A DNA stretch of 64,000 nucleotides. It comes from an uncultured Winogradskyella sp. (GTDB lineage Bacteria > Bacteroidota > Bacteroidia > Flavobacteriales > Flavobacteriaceae). Under the pieces are notes generated by a model, which saw nothing but the letters and a program-made list of their open reading frames with translations, ran no database searches and was not told the DNA's origin. A program made the position numbers and the translations under genes. The stretch lies in contig NZ_CANMJY010000001.1 in the NCBI RefSeq assembly GCF_947498345.1, forward strand, positions 558,001 through 622,000, given 5' to 3'. Shown piece after piece: positions 1 through 64,000 of this stretch. Positions within the stretch are counted from its first letter, which is position 1, and each line of letters opens with the position of its first letter.

Positions 1-1272
1 GCTACTTCTGCTAAGGTCAATCATCAACAGTCTAAAGCTAACATGCTGCCTGGTATTAATGGTAATTTTAATCTTGGTGTCAATGATGGGAGAAGTATCG
101 ATCCGTTTACTAATGATTTTATAACTCAAGAACTAACATTTTCTAATTTAGGTTTAAGTTTGGATATGACTGTTTTTAATGGTTTTAGATTATTAAATAC
201 AGCAAAACAAAACCGCTTAAATAGAAAAGCTTCAGAGCTGGAAAGGGAAGCAGAACAACAAGATTTAGTGTTGAATGTTACTTTAGCATATTTACAAGTT
301 TTAAATAGTAAAGCTGTTTTAGACTTAACAAAACAACGTTATGAAACTACAAAAAAGCAATTGAAAATTCAGGAAGATTTTTATAAAAACGAATCTGGAA
401 ACCCAGCAGATTACGCAGATATTTTAGGGCAAATAGCTAGCGACGAAACAAGTATTTTAGCTTCTGAGTCTAGCTTAAATAGTGCAAAATTAAGCCTGGT
501 GAGATTGTTGAATCTTCCAGAGCGTGTTGTAGTTGATGCCAAGTCTATACTATTAGATTTTGAAAAATATAACCTATCAGCAGATGAGGTGTATAAAGAA
601 GCAATACAAAACTTAGCTACTTTTAAAGCCAATGAATTACGTATCGAAGCTGCAAAGAAAGGGGTTAGTATAGCTAAATCTCAATTTACACCAGAAGTAT
701 CCATTTTTGCAGGTGTTAATACCAACTATTCTAGTGCAGCTCAACTTTTTAACTCAATAGGAACTAGTATTGTTGAAACAGGAGATTTTGTAATTGTTAA
801 TGGCCAGGATTTTCAGGTAATGACTGAGCAAAATAATTTTGAAGACGAATCTATTAGTTACCAAGATCAGTTAGATAACAATTTAAACACAGTACTAGGT
901 GTTGCTGTCAATGTGCCACTTTTTAATGGGTTTAGAGCCAAGAATAATGTAGCTCTACAAAAAATTAGAGTAGAAGAGTCTATTTTAGAATTAGAGCGTA
1001 CACATTTGGAAATAAAAAATGCAATAGCTCAGGTACATTTTGATATGGAAGCCGTTTATGACCGTTATCAAAGTTTGCTGAAACAAGTTGAAGCTTATGA
1101 AGAGTCTTACCGTATTAACGAGATAAGATTTAATAGTGGTGTATCTAATTTCTTAAGTTATGTGACAAGCAAGAATAATTTAGATAATGCTAAAGTCAAT
1201 TTAACAAATGCTAAATATGAATACTTACTTCGTGTTAAAGTTTTAGATTATTACAGAGGTGTCGCTAATTAA
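1..1272 (+). CDS. TolC-family outer membrane efflux protein, 5' end outside window
   Basis: Outer-membrane channel of the TolC/OEP type, which pairs with a periplasmic adaptor and an inner-membrane pump to export small molecules or proteins. The frame is open from base 1, so the first ATG at 43 is internal and the signal peptide lies outside the window. Two repeated OEP halves are visible. Each has long amphipathic helices rich in Leu, Ala, Asn and Glu (residues about 55-160 and 300-405) and the recurring phrase VFNGFR/LFNGFRAKNN before a helix, as expected for the internally duplicated TolC fold. The 3' end overlaps the convergent small membrane gene by 8 bases. The pump and adaptor genes would be upstream of the window. 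Confidence 0.9.
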   Translation, partial: ATSAKVNHQQSKANMLPGINGNFNLGVNDGRSIDPFTNDFITQELTFSNLGLSLDMTVFNGFRLLNTAKQNRLNRKASELEREAEQQDLVLNVTLAYLQVLNSKAVLDLTKQRYETTKKQLKIQEDFYKNESGNPADYADILGQIASDETSILASESSLNSAKLSLVRLLNLPERVVVDAKSILLDFEKYNLSADEVYKEAIQNLATFKANELRIEAAKKGVSIAKSQFTPEVSIFAGVNTNYSSAAQLFNSIGTSIVETGDFVIVNGQDFQVMTEQNNFEDESISYQDQLDNNLNTVLGVAVNVPLFNGFRAKNNVALQKIRVEESILELERTHLEIKNAIAQVHFDMEAVYDRYQSLLKQVEAYEESYRINEIRFNSGVSNFLSYVTSKNNLDNAKVNLTNAKYEYLLRVKVLDYYRGVAN

Positions 1273-1507
1273 AAATTAAATAGTAGATTTTATCACCTAT
1301 CCAATACCCGAAACCTAAAAGTATAGGGTAGCCTATAAATAACCATAAGTAATCTATAATAGACAGTTTACTAAAAGTTGAAGTACCGTTATTGGTCAAT
1401 AAATTAATAAAATCATACCAGGATTTAACTCCTAATTTCGCTACCAAGGCATTAACTAAAATAGCAATAATTAGAATAGCTAATCCGATAGTGTATAGTC
1501 GTATCAT
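1265..1507 (-). CDS. small membrane protein of unknown function (80 aa)
   Basis: Two hydrophobic segments are visible, residues about 5-25 and 52-78, separated by a polar loop of about 25 residues. It is likely a small inner-membrane protein with both ends on the same side. It lies just downstream of the aldo/keto reductase gene on the same strand and overlaps the end of the TolC-like gene by 8 bases. No catalytic motif can be seen. I recognise it only as a conserved-looking Flavobacteriaceae hypothetical; no function is assigned. Confidence 0.65.
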   Translation of the reverse strand: MIRLYTIGLAILIIAILVNALVAKLGVKSWYDFINLLTNNGTSTFSKLSIIDYLWLFIGYPILLGFGYWIGDKIYYLIFN

Positions 1508-1516
1508 ACTATTAAT

Positions 1517-2473
1517 TTAATTCCACTCTAAGTTACTCCTTTCTTGCCAATATTGTTTAGGGGATATTGCAAATGATTTTAGTTGAGATAGCTCCATATC
1601 ATTTAACTCAAAACTCATAGCTTTTAAATTTTGTTTTAAATGATTAGTGTTTGATGCGCCACTCAATACTATTGTTGGTCCTAGATTATCCACTACAAAA
1701 CGTAGGGCAACAGCATCTATTCCAACATTATATTTTGCAGACAGATTATCTAAGTAATCATAATTGTTCAGGTAAGCCCGAAATTGTTTATTTCTAAAAA
1801 CCCTACCATTAGCCATAGCTTCTTTAATAATCACAGATTTACCTTCAGCTAATAATTGTTTTAAAATAGTGTGGCAAGATTGTTCAAAAATGTTATATGT
1901 TACCTGATAGCTGTCAAACAAAGCTTTATCCTTAAAAACTATTTTTTGTGCTTCTTCAATAATCTTAGTCTGTTCGGGACCGCTGGAGGTAATACCTATT
2001 TTTAGCTGATACCTCTCTTTTAATTCACTAAGCCTAGATAACACATCAGTATTGGTTAACACACCACTATCTAGCGTAGCAGAATGTATTTGATAGATAT
2101 TTAAATTAGGCATAAAGGCTTTTGAAATAGCCCATTGCTCATTAAGCTTTGATAAAGAATGCTCTTTTATTTCGTGCTTTCCTTTATATCCAACTTCCCA
2201 ATTGGCTACATAAGTATAACCAAACTTTGTAGATAGACTAACATCCTTATAATCTCTTGAGTTATTCCATTCTAATAAAAACTGTTCGCCTAAACCATAA
2301 GAAGGGGCGACATCAAAATCTCTAATATCCAAGCTATAAGCTTCGTCTAAAATCCTAAATGCATTATTTTTAAAAGCATCAATAGATTTATCGATAGTAT
2401 TATTAAATCTGATGTTAATATAATCTGGTCTACCTATAGCGGCTAAGCCTAGACCAATTCTAGTACGACTCAT
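1517..2473 (-). CDS. aldo/keto reductase family protein
   Basis: NAD(P)H-dependent oxidoreductase with a (beta/alpha)8 barrel, 318 aa, the usual length. The start reads MSRTRIGLGLAAIGRP, the GLG-type first strand of the family. The catalytic Asp-Tyr stretch is DVAPSYGLGEQFL (about residues 55-67), followed by a Lys in STKFGYTY (the KxG position) and a His in YQIHSATLD. The C-terminal VLSGASNTNHLKQNL segment matches the cofactor phosphate-binding loop. The subfamily is that of small aldehyde/sugar reductases; the substrate cannot be read from sequence. It is the penultimate gene of the msrB-msrA leftward cluster, so a role in carbonyl or oxidative damage is plausible but inferred. Confidence 0.88.
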   Translation of the reverse strand: MSRTRIGLGLAAIGRPDYINIRFNNTIDKSIDAFKNNAFRILDEAYSLDIRDFDVAPSYGLGEQFLLEWNNSRDYKDVSLSTKFGYTYVANWEVGYKGKHEIKEHSLSKLNEQWAISKAFMPNLNIYQIHSATLDSGVLTNTDVLSRLSELKERYQLKIGITSSGPEQTKIIEEAQKIVFKDKALFDSYQVTYNIFEQSCHTILKQLLAEGKSVIIKEAMANGRVFRNKQFRAYLNNYDYLDNLSAKYNVGIDAVALRFVVDNLGPTIVLSGASNTNHLKQNLKAMSFELNDMELSQLKSFAISPKQYWQERSNLEWN

Positions 2474-2484
2474 TTACTTTATTG

Positions 2485-2994
2485 TTAAGTTGTAATGATA
2501 TAATCAGCATTGGTATAATCCGAAAATTTATCCAATAATAATTTCAATTTAGGGTTTATAAAGCGTTCGCAAAAAGGCTTTTTGGGATTTTTTTGATAAT
2601 AATTCTGAATAGCTTCTCTCGAAGCTTTAAATTTTGAAAACGGTAATACTTTAGTAATGAGTTTTCCTTTAAAATCATTTTGAGATATTGCCAACAACTT
2701 TTTTGCTTCGGCTATCTGTTCTTCAGAGTAAGTGTAAATCGCAGAGCGGTATTTTTCTCGCATAGAATGTGCTGAGGTACTTTTGTGCGTGTGCAAATGA
2801 ATTTCTATTAAAGTTTGAAGCGATATAATTCCAGTATCAAAATGAACAATAACAGCCTCAGAAAAAGAACTGTTGTCATTAGTTTAAGCTACGTAACCTT
2901 GTTCAACCAGTTTTACACCTTTCAAAGATTGAAACACGGCTTCAGTACACCAATGGCAACCACCTCCTAATGCTATTTTAGTTTGTTGAGCCAT
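2485..2994 (-). pseudogene. MsrA-type peptide methionine sulfoxide reductase, broken by an in-frame TAA
   Basis: Second MsrA-like gene in the cluster. Translating from the ATG at 2994 gives [20 protein letters not shown], the catalytic-Cys motif of MsrA. After codon 36 (GYVA) an in-frame TAA lies at 2884-2886, and the same frame then continues without further stops through AVIVHFD, the HTHKST segment and an MsrA-like C-terminus to the stop at 2485. One base change (for example TCA to TAA) explains the break. The catalytic Cys is in the 36-residue fragment, so the downstream part cannot be active alone; a TTG at 2796 could start a 103-residue remnant. The start overlaps the glutaredoxin-like gene by 22 bases. 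A sequencing error is the main alternative. Confidence 0.8.
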
Positions 2995-3224
2995 TTGTTT
3001 AATTCTTTATCTGAAGGGTTTCTTAATTTTTTAGAACCAATCAGTATTGTTGGGAAATTCAATTTTCTGTTTTCATAAAGTTGTCTTAATTCTTCAGCAT
3101 AGTTTGCATATTTCTCAACATCAAGAAATGAAAAAGTCAGCCCCTTTTCGTTAAAAAAAACTTGATAATATTGCGTTTTATGGCAACGTTGCGCACCATA
3201 CAATTTTATTTTAGGATATACCAT
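2973..3224 (-). CDS. glutaredoxin-like small thioredoxin-fold protein
   Basis: An 83-residue protein with a thioredoxin-type layout: strand KIKLYGA, then RCHKTQYY where glutaredoxins carry CPYC, then a central [16 protein letters not shown] segment with the cis-proline position (FPT) and a C-terminal helix. Only one Cys of the active-site pair is present (CHKT), so it is monothiol or not a redox enzyme. It sits between two msrA genes on the same strand, which suggests it recycles or accompanies the sulfoxide reductases; that is an inference. Its 3' end overlaps the start of the broken msrA copy by 22 bases. Confidence 0.75.
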
Positions 3225-3289
3225 TGGGTAATGACCTTTCTTTTTTAATAACTCAAAGCAACTTTAAAAGGCTGCTTTGAGTTTATTAA

Positions 3290-3835
3290 TTAAGCACTTT
3301 TTAGTTTATCTGAGTGTAACTTTCTAAGCTTAGCCAATTTAGGATCTATTACAAAATTACAGTACCCGTAATTAGGATTGTTTTTATAAAAATCCTGATG
3401 TTCCTTTTCAGCTTCATAAAAAGTAACAGCTTCTGAAACCTCAGTGACTATAGGATCATCGTAATACTTAGCTAGTTCTTTAATCACGACTTCAGCAATT
3501 TCTTTCTGCGTTTCATCATGATAATAAATTACCGAACGATATTGTGTGCCACGATCTGCGCCTTGACGGTTCAAGGACGTAGGATCGTGAGTCGTCATAA
3601 ATATGACAAGAATATCTTCGTAAGAAATCACATTAGCGTCAAAAGTAATTTGCACCACTTCAGCATGCCCTGTTAAGCCAGAGCAAATTTCTCTATAGGT
3701 TGGTCTCCCTGGAACATTACCTCCCGAGTAACCAGAAACAACACTTTCTACACCTTTTACTTCTTGAAATACTGCTTCTGTACACCAAAAGCAGCCACCA
3801 CCAATAGTAGCGATTTTTAAATTTTTAGTAGTCAT
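3290..3835 (-). CDS. msrA: peptide-methionine (S)-S-oxide reductase MsrA
   Basis: Reduces the S-epimer of methionine sulfoxide in proteins and free Met(O). At 181 aa it is complete. The catalytic motif GGGCFWCTEAVF is at residues 12-23 (nucleophile Cys15). The family blocks GYSGG, HAEVVQITFD, FMTTHDPTSLNRQGADRGTQ and the C-terminal YCNFVIDPK are all present, with a Cys near residue 160 as probable resolving cysteine. No signal peptide, so cytoplasmic. The start overlaps the stop of msrB by one base (TAATG), indicating translational coupling. It is the functional counterpart of the broken copy at 2485-2994. Confidence 0.97.
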   Translation of the reverse strand: MTTKNLKIATIGGGCFWCTEAVFQEVKGVESVVSGYSGGNVPGRPTYREICSGLTGHAEVVQITFDANVISYEDILVIFMTTHDPTSLNRQGADRGTQYRSVIYYHDETQKEIAEVVIKELAKYYDDPIVTEVSEAVTFYEAEKEHQDFYKNNPNYGYCNFVIDPKLAKLRKLHSDKLKSA

Positions 3836-4287
3836 TAGGCCGTCTCCTTATCTAAGGTCATTGATTCTGAATTAATACAATAGCGTAAACCACTTGGTTC
3901 TGGTCCATCTGGGAAAATGTGGCCTAAATGGGCATCGCAAGTATTACACATCACTTCTACACGTACCATACCAAAAGACGAGTCTTTTTCGTACTTAATT
4001 GCATTTTTCTTAATTGGTTGTGTAAAACTAGGCCAACCAGTACCAGAGCTAAACTTAATTGTAGAATCAAACAAAGGAGTGTCACAACATACACAGTTGT
4101 ACTTACCTTCATCATAGATGCTACAAAGTGCTCCACTATGGGCACGTTCAGTACCTTTTTGCCTTGTAATTCTGAATTGCTCTGGAGTTAATTGAGCTCT
4201 CCATTCTGCTTCTGTTTTTTCAACGCGTCTGTCTGGCGTTGGGTTTCCATTTACGGAAAAGTTGATTACATCTTTCCAAGTTAGCAT
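3835..4287 (-). CDS. msrB: peptide-methionine (R)-S-oxide reductase MsrB
   Basis: Reduces the R-epimer of methionine sulfoxide, complementing MsrA. At 150 aa it is normal length for a stand-alone MsrB. Two zinc-binding CxxC pairs are visible (YNCVCCDTPLF and CNTCDAHLGHIF), plus the GTGWPSF block and the catalytic RYCINSESM. The N-terminus WRAQLTPEQFRITRQKGTER is the classic MsrB entry. No signal peptide. First gene of the leftward operon msrB-msrA-glutaredoxin-like-msrA pseudogene-aldo/keto reductase-small membrane protein; the promoter should lie in the 147-base divergent gap to the protease gene, where I see no clear TAnnTTTG box. Confidence 0.97.
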   Translation of the reverse strand: MLTWKDVINFSVNGNPTPDRRVEKTEAEWRAQLTPEQFRITRQKGTERAHSGALCSIYDEGKYNCVCCDTPLFDSTIKFSSGTGWPSFTQPIKKNAIKYEKDSSFGMVRVEVMCNTCDAHLGHIFPDGPEPSGLRYCINSESMTLDKETA

Positions 4288-4434
4288 ACTGTTTGTTCCT
4301 TTCTTTTCTAGTTAATAATATGCTTTGTTTAAGATATAAAAATAGTCGAAGTATTTAGAATTTCCTTACACATTTTAAAATGTAATTTTTGAGTCTTTAT
4401 AAACGTTTATCTTTAAGTGCTAAAACTATTCTAA

Positions 4435-5313
4435 ATGAAGACAACAATTTTTAAATACTGTCTATTTGCTTTATTGTTTTCTATTGCTACCAGTTACGCT
4501 CAGGATACCATTCCATTTAATCTAGGTAAGGATAATAGAATATATTTAAAGGCTACAGTAAATGATTCTGAACCTTTGATATTTATTTTTGATACTGGTG
4601 CTAATGCGATGGTTGTTAACACCACTAAAACGAATTCTAAACTAAATTTAAAATTTAATTCAGAAACGGAAAATACAGGTGCAAATGGAACAATTAACCA
4701 GAAAGTAAGTACATCTAACACATTGCAAATTGGAAAGTTTAAAAGAACAAATGAAGATATCATAGGTATTCCTTATTCTGCTGAGCATTATACTTTTGAC
4801 GGTGTTATTGGCTATCCTTTTTTTGAAGATTATTTAATTGAAATTAATTACAAGCTTCATAAGTTAGTACTTCATAGTTCCCTGAAAACAATAACTAATC
4901 TTAAAAGTTATGATAAAACTAAAATGGGAATAATACAAGAGGTTCCTTTTATAGACTTTACTATTATAAAAGCGAATAATATGTCAGTAACTTTTCCGGC
5001 TTTGATAGATACAGGATTTAATGGTGAATTAATTGTTTATCATAAAACGGTAACAGAATTTAAGTTATCTAACCATTTCGAAAAAATTGGTGCTGGAAAA
5101 TCTCAAGGCACAGATGGAACAATAATACATTCAGATCAGGTTATTATACCTAAAGTGAAAATAGGGGATGTAACTATAAAAAATACAATCGCCAGTTTAA
5201 ACAAGACTTCAACTAATACAGAATTTACAGCTATTTTAGGTGGTGAAATTCTTAAGAACATTAATTGGATTTTAGATTTTAAAAAGAAAAGGATCTACAC
5301 AATTTCAAAATAA
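4435..5313 (+). CDS. secreted retropepsin-like aspartyl protease family protein
   Basis: 292 residues with an N-terminal signal peptide (hydrophobic core to about residue 20, cleavage likely after SYA). Two Asp-Thr-Gly triads are visible: IFDTGANAMVV near residue 52 and LIDTGFNGELIVY near residue 190, each followed by the hydrophobic-hydrophobic-Gly pattern of pepsin-like lobes (GVIGYPFF and AILGGEIL). This gives a complete two-lobed enzyme rather than a single retroviral-type domain. The family is common in Bacteroidota and is exported to the periplasm; substrates are unknown. Transcribed divergently from msrB and convergent with the LytTR regulator. Confidence 0.85.
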   Translation: MKTTIFKYCLFALLFSIATSYAQDTIPFNLGKDNRIYLKATVNDSEPLIFIFDTGANAMVVNTTKTNSKLNLKFNSETENTGANGTINQKVSTSNTLQIGKFKRTNEDIIGIPYSAEHYTFDGVIGYPFFEDYLIEINYKLHKLVLHSSLKTITNLKSYDKTKMGIIQEVPFIDFTIIKANNMSVTFPALIDTGFNGELIVYHKTVTEFKLSNHFEKIGAGKSQGTDGTIIHSDQVIIPKVKIGDVTIKNTIASLNKTSTNTEFTAILGGEILKNINWILDFKKKRIYTISK

Positions 5314-5383
5314 TAAATAGAAAGTAACATAGTATTTGTTCTATAATATATTCTCTATTACATTACAAGTTGGCTAATAACGA

Positions 5384-6145
5384 CTATTTTATTATTAAAT
5401 ACTTTGCTATTACACTACTAAATGATCTGGAAGACAAAACCTCAATACCGTTTTTTAGCTTAAATTTATATACATTGTTATTTACATAGACACATGTTTT
5501 AATATAAAATTTGTTGAGTATTAATGTTCTGTGAATTCTCAAAAATTGATCAGGGTCTAAATTGTTATATAAAGCATTCATAGTCTTTCTGTACAGATAA
5601 GATTTTTCATTTGTTATAAGTTTAATGTAGTTACCATCACTTTTAAAGTAAATAACATCATCAACATTGATACTTTTAGTTCTGCCTTTGGTAGTAAAAC
5701 TTATTTCGTTTATAAATGTGTTGGTCTCTTGTAGTGTTTGCTGTAATAGACGTTTTATGTTTTTCTCTAGTTTAGAGGTTTTATTTGTTTTTTGAATAGC
5801 TATAATCCGTTCTATAGCAATTTCCAACCGCTCATTATCAAATGGTTTTAATAAATAATCTACAGCATTAATTTTAAATGCGTTTAGAGCATAAGTGTCA
5901 TAAGCAGTTGTAAATATAACATAGGGTTTTTTGGGGAGTTTATCATAAACAGTAAAGCCATCCATATCTGGCATTTGAATATCCAAAAAAATTAAATCGG
6001 GTTCTTTTAAATTTATTTTTTCTAAAGCGTCTTTACCATTTTTACATTCACCAACAATTGATAATGATTCATAGGGTTCTAGCAATTTTATCAATCGTTG
6101 TCTTGCTAAAAATTCGTCATCTATAATAAGGCATCTTAGTTTCAT
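5384..6145 (-). CDS. LytTR-family response regulator
   Basis: 253-residue two-component regulator. The receiver domain (residues 1-120) has the acidic pocket IIDDE at 7-11, phospho-acceptor Asp55 in FLDIQMPDMDGF, the Thr in FTTAYD and Lys in LLKPFDNE. A coiled linker of about 35 residues leads to a C-terminal LytTR DNA-binding domain (about 150-253) with the typical VDDVIYFKSDGNYIKL and FLRIHRTLILN blocks. The gene follows its partner kinase by 2 bases, so the pair is co-transcribed. Targets are likely cell-envelope genes, which is only a family-level guess. Confidence 0.95.
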   Translation of the reverse strand: MKLRCLIIDDEFLARQRLIKLLEPYESLSIVGECKNGKDALEKINLKEPDLIFLDIQMPDMDGFTVYDKLPKKPYVIFTTAYDTYALNAFKINAVDYLLKPFDNERLEIAIERIIAIQKTNKTSKLEKNIKRLLQQTLQETNTFINEISFTTKGRTKSINVDDVIYFKSDGNYIKLITNEKSYLYRKTMNALYNNLDPDQFLRIHRTLILNKFYIKTCVYVNNNVYKFKLKNGIEVLSSRSFSSVIAKYLIIK

Positions 6146-6147
6146 TG

Positions 6148-7254
6148 TTATTCAATAATAGGCAAAACCATTTTTGCTCTATACAATTCAGGACTATCAA
6201 AATCTGCACTAAATACATAACGATTGTCGTAAAATTGTTTGAGCCTTTTCGTAATATTTAATAAACCAGTACCTGTACCATCTGGTTTTGTGTAATTTTT
6301 GTTTGTATTGAATGTATTCGAAATTTGTAATACCAAAGCGTCTTTTTGCATAAGACCGTTATGTTCTACTTGAATACCTATTTTTATTTCTCCATTTTCT
6401 ACTGTTGGAATAATCCCATATTTAACAGCATTTTCTACTAAAGGTTGAAATATCATATTTGGGATTTTTAAATGCATAGCTTCCTTAGCTATATTATAAG
6501 ATATGGTTACACGATCTTTATAGCGTACTTGCTCTAGATCTAAATAATCTTTTATAAACCCAAGCTCATCTTTTACAGTAACCATTTGCTCAGCATCGTA
6601 TTCTAAGATGTATCTAAGTAATGTGCCTAACTTACTTAACATCTTTTGTGCATTCTTACTATCTATATCTATCATAGCAGCAATAGAATGCAATGTATTG
6701 AACAAAAAATGTGGCTGTAATTGCATTCGTAATGCATTTAATTGTGATGCAATTAATGCTTTTTGATTAAGTAAATATTTTTTTTGATAATCAAACGCAA
6801 GAAAAATTGCAACAATGACCAAAAGCTCTATAAAACTAGAAAAACTACCTATAACGAGAACTACCATGTTATTATGACCAAAAAAAGACTTTAAATAACC
6901 ACCATTTATATAGTTTACGATATCATCTAATCTTGATACGATTAATTTATGACAAACAGCCAGAATTATGCAACCAGAAAGAAAAAGTAGAAGGTTAGAT
7001 ATATTAAAACGATTTAGGCTTTGAATGATTTTTGTTAAAGAATAAACTAAAGGTGTTAAAATAACCCAAAGTAAATATGTAATTGTTATTTTTAATGTTA
7101 TTAATAACCAGCTAAAGGTGTAGTTATAATCATTTATTAGATGATTTGTATAAGCTTTAAGGATAAAAAATAAACTAATTATTATACTGGCCAATAGAAT
7201 TTTATCAATGGCTACTGGCAAATTATAATAATATTGACGAATCCTTTTTAGCAT
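6148..7254 (-). CDS. LytS/YehU-type sensor histidine kinase
   Basis: 368-residue membrane sensor. Four hydrophobic segments occupy residues about 15-160, followed by the His_kinase domain with the LQPHFLFNTLHSIAAMID motif (phospho-acceptor His in QPHFLFN, about residue 180) and an HATPase_c domain with the N box PLVENAVKYGI and G box DGTGTGLLNI. This arrangement is the LytS/AlgZ class that signals to LytTR regulators, and the regulator gene follows immediately. The sensing region is membrane-embedded with little extracytoplasmic loop, so it probably detects a membrane-borne cue. Confidence 0.95.
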   Translation of the reverse strand: MLKRIRQYYYNLPVAIDKILLASIIISLFFILKAYTNHLINDYNYTFSWLLITLKITITYLLWVILTPLVYSLTKIIQSLNRFNISNLLLFLSGCIILAVCHKLIVSRLDDIVNYINGGYLKSFFGHNNMVVLVIGSFSSFIELLVIVAIFLAFDYQKKYLLNQKALIASQLNALRMQLQPHFLFNTLHSIAAMIDIDSKNAQKMLSKLGTLLRYILEYDAEQMVTVKDELGFIKDYLDLEQVRYKDRVTISYNIAKEAMHLKIPNMIFQPLVENAVKYGIIPTVENGEIKIGIQVEHNGLMQKDALVLQISNTFNTNKNYTKPDGTGTGLLNITKRLKQFYDNRYVFSADFDSPELYRAKMVLPIIE

Positions 7255-7277
7255 TATAGGTTTTATATATTCTTAAT

Positions 7278-7754
7278 ATGAAATTAAATAGTATTTGTTT
7301 TTTAGTTATTGCCATTTTGTGTTTGGGTTGCAAAAATGATAAAACAACTTCAGAAACATTAGATTCAAATATAACAGAAACCAATTTAAAGCATATAAGT
7401 GAGTTGTCATATATGGAGATTTATCGTGCACTTTTTGTTGATAATAATGGAGGTTTTGATGCTCATGGTGATTTATATGGACAAGATGCTCTTTCATTTT
7501 TGTCTTTTTCTAAAGAACCTGGTTCTTGTGGAAATATAATATATGTATCTAATACTTCTAATGATGTTATAACACTAGCCTTAAAGTCTAGTTTCAGTTT
7601 TCCTGGCAATCCAAATAATGAAATGCTTAGAGCTTATAAAATAGCGCCTAATCAAAAAATATCTGTTGGTAATTCAAAATTATGTTATAACGGAAAAGAG
7701 TATGACATTAAAAAAGAAATTACTTCTGCTGGTTTTGGTAGTGACTATGAATAA
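7278..7754 (+). CDS. putative lipoprotein of unknown function
   Basis: 158 residues with a lipobox: the hydrophobic leader ends in ILCLGC at residues 16-21 (lipidated Cys21), followed by the polar stretch KNDKTTSE typical of exposed lipoproteins. The mature part has no motif I recognise; it is acidic in its first half and contains two further Cys. The gene starts 23 bases from the divergent sensor kinase start, so the two may share a regulatory region. Function unknown. Confidence 0.75.
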   Translation: MKLNSICFLVIAILCLGCKNDKTTSETLDSNITETNLKHISELSYMEIYRALFVDNNGGFDAHGDLYGQDALSFLSFSKEPGSCGNIIYVSNTSNDVITLALKSSFSFPGNPNNEMLRAYKIAPNQKISVGNSKLCYNGKEYDIKKEITSAGFGSDYE

Positions 7755-7935
7755 ACTTTTTTCTCAAAACTATAAGGTTTGTATACTATTATATAACCAA
7801 ATGTGATGTTTCGTTTAATTTGTGACGAATAGTTAAGTTTTCATTTAAAGGAATAGTTTTTTTGAGCTTTTTTAACCATTTATCACAAAACTAACCACTC
7901 AACACAATTTAATTTTACTTAACTAAGGTCACTTT

Positions 7936-7943
7936 TAATTTTG
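7936..7943 (+). promoter_or_regulatory. possible Bacteroidota -7 promoter box
   Basis: TAATTTTG matches the TAnnTTTG -7 consensus and lies 27 bases before the DUF2911 start, which would leave a short leader. A clear TTG -33 element at the expected distance is not seen, so support is moderate. Confidence 0.4.
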
Positions 7944-7969
7944 TCTCTATAATATAAATCAATTAAGAG

Positions 7970-9019
7970 ATGAAAAGATTAAAATCACAAAACGTCCTGT
8001 TTATAGCATTTGTACTAATGCTCACAACAGTAACATTTGCTCAAAACATAACATTGCCTAGAGTAAGTCAACAAGCATCTATTACACAGCGGTCTGGTTT
8101 GTCGGATGTGACAATTAACTATCATAGTCCAAGTGTACAAGGACGGCAGATTTTTGGAGGAATTGTACCCTATAATCAAGTATGGCGAGCAGGAGCTAAT
8201 GAAAACACAACAATCCACTTTACGCACGATGCTACCGTTGAGGGACAAAAAATTGCTGCGGGTATTTATGGATTATACATAATGCCAAAGGAGGATAGTG
8301 CAATGGTATTGTTCTCAAAGTATAATCAATCTTGGGGATCAAATGTCCCTGAGGAAAAAGATTTAGTTTTAATGGTAACAGTTAAGCCTAAAACTATTCC
8401 TTTTCAAGAGTGGCTAAGTTATGATTTCATTGATAGAGGCAGCAAAGGTCTTACAGCTGTTTTACAATGGGAAAAAACACAAATCCCTTTTAAGATAGAA
8501 TTCGACATCAAACAAGTTGTCGTTGATAACATGAGACAAGAGTTAAAAGGTGTAGCAGGATTTGGATGGAGAGGACATATGCAGGCTGCTAATTTTTGCT
8601 TACAAAATGACATCAACTTAGATGAGGCTATGACTTGGATAGATAAATCCATAGCAAGTTCTAAAGGCTTTAGTAACCTTCAGGTAAAAGCAGGCTTATT
8701 ATTAAAAAAGGGAGATGTCGCAGGTTCAGAGAAGATTATGGAAGAAGCTATACCAACAGGTACACCGTATCAATTAAATCAGTATGGATATCAATTATTA
8801 GGATTAGGGAAAACCAAAGAAGCCATTGAAGTTTTTACTTATAACGTTGAAAAAAATAAAGAACATCAATTTATTTGGGGTTTTATAGATAGTTTAGGTG
8901 AAGCCTACTTAAAAGATGGTAATAAAAAAATGGCTTTAAAATATTACAAATTGGCAAAAACTAAAGCACCAGAAAACCAACACGCTTATTTAGATGGTGT
9001 AATAGCAGGAATTAAATAA
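7970..9019 (+). CDS. secreted DUF2911 protein with C-terminal TPR-like repeats
   Basis: 349 residues. A signal peptide spans residues 1-24 (cleavage after TFAQ). The DUF2911 domain (about 30-190) is recognised by the N-terminal block with SDVTINYHSPSVQGRQIFGG, then VPYNQVWRAGANENTTIHF and GIYGLYIMP. The last 150 residues form helical TPR-like hairpins (YGYQLLGLGKTKEAIEVF; SLGEAYLKDGNKKMALKYY). The family is abundant and uncharacterised in Bacteroidota and is periplasmic or outer-membrane associated. The following hydrolase-like gene starts 8 bases downstream, so they form a likely two-gene unit. Confidence 0.88.
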   Translation: MKRLKSQNVLFIAFVLMLTTVTFAQNITLPRVSQQASITQRSGLSDVTINYHSPSVQGRQIFGGIVPYNQVWRAGANENTTIHFTHDATVEGQKIAAGIYGLYIMPKEDSAMVLFSKYNQSWGSNVPEEKDLVLMVTVKPKTIPFQEWLSYDFIDRGSKGLTAVLQWEKTQIPFKIEFDIKQVVVDNMRQELKGVAGFGWRGHMQAANFCLQNDINLDEAMTWIDKSIASSKGFSNLQVKAGLLLKKGDVAGSEKIMEEAIPTGTPYQLNQYGYQLLGLGKTKEAIEVFTYNVEKNKEHQFIWGFIDSLGEAYLKDGNKKMALKYYKLAKTKAPENQHAYLDGVIAGIK

Positions 9020-9027
9020 TCAAAGCC

Positions 9028-9696
9028 ATGAGAAAATATAGCATTATACCTGTTTTGATTATACTTTACTTAAGTTGTAATCGAGTAGTTAGTCAACAAA
9101 AATTAGAAACATTTACTTATAACGGAAAAGCTTTGCAATATACAGTTATGCTACCGCTAGACTTTGATTCTAGTAAAACCTATCCAGTAATGATTGGTCC
9201 ATCCGAAATAGAATCTGTAAGTGATCAAAGCTTTTATTGGAGAGGAGTTAAAGATAGTCAGGGTTGGATACTGATCAACTACGAAATTTATAATGCTACC
9301 AATAGAATAGAGGAAATAAAAGCACTATTAGAGCACTTAAAAACAAAATATCATGTAGAAGGCAATAAATTTCATACCGTTTGTTTTAGCGCTAATAGTG
9401 CTGGTATTTTTGATTTAGTAATGGAAATACCAGAATACTTCACTGCAATTACAGGAATGGCAGGAAACCCTAATAATAGTAATACAGAAAAAATGAAAAA
9501 GCTAAAAGGTGTTAAAGTTCAGTTTATTGTAGGAGATAAAGATACCTACTGGATGAATACTGCTAAAAAAAGCCATAAAATATTACAAAGTATTGAGGTT
9601 GAGAGCTCTATAGAAATCATTAAAAATGGTAAGCACGTTATGGAGCCTCTCATAGGAAAAGGTTTTCTAGATAGAGCAGAACGTTTAAGGGATTAA
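9028..9696 (+). CDS. secreted alpha/beta-hydrolase-fold protein
   Basis: 222 residues with an N-terminal hydrophobic leader ending in LSCNR; LYLSC is lipobox-like, so it may be a lipoprotein. The mature part looks like a small esterase/phospholipase-type hydrolase: YPVMIGPSE near the oxyanion region, a nucleophile elbow FSANSAGIF (small-x-Ser-x-Gly, Ser about 132), the acid region VQFIVGDKDTYWM and a C-terminal His in IKNGKHVM. A full Ser-Asp-His triad is therefore visible. Likely co-transcribed with the DUF2911 gene; substrate unknown. Confidence 0.72.
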   Translation: MRKYSIIPVLIILYLSCNRVVSQQKLETFTYNGKALQYTVMLPLDFDSSKTYPVMIGPSEIESVSDQSFYWRGVKDSQGWILINYEIYNATNRIEEIKALLEHLKTKYHVEGNKFHTVCFSANSAGIFDLVMEIPEYFTAITGMAGNPNNSNTEKMKKLKGVKVQFIVGDKDTYWMNTAKKSHKILQSIEVESSIEIIKNGKHVMEPLIGKGFLDRAERLRD

Positions 9697-9864
9697 TACT
9701 TTTAGGATGAAAATAATAATCACTTTTCTATTACGAATATCAATAGGTTTTTTTGAGTGATAACAATCAAAAGTAGAATTATAATTAACCAATAATTCAG
9801 ATTTCGATGCTATGCCTACATAGTAGAGACGTGGCTTTGGTAAAGTAAAATAATAAACATTGAT

Positions 9865-10731
9865 ATGAATAAATTCAGTATAATAATAGCCTTAATGTTA
9901 TTCTGTATTGTAGGCAAAAGTAAACAGTCTTATGAGATATTGTATACAAAACAAATAAACAATTCAGATAATATACATCTTATAGATACCAATGGAAAAA
10001 CCAAACAAATTACTAATAACCCAAGAAAAGATAGTAGTCCAATGTTGTCTCCAGATGGAAATTTTATCGTTTTTACCTCAGAACGTGTTGGGTGGTGGAA
10101 AATATGGTTATTAGACATTAAGAAGAAAGAATATTTACAATTAACAAACTCTGGAAGTGCAGAATATGGTCCTTCTTGGTCATTAGATGGTAGTAAAATT
10201 GTATTTGTTTCTTCAAGAACAGGAAATAGCGAAATATTTTTAATGAACAGAGATGGTAGTGGTTTTATTAATCTTACTAATGATGGAAGATCGGATACAA
10301 TGCCCTTCTGGGGAAAGGATAATAGGATTTATTATTCTTCAGAAGTTAATGGAACATATCAAATTATGCGAATGAAACCTGATGGTTCTAATAAAGAAGT
10401 ACTTACAAAAGGTAGTGGAGATAAATTAATGCCACAATTATCTAATGATGGTAAAAGAATACTTTACTATGGCAATGAAAATGGAAACATGGAGTTGTAT
10501 ATTATTAATCTTGATAACCAAGAACAAGTAAGACTTACCAATCATCCTTTAATAGACATGAGAGGAAGGTGGTCGCCTGATGATAAAAAGATAGTTTTTG
10601 AGAGAGGGAATAAAGGTAATAATCATCATATCTATATAATGGATTCTAATGGTAATAATGTAACAAAGCTAACATCTTCTGGTTATAATTATGCTGCTTC
10701 CTTTGTTTCAAAGAATGTTAGCTTATTTTAA
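9865..10731 (+). CDS. TolB-like beta-propeller (PD40 repeat) protein, secreted
   Basis: 288 residues. A short hydrophobic leader (residues 4-18) suggests export. At least five PD40/WD40-like blades follow, each with the signature SPDGNFIVFTSER, SLDGSKIVFVSSRTGNSEIF, YYSSEVNGTYQIM, SNDGKRILYYGNENGNMELY or SPDDKKIVFERGNKGN. It resembles the C-terminal propeller of TolB without the N-terminal TolB domain; such free-standing propellers act as periplasmic binding scaffolds. It is preceded by a 168-base gap and is monocistronic by appearance. Confidence 0.85.
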   Translation: MNKFSIIIALMLFCIVGKSKQSYEILYTKQINNSDNIHLIDTNGKTKQITNNPRKDSSPMLSPDGNFIVFTSERVGWWKIWLLDIKKKEYLQLTNSGSAEYGPSWSLDGSKIVFVSSRTGNSEIFLMNRDGSGFINLTNDGRSDTMPFWGKDNRIYYSSEVNGTYQIMRMKPDGSNKEVLTKGSGDKLMPQLSNDGKRILYYGNENGNMELYIINLDNQEQVRLTNHPLIDMRGRWSPDDKKIVFERGNKGNNHHIYIMDSNGNNVTKLTSSGYNYAASFVSKNVSLF

Positions 10732-10830
10732 TTATTTGCCAATCAAAAAATAAGGTGAGTTAAAAAACTATATGATTCCCTAATGGAATTCTAAAAACTG
10801 TTAGTGCAATTACTTAAACGATTAAAATTT

Positions 10831-12240
10831 TTATTTCAGTATTGTGTACCCATCTTTGATATAAAAAAATACGAAGAAGCCAATTGAAATTATCATATAG
10901 ATTATAGTAAATAAGACCTCTTGGATATAATATGTATTTATAAAATAAGAGCCTAAAATAAATATTAGGATATAGACAAGTGTCTTTTTATTTGGTAATA
11001 AATTCACTTTCTTAAAAAGAAAGTAAGTAAACATAGCAATGTTAATCACATAAGATATAGATAGAGCATAAAGTGCTCCGTATAATTTATATTTTGGGAT
11101 AAGAAATATCATAAGTAATATCATAATTATTACTTTGATAAAAGTTACTGAAGACAGTTTAAGAGATTCTTTATAATAGACCAAAAGAAGACCATAAAAT
11201 CTCACAGGTATAACCAGTAAAAACACAATCGAACCAGTGAAGATGTAATCTTTAATTACCAGATATTCAGTATTTTTAATAATATACTCTAAATTATATC
11301 CCAAAGTATTTACTAGAGTAAGAACAAGAATGCCAAAACCAATGTAAAGATTAAAATATTTATTTACCGTTGCTTTTCCTTCCTTTAAATCCCTATATAC
11401 AAAAGGTCTTATGCCATCGTCTACTGCATTTAGAGATATTATAAGTAAGCCTAATAACTTTATTAATAAAGTATATAAACCAACACTTTTTAATCCAAGA
11501 TTCAACTCAATTAAATATTTGTCTATTTGATTTTCGAAAGCAAAAAATAACAAAAAGGGTAATAATTTTAAACTATAGTTCAATGATGGGTATAGTAACT
11601 TTTTTTTAAGTTTAAATCTAAATAAATAAGTGTTTGAAATTGAAATTAAAACGAAGATTATAATATTAGGTATTAGAGCACCTAAGAGTAGTCCGTATGC
11701 TTTCAAATTATATTGAGTTACAAATATAATTTGAAAAAAAGCGGTTAAAATTATAAGACATAATGTATATCTAAGATAAATTTTGAGGTTAATTTCATTT
11801 TTTAGAAAAACAAAATAGAGCTTATTTATAACTTCAAAAAAGACAGATAATAAAGCTATTAGGCCATAATCATAAAACGATACTTCATTTGAAGTGAAAA
11901 TTAATTCATAGATATTATTTCCAAAAAGAATATGTATGCAGGTGATTAAAAAAAATGATAATAAATGAACTATAAATAAATTACTTAGATATTCGCGTAA
12001 CCGATCTTTTTTATTAAAATCGAAATAGAATGTATACAATGCATTTTTTAATCCTAAGGACCCAATTACTGCAATAATACCTGAATAGATTAATACAAGA
12101 GAAACTATTCCATAGTCTTCTGGACTTAAGTAGTTAAGAAATATTGGAAGTAGTAATAATGAAATACCAGATCTTAAAACAGAAAAGACACCAAATAGCA
12201 GTGTGGATTTAAAAGGATTTTTTGTTTTAAGAAAATTCAT
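10831..12240 (-). CDS. polysaccharide/lipid-linked oligosaccharide flippase (Wzx/MATE type)
   Basis: 469-residue integral membrane protein with about 12-14 hydrophobic segments. The opening has a positively charged entry followed by SVLRSGISLLLLPIFLNYLSPEDYGIVSL, the N-terminal block of the PST/MVF flippase family. It should move a lipid-linked product across the inner membrane. It is the last gene of the 11-gene leftward operon that starts with GTP cyclohydrolase II and begins 3 bases after the LTA-synthase-like gene. Its presence argues that the operon product is membrane-anchored and exposed outside the cytoplasm; that link is an inference. Confidence 0.85.
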   Translation of the reverse strand: MNFLKTKNPFKSTLLFGVFSVLRSGISLLLLPIFLNYLSPEDYGIVSLVLIYSGIIAVIGSLGLKNALYTFYFDFNKKDRLREYLSNLFIVHLLSFFLITCIHILFGNNIYELIFTSNEVSFYDYGLIALLSVFFEVINKLYFVFLKNEINLKIYLRYTLCLIILTAFFQIIFVTQYNLKAYGLLLGALIPNIIIFVLISISNTYLFRFKLKKKLLYPSLNYSLKLLPFLLFFAFENQIDKYLIELNLGLKSVGLYTLLIKLLGLLIISLNAVDDGIRPFVYRDLKEGKATVNKYFNLYIGFGILVLTLVNTLGYNLEYIIKNTEYLVIKDYIFTGSIVFLLVIPVRFYGLLLVYYKESLKLSSVTFIKVIIMILLMIFLIPKYKLYGALYALSISYVINIAMFTYFLFKKVNLLPNKKTLVYILIFILGSYFINTYYIQEVLFTIIYMIISIGFFVFFYIKDGYTILK

Positions 12241-12243
12241 AAG

Positions 12244-13947
12244 TTAATATAGATGTATACCGTCTTCAAAAATTGGGAGCTCTGCTTTTTTATTTTCACC
12301 ATAGACTTTATTTATAGCATAAAGAAATTTTGAAAAAAAAGATTCGTGTTTTTGTGTTTGCTGATTAGGAACTAAACCTTGAGTGAAATTAAACTCTTTA
12401 AATGCGTTTATAAAATCATTGTTTTTTGCAATCACATGTATTGGCGTAGACTTATCAATATCTGCAGGCGTTATAAATGGTGGCTGATGGTCACCAATTA
12501 AAACCATAATAGTGTTTTCTAAATCATTATTTAATAAAAACTTATGTATATAATCTAATTGATAGTGGATGGCAGTAAAATAATTTTTTAGATTATTCTT
12601 TTTTAAACCATCTGTTAGTTTAAAATCCTCTGTGTTATAATCCTCCCAATGATTCAATGTTTTTATGGGTGAAATATAATTATAGTGAGAATTTATAGTG
12701 CTTACACATAGAAAATATGGGGATGAATTTAATAAAGAGTGATAAGCATAATTAAGAGAGTATTCATCTGGTAAAGAAAATCTGTCTCCAAATATTGGTA
12801 CTCTATTACCTCTGTAATTAAAATCATCATATAACATTAAATGATCAAAAGGATAAGTGTTTTTTATTTTTTGCCAATCTACCTCGTTTTTATCATAGGA
12901 TAAGGTGGTGCTCATAGTTGTTTGGTAGCCAATATTGTCTAAAAATTTGGGTAATGACTCTAGATTTGAAGCATAATCTGTGTGGCTAAAAATAACTTCG
13001 TGTGCAGCAATATCTTTAACTTTAGCTCCAAATAAAATACTAGAATGGCTCAGCCATGACCCTCCTGATGATATAGGTGATTTACTTAGTGTACTAACTG
13101 TTTTATAGTTTTTGGTGTTTATTGATGTGTTAATATCATTTAATTTTTTTTTGATCTCTATTCCATATTTTTCATCAGATAAAGCGAAGCTTCCATAAGA
13201 TTCTAAAAAAATTAAAATAACATTAGGTGTATTTTTTAGTGTAATGTTTTTTGTGTAATTGTAGGGGGTATCATTATTTAGAGTTTTTAGTGATTGTTTT
13301 AGAGTTATACATTTTTTCAAATTAAAAATGAAATGTTTTATTAAAGAAAAACTCACACAGCTATGATATATACTATAGCTCACCTTTTTTATAGAATATA
13401 ATGATACAAGTATATTGATTATTAAAATGCTACTGAAAACCCATTTGCCTTTAATTTGCTTTGAATTATAGATTAAAATGTCAGATAAGCTATAACTTAA
13501 AAAAACAACTAAGGTCATACAAATAAGTATAGTTATAATTGCTACGGGAATCTTTTTTTTATATACCATGATTCCTGTTTTTGCAAAATCTATATCGTTT
13601 AAAAGCATTGGCTCCTTCTTAAAAATCTTTATAATAACAGAAATATAGGTTATGTATACAAAGGATAATGTAGTAACTATAATAAATGGTATTTTGAGAT
13701 AACTTGTATAGTTTTCATTAATTGTTAATAAAAGCAATGTGAGAATTTGTAGTTCAAAAATGAGTCTAAAAAAGTCGTCAGAATATCTTTGGTAAAGTAT
13801 TTTTTTTAAAAAGAAATAAGGGGTTTCATCAAAAAAAGATTTTTTAGGGTAATCAATCTTTGCAAATTGGCCAATAAGCCAATAAGGAATAAAAACTAAA
13901 AAATTGATTCCTAAAAAACTAAGTATAAAAATTAGGGTTGATGTCAT
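12244..13947 (-). CDS. LTA-synthase/sulfatase-like membrane transferase (alkaline phosphatase superfamily)
   Basis: 567 residues. Five hydrophobic segments (about 1-210) precede an extracytoplasmic catalytic domain. The domain begins NVILIFLESYGSF (metal-ligand Glu), has a Ser-rich nucleophile region SGGSWLSHSSILFG, and a C-terminal metal site MVLIGDHQPPF with the DH pair. This is the layout of enzymes that move phosphoglycerol or phosphoethanolamine from a phospholipid to a glycan. In the operon it follows a CDP-alcohol phosphotransferase and a glycosyltransferase, so it may transfer a lipid-derived head group; substrate unknown. Confidence 0.85.
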   Translation of the reverse strand: MTSTLIFILSFLGINFLVFIPYWLIGQFAKIDYPKKSFFDETPYFFLKKILYQRYSDDFFRLIFELQILTLLLLTINENYTSYLKIPFIIVTTLSFVYITYISVIIKIFKKEPMLLNDIDFAKTGIMVYKKKIPVAIITILICMTLVVFLSYSLSDILIYNSKQIKGKWVFSSILIINILVSLYSIKKVSYSIYHSCVSFSLIKHFIFNLKKCITLKQSLKTLNNDTPYNYTKNITLKNTPNVILIFLESYGSFALSDEKYGIEIKKKLNDINTSINTKNYKTVSTLSKSPISSGGSWLSHSSILFGAKVKDIAAHEVIFSHTDYASNLESLPKFLDNIGYQTTMSTTLSYDKNEVDWQKIKNTYPFDHLMLYDDFNYRGNRVPIFGDRFSLPDEYSLNYAYHSLLNSSPYFLCVSTINSHYNYISPIKTLNHWEDYNTEDFKLTDGLKKNNLKNYFTAIHYQLDYIHKFLLNNDLENTIMVLIGDHQPPFITPADIDKSTPIHVIAKNNDFINAFKEFNFTQGLVPNQQTQKHESFFSKFLYAINKVYGENKKAELPIFEDGIHLY

Positions 13948-13951
13948 TTTT

Positions 13952-14713
13952 CTATTTCTTTCTGTATTCTATTACACAATATTTCATCATATTTTTTTTA
14001 AAAAGTTGTTCTAAATACAAACCACCTCTCATAATTGGGGCAATCGTTAATATGGGTTTTAGAATGGTTAATATTAGAATATTAATGTTCAGTTTAAAAT
14101 AATTTTTAGTATTTAAATAAGGCGTAAGATCTTTTTTTATGGTAAAATCGGGAAAAAAATCATCCTTTTTAAGGATAACTTTTAGTGCCCAATCCTTAGC
14201 ATATTTATCTATAAGAGATGGGTAATTATTATTGATTAATAAATCATCAATAATTACCAGTTTTCCATGTGGTTTTAAAGCTTTCTTAAGTGATTTTAGT
14301 GTTTTTTGAATGTTTAAAGTATGCTTTACAGATTCAATAGCTAGTATAAAATCAAAGCTGTTAGGTTCTAAATTATCATATGATTTTTGTTGGAAACTAA
14401 CCAGGTTACTTATGCTAGCATTTTTAGCAAATGCTTTAGCTGTTTTTACTTCTTCATCACTAATACTTATACCTTTTACCTTACAAGAATAAAAATTAGC
14501 TAAGTATTGAGAACCATAACCAACACCACAACCTGCATCTAATATGGCTGCATTACTATTTATGGAGTAGGCCTTAGTGATCCATTCATAAATGTCATTA
14601 AAACCAAAGGTGTCAGATTTTAATTTCTTATGAATAGGATAAGGTGCTTTCTTATTTTTTCCTTCAAATAGAAATAATTGATTATATAATTTTTGTACTA
14701 TAGCTTCAGACAT
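13952..14713 (-). CDS. class I SAM-dependent methyltransferase
   Basis: 253 residues. SAM-binding motif I is ILDAGCGVGYGSQYLA (about residues 57-72), with the acidic residue after strand 2 replaced by VKGISISDEEV, and motif IV is FDFILAIESVKHT. The layout resembles small-molecule and lipid methyltransferases of the Ubi/sterol/CFA-like group (ISISDEEV is typical of that group). The start overlaps the upstream methyltransferase gene by 8 bases, indicating coupling. It is one of three methyltransferase-like genes in the operon. Confidence 0.87.
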   Translation of the reverse strand: MSEAIVQKLYNQLFLFEGKNKKAPYPIHKKLKSDTFGFNDIYEWITKAYSINSNAAILDAGCGVGYGSQYLANFYSCKVKGISISDEEVKTAKAFAKNASISNLVSFQQKSYDNLEPNSFDFILAIESVKHTLNIQKTLKSLKKALKPHGKLVIIDDLLINNNYPSLIDKYAKDWALKVILKKDDFFPDFTIKKDLTPYLNTKNYFKLNINILILTILKPILTIAPIMRGGLYLEQLFKKNMMKYCVIEYRKK

Positions 14714-15407
14714 CTTTTTTTAATAAAAAAATAAATTTCTCTGTTTTTGTAATAGGGTTGTTGTCATTAACCAATTGTTTATAGTTTATTTTCTTTAACC
14801 CGAATGATCTAAGTTTAAGCTTTTTAATGATGCTGTATTGGTCGGGATATACACCATCTATTTTATACCCAGCAGTTTTAAAAATTGTAGTCCATTCTTC
14901 TAGATTTTTAGCATCTTGATGTCCTTTTTTGTTTTTTAGATTTAATAAGGCTTTAATGTACTTCCAGCTATTGGCTTCAGAATTACGAACCAAAATACAG
15001 TAGTTGCAATCTTGCTTTCCTACTCTTTGCATTTCTTGCAATGCTAAGGGGATGTTTAGCATTCGCTCTAAAGAACCAATACAAGTCACCAGATCAAATG
15101 TTTTATCATTAAAAGGTAGCTCTTCAGCATTAGCAACCCTTGCATTAAAATCCGGAAATTTTTCTTTTATTTTTTCTATAGCTACACTAGAGATATCAAT
15201 GCCGTAACTGTCTAATCCGTATTCAGTGCTAGCTTCTAATAGCCTACCTAATCCGCAGGCAATATCGAGATATTTTTGACCTTCTTTAGCGCCTAATAAC
15301 TCTAAAAAAATGTAATATGCTTTTGTAGGTCTTAAATACCAGTTACCTCTTTTAGAATAGGTGCCGTTAAACCATTTTGTAACTTCTTGTTGCCTATTTG
15401 CTGTCAT
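14706..15407 (-). CDS. class I SAM-dependent methyltransferase
   Basis: 233 residues. Motif I is YLDIACGLGRLLEAS (about 45-59), followed by acidic motif II SYGIDISSVAIEK, motif post-II ANAEELPFNDKTFDLVTC and an alpha-helical C-terminus. The ubiE/Methyltransf_11 type is clear. It overlaps the upstream ICMT-like gene by 4 bases (ATGA type) and the downstream methyltransferase by 8, so the three are translated together. Substrate unknown; presumably an intermediate of the operon's pathway. Confidence 0.88.
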   Translation of the reverse strand: MTANRQQEVTKWFNGTYSKRGNWYLRPTKAYYIFLELLGAKEGQKYLDIACGLGRLLEASTEYGLDSYGIDISSVAIEKIKEKFPDFNARVANAEELPFNDKTFDLVTCIGSLERMLNIPLALQEMQRVGKQDCNYCILVRNSEANSWKYIKALLNLKNKKGHQDAKNLEEWTTIFKTAGYKIDGVYPDQYSIIKKLKLRSFGLKKINYKQLVNDNNPITKTEKFIFLLKKDV

Positions 15408-16009
15408 AAGTAACGTCTTGTTTTACTTTTATATAAGATATAGTCTTTTTTAAATTTTTTTTCTAAATATTCTTCTTCCATAATTATTCTAAAATGAATA
15501 CTAATAGCATAAGTGATGAAGCATACTATATATATTAGAGAAGGATAAATAAGGTTAAGGCCAATTAAACTAATGTATAGTCCTGTTTGGCAAGGATTTC
15601 TGGAGAATTTAAAAATACCTTCTGTTATTAAAACATTATTAATCCTTTTTCTTTTGGCTTGATGTATAAATAGAATATTAATAATCCTACCAACTATAAC
15701 TAAAACTACACCTAAATATGCCATACTACTGTTTGTATAAAGAGGCTCTAACATATCTAAATGATAAAGTAACGGTAATAGATATAATATATATGTGACT
15801 ATAAGAGGTAAAACAAAAACAATGATTTTTTTTGTTTTTGACCATTTGAAAATTTGTTCTGTTTTCTCAGAAAAATATTCAGTATCTCCATTATTTAAAG
15901 AAAATATTTTTTTTGTAGAAACTACGCTTGGGATATTTACATAAATAATTTCATATCCTAAAGAGATATAGAAAATAGCAAAACTTATATGTATTAATAG
16001 GTCTAGCAT
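15404..16009 (-). CDS. isoprenylcysteine carboxyl methyltransferase-like membrane protein
   Basis: 201 residues with five hydrophobic segments. The C-terminal half holds the ICMT/PEMT pattern: SRNPCQTGLYISLIG followed by RIIMEEEYLEKKFKKDYILY and a final basic RRYL, equivalent to the RHPxY...EExxLxxxFGxxYxxY signature of membrane methyltransferases that bind SAM at the cytoplasmic face. In this setting it is likely to methylate a lipid or membrane-bound intermediate. It overlaps both neighbours (1 base with the glycosyltransferase, 4 bases with the methyltransferase). Confidence 0.82.
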   Translation of the reverse strand: MLDLLIHISFAIFYISLGYEIIYVNIPSVVSTKKIFSLNNGDTEYFSEKTEQIFKWSKTKKIIVFVLPLIVTYILYLLPLLYHLDMLEPLYTNSSMAYLGVVLVIVGRIINILFIHQAKRKRINNVLITEGIFKFSRNPCQTGLYISLIGLNLIYPSLIYIVCFITYAISIHFRIIMEEEYLEKKFKKDYILYKSKTRRYL

Positions 16010-16944
16010 TAGCCCTTTAATAATGTTTGAAATTCGTAATTAACCTTATCCCAAGTTCTGTTGATAGGGAGTTGGGATATATTAAAATTATAATCCGCAA
16101 TTTTTCCTTCGTGTAAATCTTTTAGTACGGTTGAGAATTTTTCCATATTATGATTTTCTATACCAATGTAATTAGGATATTGGTTAAATAGATCTATATC
16201 ACCTGTAAGGAATGCTAAACATGGAGTGCCAACTGAAATAGCTTCAAAAATTGACATCCCAAAGGATTCGTACTTTGATAAACTTAAAAATAAATCTGCT
16301 GTAACAAGTTTTTTGTAAATCTCATCTTGACTAATATTAAAATAAAAATGGATACGGTTTTTTAAGCTCTTGTTTTTTAACGACTTGCATATAGATTTAG
16401 CATAATTAGGTTCTATGGTGTTATTTCCAATAATATGTATTATAATATTGGATTTGTTGATATTTTTTAAAATAGGTATTAACCACTCATAACGTTTCCT
16501 CTCTATGAAATTAGCATTAATAACTATGTTAGTGATCTTGATACTGTGGTTATTTTTAGCCTTCCAGTGATTAGGTATGCCTGGCCTTATAACAAAGATA
16601 TTGTCGTTACTGAGTTTCCATTTTGCCATCAATTCTTGTTTTATGGGGTTTCCTGTTACAATAAATGAGGAGTTAGTTCTGTAGAAATCAATAATATTAG
16701 AAGGTAATTCAGGTATAAGGTGTATAAGAGCTATAATACGATGTGTAAGTTTTAGGGATTTGGTATCGATCTCTTCCATGCAAAGACTGTCAACAATAGT
16801 AATATCATAATTTTTATCTGAAGGAGTAAGGTTGTAATCTACTTCAAAATTATTTTGTCGTAAACTTTCAATAATTTGAATATTGTATATGTTTCCACCA
16901 GAAATAACGTTGAGAGGTATGCAATTTATAAATTGAATTTTCAT
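16009..16944 (-). CDS. GT4-type glycosyltransferase
   Basis: 311 residues with a GT-B fold. The C-terminal donor site carries LFLSLSKYESFGMSIFEAIS with the Glu-x7-Glu pattern (E in YESFG and E in FEAIS) of GT4 enzymes, then VGTPCLAF. The N-terminal acceptor domain is short (MKIQFINCIPLNVISGGNIY, with the G-rich loop). It starts 8 bases after the CDP-alcohol phosphotransferase gene. It probably adds a sugar to the lipid-linked or pyrimidine-derived intermediate; the sugar is unknown. Confidence 0.85.
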   Translation of the reverse strand: MKIQFINCIPLNVISGGNIYNIQIIESLRQNNFEVDYNLTPSDKNYDITIVDSLCMEEIDTKSLKLTHRIIALIHLIPELPSNIIDFYRTNSSFIVTGNPIKQELMAKWKLSNDNIFVIRPGIPNHWKAKNNHSIKITNIVINANFIERKRYEWLIPILKNINKSNIIIHIIGNNTIEPNYAKSICKSLKNKSLKNRIHFYFNISQDEIYKKLVTADLFLSLSKYESFGMSIFEAISVGTPCLAFLTGDIDLFNQYPNYIGIENHNMEKFSTVLKDLHEGKIADYNFNISQLPINRTWDKVNYEFQTLLKG

Positions 16945-16952
16945 CTACAGTA

Positions 16953-17630
16953 TCATTTATGGTATTGAATAATTCCTATTAAAAATGAAACCGCTATAGC
17001 CAATGATCCAATAAGTAAGATTAAGAATTGAATAGTGCCGCTAGTGATTAAACCAATTAATAAAATAATAAAATAACTGGCGGCTATTACGGTTGCATAT
17101 GTCTTTTTGTCTTCTTTGACGTCTGGTTTTGGAAAACAAAATGTGTATATTCTAAAAAGATACCTTAATGCTCCAGGGATTAAAATCCACCACGAGACAC
17201 CTCCGTATGTATAATAAAAATAGCACATTATTAGTACAAAAAACGCATCAATTTCCATGTCAAAATATTGACCAAAAAATGAGGATTCATTAAAATAACG
17301 CGCAGCAATTCCATCAAAAAAATCCAATATTACGGCTATACTTAGGCTATAAAAAAGTAAGTTGGTATCATTAAAGCTTATCAAATAAAAACTTAAAACA
17401 ATAATTAAAAATCTTACCAATGTTAAAGTATTCGCTATACCAAAAATTGGTCTTGTATTAAGTAATTTTTTACGATTTATAAAAATCAATGCTATTATGG
17501 ATATTGAAAACACGACCAGTAGTATGCTTAATTGCTTACTAACTAAAGCTATGATTAAAGCAGTGGTCATTGCAAAAGCATTGTAAATACTCCAGGTTTC
17601 AATATGTTTATCACTCAATATATCCATCAT
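16953..17630 (-). CDS. CDP-alcohol phosphatidyltransferase family protein
   Basis: 225 residues with six hydrophobic segments. The full family signature is present at residues 103-128: Asp103, Asp106-Gly107, Ala110-Arg111, then Gly120, Asp124 and Asp128, matching DxxDGxxARx8GxxxDxxxD. The family joins a CDP-activated alcohol to a second alcohol, releasing CMP, as in phospholipid and di-myo-inositol-phosphate synthesis. No matching cytidylyltransferase is in the operon, so the CDP donor may come from general lipid metabolism (CDP-diacylglycerol). Three bases separate it from the PTPS-like gene. Confidence 0.92.
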   Translation of the reverse strand: MMDILSDKHIETWSIYNAFAMTTALIIALVSKQLSILLVVFSISIIALIFINRKKLLNTRPIFGIANTLTLVRFLIIVLSFYLISFNDTNLLFYSLSIAVILDFFDGIAARYFNESSFFGQYFDMEIDAFFVLIMCYFYYTYGGVSWWILIPGALRYLFRIYTFCFPKPDVKEDKKTYATVIAASYFIILLIGLITSGTIQFLILLIGSLAIAVSFLIGIIQYHK

Positions 17631-17633
17631 AGT

Positions 17634-18008
17634 TTATTTACCAGAGTAGCTTGCCCAAGCATCATGTGTTTCACCTAAGCAGACGCTTATTTGCCCTTCA
17701 AAAAACGCATTGACCTTTTCTTTTATGCTATCATGTATATATTTGGCCATAAATTCAGTTGTAGTTAGTTTATCCTTAAACTGTGGCAATTCATCCAAAT
17801 TTTTATAATTTAAATGACTTAAAACCTCACTAGTCACTTCCTTGGCTTTACCTATATCTATGACCACATTGTGGGCATCTATATCTTTAGAATAAAATGT
17901 AACATCCACTACATATGTAGCGCCATGCATATTTTGAGCCGGACCAAAAAAAGGATGTGGTAGAGAATGTGCTATCATTATAGAATTTCTAACTTTTACA
18001 GTATACAT
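17634..18008 (-). CDS. 6-pyruvoyl-tetrahydropterin synthase/QueD homologue with altered active site
   Basis: 124 residues, the length of a single T-fold subunit. Family features: AHSLPH (His14) and HGATYVVDV (His28) in the zinc region, VVIDIGKAKEV, the KNLDELPQF stretch and a C-terminal ETHDAWASY whose Glu113 matches the pterin-anchoring Glu. Key residues differ. The third zinc His of HGH is Ala30, the Asp-His catalytic pair of LDHKNLD is Asn67-Tyr68, and no Cys occurs at the catalytic Cys position (GPAQNMHG). The pterin/pyrimidine-binding side is kept while the usual chemistry is probably lost or changed. Encoded between the dehydrogenase and CDP-alcohol phosphotransferase genes with 3-base gaps. 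Confidence 0.85.
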   Translation of the reverse strand: MYTVKVRNSIMIAHSLPHPFFGPAQNMHGATYVVDVTFYSKDIDAHNVVIDIGKAKEVTSEVLSHLNYKNLDELPQFKDKLTTTEFMAKYIHDSIKEKVNAFFEGQISVCLGETHDAWASYSGK

Positions 18009-18011
18009 ATT

Positions 18012-18947
18012 TTAATATTTTATGAGATAAATAAGACCATTTGAAACATCGTTATTTCGTAAGGCATTAAAAAAAGCAGGGGCATCTTCAAAAGGAATTA
18101 TGGTGGTAATCAATTTATCAAATATATTATGCCTTAAAATATCTACTGCTAACAACTTACGTTTGTAATAATCAAATTCCTTGCGTTTGCGTATTGGAAT
18201 TCTTGAAACTTGACTAGCAATTAATCGCAGTCTGTTTTTATGAAAATTCTCACCAAACTTCACAGTTGTTTTCGATGTGCCGTACCAACTTAATTCTATA
18301 ATTTGCCCTTCTTCATTTGTATTATCAATACAAAATTGGAGCGCTTCTTCATTGGCAGCAGTATTAAAAATGATATCAAAACTACCGTTACCTTCATAGA
18401 TTTCAAAACCTAATTCTGATGCCTTTAGTTTTCTCCACAAATTAACTTCTATGATCTTTACGTTTAAGTTATAATGATATTTCAATGTAACTGCTAATAA
18501 TGATCCTATATTACCAAAACCGCTAATTGCTATAGTTTTGTCTTGGTCTATATCACTATCCCATATAGCATTTATAACCGTTTCCAGATTACTAATAAGT
18601 GGTATGCGTTTTAACGGAAGATCTTGACATGCATTAAAAATTGAAGGTGCATCAACTATACAGTTATTTTGGTGAGGATGCATAAGATGAACTTTTTCAC
18701 CATTTTCTATAATACCAGATAAGGCATAACCGTATTTTATAGGTAAATTGAAGCTACCTTCCATATAAGGAATAGTCATGTAATTCTGAATAGTTTTGGG
18801 AACCCTTTTATTTAATACTAAGGATTCAGTCCCCAGGCTAATCATAGAGTATTTGCTCTCAACATAGTGCTTCAAAGATATATTGTTAGGTACCTTAGTA
18901 GATCTAATCTCAGTTTGTGTTGAAGTATGCCATAACGATCTAATCAT
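18012..18947 (-). CDS. MDR-family (zinc-type alcohol) dehydrogenase-like protein
   Basis: 311 residues. The fold is that of medium-chain dehydrogenases: a GroES-like N-terminal part with YGYALSGIIENGEKVHL, then a Rossmann domain with AISGFGNIGSLLAV (GxGxxG, about residues 140-153) and FDIIFNTAANEEAL. The four-Cys structural zinc lobe is absent, and the protein is shorter than typical alcohol dehydrogenases, as in BchC- or threonine-dehydrogenase-like relatives. It would oxidise or reduce a hydroxyl/keto group of the intermediate made by the RibA- and RibD-like enzymes; this is inferred from position. Start overlaps the RibD-like gene by 4 bases. Confidence 0.8.
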   Translation of the reverse strand: MIRSLWHTSTQTEIRSTKVPNNISLKHYVESKYSMISLGTESLVLNKRVPKTIQNYMTIPYMEGSFNLPIKYGYALSGIIENGEKVHLMHPHQNNCIVDAPSIFNACQDLPLKRIPLISNLETVINAIWDSDIDQDKTIAISGFGNIGSLLAVTLKYHYNLNVKIIEVNLWRKLKASELGFEIYEGNGSFDIIFNTAANEEALQFCIDNTNEEGQIIELSWYGTSKTTVKFGENFHKNRLRLIASQVSRIPIRKRKEFDYYKRKLLAVDILRHNIFDKLITTIIPFEDAPAFFNALRNNDVSNGLIYLIKY

Positions 18948-19894
18948 ACCAAACCTGCTGTTATCATAAACGAATTACCTATCTGCGTTACATACATGTT
19001 TTTAAGTTTATGAGTTTCATTTACAAGATTTACTGCTGGTAATTTTACAGCTTTAATACCACTTCCAAATAGCATTGGGGAAATATGAAATTGAATGGTC
19101 TTAGCGAATTTGGTTTCGATAAATGTACTTAGAGTAGTGCCACCACCTTCAATTAGTATGGATGTTATGTTTTCATCTTTGCATTTTTGAAGAAGATCTA
19201 ATATTTTATCTTTTTTGGATTTTCCTTTAAACGATATAATTTTATCGAAATGATTGGTGTAATCGTCATAACTATACTCTAGATCTCTAAGTAAATAAGT
19301 TTTACAATTAGCAATCTTTTTTAGTGAAGATAAATTTTTACACTTGTTTGACAGAATTAATCTTTTAGGATTATCTCCTTTTACATGTCTAACATTTAGT
19401 GAGGGTTTATCGTTTAAAACGGTTTTTCCTCCTACTAAAACGCTATCAAAAAGAGCTCGTAATCTATGCGCATGAATTAAGTTTTCATCATTACCAATCC
19501 ACTGAGAAGAACCAGAGGTAGTTGCCAAATAACCATCAAGTGATGTTGCAGAATGAATGAATATATAGGGTAGATTTGTGTTGAGGTGGCATAATACACT
19601 CAATGGCCAATAATTTTGTAAGACAGCAAGCAATTCACTTGAAATATTTGTATAAACAAAAAACAAAAGTCCTTCAAAAGGAATTTTTATACGTCTGTAG
19701 CTTGATAAATTAGTGTTTTCAGAGAGCTCGCTGTTAGACTTTAGCAAAATAGCAGTGTAATTAGTATTAAGGTTTACAATACTATATATTTCAGAGAAAG
19801 ACTTGCCATTAAAAGCCCAACCCAAAATATTCTTAGTTATTGTTTTGTTCTTTAACTCCAGTAATTTTTGCCAAAGCGTATCATCTACTTTCAT
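18944..19894 (-). CDS. RibD C-terminal-type reductase with a novel N-terminal region
   Basis: 316 residues. From about residue 105 the protein is a RibD/DHFR-type reductase: PYIFIHSATSLDGYLAT, SSQWIGNDENLIHAHRLRAL, DSVLVGGKTVLNDKPSLNVR, NPKRLIL and ILIEGGGTTLSTFIE. Such domains reduce the ribosyl chain of 2,5-diamino-6-ribosylaminopyrimidinone phosphate to ribityl. The first 100 residues are not the RibD deaminase: no HAE or PCxxC zinc motif is present. The intermediate would therefore be reduced without deamination, as in archaeal and fungal enzymes. It overlaps ribA and the dehydrogenase gene by 4 bases each. Confidence 0.87.
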   Translation of the reverse strand: MKVDDTLWQKLLELKNKTITKNILGWAFNGKSFSEIYSIVNLNTNYTAILLKSNSELSENTNLSSYRRIKIPFEGLLFFVYTNISSELLAVLQNYWPLSVLCHLNTNLPYIFIHSATSLDGYLATTSGSSQWIGNDENLIHAHRLRALFDSVLVGGKTVLNDKPSLNVRHVKGDNPKRLILSNKCKNLSSLKKIANCKTYLLRDLEYSYDDYTNHFDKIISFKGKSKKDKILDLLQKCKDENITSILIEGGGTTLSTFIETKFAKTIQFHISPMLFGSGIKAVKLPAVNLVNETHKLKNMYVTQIGNSFMITAGLV

Positions 19895-20493
19895 AATTTT
19901 GTCAAAAAATGCCCGAAATGATCTTTTTTAGTTTTTAGATAACTGTAATTAGTTTCATTTGGATGGGATTCTATAGGTATTCTCTCAACAACATTAATTT
20001 TTTTATCATTGAAAAAATCCAATTTATCAGGATTATTAGTAAGTAATCTTATATTTTTTACATTAAAATAATCTAAAATTTTTATGGCATCGTTATATTG
20101 CCTTTGGTCTTCTTCAAAACCAAGCATTTTGTTGGCTTCTGCAGTATTATAACCCTCATCTTGCAAACAGTAGGCTTTTAACTTGTTAATAATACCAATA
20201 CCTCTGCCTTCTTGTCTTAGATATATTAAAATGCCCGAATGTTCTTGAATAAACTTTAACGAATGTTGTAATTGTTCACCACATTCACAACGTTTAGAGC
20301 CAAAGAGGTCGCCTGTCATACACTCGGAGTGAATTCTAACAGGTAAATTTTCACTCCAATTATGTTGATCTGTAAACAGCGCAATATGAGGCATTAAATC
20401 TTCAGTAGAATCTGTAAAGGTAGCTATGTTAAAATTACCATAAATGGTTTCCATATTTACCTTGCTTTGTAACTTCAAAATTTTGTCTTTCAT
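19891..20493 (-). CDS. ribA: GTP cyclohydrolase II (monofunctional RibA type)
   Basis: Opens GTP to 2,5-diamino-6-(5-phosphoribosylamino)pyrimidin-4(3H)-one, formate and pyrophosphate. At 200 residues it has the full set of features: RIHSECMTGDLFGSKRCECG with zinc Cys58, Cys69 and Cys71, YLRQEGRGIGI (about 91-101), the IKxx-type NTAEANKMLGF and LLTNNPDKLDFF. It lacks the DHBP-synthase (RibB) half that housekeeping RibBA of this phylum usually carries, so it is probably a pathway-specific paralogue (inference). First gene of the 11-gene leftward operon. No FMN riboswitch is seen upstream. Confidence 0.95.
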   Translation of the reverse strand: MKDKILKLQSKVNMETIYGNFNIATFTDSTEDLMPHIALFTDQHNWSENLPVRIHSECMTGDLFGSKRCECGEQLQHSLKFIQEHSGILIYLRQEGRGIGIINKLKAYCLQDEGYNTAEANKMLGFEEDQRQYNDAIKILDYFNVKNIRLLTNNPDKLDFFNDKKINVVERIPIESHPNETNYSYLKTKKDHFGHFLTKL

Positions 20494-20827
20494 TTATAAT
20501 TATTAGCTGCCTTAGTCAATTAGGTTGAAAAAATCTTACAAAGAATACCATTCTTTTATAATATGCATAATTTAAAAAATTATTCTTATACACATTAAAC
20601 AACTTAAAGATTAATTCTCCTGAATTTTTTTTAATCTATTAAAAAGGGGATATTTTTAAATGAAATAATGTTAACTATAAGTGTTAAACCAAAAATCTTC
20701 TTAGCTTTATTGATAGTGTTAGATACAATTAATAATAAACTGAAAAACATTCTGAAAATACTGATTTGCTTAAAAAGAAGATGCCAGTTCTTGAATATTT
20801 AAGCAATCTATATAAATCACATATATT
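20494..20827. other. non-coding region upstream of ribA operon
   Basis: About 330 AT-rich bases between the ribA start and the hairpin at 20828. I see no conserved ORF, no RFN-type riboswitch core and no convincing TAnnTTTG box on the minus strand. It must hold the promoter of the 11-gene operon. Confidence 0.5.
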
Positions 20828-20855
20828 AGCCCATAACCAAAGAAGGTTATGGGCT
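20828..20855 (-). terminator. hairpin, probable original ssrA terminator displaced by the element
   Basis: Perfect 11-bp inverted repeat AGCCCATAACC / GGTTATGGGCT with a six-base loop AAAGAA. It sits 7 bases outside the left attachment repeat. Read on the minus strand, joining it to the ssrA body at the 13-bp repeat would place it directly after the tmRNA 3' end. No strong T-run follows, so it may be a weak terminator or processing stem. Confidence 0.6.
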
Positions 20856-20862
20856 CTACTCT

Positions 20863-20875
20863 GTGGAGTCGGAGG
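20863..20875. repeat. attL core, direct repeat copy
   Basis: GTGGAGTCGGAGG, identical and in the same orientation as 30975-30987, where it forms the tmRNA 3' acceptor-stem end. This copy has no tmRNA body next to it, as expected for the far junction of an element integrated into ssrA. Confidence 0.9.
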
Positions 20876-20995
20876 CTATTGAACTTATTAGTTGTTAATA
20901 ATTAAAAACAAACCTAATTTCCTTGTTATTTCTTCAAATATAGTGATTTTTTACTGTTTAATATAATTTTGAATTATATTTGAATATAATAAAAT

Positions 20996-21026
20996 TATCA
21001 ACCAAATTATCAACTATACTATCAAC
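20996..21026 (+). repeat. three TATCAAC repeats at 12-bp pitch, probable integrase arm sites (left end)
   Basis: TATCAAC occurs at 20996, 21008 and 21020, exactly 12 bases apart. The same three-copy, 12-bp array occurs near the other end at 30899-30929. Short phased direct repeats near both att cores are the expected arm-type binding sites of a lambda-like integrase. They overlap the first codons of the longest integrase ORF, which supports the ATG at 21034 as the real start. Confidence 0.75.
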
Positions 21027-21033
21027 CGGTAAT

Positions 21034-22299
21034 ATGAAGTACACATTCTTTCTCAAAGAACCGAATGGCAATAAAGAAAGTTTAATTCTCTTTTCATGTT
21101 ATTTCAGTTCTGAGAGTAAACAATTCAAATATTCTACAGGAGAAAAGATATTACCTAAGTTTTGGAGTTTTAAAAACAATAGACCAAAACTAAAAGGGAG
21201 GAAAGAAGATCGTAGCCAAAATGCCAACTCAATTAATATTCAGCTAGGACGTTATACAGAAGCTTTTATAAGTACTCTGGCACTACAAAGAAAACTTAAC
21301 GAACCATTAACTTCTGATATTCTTAAAAAAGAATTTGATGATACTTTTAAAAAAAGTAGAAAAGGGCGCAATGTTTTCTATGATGCTTACGATGAGTTCA
21401 TGAATGAAAAAATAAAAAGAAAGGAATGGAAGCCATCAACAATAAAACGATATAATAATATAAAAAACCACCTCTTGGCTTTTGAAAAGCAATCGTCATA
21501 TAAGCTCACATTTTCAAACATCAACGAAAAATTTTACACTGATTATACAGATTATTGCTATACAGAATTAGATCATGGGACTAATACATTTGCTAGAAAT
21601 GTTGGGTTGTTCAAAACTTTTATGTATTGGGCTTATAGAAAAAATCACACATATAATGATAACTTTAGATACTTTAAAAAGCCAGAACGTGTAATCACTC
21701 AAGAAGTAGCATTAAACCTTAGTCAAATAAAAAAAATATTTGATTTTAATACTAAATCAAAATCATTGGAAAAGGTTAGGGATGTTTTTGTTTTTCAATG
21801 CCTAACTGGTTTAAGGTACGGTGAATTGGCATTAGTAAATAAAAGAACGGTTATTAATGACGTCTTGATAATTAAAGAAGATAAAGATGTTACTAAAGAA
21901 GCTAGGGAGATTCCGTTGTTTGAAATTACGAAGTACATTTTGAAAAAGTACAATTATAGTTTACCAATAATTTCTAATCAAAAACAGAATGAATTAATCA
22001 AGCAAGTGTTTATGAATGCTGAATTTGATTTTGATGTAGAATATACCAGGAATAAGAATAAACAAAAAGAGATTATTGTAAAACCATTCTTTAATAGGAT
22101 ATCTACGCATACTGCAAGGCGAAGTTTTATAACGATAATGAAAAAGAAAGGCATAGCCGATAAAACAATCATGAAAATGACAGGTCATCGAGACTTAAAA
22201 ACTTTTACCAGTTATTACAAAGTTGATACTGAAGCCAAAATAGATGCGATGAAATTGGCCTTTGGTAGTATGGAATTGCCTAAACTCAAAAAAGCTTAA
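21034..22299 (+). CDS. int: tyrosine recombinase (integrase)
   Basis: 421 residues from the ATG at 21034. The frame is open to 20980, but that extension (MNIIKLSTKLSTILSTGN) merely translates the TATCAAC repeats. The protein has an N-terminal arm-binding domain, a SAM-like core-binding domain (NVFYDAYDEFMNEKI... to about residue 215) and a catalytic domain with Arg in LTGLRYGELA (about 260), HTARRSFITIM (about 358) and GHRDLKTFTSYYKVD with the nucleophilic Tyr (about 393). It resembles Bacteroidota phage/ICE integrases and should catalyse recombination at the 13-bp ssrA core. Confidence 0.95.
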   Translation: MKYTFFLKEPNGNKESLILFSCYFSSESKQFKYSTGEKILPKFWSFKNNRPKLKGRKEDRSQNANSINIQLGRYTEAFISTLALQRKLNEPLTSDILKKEFDDTFKKSRKGRNVFYDAYDEFMNEKIKRKEWKPSTIKRYNNIKNHLLAFEKQSSYKLTFSNINEKFYTDYTDYCYTELDHGTNTFARNVGLFKTFMYWAYRKNHTYNDNFRYFKKPERVITQEVALNLSQIKKIFDFNTKSKSLEKVRDVFVFQCLTGLRYGELALVNKRTVINDVLIIKEDKDVTKEAREIPLFEITKYILKKYNYSLPIISNQKQNELIKQVFMNAEFDFDVEYTRNKNKQKEIIVKPFFNRISTHTARRSFITIMKKKGIADKTIMKMTGHRDLKTFTSYYKVDTEAKIDAMKLAFGSMELPKLKKA

Positions 22300-22302
22300 T
22301 AT

Positions 22303-23289
22303 ATGAATGAAATCAAGTTTTTCGGTGTTTTGCAAAATTACAGTCTTGATATTTTAAACAAAGAAATAATAGAGATCCTACTTGATAAAAATGTTATAAG
22401 CAAAAGTACATTTCAAACAGAAGTTAATAAGTCATCAATTAAAGCTGAAGAATCTAAAAGTTTTGAATACTCTATTTTTTATGATAAGACTTCATATTTT
22501 ATTTCAAAAGAGTTTTATAAGGAATTATATTATTTGTTACAGTTCTGTGTCGAAAAACATCTTTCGGGTGGGTATACTCTAGAAATTAATTCTTTAGAGC
22601 ATAGTTTAAAGGGGTGTCTGAATAAAGATTCTAAAATCAAATATTTAGAAAAAAAATATTCTGAAATTTATAATGAAGATCAATTGGGATTTCCAGAGTA
22701 TATGGCGGATGATACTAATTACTATAATTGGGATACTTACTTTGATGTTCAAATTGGAAATTCTAATCAATTCTTAATTGATTATTTGACATCGAAATTT
22801 CAGTTTATTTCTTGTTTAACAGATCCAGATGAGATACAAATACGAGATTTGGATATTTCCAATTGCTTATGGGAAATTATTTTAAATAATGAACATGAAG
22901 AGCTAAAAGAATTTTTACATGAATGGTCTAATTGCTTTGATAAAAAATGTATTTTAGAATACATTAAAAGAGAAATTGACAATTTGAAGCTTAATTCACA
23001 TTCCAAAAATAAATTAAGTGCTTTGGAGATAGCTTATTATGCATACTACATGAAGGAGGCAAGAGAATCATTTACAGTCGAACAATTTCCCTCTGACGCA
23101 GCACATAAAGAACTTGGTGAAAGATTCAATACGAATTGGACTAACATTAAAAAAAACTATATAGAAATATCTACTAAAAAGAATCTTCGACTAAAAGCCA
23201 CTAGAAGAGATAAGATTTTAAATTGTAAAAAGTTTTTAAAACCTAGTGCACTTAATATAGCAAATAAAGAAATTAAAGGTATTTATTAA
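22303..23289 (+). CDS. element protein of unknown function (328 aa)
   Basis: Starts 3 bases after the integrase stop, so it is co-transcribed with it. No known motif is recognised in the first 230 residues, which are acidic with many aromatic residues. The last 90 residues are helical and basic: ALEIAYYAYYMKEARES, FPSDAAHKELGERFN and a Lys-rich tail, reminiscent of the C-terminal regions of proteins that often follow integrases in Bacteroidota elements (RteC-like), but this is weak. A DNA-binding or excision-control role is a guess. Confidence 0.7.
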   Translation: MNEIKFFGVLQNYSLDILNKEIIEILLDKNVISKSTFQTEVNKSSIKAEESKSFEYSIFYDKTSYFISKEFYKELYYLLQFCVEKHLSGGYTLEINSLEHSLKGCLNKDSKIKYLEKKYSEIYNEDQLGFPEYMADDTNYYNWDTYFDVQIGNSNQFLIDYLTSKFQFISCLTDPDEIQIRDLDISNCLWEIILNNEHEELKEFLHEWSNCFDKKCILEYIKREIDNLKLNSHSKNKLSALEIAYYAYYMKEARESFTVEQFPSDAAHKELGERFNTNWTNIKKNYIEISTKKNLRLKATRRDKILNCKKFLKPSALNIANKEIKGIY

Positions 23290-23303
23290 TGCTTTTTTTA
23301 TTC

Positions 23304-23354
23304 ATAGTACCTACTCCGTAGTTACTATAATGAATTGAATTTTTTAATTCAATT
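23304..23354. promoter_or_regulatory. two adjacent inverted repeats upstream of the excisionase-like gene
   Basis: First, ATAGTA(C)CTAC-TCC-GTAG(T)TACTAT at 23304-23328 (one mismatch per arm). Second, AATTGAATT-TTTT-AATTCAATT at 23333-23354. They fill the 100-base gap before the HTH gene and could be a terminator for the integrase pair plus an operator; both readings are open. Confidence 0.45.
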
Positions 23355-23389
23355 TAGTTTAGCGGTATTGTTAATTAAAACATTATCGC

Positions 23390-23677
23390 ATGAATAGTAT
23401 TGTTCAACTCCAAAATATTTCTAAATCTGAATTATTTGAACATTTAGAAAATCTCATTGATCGTAAATTAGAACCTTTCAATGCAATAAATAAAAATGAG
23501 AAATTGTCTGTACAAGAAGTTTCTGAAGAATTAGGAGTTACAGATCTCACAGTACATAATTACATCAAAAAGGGAATATTACCAGCTTTTAAAATAGGTC
23601 GTAGAGTTTTTATTAAACGTGTAGATCTTGATGATGCACTTAAAGAAGTGAAGTCATTAAGGTATCAAAGAAAATAA
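23390..23677 (+). CDS. excisionase-like helix-turn-helix protein
   Basis: 95 residues. The C-terminal 55 residues form a MerR-type winged helix as in the excisionase/HTH_17 family: LSVQEVSEELGVTDLTVHNY followed by IKKGILPAFKIGRRVFIKRVDLDDAL. An N-terminal helix (residues 8-30) may mediate dimerisation. In this setting it is probably the recombination directionality factor or a control protein for the replication gene that follows. A strong terminator lies 6 bases after its stop. Confidence 0.85.
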   Translation: MNSIVQLQNISKSELFEHLENLIDRKLEPFNAINKNEKLSVQEVSEELGVTDLTVHNYIKKGILPAFKIGRRVFIKRVDLDDALKEVKSLRYQRK

Positions 23678-23683
23678 AAAGAG

Positions 23684-23716
23684 AAACCCTATAGCATTAC
23701 CAGTACTATAGGGTTT
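23684..23716 (+). terminator. rho-independent terminator after the HTH gene
   Basis: Perfect 11-bp stem AAACCCTATAG / CTATAGGGTTT with an 11-base loop, followed by a short T-run. It separates the integration/control genes from the helicase gene. Confidence 0.8.
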
Positions 23717-23747
23717 TAATATTGTTTATTATAACAGCAACAAACAG

Positions 23748-25214
23748 ATGCAAGATAACAAAAAAATAGCCACTACAGGCTTTAATAATTCTAGTGATAC
23801 CAGAGTAGTTTATTTGGATAGCGATAAAGACTTAATTCATAGCGAAATTATAAAATCTGGTTCTCGAGTTATTACTTTTGAACATACCTTAATTTTAAGT
23901 TTTCTACATGAAAATGGATTTAGAAATTATCGAGAACAGCTAATCCGAGTTATAGATAATGTTGGTTCAGAGGTCACAAAAGAATCAATTTTTAAATTTC
24001 TTTTAAGTCATGTAGAATCCTTTGACGATAATCAGTTAATTAATGCTTATTATAAGCAAGGTGAATCTTTAATCTTAAAAAACAATGGGCTTATCCACGG
24101 TATCAAAGATGTTGAGTTTGAGCCTCTAAAAGATGTTGTAGATATTGGTTATATAGCTTATTTAAATGGTGTAGTGAAAGTCACTAAAAAGGATGTTATT
24201 ATAATACCATATGTGGATCTTAAAAATTTTGTATGGCAAAATCATATAATAAATAGGTGTTTTTCTCTTATTGAGTGCTATGAAGATAGTCCAAATGTTT
24301 ATAATAAATGTCTTCGAAACTCAACAAATAATGAAGAACATTATAAGAGTATTATTTCTGCAATTGGAAATTTGATACACAAATATAAAGACCAAAGATT
24401 AACAAAGGCAATAATCATTAATGATGAGAACCTTTCTGAAAAAGATGAGCAAGGTGGAAGTGGTAAAGGTTTAATAGTAAAATCCGTTAGTAAAATCCGA
24501 CCTACTTTAATCATCAATGGTAAGAATGCTGATCCATCCAGGAATCGTTTTTTTCTACAAGGTGTAACGAGTACGACTTGTGTAATATCAATAGATGATC
24601 CACCTAGAAATGTGATTTTTGATGATTATTTTTCTCTTTTAACAGATGAAATGACAGTTGAGAAAAAGCATAAAGGAGCATTAATTATACCTTATAAAGA
24701 AAGCCCAAAGTTTGCTTTTACTACAAACTATACTATAAAAGGGAGCTCTTCAAGTCATAAAAGGAGAAGGTTCGATATTTTTCTAAACAGTTTCTATAAT
24801 TCAGATCATACACCTTCAAATGATTTTCATCATGAATTTTTCTATGACTGGGATGATAACGAATGGTCCAAATTTGATTTTTTCATGTCGCTCTGTCTTC
24901 AAACGTTTTTAAAAGAGGGATTAATAGTTTATAATAATGAAGAGCTTATACTCAAAAAGCTTAAAAATGAGACTTCAGCAGATTTCTTTGAACTGATGGA
25001 AGTTGATTACACTTCCATGACAAAATATTCTTTACCAGACATGAGATCTAAGCTAATAAATATTTATGGTGATAAATACCTTTTTTTAAACAAGGAGACT
25101 TCTAGACTTATGGAGTGGGTAGAAAAATATAGTGCTTACAAAGGCTATGTTTTTAGTAAAGGTAGAGCTAGTTATGGGATGTGGTTTTCTTTTTCATTAA
25201 AAGAAAAAGTGTAG
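23748..25214 (+). CDS. SF3-type helicase / primase-helicase family protein
   Basis: 488 residues. The C-terminal half is an AAA+ SF3 helicase like those of P4-type satellites: Walker A QGGSGKGLI (residues about 236-241), Walker B VISIDD (about 279-284), sensor motif FAFTTNY with the conserved Asn (about 324-329) and basic arginine-finger stretch SSSHKRRRFDIF. The first 200 residues have no clear primase catalytic motif. It is the likely replication initiator or helicase of the element. The stop codon lies inside a 14-bp inverted-repeat arm. Confidence 0.87.
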   Translation: MQDNKKIATTGFNNSSDTRVVYLDSDKDLIHSEIIKSGSRVITFEHTLILSFLHENGFRNYREQLIRVIDNVGSEVTKESIFKFLLSHVESFDDNQLINAYYKQGESLILKNNGLIHGIKDVEFEPLKDVVDIGYIAYLNGVVKVTKKDVIIIPYVDLKNFVWQNHIINRCFSLIECYEDSPNVYNKCLRNSTNNEEHYKSIISAIGNLIHKYKDQRLTKAIIINDENLSEKDEQGGSGKGLIVKSVSKIRPTLIINGKNADPSRNRFFLQGVTSTTCVISIDDPPRNVIFDDYFSLLTDEMTVEKKHKGALIIPYKESPKFAFTTNYTIKGSSSSHKRRRFDIFLNSFYNSDHTPSNDFHHEFFYDWDDNEWSKFDFFMSLCLQTFLKEGLIVYNNEELILKKLKNETSADFFELMEVDYTSMTKYSLPDMRSKLINIYGDKYLFLNKETSRLMEWVEKYSAYKGYVFSKGRASYGMWFSFSLKEKV

Positions 25215-25300
25215 CATGTGTAGTGTTTTTAAAAATAATGCGTATATGAAGTACATATATAGTTATATAGATTTTTTAAGATTTTGCTACACATGCTACA
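25210..25300. repeat. 14-bp perfect inverted repeat, 63-bp spacer, candidate origin or terminator
   Basis: TGTAGCATGTGTAG at 25210-25223 and its exact reverse complement CTACACATGCTACA at 25287-25300. The left arm includes the helicase stop codon. The spacer is AT-rich with GTATATG/TACATATATAG-like steps. Long inverted repeats next to an SF3 helicase gene are candidates for origin structure; a transcript-end stem is the alternative. Confidence 0.6.
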
Positions 25301-25326
25301 TGAAAACTTTCGAAGTATCATGATAT

Positions 25327-25683
25327 ATGGTGACTGAAAGGCAGAAATATAATAGAAATAAAGTATTCTTGGAGATAAAGAATGAACTAGATAAAATGTC
25401 AAAGTATGATTCGGAAATGGATAATGTGAGAGTTGATATTAAATTTAGAGAGAAAGAAGATCGTAGAGGATTTCTTTTTTATATATTCTTACGTGATTAT
25501 ACAGATTACAGCTCTCTAAAATATTACCTAAATACAGCATTTGATAGAGTTATAATAGCAGACAAGGAAGACAAATCTCTTACTAATTTAGACATAATGC
25601 TTAGAACTAGGTTAGGATCTGATAGAATTGGAAAAATCGTAAACATAGATTTAATTAAAAAAGAAATGAGGTGTGAAAATTAA
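25327..25683 (+). CDS. small charged protein of unknown function (118 aa)
   Basis: Highly charged, no signal peptide, no membrane segment. It begins with a Lys/Glu-rich helix, has a central beta-like FLFYIFLRDYTDY stretch, and ends basic. It lies between the helicase gene and the phased repeat array, so a replication accessory role is possible. No family recognised. Confidence 0.6.
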   Translation: MVTERQKYNRNKVFLEIKNELDKMSKYDSEMDNVRVDIKFREKEDRRGFLFYIFLRDYTDYSSLKYYLNTAFDRVIIADKEDKSLTNLDIMLRTRLGSDRIGKIVNIDLIKKEMRCEN

Positions 25684-25758
25684 TATTGTTGTTGAAATAG
25701 TTGTTATTCTTAAATCTCTTTGTCTATATGGATTTTTTAGCTGATTTTGGCATATTAA

Positions 25759-25835
25759 CAACCAAAAAACAACCAAAAAACAACCAAAAAACAACCAAAA
25801 AACAACCAAAAAATAACCAAAAAATAACCAAAAAA
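25759..25835. repeat. seven 11-bp tandem repeats with phased A-tracts (curved DNA / iterons)
   Basis: Five copies of CAACCAAAAAA followed by two of TAACCAAAAAA, each exactly 11 bp. A6 tracts spaced by about one helical turn should give strong intrinsic curvature. It lies in the 266-base gap between the small protein and the AlbA_2 gene, with the helicase gene upstream, so it is a candidate iteron origin. Confidence 0.85.
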
Positions 25836-25949
25836 TTATTGTTGTTGCTTATATAAGTGTATTTTTATTAGTGTTTATCATAGTGGGGATAAAGACATTG
25901 TTTTTGTTTTCTCGTTGTAGCCAATTAAACCAAATCACGAACTGAATTA

Positions 25950-26969
25950 ATGATTTCAACCGAAGAACTACTTAAAATTCTTGAAAAAAGTGAATCTTCA
26001 ACTTTAGATTTTAAAGAAGGCTTTTATGATTTTGCAAATGACAGAGACTTAAAAAACACTGCAAAATTCATAAAAGACGTTATTAGTTTTTCAAATACAA
26101 TTAGAAACGAAAATGGGTTTATTCTTTTTGGAATAAAAGAAAAAGCGGACAAAAATATAGAGTTGATTGGGCTAAAAAATTCAATAGATGACTCAATTCT
26201 TCAAGAGAAAGTAAAAGACAAAGTTTTTCCACGACCATTTTTCAAATATTACGAACTGAATTATGAAAACAAAAAGATTGGAATTCTTGAATTTCCAATA
26301 GTAAAATACGAATTACCAATTACACCGACTGTAAAGTTAAAAGGTCTTGAGGTTGGAAAAGTTTATTATCGAAATGGCTCTTCGAATACAGAAGCTAATG
26401 CGATTGATGTTATCAGAATTAATGATTGGTTCAAATCATTACCTGGAAATTTAAAACTTACATTGTCTGACAAAATTTCTGAAATATTAAAAAGACTAAC
26501 TTTAAATCAAGAGAAATTATCAGTAATAACTACTGATTTGCTCAATATTTCAAAAATTCACGGATTAACTGAACTCGAAATATTTTGTTCTGCACAAATA
26601 AAAGGAATAAAGCAGAACGAGGCTGAAAACCATAAATATAGAATACAAAAAATGTTTATTTCTCCAAATGGAATAGAAACTAATCCATATTCATTTATCG
26701 ACATTACAACAGATATGATAAAAAAGGAAATGGAAAAAGATGATAGTTTTTTCGAATATAGGATGTTACTCAATCATTCAATTGTAAAAATCGAAGAGCT
26801 TCTTGAACGATTTAAAAATAATAAAACCTATGCTACTGTAAAAATGACTAGTCAGCATTTATTCGGTAAAGGAGATTATGACATCAATGTCTTTATTTTT
26901 GAGAATAACATAAAAGATGTTTATAGTAATATTAAACAAAAAACTATTGATGAACTAATGAAAATATAA
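25950..26969 (+). CDS. AlbA_2 / Schlafen-type putative RNA- or DNA-binding protein
   Basis: 339 residues. The N-terminal domain (about 1-150) matches AlbA_2: SSTLDFKEGFYDF (the ExxxlDFK entry), FIKDVISFSNTIRNENGFILFGIKE (normally SAxANTxGGxLLiGVxD) and the FKYYELNYENKKIGILEFPI and GKVYYRNGSS strands. The rest is helical with no known motif. Such proteins include Schlafen-like nucleases and antiphage components. It is first of three cargo genes and is preceded by the curved repeat array. A defence role is inferred from family and neighbourhood. Confidence 0.8.
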   Translation: MISTEELLKILEKSESSTLDFKEGFYDFANDRDLKNTAKFIKDVISFSNTIRNENGFILFGIKEKADKNIELIGLKNSIDDSILQEKVKDKVFPRPFFKYYELNYENKKIGILEFPIVKYELPITPTVKLKGLEVGKVYYRNGSSNTEANAIDVIRINDWFKSLPGNLKLTLSDKISEILKRLTLNQEKLSVITTDLLNISKIHGLTELEIFCSAQIKGIKQNEAENHKYRIQKMFISPNGIETNPYSFIDITTDMIKKEMEKDDSFFEYRMLLNHSIVKIEELLERFKNNKTYATVKMTSQHLFGKGDYDINVFIFENNIKDVYSNIKQKTIDELMKI

Positions 26970-26983
26970 CTGGTTACATCAAC

Positions 26984-27153
26984 GTGTATAAAACATAGCT
27001 AGTAAGTGCTAAACTGAAATGTTTGCGTTTACTTTCAAAAATCGCCAAATTTTTAATTTGGCTTTAAAGAGAAGAGTTAAAATAAAGTATAAAAATTCGG
27101 ATTTGTGTTTATCCGAAAAGTTAGTGTCTTTTTGCGCGCTACGTTTCATACAC
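26984..27153. repeat. long imperfect inverted repeat enclosing two hairpins between cargo genes
   Basis: Outer arms GTGTATAAAACATAGC (26984-26999) and GCTACGTTTCATACAC (27138-27153) pair at 14 of 16 positions. Inside are an 8-bp stem GCCAAATT-TTT-AATTTGGC (27044-27062) and a 7-bp stem TTCGGAT/ATCCGAA (27096-27117). The structure fills almost all of the 207-base gap between the AlbA_2 and HEPN genes. It resembles a folded recombination site or a structured leader. Confidence 0.6.
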
Positions 27154-27176
27154 AAATCCATTAGATTCAATACAGA

Positions 27177-28526
27177 ATGACATCGAAGATAGAATATAAA
27201 GGGCAGTGGAAGTTACCAGATGATGAAGATTGGATAAATGGAACTTTAACCTTCGACCCTGAATTTGGTGGAAAATTAGAATTATTCGGTACATTTAATC
27301 CAAGTTTTCTTGACCGGTCTAGCAAAGAAATAATTTTGGGTAAAACAAATCATGGAGAAATTACCTTAATTGATAATTGGTATAGAACAAAAAAAGTAAC
27401 TAACCATACTGGAATTACAATTGGAATTTATGAGCCAATTATAATTATAAAAGGTCATAACTTCAAAGAAGAATCAGAAATAAACTTTCAAAAAGTAATA
27501 TTTAAACCATTCAATTTGTTTCAATGGTTATCTAAAACTGGGCAGAAGCATGATTTTAGAAATCAAAGTAGCTCTTATTCCTTGCACTATGAAGAAGTTC
27601 CTAGAATTGAATTTGAATTAGATGAAAATTGTAAAGGATACATTAGCTTCGATGCACCTATTAGCTTGAATGCAGATTACAATGCAGTGAAATATAGAGA
27701 AGAAGCATATGTAAATCTAATTTATTCTGAAAAAGTTAATTATACTAAAATAATTGAAGATGTGACCATCTTTGTCCAGCTCATTACTCTACTTACTTTT
27801 GAACAAAGCTATCCTATTGACATTACGTTAAAAGACAAAGATTATACTACTGAACAAGGTAGATTCCAAGAAGAAAAATTCATCAAGTGTTTTTACCGTA
27901 CTTCTTTCTACAGTAAAAAACATAAATTGAGAAATCAAGGTCAACACATAGTAAGATATTCAGAAGTTGAGGATAATTTTCCAAAAATTATTCAGAACTG
28001 GTATAAGCTATATAATGAGATGGAATCAGTAATTATTTTAATGCTTCAACATTTTAAAAGTAAATATTTATTTTCTTCAGATAAATTTATGGACAGTATA
28101 AGAGCATTAGAAAGTTATCATCGACGAAATTTCAACAATGAAAGAATTTCCAAAGAAAAATTCGAAGAACTTGTTGTAGATATTAAAAGTCAAGTTAATT
28201 TAAGTGATGAAGACAAAAAATGGTTGAGTAGTAGATTAATTGGTAATGAACCAAGTCTAGCAACTCGATTAAAAGAGCTAGTTAATAACAATCAAAATGA
28301 GTATATCATCGAAAAAATACAAGACTTGAATAAATATTGCCATAAAGCAACTTCATCAAGGAATTATTATACTCATTATACTAAAAAACTAGAAAAGCGT
28401 GCATTAAAAGGGTCAAAACTCTCGGAAATAACACGAACAAACAGAGCTTTACTTTTTTCTTGTATTTTAAAAGAGATTGGAATACAAAACAGGCATTTTG
28501 AAAAAGGATTAAAACATAATTTGTGA
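27177..28526 (+). CDS. ApeA-like HEPN-domain protein, probable antiphage RNase
   Basis: 449 residues. The N-terminal part (IEYKGQWKLPDDEDWINGTL, LELFGTFN) matches the ApeA N-terminal domain pattern of a (G)xWxLP entry followed by GxLxxxP. The C-terminal part is a HEPN-type helical domain ending with Arg395-Asn-Tyr-Tyr-Thr-His400 (the RxxxxH nuclease motif) in KATSSRNYYTHYTK. ApeA is an established single-gene abortive-infection defence protein; here the assignment rests on these patterns only. It is flanked by structured intergenic DNA on both sides. Confidence 0.85.
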   Translation: MTSKIEYKGQWKLPDDEDWINGTLTFDPEFGGKLELFGTFNPSFLDRSSKEIILGKTNHGEITLIDNWYRTKKVTNHTGITIGIYEPIIIIKGHNFKEESEINFQKVIFKPFNLFQWLSKTGQKHDFRNQSSSYSLHYEEVPRIEFELDENCKGYISFDAPISLNADYNAVKYREEAYVNLIYSEKVNYTKIIEDVTIFVQLITLLTFEQSYPIDITLKDKDYTTEQGRFQEEKFIKCFYRTSFYSKKHKLRNQGQHIVRYSEVEDNFPKIIQNWYKLYNEMESVIILMLQHFKSKYLFSSDKFMDSIRALESYHRRNFNNERISKEKFEELVVDIKSQVNLSDEDKKWLSSRLIGNEPSLATRLKELVNNNQNEYIIEKIQDLNKYCHKATSSRNYYTHYTKKLEKRALKGSKLSEITRTNRALLFSCILKEIGIQNRHFEKGLKHNL

Positions 28527-28649
28527 AATAGTACAGCACTTAACGACGTGTTCCGTTCGTTTTAAATTACTGTCTTTCAGTTAAAAGAAAAGAACCATGC
28601 GAATTTTTCCGCAACAAAACCATACCCTAAACCGCTATCAAATATTATA

Positions 28650-29633
28650 ATGACAAAAGATATAAGTTCAAACAAACAGAATACAGGTTTTCTAAGCTCA
28701 ATAATTGGTAAATTATCTATTATATCAATTGGCTTAACGGGAATAGGAATACTAATAAATAATATGTATTTATTGGGGTTTGGTATTGTTGATTTCAATT
28801 TGCTTCAACCGAGAAATATCTTTACAGGAATAACCTTCGTGATATATTTATTTATATACTATATTATTTTTCAATTTAAGTTGGATTTTTTTAACTTAAA
28901 GAAGTATTCATATGTTTTAATAACTTCTCATCTTATAATTAAATTTTTCATTATCATAAATGGACTTTTTTACTTACTCAGAATTACTAGTCTACCATTT
29001 GACAATAATGAGTACCTTTTATTCTCTAAGTTATCAATTGGAATCCCGGGAGTATTTCTATTCATTTATTTATCTGATGCAATTTTCACTCATGAAGAAA
29101 GGAATACATTAATTCATCGAATAAGTTTTCCATTTTTTAAATGGCTTCTCATTCTAATGTCTATTTTTGTTTTTGTTTATTCATATGTTTTTATACCTGA
29201 ATTTAAACAATTTGCGCAGTCACAAACTACTTTCTTATTCCTTGCTATTGCTATCTTTTTGTCAGCAAAAAATGCTCAAGCTAAAATAGAAATGGCACAA
29301 AATGGTAAAAAGAAATTTGAGCCAATAAAGTCATTTTTTACAGAAAACCATTTTGATTACGATCATATAGTTGAGAAATTTTTCAAATTTATAGTAGTAG
29401 CCTTTTTTATTGTTTATGGAATGTATTTATACAGTTCACACATTCACTCTAACATACCAACAAATTTTGGCGGTGCCCAAAAGTCTGAAATTTCTTTAGA
29501 ACTCTCGAATGGTAAAAAGGTAAAAGGAGAGTTAATATTTCAAAATGAGAACAAGTATTATGTTCAAAAAGAAAGGGAGTTATTATTCATTAAGAAAGAT
29601 GATGTGGCAAAAATTTATCTGATAAAGAAATAA
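28650..29633 (+). CDS. multi-pass membrane protein of unknown function (327 aa)
   Basis: Five to six hydrophobic segments between about residues 15 and 200, a basic cytoplasmic loop (AKIEMAQNGKKKFEPIKSFF), a final membrane segment near 245-262 and a C-terminal beta-rich soluble domain of about 55 residues with SLELSNGKKVKGELIF and VQKERELLFIKKDDVAKIY. The membrane-plus-small-domain layout with defence-gene neighbours makes it a candidate effector. No family recognised and no catalytic motif seen. Confidence 0.7.
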   Translation: MTKDISSNKQNTGFLSSIIGKLSIISIGLTGIGILINNMYLLGFGIVDFNLLQPRNIFTGITFVIYLFIYYIIFQFKLDFFNLKKYSYVLITSHLIIKFFIIINGLFYLLRITSLPFDNNEYLLFSKLSIGIPGVFLFIYLSDAIFTHEERNTLIHRISFPFFKWLLILMSIFVFVYSYVFIPEFKQFAQSQTTFLFLAIAIFLSAKNAQAKIEMAQNGKKKFEPIKSFFTENHFDYDHIVEKFFKFIVVAFFIVYGMYLYSSHIHSNIPTNFGGAQKSEISLELSNGKKVKGELIFQNENKYYVQKERELLFIKKDDVAKIYLIKK

Positions 29634-29674
29634 CTTATCGAACGAAAATAAGATCAAAAACAATAAAGTATACA

Positions 29675-30143
29675 ACGTTTAGAAGCAAACGTTGCGATCA
29701 CCTTTTTTAATCCTAAAAACCTTCATTAAACAATCATAAGTAGTTATATAGCATTAACTCCTTTGTTTATAGAGTTTTTTCATAAAAAACAGATAAGAAT
29801 AAACGTTATTTTAACGCCTTATTTAACGTGTTTATAACGTGAAAAAACGTGTCACAAGAATACGTCACGAAATACGTTTTTTGCGTTACTATGTTCAACA
29901 TGAAAGAAACGTAAAAGTAACGCGAATCGTTTTTGCGTTTTTTAACGTTGCGATTACCGTTTTTTAATCCTAAAAACCTTCATTTAATTCTATATAGTCT
30001 CTACTTAACAATTATAAGGGAACTATATAACATTAAACTCTTTATTTATAAGGGTTTTTAATGAAAAACAGATGAGAATAAACATTTTTTAACGCTCAAT
30101 TAAACGTGTTGATAACGTGAAAAAACGTTTTACAAAAAAACGT
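29675..30143. repeat. ACGT-rich region containing a degenerate tandem duplication
   Basis: A block starting AACGTTGCGAT and running through a TTTTTTAATCCTAAAAACC segment to GATAAGAATAAAC and AACGTGTTTATAACGTG (29688-29850) is repeated in degenerate form at 29943-30128. A third partial copy of AACGTTGCGAT starts at 30139. I count 14 ACGT tetramers. In both blocks four of them keep nearly the same spacing (11, 10, 15 and 10, 11, 15). This suggests phased protein-binding sites. The 516 bases from 29634 to 30149 hold no convincing gene. Confidence 0.75.
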
Positions 30144-30148
30144 TGCGA

Positions 30149-30328
30149 TTACTGTTTTCTTTTTTCTTTACCATCTCTCGATAATAAAAATTCAATATCA
30201 ATTCTCGTAATCTCTTTTTCTATTTCATTTAAGGTTTTTTTGTATTCTTCTTTAGTCATGTCTCCATTTTCAAATAGGTTCTTAGACCTCAATAATATAG
30301 AGGTTAGTTCTGATATATTATAGCTCAT
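30149..30328 (-). CDS. small protein (59 aa), probably real
   Basis: Leftward ORF starting MSYNISELTSILLRSK, with a heptad-like charged helix (KKTLNEIEKEITRIDIE) and a basic tail. It starts 9 bases after the stop of the 68-aa gene on the same strand, so they form an operon. It falls below common length cut-offs; the opposite-strand ORF over the same bases is Ser/Phe-rich and unconvincing. A small coiled-coil regulator is possible. Confidence 0.5.
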   Translation of the reverse strand: MSYNISELTSILLRSKNLFENGDMTKEEYKKTLNEIEKEITRIDIEFLLSRDGKEKRKQ

Positions 30329-30337
30329 ATTTTCTAA

Positions 30338-30544
30338 TTATAATTCAAAGAAGTCTTTTAAATTGATGTTGTCTTTTTCGTATGAAAAGAATATCATTTC
30401 TGTTATCAAATCTTTCTTAATTTTTTCTATTTCATTTATATAGTCATCCTTTAAAAAAAGATGCTTTGATTCTTTTAATTGAAGTAATTTTTTTAAATAG
30501 TATTTATTGCTTGGGTTCATATAATATTTTTGGTGTGGACCCAT
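30338..30544 (-). CDS. small protein of unknown function (68 aa)
   Basis: Leftward ORF. Tyr- and Lys-rich N-terminus (HQKYYMNPSNKYYLKKL) followed by a charged helix and a Phe-containing C-terminus (NLKDFFEL). No membrane segment. It lies between the 61-aa and 59-aa genes on the same strand near the right end of the element. Small leftward genes opposite to the main cargo may encode control factors. Confidence 0.5.
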   Translation of the reverse strand: MGPHQKYYMNPSNKYYLKKLLQLKESKHLFLKDDYINEIEKIKKDLITEMIFFSYEKDNINLKDFFEL

Positions 30545-30680
30545 AATGATTAATTATTAGATGTTAATACTCACAGGCAACAGTTGATATTTATAATCGA
30601 AGTTTGCGTTGAGTTTTTCTAAAGTTAACGTAAATAAACGTTAATTAAGCGTGTAAGCAATATGACGTTTAATTGGTGAA

Positions 30681-30866
30681 TTATGATTGATATTCGATTA
30701 GTTTTAGGAGAAGCTTTTTGGAATCAACTTCGTTCCAATTTGTATGATCAATCATCTGTTTTAGCTTAGAACGTTTTTCTTTAATCTGGTTTTCCAAGAA
30801 CTCGTCTATTTTCTTCAATAGTTGATTACTTTCTTTAGAAGTTAGTGTTGTACTTATTGTTTTCAT
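30681..30866 (-). CDS. small helical protein of unknown function (61 aa)
   Basis: Leftward ORF starting MKTISTTLTSKESNQLLKKI; almost entirely amphipathic helix with heptad-like Leu/Ile spacing (FLENQIKEKRSKLKQMID) and no membrane segment. It is the first of the three small minus-strand genes and begins 33 bases inside the TATCAAC array, so its promoter would overlap the integrase arm sites. Function unknown. Confidence 0.5.
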   Translation of the reverse strand: MKTISTTLTSKESNQLLKKIDEFLENQIKEKRSKLKQMIDHTNWNEVDSKKLLLKLIEYQS

Positions 30867-30898
30867 AATTTAAAATTTACATTAAAATGATTGGAAAT

Positions 30899-30929
30899 TA
30901 TCAACTCAATTATCAACTCAATTATCAAC
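30899..30929 (+). repeat. three TATCAAC repeats at 12-bp pitch, probable integrase arm sites (right end)
   Basis: TATCAAC at 30899, 30911 and 30923, exactly 12 bases apart and in the same orientation as the left-end array. They lie 46 bases inside the attR core. The spacer sequence between copies is AATTATCAACTC-like, close to the left-end AAATTATCAACC. Confidence 0.75.
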
Positions 30930-30938
30930 CAAAAAATA

Positions 30939-30971
30939 AAACCCTTGTATTTATGGTAAATACAAGGGTTT
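30939..30971 (-). terminator. element-borne terminator now serving ssrA
   Basis: Perfect 15-bp stem AAACCCTTGTATTTA / TAAATACAAGGGTTT with a three-base loop. On the minus strand it is followed by TTTTATTTTTTGG, a good T-run. It starts 4 bases past the attR core, directly after the tmRNA 3' end, so the integrated element replaces the ssrA terminator. Confidence 0.85.
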
Positions 30972-30974
30972 ATA

Positions 30975-30987
30975 GTGGAGTCGGAGG
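30975..30987. repeat. attR core within the ssrA 3' end
   Basis: GTGGAGTCGGAGG, second copy of the 13-bp direct repeat. On the minus strand it encodes the last bases of the tmRNA T-arm/acceptor stem and discriminator. Confidence 0.9.
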
Positions 30988-31367
30988 GACTCGAACCCTC
31001 GTCCAAACAAGTAACCAAAGAGCTTTCTACACGCTTAGTCTATACTTGAGTTTTCGATTATAAGCTGGTTAAAGACAACCTACTTATAACTTAGCTTCTA
31101 AATCTCGAAAAGGCATCAAAGCGCTACCCGATCTTAGTTAATATTTACGATGCCTCTAAAAAGAACGCCATTAACTAAGGCTTTCTGGAGACATAAAGCT
31201 TGCTCACCTTGTGAGCCGAGGCTTAATCTTACTATAATTCAGATTATGCAGCTAAAGCGTAGTTATTCTCGCCGTTTAAAATTTGGTCTAGCCTTTTACG
31301 TGTGTCAATGCCATTACACGACGTGCTTACCATTTAATTAATCTCGCTGTCAAAACCAGTCGACCCC
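30976..31367 (-). ncRNA. ssrA: tmRNA
   Basis: About 392 nt. On the minus strand the 5' end GGGGUCG (from 31367) followed by ACUGGUUUUGACAGCGAG is the canonical tmRNA start and pairs with CGACUCC at the 3' end (30977-30983) to form the acceptor stem. The T-arm GGUUCGAGUCC precedes it. The tag reading frame, 31273 down to 31244, encodes GENNYALAA followed by UAA, the tag typical of Flavobacteriia. CCA is not encoded (genomic CTA follows the discriminator). It rescues stalled ribosomes with SmpB. Its 3' end is the integration site of the adjacent island. Confidence 0.95.
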
Positions 31368-31577
31368 TTAATGAGATAGCAAAATCTTGTTTTGCGAAAT
31401 CAAATTAACCCTGAACTAGTTTCAGGGTCTCATCAATAAATGATATCCCTTTTCTTATAAAAAGGATGGCGAAGTTACAAAAAAAGTTGTGCAACCTCTT
31501 AAATCCAGTTATTTTCGTGCAAAAATTTTTCCAGAGTAAAAATTGACAGTTTTGTCAGTTTTTAAATCAATAGTACT

Positions 31578-32786
31578 ATGAAATTTGCCATAATAAAAGA
31601 ACGTAAAAACCCACCAGATAGACGTGTTGTCTTTTCACCAGAAACCTTAGCAGAAGCCAGAAGCAAGTTTCCTGAAGCAGAATTTGTGGTAGAATCCTCT
31701 GATATTAGAGTATTTCCTGATTCAGCTTACGCTAAGTTAGGTTTTGAGGTTACTGATGATGTATCTGATGCTGATGTTATGATTGGTGTTAAGGAGGTTC
31801 CTGTTGAGCATTTAATTCCCAATAAAAAATATTTCTATTTCTCTCATACCATTAAAAAACAACCCTACAATAGAAAGTTGTTGTTAGCTATGTTAGAGAA
31901 AAATATAGAAATGTACGATCATGAAACTATTGTAAAGCAAAGCGGAGCAAGGTTAATAGGTTTTGGACGTTATGCAGGTTTAGTTGGTGCTTACAATGGG
32001 TTTAGAGCCTTAGGTTTGCGTAACGGGTTGTTTAATTTACCCAAAGTTGAAACACTTGCTGATTTAAATGAAGTAAAAGCTGAATTAGATAAAATTACCA
32101 TTCCTAATATTAAAATTCTTTTAACTGGAACAGGAAAAGTAGCTTATGGGGCCAAAGAAATATTAGACCATTTAGAGATCAAAGAGGTTAGTGATGCGTT
32201 ATACTTAACAACACCTAAATTTACTGAACCTGTTTACGTTATGGCTGATGTTATGGAGTATGCTAAACGCTCTGATGGTAAAGTAGGTGATAAGCGAGAA
32301 TTCTATAAAGATCCTACAGGTTATAAAAGTAATTTTATGCCTTATGCTAAACAAACCGATTATTTTATTGCTGGGCATTTCTATGGGAATAATGCACCAT
32401 ACTTATTTACCAGAGAAGATGCAAGGCATTCAGAATTTAGAATCAATTTAGTGGCTGATGTATCTTGTGATATTGATGGGCCAGTGGCAAGCACAATTAG
32501 ACCTTCTACCATTGCAGATCCCTTTTATGGTTACAATCCACAAACAGAACAAGAAACCGCTTTTGATGCTAAAGATGCAATAACAGTTATGGCAGTTGAT
32601 AACTTACCATGCGAATTACCTAAAGATGCTAGTGAAGGTTTTGGTGAAACCTTTGTAGAGCATGTGATTCCTGCATTTTTTAATAATGATGAAAGAGGAA
32701 TTTTAAAGCGTGCCAGAATCACTACTGAAGATGGGCAATTGACAGAACGTTTTAGTTACCTTCAAGATTATGTGGATGGAAATTAA
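31578..32786 (+). CDS. NAD(P)-dependent oxidoreductase, alanine dehydrogenase/saccharopine dehydrogenase (LYS1) type
   Basis: 402 residues. The N-terminal half has the AlaDh_PNT entry FAIIKERKNPPDRRVVFSP (substrate-binding Lys and Arg) and IGVKEVPVEHLIPNKKYFYFSHT. The Rossmann half carries ILLTGTGKVAYGAKEIL (GxGxxxxG). The C-terminal VADVSCDIDGPVASTIRPST and DPFYGYNP match lysine-forming saccharopine dehydrogenases more than alanine dehydrogenases. It is cytosolic. Its true substrate in this lineage cannot be decided from sequence. The 3' end overlaps the convergent DUF1361 gene by 35 bases. Confidence 0.85.
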   Translation: MKFAIIKERKNPPDRRVVFSPETLAEARSKFPEAEFVVESSDIRVFPDSAYAKLGFEVTDDVSDADVMIGVKEVPVEHLIPNKKYFYFSHTIKKQPYNRKLLLAMLEKNIEMYDHETIVKQSGARLIGFGRYAGLVGAYNGFRALGLRNGLFNLPKVETLADLNEVKAELDKITIPNIKILLTGTGKVAYGAKEILDHLEIKEVSDALYLTTPKFTEPVYVMADVMEYAKRSDGKVGDKREFYKDPTGYKSNFMPYAKQTDYFIAGHFYGNNAPYLFTREDARHSEFRINLVADVSCDIDGPVASTIRPSTIADPFYGYNPQTEQETAFDAKDAITVMAVDNLPCELPKDASEGFGETFVEHVIPAFFNNDERGILKRARITTEDGQLTERFSYLQDYVDGN

Positions 32787-33432
32787 TAAGGTTTTTAAAA
32801 ATCCAATAACCAATCAATAAAAATCCACTAAAGCCTAAAGTAAATAACCAAGCATCAGAATTTTGAAATGGCGATAACAAAATATGAAATACATCCGATA
32901 TTAGAACTTGAGGATTACTAATAATTTCCCATGAGTTATAGCGCAAAAATCGACCGAGATAGACTCCAAATCCACATAGAAATATTATAAGCAGCGTTAA
33001 TGTTGTAATTGGTAAACGCTTAAACTTTGACGCAATTAACTTTTGCATATCTAAGATAGAAAGGTAGAAGAGGAGTAAACCAGTTAAAGTAAAAGACAAC
33101 ACAACCAAGACGTCTAACCATAAGAGTGAATCGTTTCCAACTCTAATGTGAATTAAATCCGTAACGATATAAGGAGCATTAGGTAAAAATGCTAACCAAG
33201 CAAAAAACCAAAGTACAAGTTTAAGTTTATTGATTGCTATTTTTGAGCTTAGATACATGGTGATGGAGTATGGTATAATGGCTAAAAAGACATTCCACAC
33301 TAGAAATAAATAGAAGAATGACTTGTTGAGCTTAATTCTTACCATTAGCGTTATAATGCTAAACGCTAAAGCTACTGTGACTAAGGATAAGGTTTTAAAT
33401 TTTGACTGTATCAGTGTTTTTATGGTTTCCAT
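32752..33432 (-). CDS. DUF1361 membrane protein
   Basis: 226 residues with six to seven hydrophobic segments. The pattern FLVWNVFLAIIPYSI, FAWLAFLPNAPYIVTDLIHI and GVYLGRFLRYNSWEII is characteristic of DUF1361 proteins, conserved and uncharacterised. The NAPYxxTDLxH block is the most conserved part. It overlaps the upstream DUF2809-like gene by 38 bases and the convergent oxidoreductase by 35. Confidence 0.88.
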   Translation of the reverse strand: METIKTLIQSKFKTLSLVTVALAFSIITLMVRIKLNKSFFYLFLVWNVFLAIIPYSITMYLSSKIAINKLKLVLWFFAWLAFLPNAPYIVTDLIHIRVGNDSLLWLDVLVVLSFTLTGLLLFYLSILDMQKLIASKFKRLPITTLTLLIIFLCGFGVYLGRFLRYNSWEIISNPQVLISDVFHILLSPFQNSDAWLFTLGFSGFLLIGYWIFKNLINFHPHNLEGN

Positions 33433-33793
33433 TGTAATATTCTATTAATAAAACTGTAAGTATTCCTAAAGTGTAAGCAATAATATCTCCGAACTGAAAT
33501 GTGCTTCCTAAAATAAGTTTAGCTGTAAAGCTATGTTGTAAATTAAAGTAGGTTAAGAAGGGCGTGAGTTGAAGCAATTCAATGCTATAGGCAATTAAGA
33601 GGACGACCAAAGCTGAGGCCCTCACACTCAGATTGGTGCATCCTCTAAAAATTGCATACAGTAAAATGACTACGAGATAATCGCCAAAAGTGTAGCGGAT
33701 AAATCCTGTTTTTATAATAAATGCAATGGCTAATTCTATTAAAAAGATAGAATGGGCTAATGCTAAATAATGTTTATTGAATCGTAGTTTCAT
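33395..33793 (-). CDS. DUF2809-type membrane protein
   Basis: 132 residues from the ATG at 33793. A longer reading from 33871 runs 26 codons into the upstream gene and is unlikely. The start MKLRFNKHYLALAHSIFLIEL, five hydrophobic helices and GFIRYTFGDYLVVILLY and ALVVLLIAYSIELLQL match the DUF2809 family. Function unknown. It begins 2 bases after the upstream stop and overlaps the DUF1361 gene. Confidence 0.85.
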   Translation of the reverse strand: MKLRFNKHYLALAHSIFLIELAIAFIIKTGFIRYTFGDYLVVILLYAIFRGCTNLSVRASALVVLLIAYSIELLQLTPFLTYFNLQHSFTAKLILGSTFQFGDIIAYTLGILTVLLIEYYNGNHKNTDTVKI

Positions 33794-33795
33794 AG

Positions 33796-34101
33796 TTATA
33801 AACCAATTAATTTTAATACAATGATAAAATATGCTATAGCTATGGGTATATTCATTAATAATAAGCCGCAATGGTAAAATAGTTCTAGCCTATATTTCCA
33901 AAAATAAAATGCTGATAGTAATACAGAAATGAATATTAAAAGATTAATTATCACAGCGATGTAGACATAGAATATGCCTATAGTCACTATTGGAGTGTAT
34001 GTTCTTGTTATTGCAAATAGAATTACCAAAATAGTACCTATTATAAAACTTACCAGAGCAGTAATTTTACAAGTGTTTTTTATGTTTTGGATAACTTTCA
34101 T
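33796..34101 (-). CDS. small four-helix membrane protein (101 aa)
   Basis: Hydrophobic segments at about residues 12-32, 37-62 and 75-98, with possibly a fourth. No motif recognised. It is the first gene of a three-gene leftward run with the DUF2809- and DUF1361-type genes, all membrane proteins, so they may act together; function unknown. Confidence 0.7.
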   Translation of the reverse strand: MKVIQNIKNTCKITALVSFIIGTILVILFAITRTYTPIVTIGIFYVYIAVIINLLIFISVLLSAFYFWKYRLELFYHCGLLLMNIPIAIAYFIIVLKLIGL

Positions 34102-34173
34102 AACGTTTATGATTTAATGAAACCTCGCTTATTTTTTACAGAATAACTTATGAGCGAGGCGCATCACACTAAC

Positions 34174-35553
34174 CTAACCATTGTGCCAATCTATTTTTCG
34201 TGACACATACATTACTATCGCTAAGATTATAAATAGGCCAATACTACCAACGAGTAAAGCATAATTTTCTAGTTGAATAACTACATAGATAAAAGCGTAT
34301 AATGCTGTTAATGAAATGCCTATAAAAGCTGGGAACTTAATGTTTTTGAGTATAGATTTTGAATAAAGTGTTATCAGTAGAACAACCGAAACGCCTGCAA
34401 TTAAGTATGCTTTTAAAAAGTTACTATGCTCTGATATGGATACTAACAATGTATAGAACATAATCAATGCTAACCCAATCATTAAATACTGAAAAGGATG
34501 AATGTGTATTTTACTCAAAGTTTGAATAAGAAAAAACAACAAAAAAGTTAAGCCTATAACTAAAAATCCATATTTGGCCGAGCGTTCACTTTTTTGGTAT
34601 TCATCGACTAAAACAACGAACTTAGTTCCAAAGGCAAACTGATTTAGATTTGGAATTTTATTGAAGTACATATTGGAAAAAGCACGGTTAATAGAAAGGA
34701 CTTTCCAATCTACTTTAAAACCATCTTTTGTAATACTTCGGGTCTCGTCATTAGGTGAGTAATTACCAATAAATCCAGGGTCTGCCCAATTAGAATCCAT
34801 AGACATTACTGTAGTCTTACCAACAGGTATAAGCTTTATTTGCTCACTACCATCATAAGTGATATTCATATCATATTTAAAAGTGTTTTTCAGCATAACT
34901 TCATTTAAGAAGCCTGTTTCTAGCTCATCTAAGTGATTTTTATAATTATTGTTTTCACTAAAATTTGTTTCAAAGGGGTAAGAATTTCCATTAAGCTTAA
35001 TTTCCATTTCAGTTTTTATACCTTTTAAATTGGTGGTTTTAAACAGCATTGATGCTTTATTCCACATAATATCCTCTTGTTTAATATCTTTAGAACTTAA
35101 GTCTATGGTATTAAAACGGCCATTCAATCTTATTTTTGAAGTAAAAACTGCAGATTCAAAATTTCCTAAGTGCAACGATTTTGATTTTACATTTGCATTG
35201 GTGCTTAGGGTTTCAGGAAATATGTAAGCATAATTAATATGTGTTTTAGTTTCTTTTATATATGCTTTAGTTTTTTCGTTAAAGGTTGAAGTTTCTGAGT
35301 AGGTCTTGTATGGAAGTTTTAAAATTGGGCCATACATTGTTACTTCATTTCCCCATTTGTTATTAATTTCTTTTACCACATCTTGCTGTCGGTATGCACG
35401 TTCTTCTATAAGGATATTAACATAGGTTAAAGGAATCAATAGAATCATTACGAGGATACCAACGATAATCATTCGTGCTGTTATAGATGTTTTTAACCAA
35501 TTTCCAAATTTATTAGGTTGATTAGGTGTATTTTGTTTTTCTGTGTTTTCCAT
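34174..35553 (-). CDS. creD: CreD-family inner membrane protein
   Basis: 459 residues. One N-terminal membrane segment (about 25-48) is followed by a large extracytoplasmic domain with the family blocks VVKEINNKWG, GPILKLPY and YSPNDETRSITKDGFKVDWKVL, and five C-terminal membrane segments starting after ERSAKYGFLVIGLTFLLFFL. CreD is linked to envelope stress and beta-lactam or colicin response in proteobacteria; in Bacteroidota it commonly sits beside a small winged-helix regulator, as here. It lies 24 bases downstream of the Coq4-like gene. Confidence 0.93.
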   Translation of the reverse strand: MENTEKQNTPNQPNKFGNWLKTSITARMIIVGILVMILLIPLTYVNILIEERAYRQQDVVKEINNKWGNEVTMYGPILKLPYKTYSETSTFNEKTKAYIKETKTHINYAYIFPETLSTNANVKSKSLHLGNFESAVFTSKIRLNGRFNTIDLSSKDIKQEDIMWNKASMLFKTTNLKGIKTEMEIKLNGNSYPFETNFSENNNYKNHLDELETGFLNEVMLKNTFKYDMNITYDGSEQIKLIPVGKTTVMSMDSNWADPGFIGNYSPNDETRSITKDGFKVDWKVLSINRAFSNMYFNKIPNLNQFAFGTKFVVLVDEYQKSERSAKYGFLVIGLTFLLFFLIQTLSKIHIHPFQYLMIGLALIMFYTLLVSISEHSNFLKAYLIAGVSVVLLITLYSKSILKNIKFPAFIGISLTALYAFIYVVIQLENYALLVGSIGLFIILAIVMYVSRKIDWHNG

Positions 35554-35577
35554 GGTGACGTGATTTTATATTATGTT

Positions 35578-36087
35578 TTATGCTTTCTGATATATGAGTG
35601 TTGACTTTGAAAAGATTATAGCTCGTAAATCATTCAAAGATGTATTTAGAAGCTTTCTATAGTCGAAATGATGAAAAGGATTAGCGTGCTTACCAGCTTT
35701 ATAAGACTTGTAGTAGTACTTATAATAGTCTGGAAGTATAGCAACACCTAGTAAGATAGCTCCATATAGATATGGGCTTCGTTTACCATTACCATAGCAA
35801 AGGCATTGCAAAGCGATTTCATCTTCGACTTTGGTACTGTAACCACAAAGTACATGATAACAATCGTGACGCTCTACTTTAGGAATGAGTTCAAAATTAT
35901 TTTCATCTAAGAATTTGCCCAAATGTCTTCCAAAAGTAGGTTCTGGTAGATTTAGTAAATCAGCTTTTGTGATATTCCAGGATTCATGATTTTTAAATAA
36001 TGAAGTGTACATACGTTGAGAATGTTCAAACATCCAAATGATTAGTTGTTTTCTTAAAGCTTTTATTTTGTGAAATAGGTTGTTCAT
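35578..36087 (-). CDS. Coq4-like metal-binding protein
   Basis: 169 residues. The Coq4 zinc motif is visible as RHDCYHVLCGYSTKVEDEIAL, that is His-Asp-x2-His-x11-Glu, followed by QCLCYGNGKRSP. The family is named from ubiquinone biosynthesis, which this phylum does not use, so the role here is unknown. No signal peptide; a hydrophobic patch near residues 107-118. First gene of the leftward unit with creD; a TACTTTG palindrome lies 60 bases upstream. Confidence 0.8.
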   Translation of the reverse strand: MNNLFHKIKALRKQLIIWMFEHSQRMYTSLFKNHESWNITKADLLNLPEPTFGRHLGKFLDENNFELIPKVERHDCYHVLCGYSTKVEDEIALQCLCYGNGKRSPYLYGAILLGVAILPDYYKYYYKSYKAGKHANPFHHFDYRKLLNTSLNDLRAIIFSKSTLIYQKA

Positions 36088-36146
36088 AGTAGATGGGTTT
36101 GATTTGGTTCAACGGCAAATTTTTTCATTACATGTTGTGTTTAAAG

Positions 36147-36165
36147 TACTTTGTTTTTCAAAGTA
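36147..36165. promoter_or_regulatory. palindromic operator, TACTTTG-N5-CAAAGTA (copy 1)
   Basis: Perfect 7-bp inverted repeat with spacer TTTTT, 60 bases upstream of the Coq4-like/creD unit and just after the winged-helix gene. The same palindrome with a different spacer lies at 37507-37525. Likely operator for the winged-helix regulator. Confidence 0.75.
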
Positions 36166-36183
36166 AATAATTAAAAAAATAGA

Positions 36184-36477
36184 TTATGTTTTCTTTATCA
36201 ATTTTTCTAGTGCTTCAATATGTTTTCTAAATTCTGCTTTACCGAGTTTAGTAGCGCTATATCTCGTATTTGGTTTTCGACCTATAAATTGTTTTTCTAC
36301 CAGTATATATTCTGCTTTTTCTAAAGCCTTGGTATGACTTGCTAAATTACCGTCTGTAGCTCCTAACAACTCTTTTAAGGTATTAAAATCAGCATACTCA
36401 TTAACCATTAGAACAGACATAATACCCAGTCGTATCCTGTGGTCAAAAAGTTTGTTTATGTTTGTGATTATGCTCAT
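36184..36477 (-). CDS. winged-helix transcriptional regulator (HTH_34 type)
   Basis: 97 residues. An N-terminal helix INKLFDHRIRLGIMSVLMVN, then a winged helix with recognition helix TLKELLGATDGNLASHTKALEKAEYI and wing VEKQFIGRKPNTRYSATKLG. It matches the small ArsR/MarR-like regulators that lie beside creD in this phylum. It probably represses both the upstream membrane-protein unit and the Coq4-like/creD unit by binding the two TACTTTG palindromes (inferred). A 7-bp hairpin covers the bases just before its start codon. Confidence 0.92.
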   Translation of the reverse strand: MSIITNINKLFDHRIRLGIMSVLMVNEYADFNTLKELLGATDGNLASHTKALEKAEYILVEKQFIGRKPNTRYSATKLGKAEFRKHIEALEKLIKKT

Positions 36478-36480
36478 AAT

Positions 36481-36498
36481 TTCCTGCTAAGGCAGGAA
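36481..36498. repeat. 7-bp hairpin next to regulator start (REP-like)
   Basis: TTCCTGC-TAAG-GCAGGAA, four bases before the ATG of the winged-helix gene. It could reduce translation of the regulator or be a dispersed REP-like element; TTCCTGC/GCAGGAA hairpins of this kind are frequent in flavobacterial genomes in my experience. Confidence 0.6.
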
Positions 36499-36509
36499 CC
36501 TCTTTTTAG

Positions 36510-36878
36510 TTAGAATATGTCATCGAATTTAGCACTAATCAAAATAGTATCGTTTAAAATTCTGATATTAATAATATCTTCCATTTGATAGCCATTAGTA
36601 TAATATCCAAAACTTTTTGATTTTTTTTGATTAGTTGACGAATTTACGAACGAGATAAGATAACTTCCATCAGATTTAACTTCATCCATTTTTATATCAA
36701 GATTTACCTGCTCTCCTTTCTTTATTTCGATAATTTGTTTTTTAGAATCTGGTATCAGATATAAAGAATCTATATCAAAATCACTTTCATTAGAAATGGT
36801 AAAATTTCCTTCGTTACGACTACATGAAAGTGTAATGGTAACTATTACTAATAACAGGATGTTAATAATGTTTTTCAT
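36510..36878 (-). CDS. putative lipoprotein (122 aa)
   Basis: From the ATG at 36878 (an upstream reading from 36971 overlaps the preceding gene). Leader KNIINILLLVIVTITLSC has a lipobox-like end with Cys19. The mature part is beta-rich and polar (NFTISNESDFDIDSLYLIPD), an immunoglobulin-like pattern. It lies 4 bases after the membrane-protein gene in the same leftward unit as the winged-helix regulator. Function unknown. Confidence 0.75.
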   Translation of the reverse strand: MKNIINILLLVIVTITLSCSRNEGNFTISNESDFDIDSLYLIPDSKKQIIEIKKGEQVNLDIKMDEVKSDGSYLISFVNSSTNQKKSKSFGYYTNGYQMEDIINIRILNDTILISAKFDDIF

Positions 36879-36882
36879 TATA

Positions 36883-37497
36883 CTATGATTTAGTATCGTA
36901 TTTAAAATGCATCCAGGTTCCATATAAAATATGCATAATACCAAAGCCAATAACCCATAGCCAAAATCCATAGCCAGGATAATAGCTAGCTATTAGTCCT
37001 AAAATAATTTCTATATACCCTAAATATTTAATATCACCAATACTATATTTTGATGCACTAACCAGAGCTAAACCGTAGAAGATAAGCATTAACCCTCCAG
37101 TTTGTCCATATCGTCCCTGGTTTAATATTATAAAACAGTAAATACCACCAACTATTAGTGGAATTAAGAAATTGAACAATAATCGACGTGAGGAGCTATC
37201 CCATATTTTTTCATTATTTTTTTTAGCCTTTCTAGTTGTAAGTATAATACCAGTTAAGGCACTTAAAAAGGCTACCATAAGTAGCACTAGCATGCTTGCC
37301 CAAAATACCCACCCATTAAATATGTATAGCTTACCACCACTATAGGTGACTACCAACCAATAAGCAACGGCAGCTCCAATTAAAGCATAGATACCAGCTA
37401 AGATTCCAGATAAACCACTCAATGATATAAAACGAGACGATTTGTTCATTAAACTTTTGATCTCGCTGATGTCTTTTAAATAATCTTCGTTGCTCAT
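36883..37497 (-). CDS. multi-pass membrane protein, regulator-linked
   Basis: 204 residues from the ATG at 37497, chosen because an upstream ATG at 37521 falls inside the operator. A short N-terminal charged helix (DISEIKSLMNKSSRF) leads to six hydrophobic segments (SGLSGILAGIYALIGAAVAY, VFWASMLVLLMVAFLSAL and others). The family is common beside winged-helix regulators in this group but uncharacterised. First gene of the unit and next to the second TACTTTG palindrome. Confidence 0.8.
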   Translation of the reverse strand: MSNEDYLKDISEIKSLMNKSSRFISLSGLSGILAGIYALIGAAVAYWLVVTYSGGKLYIFNGWVFWASMLVLLMVAFLSALTGIILTTRKAKKNNEKIWDSSSRRLLFNFLIPLIVGGIYCFIILNQGRYGQTGGLMLIFYGLALVSASKYSIGDIKYLGYIEIILGLIASYYPGYGFWLWVIGFGIMHILYGTWMHFKYDTKS

Positions 37498-37506
37498 AAT
37501 AAAAAG

Positions 37507-37525
37507 TACTTTGAAATACAAAGTA
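37507..37525. promoter_or_regulatory. palindromic operator, TACTTTG-N5-CAAAGTA (copy 2)
   Basis: Same 7-bp arms as 36147-36165, with spacer AAATA, 9 bases upstream of the membrane-protein start. Flanks are also shared (AAAG before, AATAA after). Probably controls the membrane protein-lipoprotein-regulator unit. Confidence 0.75.
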
Positions 37526-37674
37526 AATAAATTTATTTCATTCTCACAAAACTATTTTAGAAGATATTAACTAAATTTATGATTGAGCATTAAAGTAGAT
37601 TACATATGATTTCTATCAATACTCAATGTAACAGAATAAAAAATTTAGCGACTAATAATAAAAATTAAAATAAC

Positions 37675-38019
37675 ATGATTGGTCTTCTTTTTGCAATAGC
37701 TCAAATCTCTGGTGGAATCTTACTTGGACTGGCAACTCTCGATAAATGGGATGGTGAAAGCAATTTTTTTAACAAAATTGCTGGTGTATTAACCCCTTTT
37801 CAAACCGTTATAGGTGGAGCACTAGTGGTACTTCCGATTTTAAAATTTAGTCTATTGGGACTAGTAAGTATTTTGGGAGGTATACTCTTGTTAACTCATG
37901 CATTTGGTAAAGTTCCTGCTTTGGAAGGTTCACTTAGAAAACTTTCTGATAAGCTAATGCCTTTTAAAGCTATTATTGGTATAGCACTTATTGTGATAGG
38001 TATTTTAAGTGTTTTATAG
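37675..38019 (+). CDS. small membrane protein of unknown function (114 aa)
   Basis: Three to four hydrophobic segments with many Gly residues (LFAIAQISGGILLGLATLDKW, TVIGGALVVLPILKF, SLLGLVSILGGILLLTHAFG, FKAIIGIALIVIGILSVL). An internal repeat is suggested by matching LTPFQTVIGGALVVLP and LMPFKAIIGIALIVIG segments. It stands alone between divergent and convergent neighbours. Confidence 0.7.
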   Translation: MIGLLFAIAQISGGILLGLATLDKWDGESNFFNKIAGVLTPFQTVIGGALVVLPILKFSLLGLVSILGGILLLTHAFGKVPALEGSLRKLSDKLMPFKAIIGIALIVIGILSVL

Positions 38020-38020
38020 A

Positions 38021-38995
38021 TTATCCTTCAATCTTAAAGTCTAAAATCTTTTCATTTTTATAGTATAGACTTAAGAATTTAGATCTCTTTGATTTACATT
38101 TTAAATATGCTATGTAATTATTCATATCATTTTTTGTTAATGATAACCTTTTTAGTGTACTTTCATTGTTAAACTTGTAGTATATAGTACCATTGTAATT
38201 TTTACTTTTAAAGCTGATACTAACTTTTTTGCTATTACCAATGATTTGCAAAAGACCACTTTGAGAGTCTGAGAGTTGTAAGCCGCTTTCAAAATACTTT
38301 CTATAATAAATAGGACGAGAAAAAAAATCTTCCGTACTTAATGGATTTGCAATAAATTGAAATTCAGCTTGAGCTGGCAAATGTGATGTTAAGAATTTTT
38401 TGGGATTTGTAAAGAAATAGAAATCGTTAAAAAACTTAACCCATTTACCTGTAGTATTATTTAAATAACCAGAAGAGAACGTTACATCGATAAGTTTCCA
38501 TTTATTATTGATTTTTACAGCATTCCATGCATGATTTTTTAAATAATTTGGGTTTTCAATATTGTTTGCTGAAGTTTTAGTAATGCCTTTAATAATTTTC
38601 ACTTCAATATTAGATTTTAAACAAAGTTCTCTAAAAAGGTAGCTAAAGCCTAAACATAATGCTTTTCGATTTTTAAAAACTTTTTCAGCTGTTTTTTTGA
38701 TTTTTTGATTTTCAATACTTTTATTTAACCGCGCTGAGTCAAACACTATACCTAGAGTTTTGGGTTTTATAGCATTAAATGTATTTAAATCGTAAGTAAT
38801 ATTATATGCAGACCAGGTGTAAAATGCTCTTACCTTTTCTATATCTGAATTAAAATTAGTATTTACGTAAGATACTAATTCATCAATTTGGTTAAACTTT
38901 GGGTAGTTTTTAACCTTTTCATCAATCAATTTGTAATTTTGAGAGTAAGAATTTAAAATAAATAAAGTAAGTATAATTGTAAATAATGTCTTCAT
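38021..38995 (-). CDS. secreted transglutaminase-like protein
   Basis: 324 residues with a signal peptide (residues 1-18, cleavage near SYSQ). A transglutaminase/protease-like core is visible: a catalytic Cys in RKALCLGFSYLFREL (about residue 118), a His in NHAWNAVKINNKWKLIDVTF (about 160) and the following Asp. The C-terminal 150 residues are beta-rich and unassigned. Periplasmic peptidase or crosslinking enzyme by family; it ends 2 bases from the convergent small membrane gene. Confidence 0.85.
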   Translation of the reverse strand: MKTLFTIILTLFILNSYSQNYKLIDEKVKNYPKFNQIDELVSYVNTNFNSDIEKVRAFYTWSAYNITYDLNTFNAIKPKTLGIVFDSARLNKSIENQKIKKTAEKVFKNRKALCLGFSYLFRELCLKSNIEVKIIKGITKTSANNIENPNYLKNHAWNAVKINNKWKLIDVTFSSGYLNNTTGKWVKFFNDFYFFTNPKKFLTSHLPAQAEFQFIANPLSTEDFFSRPIYYRKYFESGLQLSDSQSGLLQIIGNSKKVSISFKSKNYNGTIYYKFNNESTLKRLSLTKNDMNNYIAYLKCKSKRSKFLSLYYKNEKILDFKIEG

Positions 38996-39024
38996 ATAAT
39001 AAATATATAATAATTTAATTTATC

Positions 39025-39411
39025 GTGAACCCGGCAGAAGCATACATTCTAAAGCAATCTGAGCCATATAGATCAATATTACTTCAATTGCAAACTATTA
39101 TAGAAGCTGTAGCTCCAAATGCAGAGTTGCTTTACAAATGGAGAATACCTTTCTTTTACAATAATGGTATCCCGCTATGTTTTTTGAATCAGTCTAAAGA
39201 TTATGTGGACTTAGCGTTTTGGCATTTTGACCAAATGGATCAGTATACAGAGCATTTTATAGATGCTAACCGAAAATCAATAAGATCATTGCGTTATAAA
39301 TCTGTAGAAGACATTAATCATGAAGTTGTGGTCTATGTACTTCAAAAGCAATTAGAAATTAACATCAATCCGTTTAAGTTAATTTTAAAGTCCAAACGGT
39401 CTAAAAGGTAG
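39025..39411 (+). CDS. DUF1801 protein
   Basis: 128 residues from a GTG start (MNPAEAYILKQSEPYRSILL). The family pattern is visible: YILKQSEPYRSILLQLQTII, ELLYKWRIPFFYNNG, DLAFWHFDQM and SIRSLRYKSVEDINHEVV. The fold is a small YdhG-like domain, with no assigned reaction. Its end overlaps the convergent kdsA gene by 11 bases. Confidence 0.88.
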   Translation: MNPAEAYILKQSEPYRSILLQLQTIIEAVAPNAELLYKWRIPFFYNNGIPLCFLNQSKDYVDLAFWHFDQMDQYTEHFIDANRKSIRSLRYKSVEDINHEVVVYVLQKQLEININPFKLILKSKRSKR

Positions 39412-40213
39412 AGACCAATTTTCTAATTGCAACCAGATTAGTTAGCAAACCTTCCAAATTATCTAAATGTAGCATATTGGCACCATCACTTTTGGCATTT
39501 GCAGGATTAAAATGTGTTTCAATAAATAAGCCATCTACATTGTTAACTACACCAGCTCTGGCTATAGTCTCAATCATTTCTGGTCGTCCACCTGTAACCC
39601 CTATACTTTGGTTTGGTTGTTGAAGCGAATGCGTTACATCTAAAACTGTAGGTGCATATTGGCGCATCGTTGGGATTCCTCTAAAATCTACAATCATATC
39701 TTGGTAACCAAACATAGTACCTCTATCCGTAATCCAGGCTTTGTCATTGCCAGCATCTTTTACTTTTTGTACAGCATGTTTCATAGCTTCGGGACTCATA
39801 AATTGTCCCTTTTTAAGGTTAACTACTTTTCCTGTTTTTGCAGCTGCAAAAACTAAATCTGTCTGTCTTACTAAAAATGCAGGAATTTGTAAAACATCAA
39901 CAAACTCAGCAGCCATTGTAGCATCAGATACTTCGTGTATATCTGTAACTGTAGGAACATTAAATGTGTCTGAAACTTTTTTGAGTATTTTCAAGGCTTT
40001 TTCATCACCAATTCCTGTAAAACTATCTATTCTACTGCGATTTGCTTTTTTAAAACTGCCCTTAAAAACATAAGGGATTTTGAGTTTATCAGTAATAGAA
40101 ATCACTTTTTCAGCAATACGTAATGCCATATCTTCACCTTCAATGGCGCAGGGTCCGCAAAGCAAAAAGAAATTTTCAGAATCGGAGTGTTTTAGTTTTG
40201 GAATTGAAATCAA
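39401..40213 (-). CDS. kdsA: 3-deoxy-8-phosphooctulonate synthase
   Basis: Condenses phosphoenolpyruvate and arabinose 5-phosphate to Kdo 8-phosphate, the first dedicated step of Kdo for the lipopolysaccharide inner core. At 270 residues it is complete. Diagnostic blocks are LLCGPCAIEGEDMA, FKGSFKKANRSRIDSF, VTDIHEVSDA, DRGTMFGY, DFRGIPTMRQY, VTHSLQQPNQ and NPANAKSDGANML. Cytosolic. It lies alone between the DUF1801 gene and a small membrane gene. Confidence 0.97.
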   Translation of the reverse strand: MISIPKLKHSDSENFFLLCGPCAIEGEDMALRIAEKVISITDKLKIPYVFKGSFKKANRSRIDSFTGIGDEKALKILKKVSDTFNVPTVTDIHEVSDATMAAEFVDVLQIPAFLVRQTDLVFAAAKTGKVVNLKKGQFMSPEAMKHAVQKVKDAGNDKAWITDRGTMFGYQDMIVDFRGIPTMRQYAPTVLDVTHSLQQPNQSIGVTGGRPEMIETIARAGVVNNVDGLFIETHFNPANAKSDGANMLHLDNLEGLLTNLVAIRKLVSTF

Positions 40214-40251
40214 AGCTTAAGACTTAAATATTAAGTCGCAAAGATAACATT

Positions 40252-40611
40252 TTAAAAAACCTTTTTTATGCTATTACGAATAATCCAAAGTGACATTACA
40301 AAGTTGCCAACCACTAATAGACCTCCATAAAACAATAAACGTTTAGAAGCTTCAGACCAATTCACAATATTGAGCACATTTGATAAATAAGCTAATATGA
40401 GGTAAGAAGACAAACAAACGAATATAATACCCAAAGAGAAATTTAATTTTCGATTAGGTTTAATCAATTGCCATAAAAAAGGAATTGCAAATAATAAGAT
40501 TGGATATGCAGAAAGCCCTTCACTTTTATTAATATCTGTAAACCAATATACGATTACCGATAAAAAATAAAGGTAGGGAATAAACTTAGTGTATTTGCTA
40601 ATTGCATTCAT
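40252..40611 (-). CDS. small four-segment membrane protein (119 aa)
   Basis: Hydrophobic segments at residues about 8-26, 34-52, 55-76 and 88-112, with a basic C-terminus. No motif recognised. It precedes kdsA on the same strand but with a 38-base gap, so co-transcription is possible. Function unknown. Confidence 0.7.
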   Translation of the reverse strand: MNAISKYTKFIPYLYFLSVIVYWFTDINKSEGLSAYPILLFAIPFLWQLIKPNRKLNFSLGIIFVCLSSYLILAYLSNVLNIVNWSEASKRLLFYGGLLVVGNFVMSLWIIRNSIKKVF

Positions 40612-40772
40612 CTGCTTTTAATTTTTTAGGGTTCAGACGTAAATAGCCCAATTAGCGGTTGATAAGAAAAGGCTTTTACTATTAATCAATTTCTATAACG
40701 ACAAGATACGAATTGAAATTGCCTGATTTTCAAATTATAACATATAATTAACGAAATGAGGATAATTAGATG

Positions 40773-40780
40773 TACCTTTG
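40773..40780 (+). promoter_or_regulatory. typA -7 promoter box
   Basis: TACCTTTG matches TAnnTTTG, the Bacteroidota -7 element, 24 bases before the ATG at 40804. A transcript starting about 40787 cannot include the upstream in-frame ATG at 40756, so the box decides the typA start. Confidence 0.75.
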
Positions 40781-40803
40781 CGCGCTTAAAATCAGCATCA
40801 GTT

Positions 40804-42603
40804 ATGACGAAGATTAAAAACATTGCAATTATTGCACACGTAGATCACGGTAAAACTACCTTGGTAGATAAGATTATGTACCACTGTCAGTTATTCCGCG
40901 AAAATGAGAATACAGGGGATTTAATTTTAGATAATAATGACTTAGAACGCGAACGCGGAATTACTATTACATCTAAAAATGTATCAGTAGTTTATAAAGA
41001 TACTAAGATTAATATCATTGATACTCCTGGTCACGCGGATTTTGGAGGTGAAGTAGAACGTGTATTGAATATGGCTGATGGTGTTTTACTATTGGTTGAT
41101 GCTTTTGAAGGCCCTATGCCACAAACCCGTTTTGTATTACAAAAAGCGATTGATTTAGGTTTAAAACCCTGTGTGGTAGTAAACAAGGTAGATAAAGAAA
41201 ATTGTACACCAGATGAAGTACACGAGAAAGTATTTGATCTAATGTTCGAACTCGGAGCAGAAGAATGGCAATTAGATTTCCCAACGGTATATGGGTCAGC
41301 TAAGCAAAATTGGATGAGTGAGGATTGGGAAAAGCCTACGGATAATATTGAACCATTATTGGATATGGTGATTGAGCACATTCCGGAACCAAAAATTGAA
41401 GAAGGAACTACGCAGATGTTGATTACATCTTTAGACTTTTCAAGCTTTACGGGTCGTATAGCAATAGGGCGATTAACGAGAGGAACTTTAAAAGCAAACC
41501 AGCAAATTTCTTTGGTAAAAAGAGATGGTTCTATTGTAAAAAGTAAAATAAAAGAATTACATACGTTTGAAGGTTTAGGTCGTAAAAAAGTAGAAGAAGT
41601 GCAAGCAGGTGATATTTGTGCTATAGTAGGGCTTGAAGGTTTTGAAATCGGAGATACGGTTGCAGATATTGAAAACCCTGAAGGGTTAAAGACCATAGCA
41701 ATTGATGAACCTACGATGAGTATGTTGTTTACAATCAATGATTCTCCTTTCTTTGGTAAAGATGGGAAATATGTAACCTCTCGTCATATTAAAGAGCGTT
41801 TAACCAAAGAGCTGGAAAAGAACTTAGCGCTTAGGGTTGAAGACACTGATAGTGCGGATAAGTTTATGGTTTTTGGTAGAGGAGTATTGCATTTATCAGT
41901 ATTAATAGAAACTATGCGTCGCGAAGGTTATGAATTACAAATTGGTCAACCACAAGTTATCATCAAAGAGATTGATGGTGTTAAATGTGAACCTTTTGAA
42001 GAAATGACTATAGATTTACCTGAACATGTTTCTGGTAAAGCTATAGAAATGGTAACTATGCGAAAAGGCGAAATGCTAAGTATGGAAGCCAAAGCTGATC
42101 GAATGGTTTGTGAGTTTATTGTACCGTCTAGAGGAATTATAGGTTTACGTAATCAGTTGTTAACTGCAACTGCAGGCGAAGCTATTATGGCTCACCGTTT
42201 TAAAGAATATCAGCCATTAAAAGGTGGTATACCAGAACGTCAGAACGGATCTTTAGTATCTATGGAAAATGGACAAGCTATTCCTTATTCTATTGATAAA
42301 TTACAAGAGAGAGGGAAGTTCTTTATTGACCCAGGGGAAGATATCTATGAAGGTCAGGTTATTGGTGAAAATTCTCGTGGTGACGATATGGTTGTTAATG
42401 TAACAAAGACCAAAAAGTTAAGTAATGTGCGTTCTGCAGGAGCTGATGATAAAGCTAAGATTGTACCGGCTATTAAATTTTCTTTAGAGGAAGCTTTAGA
42501 GTACATTCAGAAAGATGAATACGTAGAGGTGACACCAAATCATCTTAGGCTTAGAAAAATCTTATTAAAAGAAGTAGATCGTAAACGAAATAAGTCAATT
42601 TAA
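40804..42603 (+). CDS. typA: ribosome-associated GTPase TypA/BipA
   Basis: 599 residues from the ATG at 40804; the in-frame ATG at 40756 precedes the -7 box and encodes a non-homologous MRIIRCTFARLKSASV. EF-G-like translational GTPase: G1 AHVDHGKTTLV, G2 ERERGITI, G3 DTPGHADFGGEV, G4 VVNKVDK, plus the EF-G-like domains and the C-terminal BipA-specific region (MSMEAKADRMVCEFIVPSRG, MAHRFKEYQP). It acts in ribosome assembly and stress adaptation. Monocistronic by appearance. Confidence 0.97.
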   Translation: MTKIKNIAIIAHVDHGKTTLVDKIMYHCQLFRENENTGDLILDNNDLERERGITITSKNVSVVYKDTKINIIDTPGHADFGGEVERVLNMADGVLLLVDAFEGPMPQTRFVLQKAIDLGLKPCVVVNKVDKENCTPDEVHEKVFDLMFELGAEEWQLDFPTVYGSAKQNWMSEDWEKPTDNIEPLLDMVIEHIPEPKIEEGTTQMLITSLDFSSFTGRIAIGRLTRGTLKANQQISLVKRDGSIVKSKIKELHTFEGLGRKKVEEVQAGDICAIVGLEGFEIGDTVADIENPEGLKTIAIDEPTMSMLFTINDSPFFGKDGKYVTSRHIKERLTKELEKNLALRVEDTDSADKFMVFGRGVLHLSVLIETMRREGYELQIGQPQVIIKEIDGVKCEPFEEMTIDLPEHVSGKAIEMVTMRKGEMLSMEAKADRMVCEFIVPSRGIIGLRNQLLTATAGEAIMAHRFKEYQPLKGGIPERQNGSLVSMENGQAIPYSIDKLQERGKFFIDPGEDIYEGQVIGENSRGDDMVVNVTKTKKLSNVRSAGADDKAKIVPAIKFSLEEALEYIQKDEYVEVTPNHLRLRKILLKEVDRKRNKSI

Positions 42604-42631
42604 AATAAGAAGTTTTATATTTACCAAAACA

Positions 42632-42847
42632 ATGACTATGCATTTTCTTTATTTCGACCCAGGATTAGGAGCCATGATTATTCAGGCTATTATTGCTGCT
42701 GTTGCAGGTGTAGTGCTCTTTTCTAAAAACTTAATGTATAAAATCAAGATGTTTTTTGGTATGGCAAAACCACAAGAAGAAGATGTTTTTGATGATATAG
42801 ACATAAAAGACTCGGAGATTGAAAACGACAGCTCTGGGAAATCCTAA
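42632..42847 (+). CDS. small membrane protein preceding sulfatase-like array (71 aa)
   Basis: Starts HFLYFDPGLGAMIIQAIIAA, a FxDPGxG motif entering one membrane segment, then VLFSKNLMYKIKMFFG and an acidic tail. I recognise this compact form (DPGxGS plus one helix plus basic KIKxFF) as a protein that often precedes membrane sulfatase-like and NoeA-like methyltransferase genes. It starts 28 bases after typA and 44 before the first sulfatase-like gene. Likely a partner of the array; function unknown. Confidence 0.75.
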   Translation: MTMHFLYFDPGLGAMIIQAIIAAVAGVVLFSKNLMYKIKMFFGMAKPQEEDVFDDIDIKDSEIENDSSGKS

Positions 42848-42891
42848 AATTCTTCACATAGTTAGATTTCAAGTGTTATTAGAAATAAGAC

Positions 42892-44382
42892 ATGATTGAT
42901 AATTTACGTATGTTTATATTAAGGTTTATAAAATCGAAAAAAGAGACTCCATATATTGCTGCTATTGCTGCAGGTTTATATCCTATTCTGTATTATTTTG
43001 CCTCTAATTTTGGATATGTAAATTCAATAGAACATATAGGTTTCTTTGTCATAGCTTATATTGGTATTCCACTTATATCAATTCTCATTTTAAGATTAAT
43101 TTTCTCTAAAATTGATACTCTTAAAGCATATAAAGGCTATATAATATCGGTATTGAATATATTATGGTTTGGAGTACTACTTGCTATAAATACATCGGGT
43201 TTAAGCAGACTTAACTCTGTAATCATTTTGGTTACTACAGTATTGTTAGGAGTATTTTTAACAAAGCACATTAAGAAGTTTATTGTGTTTCAGTTTTTTT
43301 TAGCTTTTGTAGCCTTGCTTTACATTACACCCAAACTTGGTGCTTTAATGTTTCAATCTACGGATTGGATGCAACAACCAGATAATATCGAAGCAGTTGT
43401 ATTTAAAAACACACCAAACATATATTTAATTCAGCCCGATGGTTATGCTAATTTTTCTGAATTAAAAAGAGGACATTACAACATTGATAATTCTGAATTT
43501 GAGAACTATTTAGAACTTCAAGGTTTTACATTGTATAATGACTATAGAAGTAATTACTTTTCTACAATAAGCTCTAATAGTTCACTTTTTTCAATGAGGC
43601 ATCATTTATATAACAAGCTAATTTTTAAGACTGTTGAGTGTTACAAATCGAGACGTATTATAGCGGGTAATAACCCTGTAATTAAGATATTCAAGAATAA
43701 TAATTATAAAACATCATTGCTTTTGGAAAGCGAATATTTAATTGCCAATCGCCCAAAAGTTAATTACGATTATCAAAATATTTCATTTGATGAAATGCCT
43801 TATTTAACTCAAGGTTTTGATATTCAACGAAATCTTGTAGATGATCTTAAAACGGAGATGCATTTAAATTCTGATACTAAAAACTTCTATTTCATAGAAA
43901 AAATAATACCTAGCCATATTGCACAATCCCGACTAGATAATTTAGGAAAGGAAGGTGAACGTTTGGCATATATTGAAAACTTAAAGACAGCTAATGTCTG
44001 GCTAAAAGAAATGATAGAAGCTATTGAGAAAGAAGACCCAAATGGTTTAGTTGTTATTATGGCAGATCATGGAGGCTTTGTGGGTATGAATAGTATTTAC
44101 GAAGCTAAAATAAAGCAAGACGATAAGGATTTAGTTAAATCTGTATTTACTGCAGCACTTGCTGTTAAATGGCCAAAAAAACAAGTTCCTGAGGATTTAG
44201 AATTTAAGACTTCAGTGAATTTTTTCAGGAATTTATTTTCGTATTTATCAGATGATAAACGTTATTTAGATCATTTGCAAGAAGATGCTAGTTATTTGGC
44301 AATAAAAAAAGAAGCACCATTTGGTGTTTATAAAGCTATAAATAAAGATAATAACGTTATTTTTGATAAAATAACTGATTAA
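42892..44382 (+). CDS. membrane sulfatase-like protein, array copy 1 (496 aa)
   Basis: Four to five membrane segments in residues about 15-150, then an extracytoplasmic alkaline-phosphatase-superfamily domain. Visible are PNIYLIQPDGYANF (Asp about 183), the Ser-rich STISSNSSLFSMRHH region where the nucleophile is expected, and IMADHGGFVG (Asp392-His393) as metal site. Such enzymes transfer or cleave phospho-alcohol or sulfate groups on surface glycans. It is one of four paralogues with exactly 496 residues. The NoeA-like methyltransferase gene separates it from copies 2-4. Confidence 0.85.
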   Translation: MIDNLRMFILRFIKSKKETPYIAAIAAGLYPILYYFASNFGYVNSIEHIGFFVIAYIGIPLISILILRLIFSKIDTLKAYKGYIISVLNILWFGVLLAINTSGLSRLNSVIILVTTVLLGVFLTKHIKKFIVFQFFLAFVALLYITPKLGALMFQSTDWMQQPDNIEAVVFKNTPNIYLIQPDGYANFSELKRGHYNIDNSEFENYLELQGFTLYNDYRSNYFSTISSNSSLFSMRHHLYNKLIFKTVECYKSRRIIAGNNPVIKIFKNNNYKTSLLLESEYLIANRPKVNYDYQNISFDEMPYLTQGFDIQRNLVDDLKTEMHLNSDTKNFYFIEKIIPSHIAQSRLDNLGKEGERLAYIENLKTANVWLKEMIEAIEKEDPNGLVVIMADHGGFVGMNSIYEAKIKQDDKDLVKSVFTAALAVKWPKKQVPEDLEFKTSVNFFRNLFSYLSDDKRYLDHLQEDASYLAIKKEAPFGVYKAINKDNNVIFDKITD

Positions 44383-44408
44383 TCCTTATATAGTAAACCA
44401 AAAATTAA

Positions 44409-45800
44409 GTGCAAGCAAAAAACGCTCATTCTGCTTCTTTTAGAGATCCTTCAGGTTATATTTTTGTCGAAAATGGCGATGTGAAAAGAACCATTAATCC
44501 TATCTATTTTAAACAATACAAAGCACTAACTGAAAGTGGCTTTTATAAGAATTTGTTTAAAAATGAAGTGTTGATTAGACATGAAGAAATTTCTAAATCT
44601 GAAAAAGAAATTATCATCAAGGCCGAAAAGATTCCCTTTATAACTTATCCTTATGAGTGGAGTTTTAACATGTATAAGGAAGCGGCACTGCTGACTTTAA
44701 GACTTCAGAAATATAGTTTGGAAAATGGGTTTTCATTAAAGGATGCTTCAGCTTTTAATGTTACTTTCCATAAGGGTAAGGCTGTTTTTATTGATACCTT
44801 ATCTTTTGATTTTTATACGGAAAACTCTCCCTGGAGAGCCTATAAACAGTTTATTACACACTTTTTTGGCCCAATGCTTTTGGCTCATTATCATGGCGCA
44901 CAACAGTTAAAGTTATTGGCCAGCTTTATAGACGGTATACCTGTGAAACAGATAAGTTCTATGTTGCCAGCTAAAACAAAATTGAGTCCATTACTATATT
45001 CCAATATTCATTTACTTGCGAAATTAGAAGATAGGCATAATGAAGATTATAAGGGAGAAGCTAAAGTGGCATCATTATCTAAAAAAGGTCAGCTTAATAT
45101 TATTAAAAGCCTGTACGATTATATTAAAAAGCTTGAGCTTAAAGAAAAGTCTGAATGGGGAAATTACTATGACAAAACAAACTATACCAACAAAGCATTT
45201 GATGAAAAGTCATTAATCATTAATCAATGGGTAGGTGAGGTTAATCCCAATACTTTAATTGACGTTGGAGGTAATGATGGTACATTTGTAAGGAAGCTTC
45301 AGGATGATGTTGAATTGGCTTTGGTTAGCGATATAGATAATAATGCGGTCGATTTTAATTTTAAAACCATGAGGCTTAATAAAGAAACATCTATGCTACC
45401 ATTTGTTTTAGATGTTCTCTCCCCATCACCTGCTATAGGATTAAATAATCAAGAGCGCGATTCTTTTTTAGATAGAATTAAAGTATTTGCACCAGATATA
45501 ACATTTGCGCTTGCTGTAATACATCATATTTCGCTGTCAGGTAATGTGCCATTTCAAAGATCTGCTGAGTTTTTTAGTGGTTTCTCAAAATATCTGGTGA
45601 TTGAGTTTCCTAAGCGAAACGATTCATGGGTGCAACGTTTGTTAAACAGTAAAGCAGATTTTAAGGATTATTTCGACTTTTATAATTTTGACAATTTCAT
45701 TGAGGCTTACTCAGAAGTATTTGAGATTATAGAACAAAAAGCAATAAAAGATTCTGAACGTGTATTATTACTTTTAAAGCATAAGAATCTGAACACTTAG
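44409..45800 (+). CDS. SAM-dependent methyltransferase, NoeA-like
   Basis: 463 residues from a GTG start. An N-terminal region of about 240 residues (FRDPSGYIFVENGDVKRTIN, DASAFNVTFHKGKAVFIDTL) precedes a methyltransferase core with TLIDVGGNDGTFVRKLQ as motif I (about residue 278), VSDIDNNAVD as motif II and TFALAVIHHISLSG as motif IV. This two-part layout resembles NoeA-type methyltransferases, which occur with sulfatase-like genes. It is inserted between array copies 1 and 2 with 26- and 5-base gaps. Confidence 0.85.
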   Translation: MQAKNAHSASFRDPSGYIFVENGDVKRTINPIYFKQYKALTESGFYKNLFKNEVLIRHEEISKSEKEIIIKAEKIPFITYPYEWSFNMYKEAALLTLRLQKYSLENGFSLKDASAFNVTFHKGKAVFIDTLSFDFYTENSPWRAYKQFITHFFGPMLLAHYHGAQQLKLLASFIDGIPVKQISSMLPAKTKLSPLLYSNIHLLAKLEDRHNEDYKGEAKVASLSKKGQLNIIKSLYDYIKKLELKEKSEWGNYYDKTNYTNKAFDEKSLIINQWVGEVNPNTLIDVGGNDGTFVRKLQDDVELALVSDIDNNAVDFNFKTMRLNKETSMLPFVLDVLSPSPAIGLNNQERDSFLDRIKVFAPDITFALAVIHHISLSGNVPFQRSAEFFSGFSKYLVIEFPKRNDSWVQRLLNSKADFKDYFDFYNFDNFIEAYSEVFEIIEQKAIKDSERVLLLLKHKNLNT

Positions 45801-45805
45801 AATAT

Positions 45806-47296
45806 ATGTTCAAAGTTTTAACCAAGAAGTTTCGCAATTTCTTAAATGAAGACAAAACACATCCCGTTATTGCGATTTTGGCGGCAAGTATATATGCATT
45901 GTTATATTATTACGATAAGAATTATGCATTAAGCAATTCAAAATCACAGTTTATTTATCTGGTAACAATTTATATTCTTAGCCCTCTTGTTTTATTCTAT
46001 TTATTGAATTTTTTATTTAAGCAAAGTGAAAAAATCAATACGTTAAGACCTTATTTACTCCCTATATTTAATTTAAGCTGTTTTTTATTAACCGTAGTAA
46101 TTAGCCTATACGGTTTTGACATATTTAAATTGTTTTTAGCTTTAATCATAGGTGTTACTATTGGTTATGTTTTAAAAGCGCATTTAAAAAAAATAATAGT
46201 TATTCAGTGTATTCTAATCCTTATGGTATTACCAAAATTGATACCGGATTTTTATAGGGAAATAACATACACTAAGGAATGGATGGAGCAACCAGATAAA
46301 ATTGAATTAGCCGCATTTAAAAAAAGACCAAATATTTATGTGATTCAACCTGATGGTTATATCAGCTTCTCAACATTTAGAGATTCTATTCATAATTATA
46401 ATAACAATAAATTTGAAGTTTACTTAAAATCGAAAAATTTTATAATTTATGATGAGTACAGAAGTAATTATTCTTCCACTTTAGGCTCTAATAGTGCTTT
46501 ATTTGGTATGAAACACCATTATTATGGTAATACAACATTAGGAATTAACCCAAGGCATAATAAGCGAAATGAAATAGTAGAAAGTAATCCAGTACTAAGA
46601 ACTCTAAAGCATAATAATTACAAAACATTTTTAATGTTGCAAGTTCCTTATCTGTTATCTAATAGACCTAATATTGATTTTGATTATTGTAATATCTCTA
46701 TGGATGATGTTTCTTACCTTAATAGAGGCTTTTCTGGTAAAACAGACCTAATGAAAGATACGAAACAGGCAATTAAAAATAATGCATCCACTTCTAACTT
46801 CTTCTTTATTGAATCTATGTTACCAAGTCATATTACAACAAATTATAATTCTGAGAGCTCTGTACAAAATGAACGTAATTTATATATGGAGCGAATAGAG
46901 AAAGCTAATTTGTGGCTTAAGGAATTGGTAGATTTTATTACTAAAGAAGATCCCAATGGTCTTATCATTATAGCTGCTGATCATGGTGGTTTTGTCGGTT
47001 TTAATTTTTACCGGGAAAAACTCCGTAAGACAGATAATCCATTACTTATTAATTCAATTTTTTCGTCACTATTGGCGATAAAATGGCCAAATGATTCTGT
47101 TCCTACTTATCATAAAGAACTAAAATCTTCAGTTAACCTTTTTAGAGTTTTATTTACCTATTTAAGCGAAAATGAAGATTACTTATTTCACTTACAAGAA
47201 AACAAAAGTTATATTACTATTAGAGAAGGTGCGCCAACAGGAGTTTACGAGTATATAGATAAAAAAGGAACAACTGTTTTTAAAAGAATTAAGTAG
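45806..47296 (+). CDS. membrane sulfatase-like protein, array copy 2 (496 aa)
   Basis: Same layout as copy 1: membrane segments to about residue 150, then NIYVIQPDGYISF, the STLGSNSALFGMKHHYYG region and IIAADHGGFVG. The C-terminal SSVNLFRVLFTYLSENEDYL and APTGVYEYID segments are shared with copies 3 and 4 but less with copy 1. It starts 5 bases after the methyltransferase gene. The KLIPDFYREITYTKEWMEQP linker before the catalytic domain is shorter in hydrophobic content than in copy 1. Confidence 0.85.
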   Translation: MFKVLTKKFRNFLNEDKTHPVIAILAASIYALLYYYDKNYALSNSKSQFIYLVTIYILSPLVLFYLLNFLFKQSEKINTLRPYLLPIFNLSCFLLTVVISLYGFDIFKLFLALIIGVTIGYVLKAHLKKIIVIQCILILMVLPKLIPDFYREITYTKEWMEQPDKIELAAFKKRPNIYVIQPDGYISFSTFRDSIHNYNNNKFEVYLKSKNFIIYDEYRSNYSSTLGSNSALFGMKHHYYGNTTLGINPRHNKRNEIVESNPVLRTLKHNNYKTFLMLQVPYLLSNRPNIDFDYCNISMDDVSYLNRGFSGKTDLMKDTKQAIKNNASTSNFFFIESMLPSHITTNYNSESSVQNERNLYMERIEKANLWLKELVDFITKEDPNGLIIIAADHGGFVGFNFYREKLRKTDNPLLINSIFSSLLAIKWPNDSVPTYHKELKSSVNLFRVLFTYLSENEDYLFHLQENKSYITIREGAPTGVYEYIDKKGTTVFKRIK

Positions 47297-47302
47297 AATT
47301 CT

Positions 47303-48793
47303 ATGCTGATGGACATAAGAAGAAATATTCATAAATTTTCAAAAAGCGATAGGCTACGCCCAACAACTTATGCACTTGCTGCTGGCTTTTATCCATTGAT
47401 TCATTATTACAATACTAATTTTCTAATGGTGAACTCTTGGCCTCAGTTAATGTGGTTTCTTATAGTTTTTATTATTCTTCCTATTATAGTTTTTTACATA
47501 GCTTCATTTCTGGTAAAACGGTTTTCTATATTAAAAAGCTATAAAGGCCATATTTTTACTGGTTTAAATATTTTTGTTTTTTCAAACCTGTTACTATTTG
47601 TAACTTATGGATTAACTAAAAAACACCTCTTAATTATGGGGCTTTTAGCATTATTGCTAATGTTTGTTCTACATAAGTATTATAAAAAGTTGATATTAAT
47701 TCAATTTTTAATGACACTTGTTACTCTAGTCTTATTTCTGCCTAAGTTGTTTAGTTATTATAACTATTCTAATGATTGGATGCTACTGCCAGATACTATT
47801 GACAAAGTAGTATTAAAAGAAACACCTAATATTTATGTGATTCAACCCGATGGTTATACCAATTTTAATGAGCTGGAAAAAGCACCTTATAATTATGATA
47901 ATTCTGAGTTTAAAAGATATTTAGAATCCAATGAATTTACAATATATGACAATAACAGAAGCAATTATTTTTCTACCCTTACGTCTAACGCTTCAATGTT
48001 TGCTATGAAGCATCATTATTATATGAAATCTGTTGGTGCTAATGAAACACAATATGATTATCGTAAAGGCTTAGCGGGAGATAATAACACAGTAAAGATC
48101 TTAAAAAACAACGGTTATAAAACCTTTATGCTTTTGGGGTTTCCTTACATTATCATTAACAGGCCTAAAAAAGAAATCGATGTTATCAATTACGATTATA
48201 GTTCTATGTCTTACATTGGTAATAAATGGAAAGGCAAATTTCCGTTAGATACTTTAGAATATTTAATGACTAAGAATAAAACTACTCACAACTTTTTTTT
48301 CATAGAAAAAATATTACCAACTCATATTGAAAATTTAAAATCTAAAAGCAGAGGTGTAGAAGGTGAGCGTAAAGCTTATTTAGAACGTTTAGAAGAAAGT
48401 AATAATTGGTTAAAACAAGTTATAGAGACGATTACAAGTAACGATAAAGAAGGAATCATTGTGTTGGTCTCTGACCATGGTGGTTATGTTGGTTTAGAAT
48501 CTGCTGAAGATGTATATTCTAAACTAGAGAATTCAGCCCTCAAAAAATCAGTATTTTCATCATTACTAGCTATTAAGTGGTCTAATAATGGTGCTCCAAA
48601 ATTTGATGATCAATTAAAAAGCAATGTTAATCTATTCAGAGTTTTGTTTGCACATTTAAGCCAAAACGAAACTTATCTTCAATATTTAGAAGATGATAAG
48701 AGCTACATAACTATTAAAAAGAAAGCACCTAAAGGTGTGTATGAGTATATTGATAATTCTGGACAGCCAGCATTTAATAAATTGAGTAACTGA
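47303..48793 (+). CDS. membrane sulfatase-like protein, array copy 3 (496 aa)
   Basis: Membrane part LKSYKGHIFTGLNIFVFSNL and others, then NIYVIQPDGYTNF, STLTSNASMFAMKHHYYM and VLVSDHGGYVG. Ser replaces the Ala before DHGG, and Tyr replaces Phe after it, as in copy 4, suggesting that copies 3 and 4 share a later ancestor or selection. It starts 6 bases after copy 2. Same expected activity on extracytoplasmic glycans, possibly with a different acceptor. Confidence 0.85.
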   Translation: MLMDIRRNIHKFSKSDRLRPTTYALAAGFYPLIHYYNTNFLMVNSWPQLMWFLIVFIILPIIVFYIASFLVKRFSILKSYKGHIFTGLNIFVFSNLLLFVTYGLTKKHLLIMGLLALLLMFVLHKYYKKLILIQFLMTLVTLVLFLPKLFSYYNYSNDWMLLPDTIDKVVLKETPNIYVIQPDGYTNFNELEKAPYNYDNSEFKRYLESNEFTIYDNNRSNYFSTLTSNASMFAMKHHYYMKSVGANETQYDYRKGLAGDNNTVKILKNNGYKTFMLLGFPYIIINRPKKEIDVINYDYSSMSYIGNKWKGKFPLDTLEYLMTKNKTTHNFFFIEKILPTHIENLKSKSRGVEGERKAYLERLEESNNWLKQVIETITSNDKEGIIVLVSDHGGYVGLESAEDVYSKLENSALKKSVFSSLLAIKWSNNGAPKFDDQLKSNVNLFRVLFAHLSQNETYLQYLEDDKSYITIKKKAPKGVYEYIDNSGQPAFNKLSN

Positions 48794-48800
48794 TATTAAA

Positions 48801-50291
48801 ATGAGCCTACGTAACAAAGTCATTGATTATTTAAAAAATGATAAATTAAATCCAACTTTAGTTGCATTAGCTGCGGGTTTATATCCAATGATTTATGTTT
48901 ATTCTAAGAACTTTTCTATTGTTAATTCTTTTGAACATTTAGTGTTTTTTGTATTAAGCTTTCTGGTATTACCATCTTTAGTTTTTAATGCTATAAATTG
49001 GGGATTAAAAAGGTTAAATAAAGCTCAATATAGCTTACTTGTTATAGCAATGCTTAATGTATTTACCTTTTTATTTCTTATTAAAATTATTACCTATTCT
49101 GGTCCGCAACGAAAAAAAACGGTTTTGATAGTATTAATTGCTGTTTTATTTGCTTTGTATCTAAAAAAGCATCTTAAACGCCTTGTATTATTACAATATT
49201 TGTTGGCTTTTGTTAGCGTGTTTAGTTTGGTACATACAATTTATACAAACACGAGCATATCTAATGCTTGGCAAAATCAACCAGATGATATTATTAAGGT
49301 GAAATTTAAAACCAAACCAAATGTATATGTTATTCAACCAGATGGTTATGCTAATTTTTTTGAAATCTATAAAGGGTATTACAATTATGATAACTCAGAA
49401 TTTGAAGCCTTCTTGAATAAAAATAACTTTACACATTACCCTAATTTTAGAAGTAACTATTCAACAACCTTATCGTCTAATTCGTCATTTTTTATGATGA
49501 AACATCATTATTATAATAAACGCATTTCTAATTTCGAATTATACAATGCACGAAATATGATTGTTTCTAAAAACCCTGTCTTAGAGATATTTAAAAACAA
49601 CGGTTATAGTACTCATTTTATAACGCAGACAGGCTATATGATGTTTAACAGGCCAAAAATGGGTTATGATTACTGTAATCTTACTTATGGGGATTTTCCT
49701 TATATAAGTCCGGGAATTGCTAAACCAATAGATATAAGCACAGATTTAAAATCTACGATTTCTGATGCTACAAAGCAACCAAAATTTGTTTTTATTCAAT
49801 TACTAAAGCCATGGCATATTAAGAGTAAAAAGAAAAATTCTAGTAATGATAAAGATATTGAGCGACAAGAGTGGCTTAAAAATCTTGAAGAAGCAAATAC
49901 AATACTTAGATCTACAATAGAGTTAATAAAGAAGCACGATAATAATGCTTTAGTTATAATTGCTTCAGACCATGGTGGCTATGTAGGTTTTAATTATGCC
50001 AGTGAAGCAGATGCGATGACTAAAGATAGAGATTTAATATATTCAATTTATAGCAGTCAGTTATCTATACATTGGCCTAATAACAATATCCCCAGTTTTA
50101 ATGATAAATTTAAAACCTCAGTAAATGTTTTTCGCTTGCTTTTTACCTACTTGTCTAAAAACAATGCTTACTTAGAACATCTTGAAGCGGATGTGAGCTA
50201 TAAGGTTTTAAGACATGGAGTTTCTGATGGTATCTATGAATATATAAATGAAGATGATCAGGTGATACTTAAAGAGTTTTATATGCTATAA
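48801..50291 (+). CDS. membrane sulfatase-like protein, array copy 4 (496 aa)
   Basis: Membrane segments to about residue 150, NVYVIQPDGYANF, STTLSSNSSFFMMKHHYYN and IIASDHGGYVG. It differs from the others by the LLKPWHIK stretch where copies 1-3 have KIIPSH, SMLPSH or KILPTH, so a residue pair near the metal site is changed (Pro-Ser/Thr-His becomes Pro-Trp-His). It starts 7 bases after copy 3 and ends next to the convergent glycosyltransferase (no gap). Confidence 0.85.
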   Translation: MSLRNKVIDYLKNDKLNPTLVALAAGLYPMIYVYSKNFSIVNSFEHLVFFVLSFLVLPSLVFNAINWGLKRLNKAQYSLLVIAMLNVFTFLFLIKIITYSGPQRKKTVLIVLIAVLFALYLKKHLKRLVLLQYLLAFVSVFSLVHTIYTNTSISNAWQNQPDDIIKVKFKTKPNVYVIQPDGYANFFEIYKGYYNYDNSEFEAFLNKNNFTHYPNFRSNYSTTLSSNSSFFMMKHHYYNKRISNFELYNARNMIVSKNPVLEIFKNNGYSTHFITQTGYMMFNRPKMGYDYCNLTYGDFPYISPGIAKPIDISTDLKSTISDATKQPKFVFIQLLKPWHIKSKKKNSSNDKDIERQEWLKNLEEANTILRSTIELIKKHDNNALVIIASDHGGYVGFNYASEADAMTKDRDLIYSIYSSQLSIHWPNNNIPSFNDKFKTSVNVFRLLFTYLSKNNAYLEHLEADVSYKVLRHGVSDGIYEYINEDDQVILKEFYML

Positions 50292-51443
50292 CTATTTTTT
50301 CAACCCTAAAACACTAAAAAACAGGCTAAATAATATGGTTTGAATACCTAATTGTGATAAAGTAATGGCAGGTATAACCAGACGCAATGTTGTGCCTGTA
50401 TCTAATGTTCCAAAGTTAGTGTCGCTCCAAACCGATAAACCTTTGAAGCTTAAAAATAATCCAATACACAAGGCCATAAAACCAATAACTAGCCCTCTTT
50501 CGAGATTAATAATTTTGAAAAGCTTATTGTAACGGTTAGACTTTGGAAGTAATTCATTCTCAACAGCAAAAATCTTTGTAAGCCCATAAAAAATAATAAA
50601 CTGAAAACCGACCAATAAAAAAGACGAAGCATAGAGTAGTGTATGAACATCTAGAGTTAAACCATTAATTTTTAATGGTTTAATAACCAATAAGGTTGAT
50701 AATAAAAATCCAATTAAAGCTAATAAAATACCAGGATACAGAAATAACCAATTAGGTGCATAAAGCATTAGAAACCTTAAATGCCTCCAACCATCACTCC
50801 AGGTATTAAGGTGTGGTGGTCTTGTTCTTCCATCTTTTTTTAAAGTTGTTGGGACTTCTGTAATAGAAAGATTGTTCAACTTAGATTTCACAACCATTTC
50901 GGAAGCAAATTCCATACCCGAAGTTTTTAGGTTCATTTTATTATAAGCTGCTTTAGAGAACCCTCTTAGGCCACAATGAAAATCACCTATTTTAATCTTA
51001 AAAAATAAGCGACCAATAAAGGATAATACAGGATTCCCCAGGTATTTGTGTAAAAAAGGCATAGCACTTTTTTCTATTCCTCCTTTAAATCGATTTCCCA
51101 TAACTAAATCGAAACCATCACGTAATTTATTGAGATAAGGCATAAGGTCGCTAAAGTCGTAACTATCATCTGCATCTCCCATAATAATATAAGTGCCACT
51201 AGCAGCTGCAATACCAGCTTTTAGTGCACTGCCATATCCTTTTTTATCAGCATGGACAATACTAGCGTTTAGTGATTTTGCGATCTCAATAGAACCATCT
51301 GTACTACCATTATCAGCAATAACTATTTCGCCATTAACTTTGTGTTTAATATAAAAGGATTGCGCTTTTTTAATACAAATAGCCAAAGTTTCTGCCTCAT
51401 TGAGGCATGGCATTACAATGGAAAGTTCAAGATTTTTGTCCAC
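50292..51443 (-). CDS. GT2 glycosyltransferase with C-terminal membrane segments
   Basis: 383 residues. The GT2 core has LSIVMPCLNEAETLA, IVIADNGSTDGS, and the donor-site IIMGDADDSYDFSDL (DXD), then VMGNRFKGG and FHCGLRGFSKAAY. Four hydrophobic segments follow (about 230-380). It is of the dolichyl/polyprenyl-phosphate glycosyltransferase type, making a lipid-phosphate sugar donor for extracytoplasmic use. It overlaps the upstream membrane gene by 17 bases. Confidence 0.92.
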   Translation of the reverse strand: MDKNLELSIVMPCLNEAETLAICIKKAQSFYIKHKVNGEIVIADNGSTDGSIEIAKSLNASIVHADKKGYGSALKAGIAAASGTYIIMGDADDSYDFSDLMPYLNKLRDGFDLVMGNRFKGGIEKSAMPFLHKYLGNPVLSFIGRLFFKIKIGDFHCGLRGFSKAAYNKMNLKTSGMEFASEMVVKSKLNNLSITEVPTTLKKDGRTRPPHLNTWSDGWRHLRFLMLYAPNWLFLYPGILLALIGFLLSTLLVIKPLKINGLTLDVHTLLYASSFLLVGFQFIIFYGLTKIFAVENELLPKSNRYNKLFKIINLERGLVIGFMALCIGLFLSFKGLSVWSDTNFGTLDTGTTLRLVIPAITLSQLGIQTILFSLFFSVLGLKK

Positions 51444-52737
51444 GTCGTAAAATGTTGTAGGTGCTAAGAAACAATAAAAATATTAAAGCATAATTATAGA
51501 ATAAATAACGTTGTATAGAGTGTACTGCAAATGCTATAAACATAGCATTAGATAATATAAGCGATGATAAAAGAAATATGATGGCATATTCTTTTTTAGA
51601 GTTTAGAAAAGTTTTAATCAAACTATAGAAAAATATTAGAGCTACAAACCATAGTAGAAGTTGAGATTTAAATCCATAAGTAATGTTAGCATAATAGAGT
51701 TTTAGCCATTCATTTAAGTTATTTAATATTAGGACTTTAGTATACTCCTTACATGCTGCTTCCGTTTCAAAAAATATATAAGAGTTAGCTTGGTTTTCGC
51801 TCCAATCTTTAGGTGTAGGTTTGTTAGAATAATACGCTTTGCCAACTTCTCTAACAGTCTGATTGCAAATTTTTGGTAAGTTGTCATGAAAAAATTTATA
51901 GGTCTCTTTTGTGGTGTATTCAGGTTTTGTCAATAAATCTTTTTTGATAAGACTATCGTAACTTATTTTAAAAACTTTTCTATAATCTTCATTTTTTATG
52001 AGCTTATAGTCAGATTTGTTAGAAAGATAAATTGGTGCTGTTGCGGCACTAGTATAGCCTAAAGGTGTAGGTTTAAAGAAACCATCTTTGACTTTGTGGT
52101 AAGTGCGTTCGGTAATACTAGCGACAAACATTATGCTGACAAAAGCTAAAATATTTAGACTATGCTTTTTTTGGAGCAGCTCTTTTCGATACATCATAAA
52201 ATAAGTGCCAGCAAATATTAAGGTTGAAAAAATAAATTGGCTTCTCACAGAAACCAAAGCCAAGTAAACAACGAGGTAATATTTAAAGTTCTGATGTTTA
52301 TTATTAAATAATATATCCATACCAATGGCAATGAACATAAGATATAAACCAAACCCTAAACCTTCTGAGCAAAGGTTGTTGGCAATGCTCAATGGTGGAA
52401 AAAATGGAAATAATAAAATAACAAGTAAAGGTAATTGCAGTAATCTGTTTAGTTGAAATACCCTTGAAACCTTAGTAAAAAAATAATGTACACCAAACAA
52501 ACTAAAAGCGGTATGAAAACCAACAACAGCAACATCGTAAAAAGACCCAAACATTATGGTAAAGACTTTAAGAAAAAACACATAGCCCATTTGTCTGTAT
52601 GGCATTGCTCTTAAGTAACTGTAAGTGTCAGGTGAATAAATAGGTTCAGTGAGTATGCAAAAAATGAATACACTTATGTACGTTAAAAACAAAATATATG
52701 CTGAAGTACTTAAATTTTTAAAGTCAATTTTAAACAT
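51427..52737 (-). CDS. multi-pass membrane protein, possible GT-C glycosyltransferase (436 aa)
   Basis: About ten hydrophobic segments and a large periplasmic loop (about 230-330). The early EPIYSPDTYSYLRAMPYRQMG segment with Asp in the first loop resembles the acceptor/donor loop of GT-C enzymes. Overlaps the polyprenyl-phosphate glycosyltransferase by 17 bases, so it likely uses its product. Family not firmly recognised. Confidence 0.68.
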   Translation of the reverse strand: MFKIDFKNLSTSAYILFLTYISVFIFCILTEPIYSPDTYSYLRAMPYRQMGYVFFLKVFTIMFGSFYDVAVVGFHTAFSLFGVHYFFTKVSRVFQLNRLLQLPLLVILLFPFFPPLSIANNLCSEGLGFGLYLMFIAIGMDILFNNKHQNFKYYLVVYLALVSVRSQFIFSTLIFAGTYFMMYRKELLQKKHSLNILAFVSIMFVASITERTYHKVKDGFFKPTPLGYTSAATAPIYLSNKSDYKLIKNEDYRKVFKISYDSLIKKDLLTKPEYTTKETYKFFHDNLPKICNQTVREVGKAYYSNKPTPKDWSENQANSYIFFETEAACKEYTKVLILNNLNEWLKLYYANITYGFKSQLLLWFVALIFFYSLIKTFLNSKKEYAIIFLLSSLILSNAMFIAFAVHSIQRYLFYNYALIFLLFLSTYNILRRGQKS

Positions 52738-52902
52738 TGAGATGCCTTCATGTGGTTGATGTAAAAATAGGAAAACTATTTAGTAACATGTCAGTGTTGT
52801 TATTAAAACTACCGATTTAATTTTTTACTAATTTTCTTTTAATTCAATGGACTTCATACAAAGCATTTATTTATCTTCATACGCTATAAAAACAATAGAA
52901 TT

Positions 52903-54606
52903 TTGAAATTATCAAGACTTAATATTACTATAATAATTGTAATACTTATGCAATTATTAATGGCGTTTCAAGGTTTTGATGTTTGTGATGATGGTTTTGT
53001 TTTAACTTTCTATCAACAGATATTTTCTAATCCAGAAAGTGTTGAATATAATTTTTTGTATTGGTTCTCTGGCTTTGTTGGTGGTGTATGGTACAAGTTA
53101 TTCGAAGATGGCGGAATTTTATGGTTTAGATTTTTAGCAATTATTGTTAATACATTAGCCTTCTATTTAACATACAGGCTATTAGAGAAGTATATTTCTC
53201 AATACTTTTTGCTCCTTTCACTTGTTATGGTTTTGTTTGTTAACGATTATGGATTTTTAACGTTTTATCACAATCAACTTACGGCTTTATTAGCTGTTGT
53301 AATTATTTATATTCTTAATAAAGCTATATTAAATCACAGTAAGCTACAGTATATCTTGGCAGGTTTTATTTTAAGTTTTACGGTGTTTACCAGAGTGCCA
53401 AATGCTGTTTTATATATCCTTATTTTAGCTATACCTTATTCTTATTATGTTAAAAATAAGACGATTACAAAGTCAATAAGACCTGTAAGTGTTTTTGTAT
53501 TTGGTTCTGTATTAGGATATCTATTTATCTATATGATTTTGCTAGCTTTTGGTCAAGCTGAGGTGATGAAAAATGCACTCTTAACCATAGTTGATTTAGG
53601 AAATACTGAAGACAGTTCCCATAATTTTGCAGATATATTTAGGGCACCAATTTATAATTACATCTCAATTGTTATTGCCTTTACAAAATGGTTGTTTATT
53701 TCTTTGGGTCTAATTGTATTGCAATACCTTCCTATTGAAAAAAAAATATTATCAATTATAACTGTTGTTATTGCAACTGTTTTATTCTTTATTTGGTTTA
53801 ATACAGGTAATATCTACCCAATATATAGTTTATGCTTGTTTGCAAGCATTGTGCTTATGTTTTTTAAGCAAGTACCTTATCAAGTAAAGCTTATCAGTTG
53901 TATGTCTTTCTTGGTTTTAATTACATTATCACTTGGTTCTGCTGGCGGTATAAAAAACAGTGGTTTTATGGCTATTTGGATTGGTTTACCGCTATTCTTC
54001 TATTTAATCAATCAAAAGCTAATTTTACATAGAAGCTTCAAGGATTTTAACTACAAAACTTACTTATGGTCTGTAATTATAGCTTTTTTAGTTTTAAAGG
54101 CATACAAAATTCCACAGCAAACGTATTTTGATCCAGGTAGTAGATTTGATAAAAGGTTTGTTATAAAAAGTAACAAAGCCAGAGGTATATATACCTCAGA
54201 AAGACGGGCAAAAATCATTAATGACCTATTATTTAACTTACAAAAATTTGTAAAGCCTAATGACTATTTAATGGTCTACGATAGAATACCAATGGTACAT
54301 TTTTTAACAGAAACCAAGCCTTACATGTATAATCCTTGGGTTTGGATATATGATTATAATTCTTTTGAAAAAAAGCTAACCAAGGCAGAACAGGAAATAG
54401 AAGAATTACCGATTGTGTTACAACAAAAATTCGAAACAATCTATAAATTCTCTGAACCTATTAACGATTATATGTCAACTAATAAGGAGAATACTAATTT
54501 TCATAGCAATGAACGCAATACAGTTATTAACTCTTTTTTAAATAGAAATAATTATAAAATTGTGTGGAGTAACGCTTACTTTAATATTTATGCATCAAAG
54601 AATTAA
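52903..54606 (+). CDS. multi-pass membrane protein, possible GT-C glycosyltransferase (567 aa)
   Basis: Starts at a TTG (MKLSRLNIT). About 11 hydrophobic segments. The first extracytoplasmic loop has FDVCDDGFVLTFYQQ with acidic residues, the GT-C pattern, and the C-terminal 130 residues form a soluble domain. The next gene is a polyprenyl-phosphate GT2 enzyme, so this may be a lipid-linked-sugar-dependent transferase that decorates a glycan outside the membrane. Divergent from the 51427-52737 gene. Confidence 0.7.
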   Translation: MKLSRLNITIIIVILMQLLMAFQGFDVCDDGFVLTFYQQIFSNPESVEYNFLYWFSGFVGGVWYKLFEDGGILWFRFLAIIVNTLAFYLTYRLLEKYISQYFLLLSLVMVLFVNDYGFLTFYHNQLTALLAVVIIYILNKAILNHSKLQYILAGFILSFTVFTRVPNAVLYILILAIPYSYYVKNKTITKSIRPVSVFVFGSVLGYLFIYMILLAFGQAEVMKNALLTIVDLGNTEDSSHNFADIFRAPIYNYISIVIAFTKWLFISLGLIVLQYLPIEKKILSIITVVIATVLFFIWFNTGNIYPIYSLCLFASIVLMFFKQVPYQVKLISCMSFLVLITLSLGSAGGIKNSGFMAIWIGLPLFFYLINQKLILHRSFKDFNYKTYLWSVIIAFLVLKAYKIPQQTYFDPGSRFDKRFVIKSNKARGIYTSERRAKIINDLLFNLQKFVKPNDYLMVYDRIPMVHFLTETKPYMYNPWVWIYDYNSFEKKLTKAEQEIEELPIVLQQKFETIYKFSEPINDYMSTNKENTNFHSNERNTVINSFLNRNNYKIVWSNAYFNIYASKN

Positions 54607-54657
54607 AATACGGTCAAATCATTTCGCTTATATTAGTAGTAATCTTAATTAAAGTCT

Positions 54658-55611
54658 ATGTTAGAAAATGATATATCAATAATAGTCCCCGTCTATAATG
54701 AGGAAGGAAACCTTTCAGAACTATACAATAGACTAACAAAAACTTTGGAGTCTATTTCAAATAAGTATCAAATTATTTTTGTAAATGATGGTAGTAATGA
54801 TGATTCTTTTGTCAAAATATTAGCTTTTGCTGAGAATAATCCTAAAGTATTTTACCTCAATCTGAGTAGAAATTTTGGACATCAAATTGCAGTTTCTGCT
54901 GGTTTAGAGTATTGTAATGCAAAATGTACAGTTATTATAGATTCTGATTTACAAGACCCACCAGAATTAATTTCAGAATTATATGCTAAGTATAGAGAAG
55001 GTTTTGATGTTGTTTACGCAAAGCGAAAAAAACGAAAGGGCGAATCTTTTCTTAAAAAATTAACGGCAAAACTTTATTACAGGTTATTAAAGCGATGGGT
55101 GTCCTTCGAAATTCCTCTAGACGCTGGGGATTTTAGGCTAATATCAAAAAAAGTGGTGAATGCCATTAACAACATGCCAGAGCAAAACAAATTCTTAAGA
55201 GCACAAATTGCATGGCTAGGCTTTAAACAAACCAATGTTTTGTTTAACAGAGAAACCAGAAAGCATGGAGAGAGCGGTTATTCGTATAGTAAGATGTTTC
55301 GCTTAGCATTTGATGGTATTACTGGTTTTTCTGATAAGCCGTTGTTATATGTTAGCCGCTTAGGTTTTGTGATATCTATCTTTTCGTTCTTAGTAATTAT
55401 TTATGCTATATTTTCTCATTATGTACTTAAAGAAACTATTACAGGTTGGACATCTTTAATAATCAGTGCCGCATTTATTGGTGGGATTCAATTATTATCT
55501 ATTGGTGTAATAGGTGAGTATATAAGTAGAATAAACACTAATGTAAAAGGACGACCACTTTATATCATAGACGCTACTAATATTGACTGTGATATAGATA
55601 ATAAATCCTAA
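54658..55611 (+). CDS. polyprenyl-phosphate glycosyltransferase (GtrB/ArnC-like)
   Basis: 317 residues. GT2 core with ISIIVPVYNEEGNL, IIFVNDGSNDDSF, FGHQIAVSAGLEY and DSDLQDPPELI (DxD-type), then DAGDFRLIS. The C-terminal 90 residues carry two membrane segments and end with IGVIGEYISRINTNVKGRP, the GtrB/ArnC/DPM1-like end. Makes a lipid-phosphate sugar donor; sugar unknown. It follows the possible GT-C gene by 51 bases. Confidence 0.93.
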   Translation: MLENDISIIVPVYNEEGNLSELYNRLTKTLESISNKYQIIFVNDGSNDDSFVKILAFAENNPKVFYLNLSRNFGHQIAVSAGLEYCNAKCTVIIDSDLQDPPELISELYAKYREGFDVVYAKRKKRKGESFLKKLTAKLYYRLLKRWVSFEIPLDAGDFRLISKKVVNAINNMPEQNKFLRAQIAWLGFKQTNVLFNRETRKHGESGYSYSKMFRLAFDGITGFSDKPLLYVSRLGFVISIFSFLVIIYAIFSHYVLKETITGWTSLIISAAFIGGIQLLSIGVIGEYISRINTNVKGRPLYIIDATNIDCDIDNKS

Positions 55612-55682
55612 ACCAATCTCGTTTAATGAAGTGTTTTAAAATTTGTACTTTCACACCAATTGAATTCTAAAATTTCCACCCT

Positions 55683-56654
55683 ATTTACGTAGCTAAAACA
55701 TATCAGTCTTCAGACAAAGTTTCTTGGGATAATTTTGTTTTAAAAAGCAATCAGGACACTTTTTTGTTCTTGCGTGATTTTATGGATTATCATAACGATA
55801 GATTTCAGGATCATTCTTTAATGATTTATAAAAATGATAAGTTAATAGCTCTGTTACCAGCGAATAAAGTTAATGGTGAAGTATTTTCGCATCAAGGCTT
55901 AAGTTATGGTGGGTTTATAAATAACAAGAATTTAAAATCTGAGGACGGTATTCAAATTTTTAAGACTGTTTTAAAGTTTCTTAGTGAAAAGAAAATAGAT
56001 AGTTTAATTATAAAAGAGTTGCCAGGGATTTATCTTCATAACGTCACAAATAATGCAATGTCCTATTTGTATTTTAAGGTCAACGCTGAGTTATTGAGAA
56101 CAGATATGCATTCTGTTGTAGACCTAAATTTTAAATCCTACTCTAGTAGTAGAAAAGAAGGTCTTAAAAGAGGCCATAAGCATGGTTTAATTGTTAAGGA
56201 ATCTAATAGCTTTGATTTATTTTGGAAAGAGCTATTAATCCCTAACCTAAAGTCTAAACATGGAGTACAACCCGTACATAGCTTAAAAGAAATTAACCTT
56301 TTGAAATCGAGATTTCCAGAAAATGTAAGACAATTCAATGTGTTTTACAATGATAAAATTGTAGGTGGGACTACAATTTTTGAAACCAGTAATGTAGCAC
56401 ATTGTCAGTATATATCGGGAAATACGAATAAAAACGAATTAGGAAGTTTAGATTTTCTTCATGCACATTTGTTAGATGTTACTTTTAAGGATAAGACTTA
56501 TTGTAGTTTTGGAACCTCAAATATTGAAGCTGGTCAAAAAGTAAACAAAGGACTTCAATTTTGGAAAGAAGGTTTTGGGGCACGATCAATCACTCAGGGA
56601 TTTTATAAGATTAAGACTGATAACTATAAACTATTAGATGGCATATTTGTATGA
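55683..56654 (+). CDS. FemAB/GNAT-like acyltransferase, probable ATT start
   Basis: 323 residues if translation begins at ATT 55683 (MYVAKTYQSSDKVSWDNF...). The first standard start in frame is a TTG at 55764, but the 27 codons before it are in frame and look homologous, continuing straight into FLFLRDFMDYHNDRFQDHSL. The core is a GNAT/FemAB-type fold (LIALLPANKVNGEVFSHQGL, NVFYNDKIVGGTTIFE, GSLDFLHAHLLDVTF). In this locus it may acylate the amino sugar made with FdtA/FdtB. It overlaps the aminotransferase gene by 4 bases. Confidence 0.72.
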   Translation: MYVAKTYQSSDKVSWDNFVLKSNQDTFLFLRDFMDYHNDRFQDHSLMIYKNDKLIALLPANKVNGEVFSHQGLSYGGFINNKNLKSEDGIQIFKTVLKFLSEKKIDSLIIKELPGIYLHNVTNNAMSYLYFKVNAELLRTDMHSVVDLNFKSYSSSRKEGLKRGHKHGLIVKESNSFDLFWKELLIPNLKSKHGVQPVHSLKEINLLKSRFPENVRQFNVFYNDKIVGGTTIFETSNVAHCQYISGNTNKNELGSLDFLHAHLLDVTFKDKTYCSFGTSNIEAGQKVNKGLQFWKEGFGARSITQGFYKIKTDNYKLLDGIFV

Positions 56655-57754
56655 TTAAGTTTTTAGACTTATATAAAATTAATAACCGATTTCGAAAGAA
56701 GTTAGAAACCGCTTTTTCTAAATCTTTAGATATTTCAAATTATATTTTAGGTTCAAATGTTTTAAAATTTGAAAATGAATTTGCCCAGTACTGTGGCACA
56801 TCATATTGTTTAGGTACTGCCAATGGATTAGATGCGCTTACGTTAATTTTAAAGGGCTATGTTCAAACAGGAAAACTTAAAAAGGGAGACAAGGTTATTG
56901 TCCCAGCCAATACATTTATCGCAACGATTTTATCCGTATTACATGCGGAGCTTGAGCCTGTTTTAGTAGAACCTAATCCAGACACTTATAATCTTTCATT
57001 AAAGCATGTTAAGAAAGCACTAACTGTAAATGTGAAAGCGATAATTATGGTACATCTTTATGGGCAATTGGCTGATGTAGAACAACTAATACAATTGTCT
57101 AAAGACAATAATTTATTATTGATTGAGGATGCTGCTCAAGCTCATGGGGCTAAAGTAAAATACCAAAATTTAAGAGCTGGTAATATGGGTGATGCGGCAG
57201 CATTTAGTTTTTATCCGAGTAAAAATTTGGGGGCTCTTGGTGATGGTGGCGCAGTAACAACTAATGATTCAGAATTATTTGAAGCTATTTCTCTATTAAG
57301 AAATTATGGAAGTACAGAAAAGTACAAAAATGAGATTATTGGCTATAACAGTAGATTAGACGACCTACAAGCAGCTTTTTTAAGCATTAAGCTAAAGTAT
57401 TTAGATACTGATAACGAAAAAAGAAGAGCTGTTGCTAAACAGTATTTAGAAGATATTTGCAACCCAAAACTAAAATTACCATTTTATGATGGCTTGCATA
57501 ACCATGTGTTTTATGCTTTTGTTATAGAAGTAGAAGATAGATTAGACTTTATAAAATTTTTAGATAAGCATAATATAGAATGGTTAATTCATTATCCGAT
57601 TGCTCCACACAAACAAAATGCTCTTCATCGTTTTTCTCACTTAAAATTGCCTATAACAGAACAAATTCAAGAAAGAATCATAAGTTTGCCTATCAGTCCA
57701 GTAATGACTGATCAACAAATAAAAACAGTTATTGAAGTTATAAATTCCTATTAA
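56651..57754 (+). CDS. DegT/DnrJ-family sugar aminotransferase (FdtB-like)
   Basis: 367 residues, PLP-dependent. Family marks: LGTANGLDALTLIL, VPANTFIATILSVLHAE, LIEDAAQAHGA and the PLP Lys in AFSFYPSKNLGALGDGGAV, then NSRLDDLQAAFL. It aminates a 3-keto-6-deoxy sugar nucleotide in pathways to Fuc3N or Qui3N. The matching 3,4-ketoisomerase (FdtA-like) is at 62798-63208. Start overlaps the acyltransferase gene by 4 bases (ATGA). Confidence 0.93.
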   Translation: MIKFLDLYKINNRFRKKLETAFSKSLDISNYILGSNVLKFENEFAQYCGTSYCLGTANGLDALTLILKGYVQTGKLKKGDKVIVPANTFIATILSVLHAELEPVLVEPNPDTYNLSLKHVKKALTVNVKAIIMVHLYGQLADVEQLIQLSKDNNLLLIEDAAQAHGAKVKYQNLRAGNMGDAAAFSFYPSKNLGALGDGGAVTTNDSELFEAISLLRNYGSTEKYKNEIIGYNSRLDDLQAAFLSIKLKYLDTDNEKRRAVAKQYLEDICNPKLKLPFYDGLHNHVFYAFVIEVEDRLDFIKFLDKHNIEWLIHYPIAPHKQNALHRFSHLKLPITEQIQERIISLPISPVMTDQQIKTVIEVINSY

Positions 57755-59062
57755 TTGAGAAAATTTTTTCATTATATAAATAATGAGGTTTTAGTAAAAG
57801 CCGCTAATTTAAATACTGCTAATATTAGTATTAAGATTATTGCAGGTGTAATTATTTCAAAGTTTATTGCCATTTTTGTTGGGCCAGAAGGTATGGCCTT
57901 GATAGGTAATGTTAGAAATTTTTTGAGCACTATACAATCTATAGCTATTGCTGGTCTATATAATGGTGTTGTAAAGCTCATAGGAAGGTGTAAGAATAAT
58001 ATAGCTGAGCTGACTAGTACATTATCAACGGTATTTTATTTTGGGTTTTTCTCATCAATTCTGCTGGCATTTATATGTTATTATAATGCTGAATACATCA
58101 ATAGTTTAATATTTCTAAACAATAACTATACTTATATTATAGAAACATTGGCCATAGTTTTGCCTTTCTATGCCTTAAACATGTTTGTGTTTTCGATAAT
58201 GAATGGTTTTTCTAAGTTCAAAATTCTATTAATTATAAATATAATTAGCCAGATTTTAGGGCTTTTAGTTACCATAATTTTAATATGGCAAGAAAAAATA
58301 GATGGAGCCTTAATTGCTGTAGTAATAACACCAGCTTTAAATCTTTTAATTACTATAGTTGGTATTGCGTTTAGAAAAAATTTGATGTCGTATATAAAAA
58401 TTACCAATATCAAATTTTCTGTACTCAGAAACCTTAGTCCTTTTATGATTATGGCTTTGGTATCATCAATCGCTTTACCGATCGTTTATATAATTATAAG
58501 AAACTATCTCATCTCTGAAATAGGAATAAAAGAAGCAGGTTACTGGACGGCTGTTACTCGTGTTTCGGATTATTATTTAATGTTTATTAATTCATTAATG
58601 GCATTGTATATTTTGCCGCGTTTTGCCGAAATAGATTCGCACAAGGAATTTAGAAAAGAAGTCTTTAGTTTCTATAAAACAGTATTACCAATATTTGCTG
58701 TTATTTTGGGTGTTATTTATTTAAGTAGGGGATTATTAGTAAACCTTTTATTTACAGAAGAGTTTAGACCAATTGAAAATTTATTTGGTTACCAAATTCT
58801 TGGTGATTTTATGCGTGTAATGTCCATGGTTATTGCATATAAGTTTTTAGCAAAGAAAATGTTTGCTCATTTTATAATTATTGAGATCTTTTTGTTTGTT
58901 ATTATGTATATGTCTAGTATCTATTTAATAGATATCTTTGGGTTAAAAGGTGCTGTTATGGGGCACTGTTTAAGCTATTTTATGCACTTCTGCATAATAT
59001 TACTAATCTTTGGAAGTTCTTTGTTTGGAGTGTTGAATGAAGAAGGAGTAGATGATTATTAA
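57755..59062 (+). CDS. O-antigen/polysaccharide flippase (Wzx/WzxE-like), copy 1
   Basis: 435 residues with about 12 hydrophobic segments, from a TTG start directly after the aminotransferase stop. The N-terminal block ANLNTANISIKIIAGVIISK and the conserved EAGYWTAVTRVSDYYLMF region match the next gene, so the two are paralogues. It should move lipid-linked glycan repeats across the membrane. Confidence 0.88.
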   Translation: MRKFFHYINNEVLVKAANLNTANISIKIIAGVIISKFIAIFVGPEGMALIGNVRNFLSTIQSIAIAGLYNGVVKLIGRCKNNIAELTSTLSTVFYFGFFSSILLAFICYYNAEYINSLIFLNNNYTYIIETLAIVLPFYALNMFVFSIMNGFSKFKILLIINIISQILGLLVTIILIWQEKIDGALIAVVITPALNLLITIVGIAFRKNLMSYIKITNIKFSVLRNLSPFMIMALVSSIALPIVYIIIRNYLISEIGIKEAGYWTAVTRVSDYYLMFINSLMALYILPRFAEIDSHKEFRKEVFSFYKTVLPIFAVILGVIYLSRGLLVNLLFTEEFRPIENLFGYQILGDFMRVMSMVIAYKFLAKKMFAHFIIIEIFLFVIMYMSSIYLIDIFGLKGAVMGHCLSYFMHFCIILLIFGSSLFGVLNEEGVDDY

Positions 59063-59073
59063 ATAACTAAAAA

Positions 59074-60363
59074 GTGAAGCTGCCAAAATTTCTTAGTGGT
59101 AATACCGTCCTTAAAATCACATCTCTTAATGCTGTAGTTATTACCATTAGACTTATAGTATCTGTTTTTATACAACGTCTTTTGGCAATTACAGTTGGTG
59201 AAGCTGGTATTGCTAGTATTGGGCAAATTCGTAATGCAATGGTAATGCTCACCAGTACATCAACTTTGGGAATCTTTAGTGGTGTTGTAAAATATGTTGC
59301 AGAATACAAAGAAGACAAACCCGAATTAGCTAAACTTTTCTCTACAGCAGCGGTTTTTTTTATTCTTGGCTCTTTAATTTCTGCATTAGTTTTATTTTTT
59401 GGTTCTAGCTATTTCTCTAATTACCTTTTTAAATCAGACGATTTTGTTTATGCATTTAAGTTACTGGCAGTTATAGTGCCTTTTATTGCTTTAAATAGAG
59501 TAATTAATGGTGTGGTAAGTGGACTTTCGGACTATAAAAAATATGCTAAGATAGAATTGATAAGTTACCTCTTAGCTACAGTAGCGATTCTAGTAGGATT
59601 ATACACATCAAACCTTGAAGGTGTTATTGTTGCTATTGCTGTTGCTCCGATTATACAGTTAGTTGTTCTATGGTTTGTGTTTGGGAAAACACTAAAAGCA
59701 TATATAAATTTTAAAAATTTAAAACTAAACCTTAATTATAAGAATAAGCTTTTGGCTTTTACATTGATGTCCTTTGCATCTGCGTTTTTATTGAATTATA
59801 TAGAAATTAATATTAGAACAACAGTGACCAATCAAATTAATGTTAATGAAGCTGGTTACTGGACAGCTATAACATTTATCTCTAAGAATTATATGGTATT
59901 TGCAACGGGATTATTTACATTATATGTCATCCCAAAATTTGCCAATATTCATGATAAGCACGAATTTAAAAATGAAGTTTTAAGTATCTACAAAACGATC
60001 TTACCAATTTTTGGATTAGGAATGCTCTTGGTATACTTACTTAGAAACCTGATTATTGATATTATTTACCCAAATTTTGTTGGAATGGAGCCATTGTTTA
60101 AGTGGCAATTATTAGGAGATTTTATACGACTTTGTGCTCTGGTGCTAGCACATCAGTTTTTAGCCAAACGGTTAGTGAAAAGCTTTGTAATTACTGAAGT
60201 CATTTCATTGGTGTTGTTCTTCGTTTTAACTAAAATATTTATACAGTATTATGGGACAGAAGGAGTTGTTATAGCACATCTGGTACGTTATATAATTTAC
60301 TTCATTATTGTAGTTTTTGTTGTTAGAGCGTATTACAGTAATAAACCATCAAAAACTGTTTAA
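59074..60363 (+). CDS. O-antigen/polysaccharide flippase (Wzx/WzxE-like), copy 2
   Basis: 429 residues from a GTG start, 11 bases after copy 1. N-terminal ITSLNAVVITIRLIVSVFIQ and EAGYWTAITFISKNYMVF align with the first copy. Two flippases in tandem suggest either two substrates or an obligate pair. The 3' end overlaps the convergent glycosyltransferase by 4 bases. Confidence 0.88.
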   Translation: MKLPKFLSGNTVLKITSLNAVVITIRLIVSVFIQRLLAITVGEAGIASIGQIRNAMVMLTSTSTLGIFSGVVKYVAEYKEDKPELAKLFSTAAVFFILGSLISALVLFFGSSYFSNYLFKSDDFVYAFKLLAVIVPFIALNRVINGVVSGLSDYKKYAKIELISYLLATVAILVGLYTSNLEGVIVAIAVAPIIQLVVLWFVFGKTLKAYINFKNLKLNLNYKNKLLAFTLMSFASAFLLNYIEINIRTTVTNQINVNEAGYWTAITFISKNYMVFATGLFTLYVIPKFANIHDKHEFKNEVLSIYKTILPIFGLGMLLVYLLRNLIIDIIYPNFVGMEPLFKWQLLGDFIRLCALVLAHQFLAKRLVKSFVITEVISLVLFFVLTKIFIQYYGTEGVVIAHLVRYIIYFIIVVFVVRAYYSNKPSKTV

Positions 60364-61508
60364 ACTTTGTTGTGGCTTTTCCAGATATTTAAATAGTGTT
60401 TGGCAGACTGTATATAATGATGGTGTTCTTCTACAAATTGTCTGGCATTTTTCGATATTTCAATAATTTTACCAGGGTTTTTAATCAACCATTCTAATTT
60501 TTCAACAATACTTACTGCATCTGGTAAAGCATTAATAACAATAGTGTCTTCTTTGACATTATAATGTTTTAACCATTCTTTTTCTGCACCTGTGAAAACA
60601 ACTTTGCCTTTTGCCATAGCTTCTAAAGCATTATAACCTTGGTCGTAAGCATAGATCTGATCTAATAAAATATGGGATAGGTTATAGGCTTTAATATATT
60701 CTGAATAGGGTAAATTTTTTACCGTTATAACTTTTATCTTATCCGAATATTTTTGCTTAATAATGTCTAAGGCTTTTTCAAAAATATCGTTTCCTTTTTT
60801 ATAATAATTTTGAATATTGATACCATGAAAAATAATGATTTTGTCTGTAATTTTTAGTTCCTCAAAATTTAAGCTGTCGATATTTATTGGGTTTGGAATT
60901 AAGCCTAAATACTTTGGATGATTTTCTAAAGGCAAATGGTAGTCTATATCTGAAGCAATAACACCATTTATTTTATCATAAATATGATAGTGTAATGCTC
61001 TAAATTTGGGTTTTAGAAATTTTAGACCATAAGCATTGATATGAGTTTTATCCTTATTGTTTTTGTAAGGCGTAAGTATGGAGTATCTTAAATCTTTATC
61101 ATTAGCATAATTAACACTAATGTAGTCTGTGCCACAAGATAAAAGATAAGCATTATTGTTTCGAGATGCGATGAAATCAAAAATTTGAGTTTCAACTTTA
61201 ACAGTACAACCAAAAGGTGCCTCATTTATAAACTGTAAAACATCGTAACCACCAAGCTGTGAATGTAATTGCTGTATTTGTTGTTTTATATTAAAAGATT
61301 CGAGATCAAAACCTGTTAGTTTATAAAGCAGGTTTTTTATCTTTTTCTTTACCCCTTTTTGATATTTTTTTTCAATTAATAAATCGACATCATATTTCTT
61401 AAAGCCATCATAAGTTGCAACGATAGTAACATTATGATTGAGTTTTACCAAACCCTCTTTTAACGAGTTATGAAGTCTGCTATATTCACCAACCAATAAA
61501 ATATTCAT
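60360..61508 (-). CDS. GT4-like glycosyltransferase
   Basis: 382 residues. The N-terminal domain opens with NILLVGEYSRLHNSLKEGL. The C-terminal donor domain has IIFHGINIQNYYKKGNDIF and DQGYNALEAMAKGKVVFTG (the Glu of LEAMA matches the GT-B donor site) and EWLKHYNVKED. The gene runs against its neighbours in the polysaccharide region. Donor and acceptor unknown. Confidence 0.82.
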   Translation of the reverse strand: MNILLVGEYSRLHNSLKEGLVKLNHNVTIVATYDGFKKYDVDLLIEKKYQKGVKKKIKNLLYKLTGFDLESFNIKQQIQQLHSQLGGYDVLQFINEAPFGCTVKVETQIFDFIASRNNNAYLLSCGTDYISVNYANDKDLRYSILTPYKNNKDKTHINAYGLKFLKPKFRALHYHIYDKINGVIASDIDYHLPLENHPKYLGLIPNPINIDSLNFEELKITDKIIIFHGINIQNYYKKGNDIFEKALDIIKQKYSDKIKVITVKNLPYSEYIKAYNLSHILLDQIYAYDQGYNALEAMAKGKVVFTGAEKEWLKHYNVKEDTIVINALPDAVSIVEKLEWLIKNPGKIIEISKNARQFVEEHHHYIQSAKHYLNIWKSHNKV

Positions 61509-61705
61509 ACTATATTTATGTTACTTTTTAAAAGGCGTGTGTAACGTCCCATTTATAATTAAGTTTAACGTTTGTATTACAAAGGGGATGTTTCATTTAT
61601 ATCGTTACATTTGTTTTCAAAAGTATATGATTTTTTTATTTAAAATTCGAAAACCAAATGAAAATTATAGACTAATAAAGTGGTTAAGAAGAAATATACT
61701 TGTAA

Positions 61706-62794
61706 ATGATTAAGGCTGATACTAAAAAAATATGTATTGTAGTTTCGTCGCTTGGTGTTGGTGGAGCAGAAAGGTCTTCGGCAATATTATCCGAAATCCT
61801 TTTTGACTTAAATTTCGATGTACACATTGTTTCAGTTCAGGATAAAGTCGATTACCCATATAAAGGTAAGTTGTTTAATCTAGGCGAACTAAAAACAGAG
61901 CATAACTCAAAAATCAGCAGATTAAAGCGCTTAAAAATTTTTAAACGCTATCTCAAAGCTCAAAACTTTGATTATGTTATAGATAACAGAACACGAATAG
62001 GTTTACTAAAAGAATTAATTATTTCTAAATGGGTATACAAGCCTAATAAAACTATCTATTGCGTACGTAGTTATTATACAGATAATTATATAAATCCAAA
62101 TAGATTTTTAAGTAGATTATTATATAATTCGGCTTATAAAATTGTATCTGTTTCTCATGCTATTTCTAAAAAATTAAGGCACAATTTTAAATTTAAGAAT
62201 CTTGAGGTCATTCATAATCCTGTGGCAATAGATAATAAGGAATCTAAAATTGAAAATTCATCACACGATCATTATATTCTATTTTTTGGAAGACTAAATG
62301 ATGAGATTAAAAACATTTCTCTTTTGCTTGAAGCATACTCAAAGTCAAAACTCCCAAAATGTGCTATAAAACTAAAAATATTAGGGAGTGGTGATGATAA
62401 ACAACTATTAAAGGATAAAAGTAAAACTCTAGGTGTAGAAAATGAGGTAGAGTTTTTAGATTTTAAAGCAAATCCCTACACTTATGTAGAGGCAGCTTTT
62501 TTTACGGTTTTAACAAGCAGATATGAAGGATTTCCAAGAGCTATAGTAGAATCTCTTGCATTGGGAGTGCCTGTAGTTTCTGTAGATTGTAAATCTGGAC
62601 CTAATGAAATTATTATCAATGAACAAAATGGACTTTTAGTTGAGAATCATAATGTAGATACTTTGTCGATTGCTATGAATAGAATGCTAGAGGATGAAGA
62701 TTTATATTTACATTGCAAGTCTAATGCAAAAGACAGTATTGCCAAATTTTCTAAAACAACCATTGGTTTGCAATGGAAAGCCATATTAAAATAG
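61706..62794 (+). CDS. GT4 glycosyltransferase
   Basis: 362 residues. GVGGAERSSAILSEIL at the start is the GT4 N-terminal glycine-rich entry, YILFFGRLNDEIKNISLLLEAY and SRYEGFPRAIVESLALGVPVVSV (ExFGxxxxE-type donor motif) are diagnostic. Followed after 3 bases by the FdtA-like gene, so it may transfer the amino sugar whose synthesis FdtA and FdtB complete (inferred). Confidence 0.93.
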   Translation: MIKADTKKICIVVSSLGVGGAERSSAILSEILFDLNFDVHIVSVQDKVDYPYKGKLFNLGELKTEHNSKISRLKRLKIFKRYLKAQNFDYVIDNRTRIGLLKELIISKWVYKPNKTIYCVRSYYTDNYINPNRFLSRLLYNSAYKIVSVSHAISKKLRHNFKFKNLEVIHNPVAIDNKESKIENSSHDHYILFFGRLNDEIKNISLLLEAYSKSKLPKCAIKLKILGSGDDKQLLKDKSKTLGVENEVEFLDFKANPYTYVEAAFFTVLTSRYEGFPRAIVESLALGVPVVSVDCKSGPNEIIINEQNGLLVENHNVDTLSIAMNRMLEDEDLYLHCKSNAKDSIAKFSKTTIGLQWKAILK

Positions 62795-62797
62795 ACA

Positions 62798-63208
62798 ATG
62801 TATACAATAAAAGACACAAACCTAATTAAAATACCTAAGGTGCATGACGAAAGAGGTGCTCTCGCTGTTATAGAAAAAGAAGTACTCCCTTTTGCTATAA
62901 AACGCGTCTATTATTTGTACGATGTACCAAGTGACAGTTTTAGAGGTGGGCATGCCCATAAGGAGCAAGAATCAGTAATTATTGCGTTAAGTGGAAGCTT
63001 TGAAGTTATTATAGACGATGGGTCATCTCGTAAGCGAATAATGCTTAATAAACCTACGCAAGGATTGTATATACCAACTCATATTTGGCGCGAAATTGAT
63101 AACTTTTCTTCAGGAGCCGTTTGTTTGGTTTTAGCTTCAACTACTTATGATGAAACTGAGTATATAAGGGATTATAATGCTTTTTATCACCTAAAAGGCG
63201 AAATGTAA
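62798..63208 (+). CDS. FdtA-like sugar 3,4-ketoisomerase
   Basis: 136-residue cupin. RGGHAHKEQESVIIALSGSF is the WxcM/FdtA signature with the conserved His pair, followed by IPTHIWREIDNFSSGAVCLVLAS. The family isomerises dTDP-4-keto-6-deoxyglucose to the 3-keto isomer, the substrate of FdtB-type aminotransferases. RmlA and RmlB are not in the window. It overlaps the convergent glycosyltransferase gene by 22 bases. Confidence 0.92.
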   Translation: MYTIKDTNLIKIPKVHDERGALAVIEKEVLPFAIKRVYYLYDVPSDSFRGGHAHKEQESVIIALSGSFEVIIDDGSSRKRIMLNKPTQGLYIPTHIWREIDNFSSGAVCLVLASTTYDETEYIRDYNAFYHLKGEM

Positions 63209-64000
63209 AGCTTCTTTTTTAAAAGAAAGAATTTTAATTTTTTTAAAAGCCTTAAGATATTTGCAGGTAAAATTAATAATAATCTTAATTTGTAGTTAAG
63301 ATGTTTAGGATTGATTTCTTGCTTTACCTTTTTGTAGTTTTCATAATCATTTCTAAGTTTTGCTTCCATGGCAATCATAAATCTATTAACGTCCAGATGT
63401 GCCTTTAATGATGGATTTTGTTTTTCTTTATCCTTATGTTTATTTAACATCATCATTAGGTTAGGTATATCTTTGGTTAATGATAAATGATTATCCTTAG
63501 AGTGAATCATCTTATGAGCCGTAGGTTTTGAAGAAAAAGCCACTTTAAAATCGTTGGCAATTCGTATCCATAAATCATTGTCTTCTCCCCATCCGAGGTC
63601 TTCGTCAAAAATATACCCTTTGTCAATTATACGCTTAGGAATGGCTACAGCTGAGGTCCAAAGAATATTATCTATAGTACTTGTTCTAAAATAGTCTTTA
63701 ACAATACCAAAAAAAGGCTCTTCGATATATTGAAACTTTGGTGTGGTGATATAACTTTCAAAAAAATGTTTTTTGTAACTGGTAGCATATATACCACAGC
63801 CCTGAAATGTGTCAATAAGCTGTTTCAATTCTAATAAGTGATTTTCTAACCAAATATCATCACCATCAGAAAGTGCAATATAATTACATTTTGCTTTATG
63901 TAAACCGTAGTTTCTTGCAGCAGATACGCCTTGATTTTTTGTTGGGTAAATAGAAATTCTATTGTCTTTAATACCATTGATAACTTTTAGACTATCGTCG
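63187..64000 (-). CDS. GT2 glycosyltransferase, 5' end outside window
   Basis: Partial. The frame is open to base 64000, so the start lies beyond the window; an internal TTG at 63828 is not the start. Visible: NQGVSAARNYGL, CNYIALSDGDDIWLENHLL (DxD donor site), and WTSAVAIPKRIIDKGYIFDEDLGWGEDNDLW, the ED acceptor motif of GT2 enzymes. Basic C-terminus. Probably part of the same polysaccharide region. Confidence 0.92.
   Translation of the reverse strand, partial: DDSLKVINGIKDNRISIYPTKNQGVSAARNYGLHKAKCNYIALSDGDDIWLENHLLELKQLIDTFQGCGIYATSYKKHFFESYITTPKFQYIEEPFFGIVKDYFRTSTIDNILWTSAVAIPKRIIDKGYIFDEDLGWGEDNDLWIRIANDFKVAFSSKPTAHKMIHSKDNHLSLTKDIPNLMMMLNKHKDKEKQNPSLKAHLDVNRFMIAMEAKLRNDYENYKKVKQEINPKHLNYKLRLLLILPANILRLLKKLKFFLLKKKLYISPFR

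Follow-up and report, generated by a model that had tools for sequence, protein, structure and literature searches.

An 11-gene operon of an uncultured Winogradskyella sp. joining riboflavin-type first steps to a PTPS-like protein and to lipid and glycan enzymes

The operon begins with the enzymes of early vitamin B2 synthesis and then goes on to enzymes for lipids, sugars, and export. The operon comprises 11 leftward, nearly overlapping genes at positions 10831-20493 of the 64,000-nt stretch of DNA that was analysed (the window). The initial annotation had described a leftward 11-gene operon with overlaps or gaps of 1–8 bases and had named its gene families, all of which was confirmed. Promoter and terminator scans of the operon gave nothing above shuffled sequences. 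We suggest, with a probability of about one half, that the operon was acquired horizontally and encodes a widespread pathway not yet characterised, whose product would be GTP-derived, probably pterin-type, glycosylated, methylated, lipid-joined, and exported. Full-text searches of open-access literature turned up no account of such a pathway. The earlier claim that no pathway with this gene set has been described thus holds for these texts, but published work on the Streptomyces coelicolor proteins SCO6650 and SCO6655 reportedly touches parts of such a pathway.

GTP cyclohydrolase II and the RibD-type reductase

The first gene of the operon (19891..20493, minus strand) encodes a GTP cyclohydrolase II (RibA) of 200 aa, which matched PF00925 with 184.7 bits and TIGR00505 above its cut-off. 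RibA has the features of a GTP cyclohydrolase II, namely three zinc cysteines and the Tyr needed for the full reaction, equivalent to Tyr105 of the E. coli enzyme. In the first step, RibA would open GTP to 2,5-diamino-6-ribosylamino-pyrimidinone phosphate. Met replaces the Tyr in four loci, all from actinomycetes, and a creatininase-family gene was present in 4/4 of them. The creatininase gene is as expected in these loci if, with Met at this site, the formyl group stays in place and is taken off by an enzyme of the creatininase type. However, creatininase was also present in eight loci whose RibA has the Tyr, which makes the link one-sided, and co-variation of Met and creatininase as a general rule was rejected. 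The haloarchaeal clusters encode GTP cyclohydrolase IIa in place of GTP cyclohydrolase II.

The second gene (18944..19894, minus strand) encodes a RibD-type reductase protein of 316 aa, whose match to PF01872 (107 bits) is confined to residues 109-308 and which has no recognised deaminase domain. The loose deaminase motif was absent in 52/53 RibD rows of the clusters, and the one loose match was in a 380-aa ORF (L089). In the second step, this reductase-only protein would turn the ribosyl into a ribityl chain and, with no deamination, there would be no commitment to riboflavin. In the archaeal and fungal riboflavin pathway, the reductase likewise acts without prior deamination. As enzyme assignments, these two steps are well supported by the sequence.

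The riboflavin pathway has GTP cyclohydrolase II and the RibD-type reductase in common with the operon, whereas the operon lacks the deaminase domain and goes on to an MDR oxidoreductase, a PTPS-like protein, a GT4-type glycosyltransferase, and methyl- and CDP-alcohol-transferases. Pfam and NCBIfam scans found no RibB, RibH, or RibE among the 11 operon genes. A reserve riboflavin operon was rejected, since no deaminase was recognised and the later riboflavin genes are absent. Elsewhere in its genome the host has a RibBA and two more proteins that match RibD_C. RibA matches were found in 34/39 other genomes and a close RibA in 2/24 same-genus genomes (G005, G015); none of these has the MDR, and RibA was therefore rejected as a genus-wide marker.

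The MDR oxidoreductase and the PTPS-like protein

Across 49 rows of the MDR oxidoreductase (18012..18947, minus strand), no Cys occupies a column that is invariant or nearly so, whereas zinc-dependent alcohol dehydrogenases bind the catalytic zinc by Cys, His/Glu, and Cys. The enzyme was therefore classed as zinc-less. Its fold is closest to polyol dehydrogenases, tied with other alcohol dehydrogenases. Used as the sole probe of the genome contigs, the MDR gave 15 pattern matches and no relative. In the third step, the MDR may re-oxidise one of the hydroxyl groups on the ribityl chain; ring closure or reshaping by the PTPS-like protein may then give a reduced pterin whose side chain is a polyol. 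Reduction followed by re-oxidation of the sugar chain is roundabout chemistry, which speaks against the proposed route.

The PTPS-like T-fold protein (17634..18008, minus strand; PF01242) was designated type A; it matched three NCBIfam models but did not reach the cut-off of any of them. Members of the PTPS/COG0720 family include PTPS-I QueD, PTPS-II of biopterin, and PTPS-III of folate synthesis (PMC5041015). The PTPS-like protein shares with them the T-fold family match, the first two zinc histidines, and the substrate Glu position, but its third zinc His is changed to Ala and its catalytic Asp/His positions are changed. In the window, H14 and H28 are kept and the third zinc ligand is Ala30, while Asn67/Tyr68 stand at the catalytic Asp/His positions. 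Ala24 stands at the position of the catalytic Cys of QueD. The third zinc His is Ala in 92/97 rows and Glu113 is kept in 97/97, a set that excludes type B rows below 60 bits and counts a few genes twice under different locus ids. A second PTPS type (type B) occurs in the same gene context with the zinc histidine pair kept, which speaks against the preferred reading. Ring closure is the probable role of the type A protein, whose kept Glu would hold the 2-amino-4-oxo-pyrimidine edge even though the third zinc ligand is lost.

The nearest PDB chain was 3d7j, SCO6650 of Streptomyces coelicolor, at 104 bits; the next chain scored 33 bits. The FGPAQ and HGAT stretches are common to both proteins and place the PTPS-like protein in the SCO6650 type. 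This nearest solved relative is filed as 'Uncharacterized protein', and parts of the gene set point to concrete first steps that can be tested. SCO6655 is presumably a GTP cyclohydrolase II homologue in the same Streptomyces coelicolor region. No queuosine, folate, or biopterin genes were found among the 11 operon genes by the Pfam and NCBIfam scans. A biopterin or queuosine operon was rejected on the zinc and catalytic residues and on the gene context.

Lipid, glycan and export genes

The CDP-alcohol phosphotransferase (CDPOH; 16953..17630, minus strand; PF01066) belongs to its family by the catalytic motif D-x2-DG-x2-AR-...-G-x3-D-x3-D. The motif residues D102, D105, G106, A109, R110, G119, D123, and D127 are invariant in 22/22 rows. 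The complete motif is shared with PgsA, PssA, and PI synthase, but none of the NCBIfam models that CDPOH matched was reached at its cut-off. Its closest solved relative is PgsA 7drj (profile match, E 9.5e-11). This relative fits a different product, a ribityl-diaminopyrimidine without pterin ring, for which the action of the PTPS-like protein and the MDR would be limited to the side chain, and CDPOH would use the polyol phosphate end as its acceptor, as PgsA uses glycerol phosphate. The RibD-type reductase would leave such a polyol phosphate, and the loss of a zinc ligand from the type A protein is consistent with the absence of ring closure. We nevertheless regard this product as quite improbable, because diaminopyrimidines of this kind oxidise readily and the T-fold pterin-site Glu is invariant.

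The preferred, probably pterin-type product would be decorated in the fourth step by the GT4-type glycosyltransferase (16009..16944, minus strand; PF00534) and by methyltransferases. The latter are a PEMT/ICMT-type membrane methyltransferase (15404..16009, minus strand; PF04191) and the class I SAM methyltransferases MT2 (14706..15407) and MT1 (13952..14713), both on the minus strand and matching PF08241. The PEMT/ICMT-type enzyme was found together with MT2 in 3/80 loci. Known pterin glycoside pathways combine a GTP cyclohydrolase I-derived pterin with a pterin glycosyltransferase. The operon encodes RibA, and nothing in it matched FolE. In the fifth step, CDPOH may join the pterin through a phosphate to a diacylglycerol-type lipid (archaeol-type in haloarchaea). 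In the sixth, the Wzx-type flippase encoded by the last gene (10831..12240, minus strand; PF13440, PF01943) may turn the lipid-linked pterin outwards. We infer steps three to seven and the product, the lipid link included, from family knowledge.

In the seventh step, the LTA-synthase-like membrane phosphotransferase of the alkaline phosphatase superfamily (12244..13947, minus strand) may transfer or trim the phospho-linked group outside the cell. The best folds for its model (pLDDT 80.7) were LtaS/LtaP. Residues E249, S297, H421, D486, and H487 are invariant in 18/18 rows and are presumably equivalent to the catalytic and metal residues of LtaS. The predicted fold and the metal and nucleophile residues thus place the protein in the LTA-synthase type, although identity to LtaS/LtaP and phosphoethanolamine transferases is 14-18% over the domain compared, which lies outside the membrane part. 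In a scheme like that of lipoteichoic acid, the product of CDPOH would be a donor of the phosphatidylglycerol type, whose glycerol phosphate the LTA-synthase-like enzyme would then pass to a pterin glycoside or a glycan that has been exported. PgsA and LtaS/LtaP as nearest relatives agree with this scheme, but BcsG, phosphoethanolamine transferases, and sulfatases are only about 1-4 Z units lower, and we consider it very unlikely.

Recurrence in other genomes and acquisition

In a collection of 84,980 species genomes, at least 588 contig stretches carry a member of the PTPS-like family. These come from six bacterial phyla, named in the records as Bacteroidota, Pseudomonadota, Actinomycetota, Planctomycetota, Spirochaetota, and Gemmatimonadota. 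Haloarchaea have part of the gene set as well, and the open-access literature searched describes no product for it. Identifying the product could bring to light a new class of lipid or cofactor. The neighbourhoods were counted in the best 80 of the at least 588, which are most like the window, type A by query design, and in many cases related; these loci also supplied the seeds of the family profiles. Near PTPS, MDR was present in 75/80 loci, GT4 in 76/80, and a methyltransferase in 59/80. The RibD-type reductase was present in 41/80 loci (29/54 with long flanks), GTP cyclohydrolase II in 38/80 (29/54), and CDPOH in 35/80 (27/54). RibA, RibD, and CDPOH are each in only about half of the 80 loci, which weighs against the preferred reading.

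The lipid link would thus be common, not universal, among these loci. The same counts agree with a core of RibA, RibD, MDR, PTPS, GT4, and MT whose product is a methylated glycoside of a pterin or pyrimidine, soluble and secreted; the role of CDPOH, the flippase, and the LTA-synthase-like genes would then be confined to supplying or decorating a glycolipid of the surface in some hosts. Limipterin and cyanopterin are known pterin glycosides, and genome G095 pairs PTPS with GT4 and MT alone (L151). However, CDPOH, LTAS/sulfatase, and flippase-type genes (LPG_synthase_TM or Wzx) are each found in at least three phyla, including the same-order locus L046, and may be missed since loci were cut at about 10 kb. 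We consider a soluble glycoside possible but rather unlikely. The initial annotation's pyrimidine- or pterin-type head group on a lipid is supported in part, by the recurrence of CDPOH.

Gene order also recurs. Ten operon genes are in the same order in a Flavobacteriaceae MAG (L046), whose 16.6 kb lack RibA. L047 has the order RibA-RibD-MDR-PTPS-CDPOH, and the modules are permuted in L052 and L059. Genome G095 has both halves of the set, RibA-MDR (L027) and PTPS-GT4-MT (L151), although they are unlinked, which also speaks for one pathway. On the other side, little beyond MDR-PTPS-GT4 within 10 kb was seen in 9/10 Arthrobacter/Pseudarthrobacter loci, and the haloarchaeal locus L020 has no annotated PTPS. 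As a control, eight same-genus QueD neighbourhoods contained no partner family. Chance assembly was rejected on the recurrence in other phyla and the empty control. Conservation of the PTPS-like/RibD-like neighbourhood had been proposed as a check, and these neighbourhoods do recur, also across phyla. The 11 genes as one dedicated conserved pathway are well supported at the sequence level, as is the earlier idea that such a pathway joins riboflavin-type first steps, PTPS-like protein, and MDR to glycosyl-, methyl-, and CDP-alcohol-transferases and exporters.

Cytochrome b561 is encoded nearby in 23/80 loci. We speculate that the pathway makes a class of membrane lipids whose head group is a reduced and glycosylated pterin, serving bacteria and haloarchaea as an outer-face lipid-anchored redox cofactor or as a light- or oxygen-sensitive surface group. 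The pterin would come from a second GTP-to-pterin route that bypasses GTP cyclohydrolase I by cyclohydrolase II, ribityl reduction, MDR re-oxidation, and ring closure by a T-fold protein without a full zinc site. This extended idea is unlikely as a whole.

A point against the preferred reading is that the set is rare in the host phylum (MDR in 10/395 genomes and PTPS type A in 2/395, its own included). Searches of 36 other genomes of the genus and of 23 from the same order did not detect the cluster. A tmRNA (30975..31367, minus strand; ARAGORN) marks an insertion hotspot. A 13-bp copy of its 3′-end lies outside the operon at 20863..20875 (plus strand), an exact repeat of 30975-30987; two matches were found against 0.08 expected. 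This copy was assigned as the left attachment site of the neighbouring integrative element. Among eight relatives fetched for the hotspot, msrAB, tmRNA, and ald were close together in four, and msrAB had no match in the stretch of the other four (L143, L144, L147, L148). Since the cluster went undetected in the 36 same-genus genomes and lies in this hotspot beside the tmRNA, the operon was probably acquired horizontally.

A viral origin was rejected, as two queries of viral contigs gave no relative. Three weak matches were seen in unannotated phage records. An anti-phage system was rejected with no PADLOC match for 10 proteins, nine of them from the operon, with both class I methyltransferases left out. 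Co-localisation, which speaks for one pathway, was seen in 11 plasmid loci, two of them haloarchaeal. Two Streptomyces plasmids examined carry PTPS type A but lack the cluster, a point against the preferred reading. Plasmid records call the MDR relatives 'zinc-binding alcohol dehydrogenase' and label the PTPS subfamily 6-carboxytetrahydropterin synthase with a queuosine note; the product's identity would settle what this subfamily does.

Recurrence and linkage of the gene set

The PTPS-like protein alignment was used to scan a species-genome collection (84,980 species), giving at least 595 stretches, of which at least 588 were relatives. The best 80 of these relatives were analysed, and partner genes were called on their ORFs with family profiles whose seed sequences came from the plasmid loci and the window. 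The initial annotation had named a genome-neighbourhood search as the check on its operon, and this search bore it out: the partners recurred beside the PTPS-like gene across several phyla. Among the best 80 of at least 588 loci, the most frequent were GT4 (76/80), MDR (75/80) and a common methyltransferase (59/80), followed by RibD (41/80), RibA (38/80) and CDP-alcohol phosphotransferase (CDPOH, 35/80). LPG_synthase_TM and LTAS/sulfatase (22/80 each), FkbM (21/80) and creatininase (13/80) were less common; MT1 (5/80), ICMT, MT2 and Wzx (3/80 each) were rare, and the GTP cyclohydrolase IIa profile matched none (0/80). The 54 loci of this set longer than 20.2 kb contained MDR and GT4 in 53 each, methyltransferase in 42, RibA and RibD in 29 each, CDPOH in 27, LPG_synthase_TM and cytochrome b561 in 20 each, and LTAS/sulfatase in 19.

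By record title, the loci belonged to Bacteroidota, alpha-, beta- and gammaproteobacteria, Actinomycetota, one planctomycete, one spirochaete and one gemmatimonad. Overlapping gene sets were present on annotated plasmids of rhizobia, Methylosinus, Thiodictyon, Streptomyces, Microbacterium, Palleronia and a further Rhodobacteraceae strain, and plasmid records of two haloarchaea held a cluster version with GTP cyclohydrolase IIa. The annotated PTPS gene adjoined MDR in 10 of the 11 plasmid regions examined and was absent from the annotation of the other (L020). In a narrow control, confined to one genus and to 14–20 kb per neighbourhood, no partner family occurred around eight QueD genes, and RibBA itself was the sole match around one RibBA gene.

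The window order from RibD to the flippase (RibD-MDR-PTPS-CDPOH-GT4-ICMT-MT2-MT1-LTAS-flippase) was reproduced in a Flavobacteriaceae MAG (L046), in whose 16.6 kb of sequence RibA was not found. A Saprospiraceae locus (L047) showed RibA-RibD-MDR-PTPS-CDPOH. The ICMT-MT2-MT1-LTAS module also occurred, permuted, in a gammaproteobacterium (L052) and a planctomycete (L059). In G095, a genome of the same class, RibA-MDR (L027) and PTPS-GT4-methyltransferase (L151) lay on two contigs; the cluster halves are unlinked yet both retained. In L027, two genes followed RibA-MDR: a sulfotransferase-like one at 7296–8156, assigned just from reading its sequence, and one of FkbM type at 6497–7375. Pairwise identities of PTPS covaried with those of MDR and GT4 (Spearman 0.71, 76 loci each), RibD (0.64, 40 loci), RibA (0.62, 39) and CDPOH (0.59, 36), a signal that common host ancestry would to some degree also produce.

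Several observations count against the proposed pathway. RibA, RibD and CDPOH were each detected in only some half of the best 80 loci, and 9/10 Arthrobacter/Pseudarthrobacter loci carried little beyond MDR-PTPS-GT4. Type A PTPS genes also lay outside the cluster on two Streptomyces plasmids (L149 10001–10426, L150 10001–10399), beside MEKHLA, cupin, MBL-fold and sigma-70 genes.

The gene set is real and conserved and, as far as the open-access search went, undescribed; titles and abstract openings gave no description of this cluster. In excerpts, PMC5041015 divides COG0720 into three subfamilies with functions and leaves unclassifiable members as 'PTPS family', PMC8305020 covers the arfA/arfB riboflavin steps in haloarchaeal annotation, and PMC3509567 cites work on the GTP cyclohydrolase II proteins of S. 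coelicolor (Spoonamore et al. 2006).

Conserved residues and proposed chemistry

The initial annotation had proposed a pathway for a pterin or pyrimidine head group on a lipid or glycan. A dedicated pathway is well supported, and the suggested product is plausible. PTPS-fold proteins grip the 2-amino-4-oxo edge via a Glu, and this substrate-site Glu was present in 97/97 rows of the PTPS-like alignment. The third Zn His was replaced by Ala in 92/97 rows. The catalytic Asp/His positions were Asn/Tyr in the window, with Asp in 3/97 rows and His in 0/97. SCO6650 of S. coelicolor resembles the window protein in these altered Zn and catalytic positions. A second PTPS-like type, which retains the Zn His pair, occurred in one haloarchaeon and some Bacteroidota; it adjoined the same MDR family in L023 (10998–11369) and L028 (6136–6510).

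RibA has three Zn cysteines and, in addition, the Tyr required to complete the GTP cyclohydrolase II reaction. Met replaced this Tyr in four actinomycete loci, all with a creatininase-family gene (4/4), and Tyr-type RibA occurred together with creatininase in 8 loci. This pattern agrees, one-sidedly, with a requirement for deformylated diaminopyrimidine. The reductase domain alone was detected in the RibD-type protein, and therefore the pyrimidine 2-amino group would be retained, as part of the 2-amino-4-oxo edge bound by the Glu of PTPS-fold proteins. The MDR alignment has no conserved Cys, so the label 'zinc-binding alcohol dehydrogenase' is misleading. Were MDR to oxidise C2' of the ribityl chain to a ketone, established pterin chemistry suggests that this ketone could condense with the 5-amino group to a dihydroneopterin-type pterin. 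Such a reduce-then-reoxidise route is roundabout, which counts against the proposal. In proteobacterial clusters, a cytochrome b561 gene recurred in the vicinity of the RibD-type gene (23/80 loci; also L016 14039–14566), which hints at a redox role.

The CDP-alcohol motif was intact in 22/22 rows, and the nearest solved relative of CDPOH was PgsA. The LTAS-like family kept E249, S297, H421, D486 and H487 in 18/18 rows.

In the housekeeping RibBA of the source genome (L133 9627–10781), the Zn-cysteine motif was not seen in the GTP cyclohydrolase II domain. Same-genus RibBA-type matches showed 19–26% identity to the window RibA, and a second RibA close to it occurred in 2/24 other same-genus genomes searched (G005, G015).

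Rarity and the tmRNA hotspot

The gene set is rare in its phylum: with the source genome counted, MDR matched 10/395 genomes (E 1e-6) and type A PTPS 2/395 (E 1e-20). Across 36 same-genus and 23 same-order genomes, the window MDR was not found, leaving the source genome as the sole match of 60, and no PTPS rose above QueD level (at most 43 bits vs 183 bits in the source genome).

In four of the eight relatives fetched (L141, L142, L145, L146), msrAB, tmRNA and ald were consecutive, with an msrB-tmRNA gap of 0.5 to 3.2 kb; the other four had no msrAB match within the stretch. In the window, 26.7 kb separate msrB (end 4287) from tmRNA (start 30975). An integrative element of about 10.1 kb with a tyrosine integrase occupies the tmRNA 3' end (20876–30987), and its other border, opposite tmRNA itself, is formed by 13 bp that duplicate the end of the tmRNA (20863–20875). 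The operon lies immediately outside this element, within the same variable msrB-tmRNA stretch, and no vehicle for the operon itself was visible in the window. Because of this location and its absence from the same-genus and same-order genomes, the operon was probably acquired horizontally. The cargo of the integrative element includes a Schlafen/AlbA_2 gene (25950–26969) and an ApeA-type HEPN gene (27177–28526), of a family known from anti-phage defence.
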